The notes under the pieces are model-generated. The model was not told the DNA's origin and did no database searches. It worked only from the letters and a program-made list of their open reading frames with translations. The translations under genes and the position numbers were made by a program. A stretch of 21,044 nucleotides of DNA, taken from IMG/VR virus record IMGVR_UViG_3300028734_000059, positions 1-21,044 of that record. One strand, 5' to 3'. The DNA comes from a virus. Within the stretch, counting starts at the first letter, position 1. Each line of letters starts with the position of its first letter. Below are positions 1 to 21,044 of the stretch, piece by piece.

Positions 1-2
1 TC

Positions 3-1022
3 AGGCTTGAGGCATACGCTATTAACAACAGCACAGGCAACACGGTTTTGCGTGTTGTTGTCTACCCTTGCCCATCATCCGGCACGCAAACGGCTTCTGT
101 TTATGCCGGTGGCGCTCAGGTTGAGCTTGGGAATTACACCACCTCGTATATAAAAACCATGTCCGCTGCCGTGACCCGCTACGCCGACATCAACACCACC
201 ATGATGCTAGGGTCGGTGACTGAACCTTACGGGACTGAAGTAGTCTGGAACGCGGCAACCGCCTATACCGTCGGCATGCAATGCATCCTGACAGCCACCC
301 ATAAAATTTATGAATGCGCGATTGCCAATACCAACTTTATCCCGTCATCGAACATCACCGGCACCTCGCCGAAATGGTTCGTGGTGGGCGCAACCAACCG
401 ATGGCGCGTTTTCGATGAGGTGTATGGATCAACCTCAGACATACCCAGCGTCCTCGGCTTTATCATAACCCCGTATGTCGCTGCCGATAGCCTGGCTTTA
501 TTGAATATCAAAGCCGATACCGTCACCGTCGTGGTAACGGACGTAGGCCCGGTTGTGACCTTGGTTAAAACCTTCGTTTTAACGGGGTTAAGCGACTTTA
601 TCATCAGTGACCTCGGGATGACAGCGACCAGTTCAATCACGATTCAATTAAGGGTTGCAACCGGCAATGTCAGGCTAGGAAAGTTAGTTCTCGGCTCAAA
701 ATTTGAGCTGGGTACTACGCAATACGGTGTTAAAACCGGTATCAACGATTACTCAACAAAAACCATTGATGCCTGGGGCGGTACTACCATCGTCAAGCGC
801 CGCTACTCCAAGCGGCAAAACGTCAACCTCGTTATCGATAACGCCCGGGTTGACCTGGTCTACAATACCCTGGCCGCGTACCGGTCTACGCCTCTGGTAT
901 GGATCGGCGCGGATAATCTTTATTCCATGATGATCCAGTACGGGTATTATCAGAGCTTTGAAATTGATGTCCAATATTATTTAGAAAGTTACTGCACGTT
1001 GGAAATTACAGGATTGACCTAA
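3..1022 (+). CDS. Phage tail protein, C-terminal part (start lies outside the window)
   Basis: The frame is open to the left edge, so this is the C-terminal 339 residues of a longer protein. Near the start is a stretch with GGAQVELGNYTTSYIKT followed by AAVTRYAD. This is the typical end of a concanavalin-like carbohydrate-binding domain in phage tail fibres and receptor-binding proteins. It is followed by WNAATAYTVG and, further on, ATNRWRVFDE, a motif common in siphovirus tail-tip proteins. The role is therefore probably host-surface contact at the tail tip (inference). It is followed with no gap by the gene starting at 1023 and belongs to the late operon that ends at the terminator near 1929. 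The family assignment is from motif recognition only; the exact protein name is uncertain. Confidence 0.75.
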   Translation, partial: RLEAYAINNSTGNTVLRVVVYPCPSSGTQTASVYAGGAQVELGNYTTSYIKTMSAAVTRYADINTTMMLGSVTEPYGTEVVWNAATAYTVGMQCILTATHKIYECAIANTNFIPSSNITGTSPKWFVVGATNRWRVFDEVYGSTSDIPSVLGFIITPYVAADSLALLNIKADTVTVVVTDVGPVVTLVKTFVLTGLSDFIISDLGMTATSSITIQLRVATGNVRLGKLVLGSKFELGTTQYGVKTGINDYSTKTIDAWGGTTIVKRRYSKRQNVNLVIDNARVDLVYNTLAAYRSTPLVWIGADNLYSMMIQYGYYQSFEIDVQYYLESYCTLEITGLT

Positions 1023-1517
1023 ATGAAAAGAATAATTATTGAATACACCCCCCCCGAGGCAAACCAAGCGGGTATTTTTCACCTGCCGCAAAGCGCCATT
1101 GCGATTCAGTACGAGGGTAAACTCTACATAGATTATATCGTTGACAGTGCCACAGAATCACCGGCAGGCGCGTACTATATAGGCGAGATGTTAGCTGATG
1201 GTAGCGTCGTCGATACCGTCGGCAATGCCAGCGAATTTCCGCATGTTTTCGCAGGCTGGGACCGAAAAACCCCGGACGCTGAACTCATGGCAGCCGTATC
1301 GATTACGCCCCGCCAGGCACGGTTGATCTTGTTGGAACATGGTTTTTTAGATGCCGTTGAGGCGATGGTTGCCCAGCAACCGGAATCCGTCAGGATTCAA
1401 TGGGAATACGCCATCGATATAAAGCGCAATGACCCTTTAGTTTGCGCGTTACTTGAAGGCATGGGACAAACACCGGAGCAAATAGACACGCTGTTTATGC
1501 TCGCTAAAACCTTGTAA
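1023..1517 (+). CDS. Tail-fibre-assembly-type protein
   Basis: 164 residues, starting at the ATG directly after the stop of the upstream tail gene. The C-terminal half carries a pattern often seen in small phage tail-fibre proteins: ITPRQARLILLEHGFLDAVE, then IQWEYAID, then PEQIDTLFMLAKTL at the very end. Proteins with this tail sit next to receptor-binding proteins and are often annotated as tail fibre or assembly proteins. The N-terminal part is not recognised. A run of eight C bases (1048-1055) lies in codons 9-11; a one-base slip there would shut the gene off. It is co-transcribed with the tail gene before it and the holin after it. Confidence 0.6.
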   Translation: MKRIIIEYTPPEANQAGIFHLPQSAIAIQYEGKLYIDYIVDSATESPAGAYYIGEMLADGSVVDTVGNASEFPHVFAGWDRKTPDAELMAAVSITPRQARLILLEHGFLDAVEAMVAQQPESVRIQWEYAIDIKRNDPLVCALLEGMGQTPEQIDTLFMLAKTL

Positions 1518-1521
1518 CGCC

Positions 1522-1884
1522 ATGCAAGAAACCTCAGACCCCAGCACCTGGCCAGTAGTCACCTGGGTCATCGCCTTAAGCATGGCCTTAAGCGGTGGCT
1601 TGATCAACTGGCTTGGAAACAGCAAGTCCATCAAGGACGGGCACTTTAAAATATTCGAGTTGTTTGGTGAACTCTTCACCTCTGGCTTTGTTGGTGTGGG
1701 TATTTTTATGCTCACCGATTCAGTAGGACAACCCATGGGTGTGAGTGCCGCCTGTGCTGGAATCGGGGGACATATGGCGACACGTTTCCTGTTCCTGGTT
1801 GAGCGTATTATCGAGTCCAGATTGTTGAAGGCCAGTGTTGATGTTGAGAAAGACGATGTCAAAACAAACTTGCTAGATAAGTGA
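1522..1884 (+). CDS. Holin, LydA / holin superfamily III type
   Basis: 120 residues with several hydrophobic segments: about residues 11-30 (VVTWVIALSMALSGGLINWL), about 50-64 (FTSGFVGVGIFML), and a third weaker one around 72-92 rich in Ala and Gly. The C-terminus is charged and ends in KDDVKTNLLDK. This layout (short N-terminus, membrane segments, polar tail, conserved GGLINWL-type turn) matches LydA-like phage holins, which permeabilise the inner membrane so a cytoplasmic endolysin can reach the wall. It is the last gene before a strong terminator, as is common for lysis genes. The only endolysin seen is far away at 14996, across the attachment site, so lysis genes are split. No clear Shine-Dalgarno precedes the ATG. 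Confidence 0.7.
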   Translation: MQETSDPSTWPVVTWVIALSMALSGGLINWLGNSKSIKDGHFKIFELFGELFTSGFVGVGIFMLTDSVGQPMGVSAACAGIGGHMATRFLFLVERIIESRLLKASVDVEKDDVKTNLLDK

Positions 1885-1903
1885 TAAAACAAGCCTTGGA
1901 ATA

Positions 1904-1929
1904 CGGACGCCTGGCGCGTCCTTTTTTTT
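1904..1929 (+). terminator. Rho-independent terminator of the late operon
   Basis: A GGACGC stem (1905-1910), five-base loop and GCGTCC (1916-1921) are followed directly by eight T residues (1922-1929). It lies 20 bases after the holin stop and ends the rightward late operon. Confidence 0.9.
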
Positions 1930-1944
1930 GCCTGAAATATAGTG

Positions 1945-1970
1945 AAGCAATAATGAAGCAATTATTGCTT
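1945..1970. repeat. Perfect 10-bp inverted repeat beside the attachment region
   Basis: AAGCAATAAT (1945-1954) and its exact complement ATTATTGCTT (1961-1970) are separated by six bases and followed by a short T run. It could be a second, AT-rich terminator readable from both sides, or a site bound by integrase or an excision factor. The sequence alone cannot decide. Confidence 0.6.
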
Positions 1971-2059
1971 TTTATGATGCTTAATCATGAATACTAATAA
2001 ATTAATAACTTTATAAATATCAATAAACTACGATTTAACTAATTGATAAACAATCTATG

Positions 2060-2112
2060 TCGTGGGATTCATAACCCCGGGGTCGGTGGTTCAAGTCCAC
2101 CTATCGCCACCA
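2060..2112 (+). other. attP core: 3' half of a tRNA-CAU gene
   Basis: The 3' part of a class I tRNA is present: anticodon loop TTCATAA (2068-2074, anticodon CAT 2070-2072), five-base variable loop, T-arm GGTGG/TTCAAGT/CCACC (2085-2101), acceptor strand TATCGCC (2102-2108), discriminator A and encoded CCA (2110-2112). No 5' acceptor strand (expected GGCGATA) or D-arm lies upstream, so this is not a functional tRNA gene. Phages that integrate in the anticodon-loop-to-3'-end part of a tRNA carry exactly this piece, so that the host gene is restored. The integrase gene starts 110 bases downstream. The remaining 1971-2222 is AT-rich, without genes, and suits integrase arm sites and the int promoter; I see no exact repeats in it. 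The bacterial target would be tRNA-Met or the CAU tRNA-Ile. Confidence 0.85.
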
Positions 2113-2222
2113 TAAAATCAAAGGGTTAAGAAATTCTAAAATAAATAACCGTGGCATAAAAAGCATTCTGTAAGCACTAAGGAAAATTTACAGTTATTTT
2201 TTTTGCGTTTATATTTTCTCTC

Positions 2223-3209
2223 TTGGCTAATATTTTGGAGAAAGTAATCGCCACATTCACCCAAAAAAAAACAGGCTGGTATTGCCAAGTCAGGCGTAAG
2301 GGACATAAAAGCATTGGACGCACGTTTAACACCAAAGGCGATGCCGAACGATGGGCTTTAAAAATTGAATCCGATATGGGTATCGGTGTCTACCAGGACA
2401 ATCGCGAAACCCTGTCAACCTCATTGGCCGAATGCCTGGATCGTTATGCATCTGAAATAATGCCGTTAAAAAAGGGCGCGGTTCGGGAAAAATACCGTAC
2501 TGCTCTTTGGAAAAAAAGTCACTTGGCAGGTAAGGGGATAGGCACTATCAGACAAGTTGATATGGCTATATGGCGTGATACACGGCTTTCCGAAGGTATC
2601 AGTGGAAGTACGGTAACAAAAGACCTGGCTTTCCTGTCCCATGTGTTCACTATTGCTATAAAGGAATGGGGGATGCCACTGATTAATCCGGTTGCCATGA
2701 TACGGCTACCTAAACCCAATAGCTCACGGGATCGGCGCTTATACGAAGGCGAGGAACAACTGATATTAAATAATTGCTCCGCAGAATTAAAAGCCTATGT
2801 CACGCTAGCCATTGAAACCGCGATGCGGCGCGGGGAGCTGGTTGGACTTCAGCGTAAATGGATCAGGGGAAAAGTGGCTTATTTACCGGAAACGAAAGGG
2901 GGGGTATCGCGTGACGTACCCTTATCAACCGAGGCGCTTAAAGCGATTAACAGCTTGCCACTTCGGTTGGATGGCCGATTGTTTGAGTTTCAGGCTGACC
3001 ATTACAGCAAGGCGTTTTTAAAAGCATGTCGTAAAGCGGGTATTACGGGGTTGAATCTTCATGACTTACGCCATGAGGCACTTTCAAGGATGGCCGAGAA
3101 AGGGCTTTCTATTCTGGAATTAAAAGCTATTGGTGGCCATAAGACCGTTGAAATGCTGTCTAAATATGTGCGGTTGAATCCAGACGATCTAGCTAACAAG
3201 CTGGGCTAA
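2223..3209 (+). CDS. int: Tyrosine-recombinase phage integrase
   Basis: 328 residues. The catalytic set of tyrosine recombinases is visible: R202 in AMRRGELVGL, K225 in ETKGG, H280 and R283 in LHDLRHEA, H306 in GGHKT, and the nucleophile Y315 in SKYVRL. Residues 1-60 form an arm-binding-type N-terminal domain, and about 65-165 the core-binding domain. It catalyses site-specific insertion and excision, here presumably at the tRNA-CAU sequence just upstream. The start is a TTG; the frame has no ATG or GTG between the upstream stop at 2178 and this codon, and no good Shine-Dalgarno is seen, so the start is uncertain. A run of nine A residues lies in codons 13-16. The gene converges with the AlpA-type gene, the two stops overlapping by 4 bases. 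Confidence 0.95.
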   Translation: MANILEKVIATFTQKKTGWYCQVRRKGHKSIGRTFNTKGDAERWALKIESDMGIGVYQDNRETLSTSLAECLDRYASEIMPLKKGAVREKYRTALWKKSHLAGKGIGTIRQVDMAIWRDTRLSEGISGSTVTKDLAFLSHVFTIAIKEWGMPLINPVAMIRLPKPNSSRDRRLYEGEEQLILNNCSAELKAYVTLAIETAMRRGELVGLQRKWIRGKVAYLPETKGGVSRDVPLSTEALKAINSLPLRLDGRLFEFQADHYSKAFLKACRKAGITGLNLHDLRHEALSRMAEKGLSILELKAIGGHKTVEMLSKYVRLNPDDLANKLG

Positions 3210-3430
3210 ACTGCCAAGCGTGGCCGTCCACGTTTCTTTCCTGAAGCCAGCATAGCGCCATCACCGAGCTTTTCAGACCATTCGACCAATTCAGAATGCC
3301 GCCATAGAACCCGAGTACCTACACGCACGGGCTTAGGGAATCTTCCCTCGATCACCAGACGGTTAATCGTGCTGATACTGAGCGATACCGCCGAGACTGT
3401 TTCTTCTTTATCAAGCAATATTTTAAGCAT
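3206..3430 (-). CDS. AlpA/excisionase-type HTH regulator
   Basis: 74 residues with the winged-HTH layout of the AlpA/MerR-like excisionase group. It starts with KILLDKEETVSAVSLSISTI, then the recognition region NRLVIEGRFPKPVRVGTRVLWR, then a helix with HSELVEWSEKL. The basic tail GKKRGRP is AT-hook-like. Such proteins regulate integrase or act as recombination directionality factors. Its place next to, and facing, the integrase gene supports an excision role (inference). It is the last gene of the leftward early operon. Start chosen at the ATG at 3430; the Shine-Dalgarno is weak. Confidence 0.8.
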   Translation of the reverse strand: MLKILLDKEETVSAVSLSISTINRLVIEGRFPKPVRVGTRVLWRHSELVEWSEKLGDGAMLASGKKRGRPRLAV

Positions 3431-3485
3431 AGTCTAAATAACCGCTTCTTCAAAAATGTCGGTCTGTGGGTTGTTTTCCAGGCGT

Positions 3486-4163
3486 TTATTCTTTTAAACT
3501 ACCGAACATATCAATCTGATTACCCTTGCCAAAATTAGCCACCAGCGCCATCAGCGCGTTGTGCATTTCCGGTTCCACTCGTACAATTCCATCCTTGCTG
3601 TAGCCTTGTAAGTAAGCCCAACCCTTTTCAGTAATAAATTTTTTATAGACGGGTTTATAGTCGATTTCTATTCTAACCAAGTCTAATACTTCCATCTTTT
3701 TAAAAAACTTATGGGCTTCAAGAGGACTTCCGCCGATGACGCTGGAAATACAATTAGGGTCTTTAGGGATAGAGGTTTTTAGTTTGGCTTGTAGTTCTTC
3801 GAGTTGGGCGTGTTCTTCGGTAACTTTTTTATCGTAGGTTTGAATGACTTCATGGTGGAACTCTACGCTTAACCAAATCGCGTAACTGTATACCAAATCT
3901 TTGACCGCATACGTACCTGAAAACTCACCACCCTTAATTATTTCGATAGGCTGGATGCCCACACCAAAGTGAGAATTTACACCGTTAATTTCTAAAAAAT
4001 CGACATACTTTTGAGCTGTTTTTGTCCTTAGCCAATCGGTCGGTCTATCACTTTCATCAGCCAATCCCATTTTTTTAGCGGCGTTATACAAGTCGGTAAG
4101 ACTATAGCGGTTATCGGCATCGACGTTGATGGTTATGCCGTGTATTTGTATTGCGTCATTCAT
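3486..4163 (-). CDS. KilA-N domain DNA-binding protein, possible antirepressor
   Basis: 225 residues from the ATG at 4163; a GTG four codons further upstream (4175) is an alternative. Residues about 1-110 form a KilA-N domain: IHGITINVDADNRYSLTDLY, then WLRTKTAQKYVDFLE, and GTYAVKDLVYSYAIWLSVEF. The part after a charged linker (about 115-140) has KDPNCISSVIGGSPLEAHKF and later ITEKGWAYLQGY, a winged-helix-like region. KilA-N proteins of phages bind DNA, and several act as antirepressors or regulators. Since the repressor at 8175-8606 has no self-cleaving domain, an antirepressor would be a natural way to induce this prophage; that is inference. Confidence 0.75.
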   Translation of the reverse strand: MNDAIQIHGITINVDADNRYSLTDLYNAAKKMGLADESDRPTDWLRTKTAQKYVDFLEINGVNSHFGVGIQPIEIIKGGEFSGTYAVKDLVYSYAIWLSVEFHHEVIQTYDKKVTEEHAQLEELQAKLKTSIPKDPNCISSVIGGSPLEAHKFFKKMEVLDLVRIEIDYKPVYKKFITEKGWAYLQGYSKDGIVRVEPEMHNALMALVANFGKGNQIDMFGSLKE

Positions 4164-4187
4164 ACATTTATCCACTGTTCATAAAAA

Positions 4188-4568
4188 TCAATCATACGAA
4201 TATCCCCTGTTTAACAGCGCCGGTCTAAAATTAAGAATCCACCATTTTTTATACCCGGAATAAACAAACGGCTCGGCTTTTCTCTGGATGCAGTACACAT
4301 CGTCTTCCGATTTTGAATAAACCGGCTGGCTGACAATTTTAAGCCGCTTTTGACGTTCTTCCGCGTCCCTATAGCCACAATGCTTGATTGGGTTGGTTGC
4401 AACCCAGGCCATAAACTCGGCTTTGTCATAGGCCTTGATTTGTCGCCCTGTATTTTTGTTTAGCACAAACACGCATGGAGTCGGTATGCGTCCTGCTTTA
4501 TCCATTTTTGAAATGGTTCCGTGCGCTACGCCTAAAGCAATGGCGGCTTCTTTGGTGGTTATGCACAT
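4188..4568 (-). CDS. Small HTH (MerR/excisionase-like) DNA-binding protein
   Basis: 126 residues from the ATG at 4568. A TTG at 4583 is an alternative, but its only Shine-Dalgarno candidate (GAGAGG) abuts it. The N-terminus reads ITTKEAAIALGVAHGTISKM, followed by AGRIPTP and GRQIKAYDKAEFMAWV: the HTH and wing pattern of short phage and plasmid regulators that also precede KilA-type genes. The C-terminal half (about 60-126) is not recognised and is rich in Tyr and Trp. It lies 24 bases before the KilA-N gene and directly after the 75-aa gene at 4588-4815, so the three are co-transcribed. Confidence 0.65.
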   Translation of the reverse strand: MCITTKEAAIALGVAHGTISKMDKAGRIPTPCVFVLNKNTGRQIKAYDKAEFMAWVATNPIKHCGYRDAEERQKRLKIVSQPVYSKSEDDVYCIQRKAEPFVYSGYKKWWILNFRPALLNRGYSYD

Positions 4569-4587
4569 GGCGATGTCTATCAACCTC

Positions 4588-4815
4588 TCAAATCCAGCTT
4601 TCTATCACGCTGCGATGGTCATTTTCTGAACGATTTATTCTAACAAGCTCATGGTCTGAGTAGTTTTGAATCTTTCCCCGCAAGTCCTCAAGCCCTGAAG
4701 CTCTCAAAATACTTTTTGTCGGCTGGTCAAGTTCAAACATTCTTGCCACATACTCATTCGGAAAATCTTTAGGGCTAAAGTAGATTGTCCATATTTCTAA
4801 TTTTGGTTTTTCCAT
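4588..4815 (-). CDS. Conserved small phage protein, function unknown
   Basis: 75 residues, no family recognised. Good Shine-Dalgarno GAGGG seven bases before the ATG, and the gene begins 1 base after the recT stop, so translation is tightly linked to recT. Visible features are a short N-terminal strand (KLEIWTIYFSPKD), a central FELDQPTKSILRASGLEDLR and a polar tail. It is probably a soluble protein. The coding case rests on spacing, ribosome site and placement inside a dense operon. Confidence 0.65.
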   Translation of the reverse strand: MEKPKLEIWTIYFSPKDFPNEYVARMFELDQPTKSILRASGLEDLRGKIQNYSDHELVRINRSENDHRSVIESWI

Positions 4816-4816
4816 A

Positions 4817-6055
4817 TCAATCCCTCAAAAAATCCAGCTTTTCATCCAGCAATTGCCTGAACTTAGCCTGATCGTGATCCGACATGATTTCAATTTGATC
4901 AATCAAGGCCTGTTTTTCATTGCAGGATTCAATCTCAAACGCCCAGTTTTTATCAACCGGCCTGGCTTCTTTCTTCAAAGCCGCTTGGCGTTTGGTAAAC
5001 GCGTTCTTGGCGGTCTTACCGGCTTCGTTGTCCAGTTCGGCCATGGCGATATGTACCAGCTCCTGCTCCTCAACGGTTTTAGCCTCGCGAATCGTAGCCA
5101 GCACTTTACCTAATGCGTAAGGGTCAGGTTTTTGTGGTGTTTGTAATGGCTCAACGAACGGCAGTTCATCATCAGGAATGGAATAGATTTCGCCGGTTTC
5201 TTCATTGATGGTTTCTTCAGGTTCGGGTTCGGCTATGGGCGCGTCATTTATTTCTGTGACGATCCCGCTTTCAATCGTACTGGAGTAGTCTACCTTTTTA
5301 CCTATTTCGGCCTTATCATCGACGGCAAGCGCGGTTGCAACTTGTCGGGTATCGCCTACAGGCAGCAGTTTAGCCAGCTTTTTAACGGCTTTTCCGATAG
5401 CCATTTCAATGTACCAATCTTTCCAGATGCCTTGTGGGGTAGTCGCCCCGCGTTGGTTAGGAGACACTAGCCGCAACTTCTCAATGACTTTTTTAGCCAC
5501 GAACACGCTGTACTCGTCCTTAGTGTCCGAGTTACGGGCAATGACGAAAACGCCGCGTAAATGGGCATAGGACCACGCTGAATCACCTTCATCGCGTTCA
5601 TCCAGATCAGGCGTAAATTGTACCCGGTTATCCCAGCCATCCCAGGCCATGCTAAATTCATCACAATCAAAGACAGGAAAGGCTTTAACCAGCCAGCCAG
5701 CCCTAAACAACAACTGAATCCAGCCTTTATAGCCCAGTTGTAGGGTGCACTGGTCTTTATAGCCAATTAAATACGCTTGTCCAAGGTTCTTATCGACAGA
5801 AAGATTAGCCATCGCCACGCCAATTAATGACTGGACAATTGATTCCGGTGAACAATTACGCAGGGCAGGGTCATTAGCCACCACCAAGGAAGCCGCTAAA
5901 AACTTGTTGGCTTTGGTTTCATCCTCCAGCAACGAGGTTATTTGCCGTTTAGACTGTAACAGCACCGCCTTGAGCTGGTCCGCACGGGGCAGGTCTGCGA
6001 GTCTTACGGGGGGCTTGTTGCCATTTATTAAGGCAGACTTTAATTGTGCTGACAT
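4817..6055 (-). CDS. recT: RecT-family single-strand annealing protein with long acidic tail
   Basis: 412 residues from the ATG at 6055, which has Shine-Dalgarno AGGA nine bases upstream; an upstream ATG at 6115 would overlap the preceding gene and has no such support. Residues about 15-235 match the RecT/Bet-like core: LPRADQLKAVLLQSKRQITS, LAASLVVANDPALRNCSPES, NLGQAYLIGYKDQCTLQLGY (the family hallmark) and KKVIEKLRLVSP. Its role is annealing of complementary single strands in phage recombination, working with a 5'-3' exonuclease. That partner is the YqaJ gene just upstream in the operon. RecT proteins are usually around 270 residues. Here about 150 extra residues follow, beginning with an acidic, proline-rich linker (about 275-320) and ending in a charged helical region. 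Confidence 0.9.
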   Translation of the reverse strand: MSAQLKSALINGNKPPVRLADLPRADQLKAVLLQSKRQITSLLEDETKANKFLAASLVVANDPALRNCSPESIVQSLIGVAMANLSVDKNLGQAYLIGYKDQCTLQLGYKGWIQLLFRAGWLVKAFPVFDCDEFSMAWDGWDNRVQFTPDLDERDEGDSAWSYAHLRGVFVIARNSDTKDEYSVFVAKKVIEKLRLVSPNQRGATTPQGIWKDWYIEMAIGKAVKKLAKLLPVGDTRQVATALAVDDKAEIGKKVDYSSTIESGIVTEINDAPIAEPEPEETINEETGEIYSIPDDELPFVEPLQTPQKPDPYALGKVLATIREAKTVEEQELVHIAMAELDNEAGKTAKNAFTKRQAALKKEARPVDKNWAFEIESCNEKQALIDQIEIMSDHDQAKFRQLLDEKLDFLRD

Positions 6056-6056
6056 A

Positions 6057-6239
6057 TCAGTAATTCCTATTGTTATTTTTTTGACGTTCAAAATGTTTTT
6101 TCGCTGATTGCTCATGATCTAAGCCGTCATGGTAATCATCATTAACCCTGTCCATATCAAGGTTGTCAGGATTTCCACCGGAACGCCAAACATCATAAAA
6201 AACATCATTCTCATAATCGTATTCTTCTTTTCTGCTCAC
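6057..6239 (-). CDS. Small acidic phage protein between exonuclease and RecT
   Basis: 60 residues, very hydrophilic, rich in Asp, Glu, Asn and Tyr (YDYENDVFYDVWRSGG, then DDYHDGLDHEQSAKKHFERQ). It starts at a GTG with an excellent Shine-Dalgarno (TAGGAG, seven bases away), and its stop overlaps the Shine-Dalgarno zone of recT. No family is recognised. The position between the two recombination genes suggests an accessory role or simply translational coupling. Confidence 0.65.
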   Translation of the reverse strand: MSRKEEYDYENDVFYDVWRSGGNPDNLDMDRVNDDYHDGLDHEQSAKKHFERQKNNNRNY

Positions 6240-6248
6240 GGTAAACTC

Positions 6249-7232
6249 CTACTTAATGAGTAAAGGCCTGATACCAGGCACAGTCTTGGTGTTTTCACGT
6301 AGGTATTGGGTAAGAACATCCGAGATACCTTCCATTTGCGGGTTATTTTTAAAACTGTTTAGCCAACCTGTAAAATCAGCGACGGCTTTTTCATAACCTA
6401 CTTTCGTTGAGTCCTTATTATTCTTCCATGAGCAAATGGTACTGCCTGCATACTGTAACAACGCCGAATCGCCCATGACTTTCTTTAAGTTGGTTGTCAG
6501 CTCGACAATCAGGCCGTCCAAGTCTTTGGCATCGGTTTTAAGCCGCTTAATCTCTTGGCAAAGGTTCAGGAGGTTGTCGTCGGCTTCGAGGATCGTGCCT
6601 AAGTCGTGCTTGAACAACCGGGCAACATCGTTAGCGGTTTTGGGTTCTGGCGGTATCCTTGGGATAACATGGTTATGCCAAAATGCGCCGCCTTCCCGAA
6701 TTAAAACAGCTTCTATTTCCAGATCCCGTTCTATCCTGAATTCTTTGTAAGAATTGCCACCAAACAGCGCGGCAATAATGGCAAAATCCGCGTCCATGAC
6801 AGCCATATAAAAAGCCACTTGTGCGGCGTAGGACAGCGGCACTTGGTCACTGTTTTCAAAGCCCCAGCTATCGCTAGCGAAGGCGTTAACCGTCTTGATC
6901 TCTAAAATGCCACGATTACCCTGGTCATCATCAAAAAGACCATCCACATTAGCCAGCATCCATTCATGTTGTGGGTGCATGGCAATCGGTACGTTACGCA
7001 TCACTTCAAAATCAGGATGCTCCCTTGAAAACCGTTCAGCAATGGGTTGTTCGAGTGCATGACCCCAGTAAAAATGCTCCTGATGCTCCTGTTCCAGCTT
7101 GGGTTCTGTTTTGTCGAAGTAAACATCGAGGGCGGATTTATATTGGCTCACGCCGATCACCGCCCCAATATCAGAACCGCCCAGGCCCGATTGACGGGCT
7201 TGTAAAAATTCATAATTTGCTTGGGGTTCCAT
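6249..7232 (-). CDS. YqaJ-like / lambda-exonuclease-type viral recombinase nuclease
   Basis: 327 residues from the ATG at 7232. AAAGGTGA lies upstream at good spacing, and the A of this ATG is shared with the stop of the preceding 45-aa ORF. The fold signature of PD-(D/E)XK exonucleases of the YqaJ group is visible: RQSGLGGSDIGAVIGVSQYK (13-32), WGHALEQPIAERF (56-68, E61), NVDGLFDD with D97, ILEIKT with E111 and K113, and the QVAFYMAVM segment (138-146). It would resect 5' strands at double-strand ends, giving the substrate for RecT. With recT it forms a RecET/Red-like recombination pair used in replication and repair of the phage genome. Confidence 0.88.
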   Translation of the reverse strand: MEPQANYEFLQARQSGLGGSDIGAVIGVSQYKSALDVYFDKTEPKLEQEHQEHFYWGHALEQPIAERFSREHPDFEVMRNVPIAMHPQHEWMLANVDGLFDDDQGNRGILEIKTVNAFASDSWGFENSDQVPLSYAAQVAFYMAVMDADFAIIAALFGGNSYKEFRIERDLEIEAVLIREGGAFWHNHVIPRIPPEPKTANDVARLFKHDLGTILEADDNLLNLCQEIKRLKTDAKDLDGLIVELTTNLKKVMGDSALLQYAGSTICSWKNNKDSTKVGYEKAVADFTGWLNSFKNNPQMEGISDVLTQYLRENTKTVPGIRPLLIK

Positions 7233-7369
7233 CAAATCACCTTTATCAATGCCGCTGCAATCAGCGTAAGCATAATTGCAGTTAGGGTTTTAGCGCGGGT
7301 GTCAGCCGCTTTTAGAGGGGTTGTTTGTTCAAGCAGCCAGGAGCGGTCAGCCCAGTCGGGTTGTTTCAT
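7232..7369 (-). CDS. 45-residue membrane-anchored ORF coupled to the exonuclease
   Basis: This short frame starts at an ATG (7369) behind AGGAAAAAGCAA. That ribosome site is identical for 15 bases, start codon included, to the one of the exported protein at 7706. Its stop TGA overlaps the exonuclease ATG as TGATG. The product begins MKQPDWADRSWLLEQT, has a polar middle, and ends in one hydrophobic segment (about 30-45: TAIMLTLIAAALIKVI) at the extreme C-terminus, as in a tail-anchored membrane peptide. No family recognised. The ribosome site, overlap and plausible membrane segment support a real gene. Confidence 0.65.
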   Translation of the reverse strand: MKQPDWADRSWLLEQTTPLKAADTRAKTLTAIMLTLIAAALIKVI

Positions 7370-7397
7370 TTGCTTTTTCCTGTGTAAACTCTAAAAA

Positions 7398-7706
7398 TTA
7401 ATGGTTCAGGGCTTCGTAGTTGGTGTATGCAATAGCGTTTGTTCCGTTTCCGTATATCCGTACTTTCGACGTTCCCAGCAGGCCACGATCCAACGTGGTG
7501 TACTTTAAGGCCCCCTCCGTAGTTATGACACACGAACCGTTTAGAAGTAGCGCCTTAAATTGCTCTACATCGTGCTTTACGAGGGCATGGACCATTTCCT
7601 TAAAAGCGTCCTCAGTGGTACATAAAGGGTAATCCTTTTTTAAGGTTGCTGCGGTTGCTGACGTTGAAATCAGGGCTATCATGGCGGCTGTTAATAATTT
7701 GTTCAT
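7398..7706 (-). CDS. Small exported protein, first gene of the leftward early operon
   Basis: 102 residues. A clear Sec signal peptide occupies 1-20 (Lys at 3, hydrophobic core LLTAAMIALIS, cleavage after ATA-A). The mature part of about 82 residues has exactly two cysteines, C29 and C59, which can form one disulfide in the periplasm. The pattern PLCTTEDAFKEMVHALVKHD and a later LNGSC resembles small periplasmic proteins of unknown function found in many proteobacteria. It starts behind AGGAAAAAGCAA. As the first gene after the repressor-controlled leftward promoter, it is placed like lambda early accessory genes. A role in host change or superinfection exclusion is possible but is only an inference. 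Confidence 0.75.
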   Translation of the reverse strand: MNKLLTAAMIALISTSATAATLKKDYPLCTTEDAFKEMVHALVKHDVEQFKALLLNGSCVITTEGALKYTTLDRGLLGTSKVRIYGNGTNAIAYTNYEALNH

Positions 7707-7808
7707 TTGCTTTTTCCTATGAAGTTAAAAGAATGGCCTGAATCTCACAGACCTGCCGTTAGAAATCGAGAGAGGCGATTTAACGGATAATTTGCTCCGG
7801 TGTGGGTA

Positions 7809-7836
7809 ATTATACGCTATCGTATATTTTAATCAA
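7809..7836 (-). promoter_or_regulatory. Leftward early promoter (pL-like)
   Basis: Read on the minus strand, TTGATT (7831-7836) and TATAAT (7809-7814) are 16 bases apart. Operators cover both elements. It faces the operon beginning with the exported protein at 7706. Confidence 0.7.
7811..7826. promoter_or_regulatory. Repressor operator OL1 (TATACG-N4-CGTATA)
   Basis: Perfect inverted repeat with six-base arms and a four-base centre. It overlaps the -10 element and spacer of the leftward promoter and shares the ATACG-N4-CGTAT core with the site at 8665-8678. Confidence 0.75.
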
Positions 7837-7849
7837 TACGTAATCGTAT
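7836..7849. promoter_or_regulatory. Repressor operator OL2 (ATACG-N4-CGTAT)
   Basis: Perfect five-base arms around TAAT, centred 24 bases from the first leftward operator. It begins at the -35 element of the leftward promoter. Confidence 0.75.
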
Positions 7850-7900
7850 AATTTAGGGAAAATAAATATTATTACACCCAGTCGCCTTATTTCGGGCAAT

Positions 7901-7923
7901 AAAAAACCCGCACCAGGCGGGTT
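7901..7923 (-). terminator. Rho-independent terminator of the repressor operon
   Basis: AACCCGC (7905-7911), five-base loop and GCGGGTT (7917-7923); on the minus strand the stem runs straight into a T tract (7901-7906). It lies 25 bases after the coiled-coil gene and insulates the repressor transcript from the leftward early promoter. Confidence 0.88.
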
Positions 7924-7947
7924 GATTGTATAAGGTATTGAGATTTA

Positions 7948-8178
7948 CTAATTTATGCTATCAGATAACTCAAGGCGACGCTCTATGCGCTCAAGTCGTT
8001 TTGAAAAGCTATCCAGCCGACTTTTGACTTGTGCTAAATCAACGTGAAGAAATGCAGTGGATTGTTCTATTGAGGATACGCGACCTGTCAGCATATCCAC
8101 TTTTTCATCTAAAGATTCAAGTGATTTTCTGATATGTTTTAAATGTTCTAAAACAATATTGTCTATATTATCAGTCAT
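7948..8178 (-). CDS. Small coiled-coil protein co-transcribed with the repressor
   Basis: 76 residues, almost entirely predicted helix with heptad-like spacing: IVLEHLKHIRKSLESLDEKV, MLTGRVSSIE, VKSRLDSFSKRLERIERRLEL. The ending RLERIERRLEL is typical of a common family of short coiled-coil proteins in proteobacteria and phages whose function is unknown. Its ATG overlaps the repressor stop (ATGA, 8175-8178), so the two are translationally coupled. It might modulate the repressor's oligomer state, but nothing in the sequence shows that directly. Confidence 0.7.
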   Translation of the reverse strand: MTDNIDNIVLEHLKHIRKSLESLDEKVDMLTGRVSSIEQSTAFLHVDLAQVKSRLDSFSKRLERIERRLELSDSIN

Positions 8179-8606
8179 TTTTTATTAGCCATCCTCTCAT
8201 AAGTCTCTGAATCGGGCTCATGGGCTAGTGTGAGCCTGCCTTCCATGGCGTTTGTTAATTGGGTTTTTTCGGGTTCCGGTGGGTTTTTTGAATTATGTTT
8301 AGGATTAACCATTGATTTTATAATTAATTCAAGGCTACTAATTTGCTCACTGGATAATTTACTCATTAATTCATTAATGGTTTTAATTCTACTATCTAAC
8401 ACATTATCAAAACCCCTTAATTCTGCTTCAGTCGCATCAAGTCCTTTAGCTAGTTTTTGAATGGTGCTTGATCTTGGATCGCCATGTTTGCCACTCAAAA
8501 ATCGCTGAATCGTAGGTTGTGGAACCTCTGATTTTTCAGAAAGAGTATAAGGGTTTAGGCCCTTCTCAATCATTTTTTTTCTTATATTTTCTCTCAATGT
8601 GTCCAT
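8175..8606 (-). CDS. Phage repressor, HTH_XRE type, without peptidase domain
   Basis: 143 residues from the ATG at 8606. A longer frame exists, but it would run through the divergent promoter region and begins with unlikely sequence. The N-terminal 65 residues form a lambda-repressor-like HTH: LRENIRKKMIEKGLNPYTLS, EKSEVPQPTIQRFLSGKHGD, STIQKLAKGLDATEAELRG. The C-terminal half (about 70-143) is polar and helical with a Pro-rich linker. It has no LexA/CI-type S24 fold or Ser-Lys catalytic motif, so RecA-driven self-cleavage is unlikely. It sits back-to-back with a Cro-like gene and between four copies of the same operator, which is the reason for calling it the immunity repressor. Confidence 0.85.
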   Translation of the reverse strand: MDTLRENIRKKMIEKGLNPYTLSEKSEVPQPTIQRFLSGKHGDPRSSTIQKLAKGLDATEAELRGFDNVLDSRIKTINELMSKLSSEQISSLELIIKSMVNPKHNSKNPPEPEKTQLTNAMEGRLTLAHEPDSETYERMANKK

Positions 8607-8612
8607 TTGTCC

Positions 8613-8641
8613 AATGTAGAGCGATGGAACATTAGAATCAA
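8613..8641 (-). promoter_or_regulatory. Repressor promoter (pRM-like), predicted leaderless
   Basis: On the minus strand TTGATT (8636-8641) and TACATT (8613-8618) are 17 bases apart. Only six bases separate the -10 from the repressor ATG, so transcription would start at or next to the start codon, as for lambda cI from pRM. Operator 8642-8655 abuts the -35, the position from which a repressor can activate its own promoter. Confidence 0.6.
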
Positions 8642-8655
8642 ACACGTTGGCGTAT
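8642..8655. promoter_or_regulatory. Repressor operator OR2-like (ACACG-N4-CGTAT)
   Basis: One-mismatch copy of the operator. It is adjacent to the repressor promoter's -35 and touches the -35 of the cro promoter. Its centre is 23 bases from the perfect copy at 8665-8678. Confidence 0.65.
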
Positions 8656-8683
8656 TGACTACCAATACGTTTGCGTATATTAT
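8655..8683 (+). promoter_or_regulatory. Rightward early promoter (pR-like), predicted near-leaderless
   Basis: TTGACT (8655-8660), 17-base spacer and TATTAT (8678-8683). The cro ATG at 8692 is eight bases after the -10, so the transcript would have almost no leader. Confidence 0.65.
8665..8678. promoter_or_regulatory. Repressor operator OR1-like (ATACG-N4-CGTAT)
   Basis: Perfect inverted repeat lying inside the spacer and first -10 base of the rightward promoter, where binding would block cro transcription. Confidence 0.75.
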
Positions 8684-8691
8684 CTGTTGTT

Positions 8692-8886
8692 ATGAAATTA
8701 AACATACAAAAAATACTCACCGATATAAGAAATACGGGATTAACTGACCGAGAAATAAGTATGCTCATTGGTACTTCACAGGCAACTATTCATAGAGTAC
8801 GTACAGGCGTACATAAGAACTCGCATTACGCGTTAAATATTTACCAATTAGCAAAAAAAATACGCCCCGATCTTTACACTGATTAA
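8692..8886 (+). CDS. Cro-like HTH protein
   Basis: 64 residues from the ATG at 8692; a TTG further upstream lies inside the operator and is rejected. The HTH is seen in LTDREISMLIGTSQATIHRV, followed by RTGVHKNSHYALNIYQLAKK. It is a small basic DNA-binding protein divergent from the repressor, the position of Cro. It would bind the same ATACG-N4-CGTAT sites to favour lytic growth (inference from layout). No Shine-Dalgarno is seen, in keeping with a near-leaderless message. Confidence 0.8.
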   Translation: MKLNIQKILTDIRNTGLTDREISMLIGTSQATIHRVRTGVHKNSHYALNIYQLAKKIRPDLYTD

Positions 8887-9030
8887 ATATGTGAAGCAGT
8901 AATTAACCAGTAATCAAGACAAAGTAAAGCAACTGAGTTTGAGCGTGGCTAGGTTATCGAGACTGAAAACGCTGTCCCTTACGGTGCTGCCAGGCTCTCT
9001 TTTTTAAGGGGTTATTGAAGGAATAACGCG

Positions 9031-9345
9031 ATGCGCAATGATTTTGAATGGGGAGCACTAGAAGAAGTGTTCCAGGAGTATTACCCGGATTTGAGCTTTA
9101 CCCGGTCGTTCATTATTTCGATCTGGAAGAACTTTTCAGACAGTTTTAGTGATAACGCACTGGTTAATTTTATGATGATTGCCTGTGAGAATACGGAAAC
9201 CGCAGAGCGTGCCACGAAATACTTTTGTGGTATCTGCTGGCGCAAGATTAAAAGCGGAGACCTTGGAGAGGAAGAGGCAATGCTTCAGCGCCGGTTTTAC
9301 CCCAAGCAACCTGAAGACAGGCAGGCAGATAAAACGCTGCATTAG
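9031..9345 (+). CDS. Early phage protein of unknown function
   Basis: 104 residues, no family recognised. It has a strong ribosome site (GAAGGAA, seven bases before ATG). The sequence is soluble and aromatic-rich: FEWGALEEVFQEYYPDLSF, then FIISIWKNFSDSFSDNALV, then TERATKYFCGICWRKI, with a charged tail. The ATKYFCGICWRKIKSGD part resembles C-terminal helices of phage replication-linked proteins, but not enough to name it. It is the first gene after cro in the rightward operon. The 144 bases before it (8887-9030) hold no gene I can support. Confidence 0.65.
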   Translation: MRNDFEWGALEEVFQEYYPDLSFTRSFIISIWKNFSDSFSDNALVNFMMIACENTETAERATKYFCGICWRKIKSGDLGEEEAMLQRRFYPKQPEDRQADKTLH

Positions 9346-9357
9346 CGCTAAAGAACA

Positions 9358-9394
9358 CCCCGGATTAATGAGGTCCGGGGCTTAAAACACTTTT
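9358..9394 (+). terminator. Probable terminator hairpin after the 104-aa gene
   Basis: CCCCGGA (9358-9364) and TCCGGGG (9374-9380) form a perfect seven-pair stem with a nine-base loop. The following sequence has only a broken T tract (9391-9394), so termination may be partial or antiterminated. Confidence 0.55.
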
Positions 9395-9451
9395 ATTACA
9401 TAGGAAAAAGCATGGTTATTTTATCAGGTTTTAAGGTTCGGTCAAATTGAA

Positions 9452-9748
9452 TCACGCCGCATGGCCCTTAAGCCACTCCTTGAGCGCATCATTCATTCGC
9501 GTCTGCCAGCCCTTGCCCGTAGCGCGAAAATACTCTACTACTTCGGGGCTGTACCTGACTGATAGTAATATCTTACGGTGCAGCAATTTTGGCCGTCCCG
9601 CCCGTATGAGTTTCTCACCCTCGTACAAATCGGCGCTTTCGAAAAATTCATCTGTCAATTCAGGCAATTCATCATATTCGTCCTGCGTGATGACATGGGC
9701 GTCAAACTTGCCCCAGTCTCTCGGTGTACTTTTTAATTTCTCTGTCAT
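9452..9748 (-). CDS. brnA: BrnA-family antitoxin
   Basis: 98 residues. The C-terminal part matches BrnA antitoxins: KILLSVRYSPEVVEYFRATG, then GKGWQTRMNDALKEWL, a ribbon-helix-helix DNA-binding domain. The N-terminal 50 residues are acidic (DEYDELPELTDEFF), the usual toxin-wrapping region. Shine-Dalgarno GAGG lies eight bases before the ATG. It overlaps the end of brnT by 47 bases, so both are made from one message. BrnA neutralises BrnT and, with it, represses their promoter (known for the Brucella system); the palindromes upstream fit this. It lies opposite to the surrounding rightward genes, as an inserted cassette would. Confidence 0.9.
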   Translation of the reverse strand: MTEKLKSTPRDWGKFDAHVITQDEYDELPELTDEFFESADLYEGEKLIRAGRPKLLHRKILLSVRYSPEVVEYFRATGKGWQTRMNDALKEWLKGHAA

Positions 9749-9980
9749 TGGCTTTCCTCATTGTGAACACATGCCGGTCATTGCCGCGCTGGACCCATCC
9801 GACAACCACTATACGCACGCCCAGATAGCCAACGGTGATTTGCCGACATTCGCCATAATCAGCCCGGTTATCCAAAAAAGTGAAGTGGCGGCCTGCAAAA
9901 ACCTCGGCGGCTTCCAAAAAATCAATGCCCCTATCAGCAAGGGTTTTATCTCGTTTAGAAGGGTCATAAGTAATTTTCAT
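9702..9980 (-). CDS. brnT: BrnT-family ribonuclease toxin
   Basis: 92 residues from the ATG at 9980; the longer frame would start upstream of the promoter. Family hallmarks are present: ITYDPSKRDKTLADRGIDFL, EAAEVFAG, DNRADYGECRQITVGYLG, and HVFTMRKANDREIKKY at the end. BrnT is a RelE-fold RNase that stops translation when its antitoxin is lost. In a phage it can stabilise the prophage or act against other phages. A good promoter sits directly upstream. No Shine-Dalgarno is visible. Confidence 0.9.
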   Translation of the reverse strand: MKITYDPSKRDKTLADRGIDFLEAAEVFAGRHFTFLDNRADYGECRQITVGYLGVRIVVVGWVQRGNDRHVFTMRKANDREIKKYTERLGQV

Positions 9981-9986
9981 GTTGAA

Positions 9987-10002
9987 TATTGTAGCTACAA
10001 TA
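9987..10002. promoter_or_regulatory. Palindromic brnTA operator, proximal
   Basis: Perfect 16-base palindrome TATTGTAGCTACAATA covering the -10 of the brnTA promoter. Confidence 0.75.
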
Positions 10003-10016
10003 ATAAGCAAAGTCAA
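9988..10016 (-). promoter_or_regulatory. brnTA promoter
   Basis: On the minus strand TTGACT (10011-10016), 17-base spacer and TACAAT (9988-9993), seven bases before the brnT ATG. Confidence 0.75.
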
Positions 10017-10019
10017 TTT

Positions 10020-10033
10020 ATTGTAACTACATT
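10020..10033. promoter_or_regulatory. brnTA operator, distal copy
   Basis: ATTGTAACTACATT differs from the proximal palindrome core at two of 14 positions and lies just upstream of the -35, giving paired sites for cooperative repression. Confidence 0.6.
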
Positions 10034-10086
10034 TGACAACGCCAGGCTGCACCCCGAGACGGCTATGAGGCTGAAGAAGATATCGG

Positions 10087-10422
10087 ATGACAACTGAAGA
10101 ATTAGAATTTATCTGTGGACATGTGGTTAAACGCTCATTCTCTGATGAAATAAGAATGATAGAAAGAGCCTATTTTATTAAATTAGATGATCATTTAATT
10201 CCTCAATTTTATTATGAGATTTTAAAAGATCAATTTGTATTCAATTTGGTTGTTAGCGTTAGCGAGAAAGAGAGTGAATTACTAATAAAAAATGCGCTTA
10301 GAGACCATGCCCGGTCAAGCAAATATTTTCCAAGGCCAGAAGAAATAATACAGCTTATTAAATATAACCATTACCACGGAAAGGCATTTTTTAATAATGA
10401 TGATGATTGTTTTGAAGATTAG
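10087..10422 (+). CDS. AT-rich early protein of unknown function
   Basis: 111 residues, no family recognised. It is soluble, rich in Ile, Lys, Asn and Phe, with an acidic end (NNDDDCFED). Visible segments are IRMIERAYFIKLDDHLIP, FVFNLVVSVSEKESELLI and YFPRPEEIIQLI. The DNA is visibly more AT-rich than the genes on either side, as is the first half of the next gene, suggesting a different origin or recent gain. It lies directly between the brnTA promoter and the replication gene and ends two bases before that gene's ATG. Confidence 0.65.
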   Translation: MTTEELEFICGHVVKRSFSDEIRMIERAYFIKLDDHLIPQFYYEILKDQFVFNLVVSVSEKESELLIKNALRDHARSSKYFPRPEEIIQLIKYNHYHGKAFFNNDDDCFED

Positions 10423-10424
10423 TC

Positions 10425-11366
10425 ATGAAATGGTTTAAGCATTTATCGACCGCAAGAAATGACGAGAAGATTGCTCGTCTTGAAGATAAGTGCGGATTAG
10501 AGGGCTATGGATTTTATTTCAAGATGCTCGAGATTGTTGCTGAATATGTCGATCAATCCAATCGATGTGAAGTTACTTTTAGCATGTCCAGATGGGGTAG
10601 AAAAACTAACATCAGCACTAAAAAATTTTTGCATTTAGTCCGATGTTGCTCTGACGTTGGTCTGATGTTGGTCCAACGTGCTTCTGACGATATAACTGTA
10701 AATATTCCCAACTTATTGAATTATAGAGATAACCATACTAAAAACTTACAAGCTACTTATAAGCAAGATAAATATAAAGAAGAAACAGATATAAAAGAAG
10801 TACTACGTACTCCTTTTACTTCTTGTCCTGAGCAAAAAAGCTCAGAACAGCAAACGCCGGAAATGGAGTCCGAAAAATTCTCAGGGAATGACGGAATAGC
10901 GACCGTCAAAACACACTCTCTCGTCATTGTCGAATTGCCGACGAACAAGACCGGGGAATTTTATGCAGTGACGCAAAGCGATGTGTGCGAATGGGAATCG
11001 CTCTATCCGGCTGTGGATGTCGGTCAGCAATTGCGTAATATGCTGGGATGGTTGAAAAGCAATCCCAAGCGCAGGAAAACCAAAAGCGGGTTGTCCCGGT
11101 TTGTGAATAGCTGGCTGGCTAAAGAACAAAACGACGGGCATAAAAAAAGCCAGAACGCTCCTCCAGGCAAGGTGAATGGTTCTGACTTATTTTCTAAAAA
11201 CAACGAATACAGCGGTGAAGATTATGACACACAAGAAGAAAACAATGAAACCCATTCTCCAACTGGTCGAAAACTCTGCCTTATGGAGCTTGAAGAACAA
11301 GCAGGAAGGCGGCTCGAAGCAAGATTACGACGAGAACAACTCGAACGGGAAAGAACCGTCAACTGA
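10425..11366 (+). CDS. Phage replication initiator, Lin1244/Lin1753 (DUF4373) N-domain
   Basis: 313 residues. The N-terminus MKWFKHLSTARNDEKIARLE with GLEGYGFYFKMLEIVAEYV and MSRWGRKTNIS is the winged-helix domain found in DnaD-like and lambda-O-like phage replication proteins. A variable polar middle (about 115-170) follows. The region about 185-235 (WESLYPAVDVGQQLRNMLGW, then SGLSRFVNSWLAKEQ) is the typical C-terminal DNA-binding or helicase-loader contact seen in such proteins. It would bind the phage origin, often located inside the gene itself. It overlaps the next gene by 143 bases in another frame if both starts are right. The charged tail (RRLEARLRREQLERER) falls in that overlap. Confidence 0.82.
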   Translation: MKWFKHLSTARNDEKIARLEDKCGLEGYGFYFKMLEIVAEYVDQSNRCEVTFSMSRWGRKTNISTKKFLHLVRCCSDVGLMLVQRASDDITVNIPNLLNYRDNHTKNLQATYKQDKYKEETDIKEVLRTPFTSCPEQKSSEQQTPEMESEKFSGNDGIATVKTHSLVIVELPTNKTGEFYAVTQSDVCEWESLYPAVDVGQQLRNMLGWLKSNPKRRKTKSGLSRFVNSWLAKEQNDGHKKSQNAPPGKVNGSDLFSKNNEYSGEDYDTQEENNETHSPTGRKLCLMELEEQAGRRLEARLRREQLERERTVN

Positions 11367-11946
11367 ATGCTTAAGCGATCAGGTTATTTTTCATCTGTGG
11401 AAACGCATGTTGTCGATTTACGGTTACAAGTGGGCTAGCCATATGGGCCTTTCAACCGATGCAAAAGGCCATTTGTCCGATGCGGCTAAAACATGGCAGC
11501 AAGGGTTATCAGGCCTCGGCATTGATCAGGTTAAGATCGGTTTTGACATGTTGATTTCAAAGTCGTGCGAATGGCCGCCGTCATTGCCCGAGTTCAGGAA
11601 ATTGTGCTTGAGCAAAAAAATGGAGGACATTCCAACATCTGAGCAGTGCGTCAATGTGTTGGTCTCCGTGTCTGGGAAGACAGGGAGTATCAAGTCCCGG
11701 TATGGTCATCCGTTGATTTTTTGCATAGCCAGCCAGGTTGATATGCATATTTTGCGGACGGTGAGGACAGTAACCGCAATAAAAACCATCATGCCGATTT
11801 ACGAGAGATTATTGCTGAAAGGTTTTCCAGGCTGGCCTGATTATGCGTTAACCGAACAAAAGGCGCTTAAGGCGGACAAAAGGCCGGTTGATCTGGAGAA
11901 AAGCCGGAGTCACTTTGCCAGCTTTTGTGAAAAATTGGAAATCTAA
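11224..11946 (+). CDS. Lambda P-like replication protein (helicase loader)
   Basis: 240 residues from the ATG at 11224 (GGTGAAG upstream at good spacing); ATG 11245 is an alternative. Key region: VIFHLWKRMLSIYGYKWASH, then WQQGLSGLGIDQVKIGFDML, and SCEWPPSLPEFRKLCLS. This is the pattern of phage P proteins that bring the host DnaB helicase to the initiator at the origin. The length is close to lambda P (233 residues). It follows an initiator gene exactly as P follows O in lambda. The first 48 codons overlap the initiator's end in a different frame, an unusually long overlap; the conserved part begins only after it. Confidence 0.75.
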   Translation: MTHKKKTMKPILQLVENSALWSLKNKQEGGSKQDYDENNSNGKEPSTECLSDQVIFHLWKRMLSIYGYKWASHMGLSTDAKGHLSDAAKTWQQGLSGLGIDQVKIGFDMLISKSCEWPPSLPEFRKLCLSKKMEDIPTSEQCVNVLVSVSGKTGSIKSRYGHPLIFCIASQVDMHILRTVRTVTAIKTIMPIYERLLLKGFPGWPDYALTEQKALKADKRPVDLEKSRSHFASFCEKLEI

Positions 11947-11948
11947 CC

Positions 11949-12149
11949 ATGCACAACGAAACCCTCCGAATCCTGCGTGATCTAGTCGACTGGGTGAACG
12001 AGCTCAAAGCCGAACGCTACGGGCATCGTAGACTCGGCGGCTTGGAGCAGGAAGACTATTTGCAGTTGCTCAATACGGTCGAGGCAGCCAACCGGCATTT
12101 GGTCGTTTTGCAAAGGCAAGCAGAAGATGAGAGTAAAACGGTGTTTTAA
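11949..12149 (+). CDS. Small helical protein, unknown function
   Basis: 66 residues, no family recognised. Mostly helical and charged: RILRDLVDWVNELKAERYGH, then EDYLQLLNTVEAANRHLVVL. It starts two bases after the P-like gene, with no clear Shine-Dalgarno, so it is probably translated by coupling. It may assist replication, judged only by place. Confidence 0.6.
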   Translation: MHNETLRILRDLVDWVNELKAERYGHRRLGGLEQEDYLQLLNTVEAANRHLVVLQRQAEDESKTVF

Positions 12150-12154
12150 CGAAC

Positions 12155-12775
12155 GTGAAGGCACCTAGAAGACACGATAATGAAAAAGTAGCATCTTTTA
12201 CCGAGATAAAAAAAATGAAAGCTAAAATACGCCCTAGGAACGTAAACTATCACGACACGATAAAACAATACTCCAGCAGTTTGGGCGCCGTGCATTTGGC
12301 GTTTCATCAAACGCAGGAAGAGGCCATTGAGCGAGTTAGGCAAGCAACTGAATTGTACAAGGCGAATAGGCCGTATAAACACCTAATAGAGCGACGTGAG
12401 ATACCCGCCACGCCACGAAAACAAAAAACGACGATAAAGATAGCGACTCAAGTTGAAATCGTGCCTGAAATCGTGCCTCAGTTAATCCGTGATGAAAACT
12501 ATAATGCGGACAGTATAAAAATACTGACACCTGACCAGGCCAGTGAAAAATTTGGTTGGGTAAACGAAGCCGAGTTAGCCAAAAAATATAGCCGTGATCC
12601 GGCTTGGATTGCCAACGGACTCGAAGCCTGCCGTCGCTGCGGCGTAGAGCAGGATTATTTTATAAACCGCTATCTTGAGGCCGATAAAACCATCCCGCAA
12701 AAGGAATGGGTCAGCGAAGTGTTTATTGATTTGCTGAAAGAACAAAAGATTTATGGGAGTTACACAAAATGCTAG
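12155..12775 (+). CDS. Basic early protein, unknown function
   Basis: 206 residues if the GTG at 12155 is used; an in-frame ATG at 12215 (MKAKIRPRNV) is an alternative giving 186. The N-terminal half is basic (Lys, Arg, His-rich). The middle has a direct repeat EIVPEIVP encoded by two copies of a 12-base unit. The C-terminal part (about 125-206: GWVNEAELAKKYSRDPAWIA, then CRRCGVEQDYFINRYL) looks like a compact helical domain. No family is recognised. Its stop overlaps the ATG of the next gene. Confidence 0.65.
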   Translation: MKAPRRHDNEKVASFTEIKKMKAKIRPRNVNYHDTIKQYSSSLGAVHLAFHQTQEEAIERVRQATELYKANRPYKHLIERREIPATPRKQKTTIKIATQVEIVPEIVPQLIRDENYNADSIKILTPDQASEKFGWVNEAELAKKYSRDPAWIANGLEACRRCGVEQDYFINRYLEADKTIPQKEWVSEVFIDLLKEQKIYGSYTKC

Positions 12776-12957
12776 GCCCTGACAGCCCACCCAGCAAACC
12801 GCAGTTTTTTTTCCGTTACTGTGGTCAGTGGAAATTTGAGATTGATCGCTTGCCAACCTCGAGACAGGGTAATTACATCTGTGCTGACTGCGAGGATAAG
12901 CGCACCGCCGCCATTGCCCGGAACAAAGCAGAACCATGGAAGCCCAATAATGTCTAA
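12769..12957 (+). CDS. Mini cysteine-rich protein A (paralogue of 13229-13420)
   Basis: 62 residues. Core TSRQGNYICADCEDKRT with C38-x2-C41, preceded by FRYCGQWKFE with C18, a likely small zinc site. GGGAG lies nine bases before the ATG, and the start overlaps the upstream stop. The core matches protein B at 13229 (RQG-YIC-DCE--RT), so the two arose by duplication. Function unknown; small zinc-binding proteins of this sort in phages can contact nucleic acid or host enzymes. Confidence 0.65.
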   Translation: MLGPDSPPSKPQFFFRYCGQWKFEIDRLPTSRQGNYICADCEDKRTAAIARNKAEPWKPNNV

Positions 12958-12999
12958 TTGTAATCCCAAAAAATAGTAAATTAACTAAAGGTAATCAAG

Positions 13000-13215
13000 A
13001 TGTTACAATGTATTATTTATCTAATTATTTACGTAATCGTGGCCATTATTGTCCTCTACGTTTTACAAATTTTAATCGCCCAATTCTTGCCACTTCCGCC
13101 GCCGGTTATGATGCTTATCAGGGTTTTAGTGGGGTTGCTGGTGTTGCTGGCGGTGCTTAATTGCTTCGGCCTGTTTCCGGGCGAGGGTGGCCCCTACCCG
13201 TTCTACCGGCATTAA
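13000..13215 (+). CDS. Small two-helix membrane protein
   Basis: 71 residues with two strong hydrophobic segments (about 2-29, and about 36-57) joined by a short Pro-rich turn PLPPP. The C-terminus is short and polar, GEGGPYPFYRH. AAGGT lies eight bases before the ATG. The layout resembles very short membrane proteins of unknown function in proteobacteria and some holins. It lies between the two paralogous cysteine-rich genes, not in a lysis cassette, so a holin role is not claimed. Confidence 0.65.
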   Translation: MLQCIIYLIIYVIVAIIVLYVLQILIAQFLPLPPPVMMLIRVLVGLLVLLAVLNCFGLFPGEGGPYPFYRH

Positions 13216-13228
13216 GTGCATTGCTGCT

Positions 13229-13420
13229 ATGGCTAAAGAATTTTATTGCCGCTATGGAAAGCACATGGCAAAAATTGAGGCAAAAATACACACGGCCAGG
13301 CAGGGCGACTACATTTGCTCAGATTGCGAAGAAACCCGGACAAAAGACTGGGTTAAAAGCCAGTTATTCACCCGCAGGCACAACGATAAACGTGACGGTT
13401 ACTACACCGATGAAGACTGA
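13229..13420 (+). CDS. Mini cysteine-rich protein B (paralogue of 12769-12957)
   Basis: 63 residues from the ATG at 13229. FYCRYGKHMAKIEAKIHTAR then RQGDYICSDCEETRT: C7, H12, C30 and C33 could bind one metal. The RQG-YIC-DCE--RT core matches protein A. The C-terminal third is charged and unlike A. Its stop overlaps the ATG of the next gene (ATGA-type overlap at 13410-13420). Confidence 0.6.
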   Translation: MAKEFYCRYGKHMAKIEAKIHTARQGDYICSDCEETRTKDWVKSQLFTRRHNDKRDGYYTDED

Positions 13421-13595
13421 AGACAGTTTTGAGTTTGAGGGCGTTAAATACCAGGCCATTGAGCGTAAATCATGTATTGGCTGTGCGTTCGAAAAATACA
13501 CGTATTGCCATAATTTCGAGGATCAACCGTATTGCATGGCCTCGATGCGCATGGATAACCGGAATGTGGTTTGGCAGATCGGGGAGGGCGTGTGA
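13410..13595 (+). CDS. Mini cysteine-rich protein C
   Basis: 61 residues from the ATG at 13410; the frame is open much further upstream but overlaps two genes there. SCIGCAFEKYTYCHN and QPYCMAS give a C-x2-C...C...C set, a plausible zinc site. Small proteins with the start FEFEGVKYQAIE and this cysteine pattern recur in phage early regions with unknown role. Its stop overlaps the GTG of the next gene. Confidence 0.65.
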   Translation: MKTEDSFEFEGVKYQAIERKSCIGCAFEKYTYCHNFEDQPYCMASMRMDNRNVVWQIGEGV

Positions 13596-13774
13596 CCGAA
13601 CAAGACGATAAACTTTATCCTGTGTTTGAACTACTTGAAACGCGGCTCCTGGAAGGCTTTTACATCGGTAGAAATGACGGTATCTGGTGGCTGTTTAACC
13701 CCGATGGCGAGGGCCATTGTTGCGGAAAAACCCTCAGAGAATTGTTTGTTAGTTTGATTTTGGTGGATTGCTGA
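13592..13774 (+). CDS. Small phage protein, unknown function
   Basis: 60 residues from the GTG at 13592, with GGGGAGG four bases upstream. FELLETRLLEGFYIGRNDGI and WWLFNPDGEGHCCGKTLREL suggest a compact alpha-beta fold. No family recognised. It overlaps the upstream gene by four bases. Confidence 0.6.
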   Translation: MTEQDDKLYPVFELLETRLLEGFYIGRNDGIWWLFNPDGEGHCCGKTLRELFVSLILVDC

Positions 13775-13776
13775 CG

Positions 13777-14076
13777 ATGTTTATCCGTAAAGTGATCCTT
13801 GCCGACGGGCTAGAATACGACCTTGAAGGTATCCGATCCCTCACTGAAATAGCCACCTTGCTAGGTGCTGACAGCTTATACATCGTCGCTCTTGATGATG
13901 GCATACACATTATGCTGTTTAACGATGAAGCGTATTCTTTGAAACTTCCGATAAATTATAAGGCAACCGAGATATGCAAACTAAAGGACACGACCAAACA
14001 TTACACGATTCAGGGCGATGTGGTCATCATTCCAAACCGGGATTTAGACAGGGACACAGCAGCATGGACACCTTAG
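13777..14076 (+). CDS. DUF3846-like small protein
   Basis: 99 residues from the ATG at 13777. It alternates short strands: IRKVILADGLEYDLEGI, SLYIVALDDGIHIMLFNDEA, and YTIQGDVVIIPNRD near the end. A self-value strand, a line with N-x-EAY, and a closing 'GDVVI' are the pattern of DUF3846 proteins in phages and mobile elements, whose role is not known. GGTGG lies ten bases upstream. It overlaps the resolvase gene by 13 bases. Confidence 0.55.
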   Translation: MFIRKVILADGLEYDLEGIRSLTEIATLLGADSLYIVALDDGIHIMLFNDEAYSLKLPINYKATEICKLKDTTKHYTIQGDVVIIPNRDLDRDTAAWTP

Positions 14077-14441
14077 TTTCCAACGAGGTTGTTTTGCCAT
14101 GGCCCCCAAAGGAATTGAGTCCGAACAGCCGTTGCCACTGGTACATCAAAGCCAAAACCGGCAAAGATTATAAGCGGGCTGTTTTTTATTTGTGCAAAGA
14201 AGCCGGATTGGTCAATCCTGGCGGCGAAAAGGTACATCTAAGCCTCGATTTCTATCCACCCAGCAGACATGCTTACGATCAAGACAATTGTGTCGCCATG
14301 ATGAAATTCGGCCAGGATTCGATAGCAGAATATTTGGGCATGAATGACCGGAATTTTATACCGCATTATTTTTATCACGGTTTTCAGGAAGATTTTAAGG
14401 GCAAGATCGTGGTTAAAATTACCGCCGAACCGGATTTATGA
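14064..14441 (+). CDS. rusA: RusA-family Holliday junction resolvase
   Basis: 125 residues from the ATG at 14064, close to the 120 of E. coli RusA. The hallmark start LPWPPKELSPNSR (11-23) is followed by HWYIKAKTGKDYKRAV. The acidic active-site region is RHAYDQDNCVAMMKFGQDSI, with D72, D74 and D85 as candidate metal ligands, then GMNDRNF. It cuts four-way junctions that arise from replication and the RecT/YqaJ recombination pathway, clearing branches before packaging. The start overlaps the upstream stop by 13 bases. Confidence 0.88.
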   Translation: MDTLVSNEVVLPWPPKELSPNSRCHWYIKAKTGKDYKRAVFYLCKEAGLVNPGGEKVHLSLDFYPPSRHAYDQDNCVAMMKFGQDSIAEYLGMNDRNFIPHYFYHGFQEDFKGKIVVKITAEPDL

Positions 14442-14456
14442 CGGGCGGCTAAAAGC

Positions 14457-14497
14457 AGCGAAAATATAGACAAAACCAGCGAAAAAGTAACAAAATG
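14457..14497 (+). repeat. Two tandem 20-21-base AGCGAAAA repeats before the 105-aa gene
   Basis: Units at 14457-14477 and 14478-14497 share AGCGAAAA, then TA, then ACAAAA; a third AGCGAA starts at 14498. The second unit ends in the ATG of the next gene. Possible protein-binding iterons or a chance tandem. Confidence 0.45.
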
Positions 14498-14812
14498 AGC
14501 GAAGTACTAATCAGCCGCAAAGAACTGTGCCATGTCACCGGCGTGAGCTATAACGAGTTGATCCAACAGTTCAGGAATAGGTTGTCAAAACCACCTGTTT
14601 GTATCGGGAAAGAGGGGAATAACCAGCTATATGACCGCGGTTATGCGCTGCAATGGGTCCATCACTGGCGCGCTGGCGCACATAAAAAAAGGCTGCAAGT
14701 GCAATCTCCAAAGCTGATGTTTTTGAACGTAAAACACAAAAAGACTAAAAAAACTGTACAAACTTTGGACAATCTGAAAAAAGCGTCCTATAGTCAACAA
14801 ATTAGGGGATGA
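14495..14812 (+). CDS. Basic protein with HTH-like N-terminus, possible regulator
   Basis: 105 residues. The N-terminus SRKELCHVTGVSYNELIQQF looks like a helix-turn-helix start. Then come PPVCIGKEGNNQLYDRGYAL and WVHHWRAGAHKKRL. The C-terminal third is strongly basic (KHKKTKKTVQ). DNA or RNA binding is likely. Its place between the early genes and the lysis genes is where a late-gene regulator might sit, but no Q-family feature can be identified. No good Shine-Dalgarno is present. Confidence 0.6.
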   Translation: MSEVLISRKELCHVTGVSYNELIQQFRNRLSKPPVCIGKEGNNQLYDRGYALQWVHHWRAGAHKKRLQVQSPKLMFLNVKHKKTKKTVQTLDNLKKASYSQQIRG

Positions 14813-14838
14813 AAAACGGTGTTTAATAACGTGTTATA

Positions 14839-14851
14839 CACAGAAACTGTG
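14839..14851. promoter_or_regulatory. Inverted repeat CACAG-AAA-CTGTG with DnaA-box-like arms
   Basis: A perfect five-base inverted repeat inside TTATACACA (14834-14842) and TGTGGAAAA (14848-14856). The first matches the DnaA-box consensus TTATNCACA, the second has one mismatch in reverse. It could be a regulator site ahead of the lysis genes. Confidence 0.35.
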
Positions 14852-14867
14852 GAAAACTTGGCGTAAA

Positions 14868-14960
14868 ATGAACTGGCTACTTTATTGCTTCGACCAGTGG
14901 GTGATTTGGTTTGTTATTGCCGCCCTCATAATAACCGCTGCGTGGACGTTCAGCTGTTAG
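14868..14960 (+). CDS. 30-residue single-span membrane peptide before the endolysin
   Basis: The frame encodes 30 residues, MNWLLYCFDQ followed by a continuous hydrophobic stretch WVIWFVIAALIITAAW and a short TFSC end. It lies in the gap between the 105-aa gene and the endolysin, 36 bases before the latter. It might be a small holin-like or lysis-modulating peptide. No Shine-Dalgarno is visible, so it could be a chance frame. Confidence 0.4.
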   Translation: MNWLLYCFDQWVIWFVIAALIITAAWTFSC

Positions 14961-14995
14961 TTTTTGAGGGTTCTAAAATACGGGGGAAAATATAA

Positions 14996-15406
14996 ATGAG
15001 CCGAAATATTAATGATTTAGAGCCGCATGTTGCCGTGCTTTGTCATAAGTTTGTCGAGGAATGCGAGAAGCAGGGGATTATTGTGATAATCACTTCCACT
15101 TTTCGGTCTAACGAAGAACAAGCCGCTTTATACGCGATAGGCAGAACAAAACCGGGCAACCGTGTCACCAATGCCAAGCCGGGGCAATCTTTCCATAACC
15201 ACAAGGTTGCCTTCGATTTCTGCCCGATAGTCCACGGTAAAGCGGTTTGGAACAATGCGGAATTGTTTACCAAATGCGGCATAATAGGCGAGAAACTTGG
15301 GCTTGAATGGTCGGGCCGTTTCAAAATGTTTCGCGAGAGTGCCCATTTTCAGCTAACGGGCGGCCTAACCCTGGCCGACTTCCAGGCCGGTAAAAAATTG
15401 GCATGA
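14996..15406 (+). CDS. Endolysin, M15-family L-alanyl-D-glutamate-type peptidase
   Basis: 136 residues, with GGGGGA nine bases before the ATG. The M15 zinc peptidase pattern is clear: STFRSNEEQAALYAIGRTKP (34-53), SFHNHKVAFDF with H67 and D74, and ESAHFQL with H117. These are the metal ligands of VanY/T5-endolysin-like enzymes, which cut the peptide stems of peptidoglycan. There is no signal peptide, so release needs a holin. The LydA-like holin at 1522-1884 and the nearby membrane peptides are candidates. Its stop overlaps the next ATG. Confidence 0.88.
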   Translation: MSRNINDLEPHVAVLCHKFVEECEKQGIIVIITSTFRSNEEQAALYAIGRTKPGNRVTNAKPGQSFHNHKVAFDFCPIVHGKAVWNNAELFTKCGIIGEKLGLEWSGRFKMFRESAHFQLTGGLTLADFQAGKKLA

Positions 15407-15612
15407 AACCCGATAAGCTAATCCACCTGCATAAGATGATTTTATATAATTTCGATGTGATTGTCGAATGGATTTTCCAAAATGACACAGTGCATTTGAC
15501 CGCTGTAAAATTTCAAGTGTGTGGAAGCCATAATTTAATACGGTTTATGTCTGCGAATGTGTTTAAAAATATCGTTAATGATATTGAAAAGGAGGTATTG
15601 ACAAGTCAATGA
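15403..15612 (+). CDS. Small protein coupled to the endolysin, unknown function
   Basis: 69 residues; its ATG overlaps the endolysin stop (ATGA), and its own stop overlaps the ATG of the next mini-gene in the same way. The sequence has HKMILYNFDVIVEWIFQND, an amphipathic stretch, then a polar half. No family recognised. Tight coupling with the endolysin suggests a lysis-linked role (inference). Confidence 0.6.
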   Translation: MKPDKLIHLHKMILYNFDVIVEWIFQNDTVHLTAVKFQVCGSHNLIRFMSANVFKNIVNDIEKEVLTSQ

Positions 15613-15734
15613 CCTTCAATTCAGCCATGCGAAAATGTAATAAGCTCTTCGCGGCAGCGGTCATAGTCGGCGTATTCGTGCTATTTGTCATGGCTATTTT
15701 CGGGGCGCTTGCGGTGTCAGCTCTATCGGGTTAA
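15609..15734 (+). CDS. 41-residue membrane peptide downstream of the endolysin
   Basis: Short frame: a polar N-terminus with four basic residues clustered near RKCNK, then one long hydrophobic span (about 14-38: FAAAVIVGVFVLFVMAIFGA). A full AAGGAGGT ribosome site lies at 15589-15596, 12 bases before the ATG, and the start overlaps the upstream stop. Topology (basic end in, one span) fits a pinholin-like or lysis-accessory peptide, not proven. It precedes the late activator gene by two bases. Confidence 0.55.
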   Translation: MTFNSAMRKCNKLFAAAVIVGVFVLFVMAIFGALAVSALSG

Positions 15735-15736
15735 AA

Positions 15737-16102
15737 ATGATGGGGATTCCAAAATCAATTAATGAACTGATTGCCTTGATCGGCGAACCGGACACCTTGG
15801 CGCTGGTCAAACTACATGGCGGAAGCACGCTGTTTTTTGCTAAAAACAAGGCGGGTTACTTAGGTATCAGTAGCGAGGCCAGCACTAAACTATACTCACT
15901 CTATGTCGGCTGTTATCTGTTTATCCCCCGTTGCCACCACGCCTTGTTGGATGCACGCAATAGTCAGATAAAATGCGACAAAAACAACGGGACACCGGTA
16001 AAAACACTGGCCAGGAAGTTTAACCTGACTGACAGGCAAATAATTAATATCTGTGGGTTAGAGCCTAACCGCAACAGCCCACAACTGGATTTGTTTAGTT
16101 GA
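15737..16102 (+). CDS. Mor-family-like transcription activator
   Basis: 121 residues. N-terminal LVKLHGGSTLFFAKN, then a Mor-like line GCYLFIPRCHHALLDARNSQ, and a C-terminal HTH GTPVKTLARKFNLTDRQIIN with ICGL. This order (dimer domain with a Gly-Gly strand, then HTH with LAR-F-LT-RQI) is that of the Mor/C activators of phage Mu. It stands just before the terminase genes, so a role as switch to late transcription is likely (inference). It ends with a PQLDLF-type tail. Confidence 0.72.
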   Translation: MMGIPKSINELIALIGEPDTLALVKLHGGSTLFFAKNKAGYLGISSEASTKLYSLYVGCYLFIPRCHHALLDARNSQIKCDKNNGTPVKTLARKFNLTDRQIINICGLEPNRNSPQLDLFS

Positions 16103-16151
16103 AGGCGTCCACCACAGGGTTAACAGGCTTGAGTCGTGGTAGGTTATTGTT

Positions 16152-16538
16152 ATGGCCAAAAAGAAAAAATTAGATGCAGTCGGCATTGAGGTAGTCTGCA
16201 ATCAGATAGGCGAAGCCATGCCTATGAGGGAAATAGCAAAAAAAAATAACGTGAGTGAGGCGGTTCTTTATGACTATTTAAATTGCCATCCAGAGCACTA
16301 CGCGCGCGCGCGAGAAAAAAAAGCAGAAACATTGGTAGATCAACTTTTAGAAATTGCTGATAATCCAACAGGTGATTTTCAGCGCGACCGGCTGCGCTTG
16401 GATACAAGAAAGTGGTTGTCTTCAAAAATGTTTCCCAGATTTTATGGTGATAAACTGGCCACTGAACACAGCGGCCCCAATGGCGATCCGATCAAGATTG
16501 ATGTTATCGAGTGGGTGGTAAAATCCAATGAGGATTAG
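16152..16538 (+). CDS. terS: Terminase small subunit
   Basis: 128 residues. An N-terminal HTH recognises the packaging site: EAMPMREIAKKNNVSEAVLY, then DYLNCHPEHYARAREKK. The C-terminal part with RLRLDTRKWLSSKMFPRFYG and GDKLATEHSGPNGDPI is a widely shared small-terminase ending. It binds phage DNA and loads the large subunit. The last 11 bases overlap the terL start. A run of eight or more A residues lies around 16314-16322. Confidence 0.85.
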   Translation: MAKKKKLDAVGIEVVCNQIGEAMPMREIAKKNNVSEAVLYDYLNCHPEHYARAREKKAETLVDQLLEIADNPTGDFQRDRLRLDTRKWLSSKMFPRFYGDKLATEHSGPNGDPIKIDVIEWVVKSNED

Positions 16539-17745
16539 CTATCCGCCGGTTTTTAAACCCTTGCTGGCGCCCGCCCGCTACCTTGGCTCGTGGGGTGGAA
16601 GGGGTAGCGCCAAGAGCCACCACTTCGCCACCATGATGATTGCCAGGCACTTACAAAAAAAGACGGATTCTGTCTGCATACGTGAAATACAGGGATCCTT
16701 GAAAGAATCGGTCAAGCGCCTGCTGGAAAAAAAAATAGAGCAAATGGGCGTAGGCTCCCTGTTTACCGTGCTGGATAATGTCATACGATGCCACAATGGC
16801 GGACAGATCATCTTCTCAGGAATGCAGAACCACACGGCAGAATCCATTAAAAGTTTAGAGGGCTATGATATTGCGTGGGTAGAAGAAGCACAAAGCCTCA
16901 GCAACCGGTCACTGGACTTATTACGGCCCACCATCAGAAAGCCAGGCAGTCAGTTGTGGTTTTCATGGAACCCCAACAAGCCCAGTGACCCGATAGACCG
17001 CTTGTTACGCGGGGAAAATCCGCCCAAGGACGCCATTGTTGTCAAGGCGAATTACTCAGACAACCCCTGGTTCCCTGATGTGCTACGCGATGAAATGATC
17101 ATGGATCAGCAACGCGACCCCGATAAATACGCCCATGTCTGGCTGGGTGAGTATCAAAGCGTGTCCGATGCCCAAGTGCTCAAGGGCAAGGTCAGCATCG
17201 ATTCATTTATCCCTAAGGAATACTGGGACGGCCCCTACTTTGGCGCTGACTGGGGCTTTAGCACCGACCCCACCACGCTGGTTAAATGCTGGATACATGA
17301 CGACTATCTTTACATCGAACATGAAGCCTATGGTGTTGGCGTGGAGATCGACCACACGCCGGCGCTATTCAGAACCGTACCCGGTGCAGAAGACCATGTT
17401 ATCCGTGCCGATAGTGCCCGCCCTGAAACGATTAGTTATATGCGCCGTGCCGGGTTTAATATCCGGGGCGCGGTCAAGGGCAAGGGCAGTGTAGAGGAGG
17501 GCGTGATGCACCTGAGAAGCTACCGAAAAATCATCATTCATCCGCGTTGCGTCCATGCCATTGAAGAATCCCGGCTCTATCGCTATAAAACAGATAGGTT
17601 GAGTGGTGACATTTTGCCCGAGCTGGTGGATGCAGACCAACATTGCATCGATGCAATACGTTATAGCCTTGAGCCTATCATACACAGAGGCCTAAGCGGA
17701 CACAGCATAACCACATCAACCATTACGCCCATTACTGCCTGGTAA
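16528..17745 (+). CDS. terL: Terminase large subunit (PBSX-type ATPase-nuclease)
   Basis: 405 residues. The ATPase domain has Walker A GGRGSAKS (23-30) and Walker B IAWVEEA (115-121), then a coupling motif around WFSWNP (144-149). The nuclease domain (about 235-385) has D241 in FGADWGF, D295 in IRADSARPE, and D375 in HCIDAIRYS. This fits the Terminase_3 / 3C family, which drives DNA packaging into the prohead and cuts the concatemer. It starts inside the terS gene and is followed by the portal gene five bases later, the standard head-gene order. Confidence 0.95.
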   Translation: MRISYPPVFKPLLAPARYLGSWGGRGSAKSHHFATMMIARHLQKKTDSVCIREIQGSLKESVKRLLEKKIEQMGVGSLFTVLDNVIRCHNGGQIIFSGMQNHTAESIKSLEGYDIAWVEEAQSLSNRSLDLLRPTIRKPGSQLWFSWNPNKPSDPIDRLLRGENPPKDAIVVKANYSDNPWFPDVLRDEMIMDQQRDPDKYAHVWLGEYQSVSDAQVLKGKVSIDSFIPKEYWDGPYFGADWGFSTDPTTLVKCWIHDDYLYIEHEAYGVGVEIDHTPALFRTVPGAEDHVIRADSARPETISYMRRAGFNIRGAVKGKGSVEEGVMHLRSYRKIIIHPRCVHAIEESRLYRYKTDRLSGDILPELVDADQHCIDAIRYSLEPIIHRGLSGHSITTSTITPITAW

Positions 17746-17750
17746 TCACC

Positions 17751-19241
17751 ATGACGCCAAAATCACAAGCCATCAACCCCCTCATGCAGCGCGAAATAGC
17801 GCAGCATTACCCATCGACCAGTATAACGGCTATCTTAAACCTACTTAGCCAGGCTGAAGCGGGGTACCTGACAGCACAAGCCGAGCTGTTTACCGATATG
17901 GAAGAGCGTGACGCTCACATCTATGCGGAAATGACCAAGCGTAAAATGGCCGTCGCCCAGTTAGACTGGTCGCTTAAACCCAACCGCAGCGCAGGCGCAC
18001 GGGAGAAAAGGGCGGTGATGGATTTGGAAGAGCTGATCAAAGACACCTTCGATATTGAGACCCTGGTGTTTGATATGGCGAATGCGATCGGCCACGGCTT
18101 CATGGCGCTGGAACTGCAATGGGGACGCGATGCTACCGGCTTTTGGATGCCAAAAACGTTTAACCCACGCCCGACGCGCTGGTTTACCGTCGATCAAGCC
18201 ACTCGCCAAAACTTGCGTTTACGGGATAACCAGTCCATTGATGGCGTGGAACTCGTCCAATACGGCTGGATCGTCCACGAGCATAGCAGCAAAACCACCG
18301 GAGAACCGGGCACTCAAGGGCTTTACCGCGCCTTGGCATTGCCTTATCTGTTCAAGAATTTCGCCACCAAAAATTGGTTACGCTTTTGTGAACTGTATGC
18401 CGTCCCGATTCGGGTCTTGTTCCATCACGAAAAGGATGAGGGTAAAAAACAGGCGATCTTATATTCCTTGCAGGCCATGGGCCAAAACGGCGTGGCCTTG
18501 CTGGAAGGTGGCACTCAGGATGATTTGAAAACCGTCGATTCAGCCACCGGCGAAGGCCAGGGCTTTTTAAACCTGATTCAATGGTGCGAGGCCTCGGTCT
18601 CAAAAGCCATCCTGGGTGGTACCTTAACCAGCGATACCGGGCGCAATGGCAACTATGCCACCGCCTCTATTCATGATGAAGTGCGTAACGAGATTAGAGA
18701 CCATGATGCCAAACAGATAGCCGAAACCTTAACCAATCAGTTAATTGGCGCGATTATTGCCGTCAATGGCCTGAATTTTAGCTGTAAATGGACTTTTGAC
18801 ACCCAACAATCGGCTGATTTGGCGCTTTGTGCCGATGCTTTTCCAAAACTGGTGGCGATGGGCTTAAAAATCCCCGCCAGCTATTTCTACGACAAGTTAA
18901 AAATCCCGATGCCTGAAGCGGGGGAAGAGGTTATTAGCGCACCGGTAGCGCCCACTGCCGCACCTACACCCGCCTTATCGGCGTTAGCGGCCTTACCTAA
19001 GCCCATGTTTACGCCACAACAGCAAGTCATCGAAGATTTAGCCGACAGTCTGTTAAATGCCCAGGGCAGCCCGATCAACAGCGATTTAATCGCCTCTGCT
19101 ATCCGTGCCGCTACTGATCCGCAGGATTTGGAGGAACGGCTGGCTGCTATCCTGGTTGATACCGATACCAGCGAGTTTAGCGATACGCTGGCTAAAGCCC
19201 TGTTTGCGGCTGATGTGATGGGATATGTCCATGCGGGTTAG
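17751..19241 (+). CDS. Portal protein, DUF935 (Mu gp29-like)
   Basis: 496 residues. The family pattern is seen in LFTDMEERDAHIYAEMTKRK and LDWSLKP near the N-terminus, IGHGFMALELQW, TGEPGTQGLYRALALPYLFK, FCELYAVPIRV, and CEASVSKAILGGTLTSDTGR. The C-terminal part has an Ala-Pro linker (about 405-425), then a helical tail. It forms the ring through which DNA enters the head. Together with MuF and gpG-like genes it makes a Mu-like head module joined to a non-Mu terminase and integrase, a common mosaic. Confidence 0.9.
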   Translation: MTPKSQAINPLMQREIAQHYPSTSITAILNLLSQAEAGYLTAQAELFTDMEERDAHIYAEMTKRKMAVAQLDWSLKPNRSAGAREKRAVMDLEELIKDTFDIETLVFDMANAIGHGFMALELQWGRDATGFWMPKTFNPRPTRWFTVDQATRQNLRLRDNQSIDGVELVQYGWIVHEHSSKTTGEPGTQGLYRALALPYLFKNFATKNWLRFCELYAVPIRVLFHHEKDEGKKQAILYSLQAMGQNGVALLEGGTQDDLKTVDSATGEGQGFLNLIQWCEASVSKAILGGTLTSDTGRNGNYATASIHDEVRNEIRDHDAKQIAETLTNQLIGAIIAVNGLNFSCKWTFDTQQSADLALCADAFPKLVAMGLKIPASYFYDKLKIPMPEAGEEVISAPVAPTAAPTPALSALAALPKPMFTPQQQVIEDLADSLLNAQGSPINSDLIASAIRAATDPQDLEERLAAILVDTDTSEFSDTLAKALFAADVMGYVHAG

Positions 19242-19244
19242 GCG

Positions 19245-20495
19245 ATGAGCGAACCGTTATCAATATCGCTTAACACCCCATTTTTTCAGGCCATAAAGGC
19301 GGCGCAAAACAGGGGCGTTGTTTTACCAGAATTATATTATTCTGCTGCGTATCAGGGCATTGCCCGCCAGCTGGCCTTCAGCATTGCCGGAATAACCAGC
19401 CTTGACCAGTTAACGGTCGTCAGGGATTCCCTAGCCGCCGCCCTGCAGAGTGGTGAATCCCTCGCTACCTGGCGTAAAAACATCCTTGAATCGGGCACGC
19501 TGGACTTGCCTAAATACCGGCTAAACACCATTTTCAGGACGAACATACAGTCAAATTACAATCGTGGGCGCTGGCAGCGCTTCGAAGCCGTAAAAGCCAC
19601 GCGGCCTTATTTGATGCTAGACGCGATAAATGACAATCGCGTCAGACCAGCCCACCTTGCCCTCGATGGCATTATCAGGCCGGTAGATGACCCCTTCTGG
19701 AATACCCACAGCCCAAGCTTAGGTTTCAATTGCCGATGTCGATTAATTTCGATGTCAGAAGCCCAAGCCAAAGCCCGCTCAGGCGATGGCAAAGGCTTAA
19801 ACAAGCCCATCGATCTTGAGGCTATGCAGCCAGATAAAGGCTGGGATTATAATCCGGGCAAGGAGCCGATGGAGGGGATTAAACGGGCGATAAACAACAA
19901 ACAATCGCAATGTAACGGGACATTTACAGCCTTGGCGGCAGGGGGAAAGAGCCGATATACTAAGCCTATTTGGTGCCATGGCGATGGGGAAAATATTTTA
20001 AATATGCTGTCAGTCGGCTTGGATATTCAAAAAGAAATGCCGCCACCTAAGCAAGTTGATTTTCAGGTATTCGACAAGGGCAAGGATGATCGTTTTTATT
20101 TAACCCAGTTCATGCAGCAGTTTGGAGCGGCTTATAATGAGCAGGTCATTGTTGAGGCTAAAACAGGTCTTCATCAATTATTAGTTTCTGATGAATTGTT
20201 TTCTAACCATAAAAGTGGCGATTCAAAAATAACCAAGCATGGGCGTGAACAATACGTACTGCATATCGCAGATACTATTCTTAACCCCGCTGAAATATGG
20301 TTAAAAACCGGTAAATATGAAGATAATGCGCTTTATTTTTTATCGCGCTTTTTGATTAAAAAAGACATCATGAATGTATTGGCCGTTTTTAGGCAAACAG
20401 GGAAGGTGTGGACAGGTTGGACGGGTTATCAAAACTTTCGTTCTGATTACTTTGAATCAAAGCGCGATGGTGCTTTAATTTATCGAAATGATTGA
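19245..20495 (+). CDS. MuF head-morphogenesis protein with C-terminal toxin-like nuclease domain
   Basis: 416 residues. The MuF/SPP1 gp7 domain covers about 50-175: FRTNIQSNYNRGRWQRF, RPAHLALDGIIRPVDDPFW and FNCRCRLISMSEAQ are its hallmarks. After a linker (about 180-280) comes a different domain, about 285-416: KITKHGREQYVLHIADTILN (329-348), PAEIW, then a stretch of strands ending in KRDGALIYRND. This resembles the PBECR class (barnase/EndoU/colicin-like nucleases) attached to phage MuF proteins, described as polymorphic toxins delivered with the virion. H332 and R334 are candidate active-site residues (inference). The DNA of this second domain is visibly more AT-rich than the MuF part, as if it was swapped in. 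Confidence 0.82.
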   Translation: MSEPLSISLNTPFFQAIKAAQNRGVVLPELYYSAAYQGIARQLAFSIAGITSLDQLTVVRDSLAAALQSGESLATWRKNILESGTLDLPKYRLNTIFRTNIQSNYNRGRWQRFEAVKATRPYLMLDAINDNRVRPAHLALDGIIRPVDDPFWNTHSPSLGFNCRCRLISMSEAQAKARSGDGKGLNKPIDLEAMQPDKGWDYNPGKEPMEGIKRAINNKQSQCNGTFTALAAGGKSRYTKPIWCHGDGENILNMLSVGLDIQKEMPPPKQVDFQVFDKGKDDRFYLTQFMQQFGAAYNEQVIVEAKTGLHQLLVSDELFSNHKSGDSKITKHGREQYVLHIADTILNPAEIWLKTGKYEDNALYFLSRFLIKKDIMNVLAVFRQTGKVWTGWTGYQNFRSDYFESKRDGALIYRND

Positions 20496-20589
20496 ATGTG
20501 CAATGCGCCTAGACATCTGGCGCACTGCCCGATTGGTTCCTGATCAGGTTGATGTCAACATCGTCGATCAATCGTTACGGGTTAAATAA
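20488..20589 (+). CDS. 33-residue ORF overlapping the end of the MuF-toxin gene
   Basis: This frame begins with an ATG eight bases before the end of the toxin gene and encodes 33 residues, MIECAMRLDIWRTARLVPDQ followed by VDVNIVDQSLRVK. It fills the 118-base gap before the gpG-like gene. It could be a tiny immunity or leader peptide, or the remnant of a sequence that followed MuF before the toxin domain arrived. No Shine-Dalgarno can be assigned; evidence is weak. Confidence 0.3.
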   Translation: MIECAMRLDIWRTARLVPDQVDVNIVDQSLRVK

Positions 20590-20613
20590 TAAATTGAAAA
20601 CAGCACATTGTCA

Positions 20614-21027
20614 ATGATCATCCAGATAGAAACCGCCGCCGTAGACCTCGCCTTACAGCAGTTAAGCCAGCGCCTGACGCACATGGAACCGGTTATGACC
20701 GACATCGGCGAACACGTCGCCAGTTTGGTAGACCTGACCTTTACCGATGCCGCAGACCCTTACGGCTCGCCTTGGTTGCCACTCAAAAAACCCCGTAAAG
20801 ATGGCAGTTCCAAACCCTTGAATGACACTGGACGGCTAAAAGGCTCCATCACCTCGAACGCCAGCGCCCTGGAAGCAATTATTGGTACTAACGTGGCCTA
20901 TGGCAAGTACCACCAGCTAGGCTTGGGCTCGCCCCAACGCGCCTTTTTGCCCACTCAAGAGGGCGGGCTTCCAGAGAGTTGGGAGCGTGAGGTATTGGAT
21001 ATTATTCACCGGTATCTGGTGACATAA
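20614..21027 (+). CDS. Phage virion morphogenesis protein (Mu gpG / Phage_tail_S type)
   Basis: 137 residues from the ATG at 20614; a TTG two codons earlier is an alternative. The family pattern: LQQLSQRLTHMEPVMTDIGE, then a long helix, FTDAADPYGSPWLPLKKPRK, then LNDTGRLKGSI and VAYGKYHQLGLGSPQRAFLP. These proteins complete the tail-head joint or tail end. It follows portal and MuF as in Mu-like head modules. The window ends 17 bases later, before the protease/scaffold and capsid genes expected next. Confidence 0.88.
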   Translation: MIIQIETAAVDLALQQLSQRLTHMEPVMTDIGEHVASLVDLTFTDAADPYGSPWLPLKKPRKDGSSKPLNDTGRLKGSITSNASALEAIIGTNVAYGKYHQLGLGSPQRAFLPTQEGGLPESWEREVLDIIHRYLVT

Positions 21028-21044
21028 TAAATAAATCACAGTAT

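Follow-up and report, generated by a model that had tools for sequence, protein, structure and literature searches.

The window analysed here corresponds to a complete IMG/VR record (21,044 bases) and displays the following features around a tRNA fragment near its left end:

3..1022, plus strand: C-terminal part of a late tail-associated protein, truncated at the window start (phrog_6278, 2.4e-50; phrog_5939 'tail protein', 5.5e-6)
1023..1517, plus strand: late protein of unknown function, 164 aa (phrog_6034, 2e-16)
1522..1884, plus strand: holin (superfamily III, LydA type; PF16083, 5.5e-12; phrog_785 holin)
1905..1929, plus strand: intrinsic terminator of the late operon (6-bp stem with 5 G-C pairs, followed by eight T)
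1943..2617, plus strand: segment replaced in the sister contig G006 (attP arms, core and integrase residues 1–131), delimited by the breakpoints relative to the window
1945..1951, plus strand: putative arm-type repeat of the left arm, AAGCAAT (motif scan)
1956..1962, plus strand: putative arm-type repeat of the left arm, AAGCAAT, 11 bp after the first repeat
1964..1970, minus strand: putative arm-type repeat of the left arm, AAGCAAT inverted (motif scan)
2064..2128, plus strand: attP core, comprising tRNA-Met(CAU) from the anticodon stem to CCA (2064–2112) and 16 nt of 3' flank
2161..2167, plus strand: putative arm-type repeat of the right arm, AAGCATT (motif scan)
2172..2178, plus strand: putative arm-type repeat of the right arm, AAGCACT, 11 bp after its neighbour
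2223..3209, plus strand: tyrosine integrase (PF00589, 1.1e-21; phrog_1)
3206..3430, minus strand: AlpA-type excisionase/regulator (PF05930, 1.9e-8; phrog_66)

The integrase gene is followed to the right by the AlpA-type regulator and early genes and, farther on, by genes for RecT, YqaJ/RecE, a repressor, replication proteins, an endolysin, terminase, portal, MuF and a neck protein. The tail-associated reading frame cut off by the window start is 508–510 aa long in the related contigs G001 and G006 (complete in L024/L033). The window also encodes a BrnT/BrnA toxin-antitoxin pair (9452–10052, minus strand) and a MuF-like head protein whose C-terminal part forms a PBECR2 nuclease domain (19245–20495; PF18810, 9e-22), in the manner of a MuF polymorphic toxin.

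The sequence TTCATAACCCCGGGGTCGGTGGTTCAAGTCCACCTATCGCCACCA occupies positions 2068–2112 and represents a tRNA 3' half with anticodon CAU and encoded CCA. ARAGORN detected no complete tRNA in the window, which agrees with the earlier note's description of a 3' half devoid of its 5' half, and a function as working tRNA gene was rejected for lack of the latter. The presence of the tRNA segment was correctly recognized but its limits were drawn too narrowly, since the host-shared segment begins at 2064 and extends up to 2128: identity with the tRNA-Met of most hosts covers 2064–2112, while Methylobacter sp. KS41 shares all 65 nt from 2064 to 2128. The location of the fragment between a terminated late operon (tail-type protein, holin and terminator) on the left and the integrase and AlpA genes on the right was likewise confirmed.

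In a scan of 84,980 species, the exact 44-base core was present in 45 genome stretches, all of them from Methylococcales (Methylobacter, Methyloglobulus, Methylovulum and further Methylococcaceae), so that a chance match can be discounted. Full tRNA-Met genes carrying the core were identified by ARAGORN at four loci (L059, L075, L035 and L036); the complete host tRNA-CAU gene with matching 3' part, which had been suggested as a search target, does exist in Methylobacter-type hosts. It is close to certain that the tRNA fragment is a phage attP, and as such it is an ordinary member of the known class of tRNA-targeting phage attP sites. Many Methylobacter genomes contain extra tRNA-Met 3' halves with a common left flank, attattgtttgttgtg...tttttggga (loci L037, L043, L046, L048, L057, L061, L070, L071, L073, L077 and L078); halves flanked in this way are the mark of another element family that uses the same tRNA.

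The core is bordered by five copies of the motif AAGCANT in 1929–2222, compared to 0.21 expected; this number was reached in 0 of 2000 shuffles, a P value which is optimistic because the motif was picked after viewing the sequences. An initial motif, TGAWGCANT, was only weakly represented in the window (2 matches, P 0.14) and was abandoned in favour of the shorter one. The same layout, i.e., two copies spaced 11 bp apart and a third, inverted one to the left of the core and a further 11-bp-spaced pair to its right, is found in the relatives L082, L084 and L101, each with its own sequence variants. The 11-bp geometry shared by these relatives provides independent support for the putative arm sites.

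The integrase of the window has conserved the catalytic residues R, H-x-x-R, H and Y, and its structure model (pLDDT 85.5) comprises arm-binding, core-binding and catalytic domains, the limits of which were also derived from the match to lambda Int, one of the solved relatives. Translation probably starts at ATC 2247 rather than at TTG 2223: a good GGAG sequence at 2237–2240 precedes the ATC, which aligns with the starts of related integrases and is replaced by ATG in the sister phage and the relatives. The ATC start may lower integrase expression. At the other end of the gene, a 15-bp stretch including the int stop codon (3206–3220) is missing from G001, G004, G005 and G006, where int continues into the antisense alpA gene to give about 391–414 aa.

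Six further IMG/VR contigs (G001–G005 and G007) match the window at 99.8–100 %, and the sister contig G006 at 94.5 %. The earlier note had read the window in circular order as a single phage lacking only its capsid-to-tail middle. This proved correct, with the 38,996-bp contig G001 supplying the missing section (Mu-like head protease, major capsid, head-tail adaptor, tape measure and large tail protein) and G003 and G006 bridging the ends. By alignment, G003 1–10845 corresponds to G001 28152–38996 (100 %) and G003 10083–21210 to G001 1757–12869 (98.8 %), a bridge that closes the genome at 36,477 bases (36.48 kb); G006 also spans this gap but carries a different allele, and the circle then measures 36,597 bases (36.60 kb) as calculated from the coordinates. 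The circular overlap proposed for checking was found as a circle of ~36.5 kb closed by these cross-contig bridges, with no exact terminal overlap of the window, or of any contig, with itself.

Phage DNA is present on both sides of att in eight contigs, i.e., the window, G001–G006 and contig L074 of a metagenome-assembled genome (MAG); G007 ends short of the att region and was excluded from this count. No junction between this phage and host DNA was found among the loci holding the core. The attP is therefore located in circular or permuted phage DNA and not at the edge of a prophage, and we conclude with high confidence that window 1929–2246 constitutes the attP of a tailed, temperate Methylococcales phage (Methylobacter group) with circular or circularly permuted DNA of ~36.5 kb.

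A tandem lysogen, i.e., two head-to-tail chromosomal copies with an inner junction mimicking attP, is very improbable. Contigs alone do not separate a tandem copy from a circle, and binning places the phage in a host MAG; a tandem array, however, implies two host junctions, whereas none of the core loci joins the flank of this phage to host DNA (a lack that is not absolute, since IMG/VR trims the host ends of proviruses) and every one of the eight contigs displays attP. Two different prophages lying side by side and joined at the tRNA fragment, where late genes indeed meet int, can practically be dismissed, because all eight contigs share the junction with the same DNA on either side and these sides close into one 36.5-kb genome with a single terminase, portal, capsid and tail set; among the readings offered by the earlier note, the circular phage thus stands and the adjacent prophages fall.

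The ends of G001 were considered as a true terminal repeat, which was rejected: positions 1–2519 and 36598–38996 (L024, L025) encode a portion of the large tail protein (1518 aa in G006) in two allelic versions with 74–97 % identity, one of which is present in G006 and the other in G003. This two-allele segment is probably a receptor- or baseplate-linked variable region. Minus-strand genes, one of which encodes a GDSL esterase carrying a CE2-type domain at its N-terminus, lie between the neck and head protease genes (L025 5766–8587).

The Methylococcaceae MAG fen_1218 includes contigs of the same phage, one of which matches over 5,029 bases at 99.7 % and spans attP; the portal is also present (100 %). 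A search of 237 genomes from the family yielded relatives and, in the MAG, the same phage as attP, but no integrated copy of the phage itself. Lysogeny at tRNA-Met is for this reason inferred. Relatives with 67–68 % identical integrases use the same tRNA, and one of them (L098, 68 %) lies next to a complete, restored tRNA-Met within a Methylococcaceae genome. During integration, the N-terminal domain of the integrase would bind the AAGCANT arm repeats, and the enzyme would catalyse recombination between the anticodon-stem/loop core and the tRNA-Met(CAU) gene of the chromosome. With its own 3' half, the phage would then restore the tRNA, int lying beside it (attL), and the host 3' half would be displaced to the end of the late genes (attR). 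The att cores of the integrase family have the anticodon stem-loop in common, consistent with a crossover in the anticodon loop.

The sister phage represented by G006 carries a different sequence at this site. Only 1 mismatch occurs in 1860 positions on the left (83–1942) and none in 588 positions on the right (2618–3205), while the intervening block is replaced. Within the int part of this block, substitutions affect 101 of 359 bases and 21 of 119 residues; the two phages have identical catalytic domains. The block in G006 contains ARCCANT arms in a layout similar to that of the window, its own integrase start and, as core, the 3' half of a tRNA-Arg(CCG) at the same distance to int. This core matches the full tRNA-Arg(CCG) of a Methylococcaceae genome in 45 of 45 bases. 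The near-identical pair thus combines different att cores with a matching change in the DNA-binding domains of the integrase. In the structure model, the breakpoint at residue 131 coincides with the start of the fourth core-binding helix, such that the exchange would comprise the arm-binding domain plus three of four core-binding helices and leave the catalytic domain untouched.

From this pair it appears rather probable that attP and the first 131 integrase residues act as one exchangeable cassette, and that the version in G006 fits tRNA-Arg(CCG). With about the same degree of confidence, we favour the view that one natural recombination of ~675 bp, which included the arms, the core, the arm-binding domain and the greater part of the core-binding domain, moved the phage between tRNA-Met and tRNA-Arg in a single step without touching the catalytic domain, and that exchanges of this kind would be the usual retargeting route of the integrase family.

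Alternatively, the swap may be real but limited to the arm sites and the N-terminal domain, with the integrase not using the Arg core. The core-binding domain of G006 is indeed 84 % identical to that of the window (~16 % different) and equally close to those of other Met integrases, so that few residues must carry the specificity change, if it is real; moreover, cluster K mycobacteriophages alter their arm sites while attB remains constant (PMC3203893). This alternative is nevertheless unlikely, considering that a tRNA-Arg(CCG) fragment with a perfect host match lies between the new arms, at an unchanged distance to int.

Even less probable is an assembly chimera of two phages, in which case no cassette swap would have occurred. 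The Arg variant is known from the single 11.3-kb contig G006; IMG/VR searches for a donor with the N-terminal protein and the Arg core as queries retrieved G006 alone, and both breakpoints adjoin conserved sequence. A chimera would, however, require two misjoins, one of them within a coding region and yet frame-preserving, whereas the arms, core spacing and N-terminal domain of G006 are self-consistent. Any donor with k-mers in common at the two joins would in turn have to be a phage of this kind, and comparable domain exchanges occur elsewhere in the family (L104/L108).

The cassette exchange may be viewed against 43 related integrases with assignable tRNA targets (15 targets in total). At a given catalytic identity, pairs sharing a target are more alike in the core-binding domain (residual difference 0.060; 0 of 5000 permutations of the labels); conversely, they are not more alike in the catalytic domain at a given core-binding identity (778 of 5000). 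Judging from these sequences, the tRNA target tends to follow the core-binding rather than the catalytic domain, an association which is a tendency and not proof, because related sequences are not independent. Two integrases of one genome, L104 (near tRNA-His) and L108 (at a tRNA-Arg(CCT) fragment), share 84 % identity in the arm domain and 92 % in the catalytic part as opposed to 36 % in the core-binding part, their target assignments (as that of L105) being less firm because the tRNA is oriented opposite to int. The same pattern applies to L155 (Arg-ACG) versus L168 (Asn), with identities of 0.78 (arm), 0.85 (catalytic) and 0.40 (core-binding). These four represent natural integrase mosaics, alike in arm and catalytic domains, with differing core-binding domains and different tRNAs nearby.

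That phage genomes are mosaic and that integration can target tRNA genes is textbook knowledge, and Williams (2002), cited in PMC3203893, reportedly surveyed the tRNA-gene-targeting tyrosine integrases of temperate phages and islands. The present attP resembles those of such elements in the tRNA 3' part, the adjacent int, the arm repeats on both sides and the predicted restoration of the target on integration, and differs in its Methylococcales host, the observed free circular form and a sister with another tRNA in the same place. Elements with tRNA-targeting integrases are covered by the Islander database (PMC4383910). As cited in PMC8371274, lambda/HK022 is the classic natural specificity change, explored with chimeras. 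The integrase described here shares with these the arm-binding, core-binding and catalytic domains; unlike in lambda/HK022, attP and the DNA-binding part of int were apparently exchanged in one step next to an identical catalytic domain. In cluster K mycobacteriophages, close relatives differ in their arm repeats and, in parallel, in the N-terminal part of the integrase; the K1 members retain the same attB, tmRNA (PMC3203893). The arm repeats of the window and G006 likewise differ along with the N-terminal part, whereas the core in this pair switches from tRNA-Met to tRNA-Arg. The N and C parts of archaeal suicidal integrases of the pT26-2 type also differ in history, and chimeras have been proposed as the source of new targets (PMC8371274). 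Different histories of the two Int parts are a shared trait; in contrast to the att within the gene of the pT26-2 type, att is here located upstream and travels with the N part. No description of a phage pair that is near-identical apart from an exchanged attP and integrase N-terminal part was found in the open-access literature.

With this locus, a temperate phage linked to its host becomes available for the uncultured methane oxidisers of a fen, and the sister cassette turns an ordinary attP into a more interesting natural experiment. How tyrosine recombinases change specificity without passing through an unfit intermediate is still murky according to a review (PMC8371274). Since little differs near att between the window and G006 except a short cassette, and the catalytic domain is identical, this pair makes the question of specificity directly testable with four short DNA sites and two proteins.
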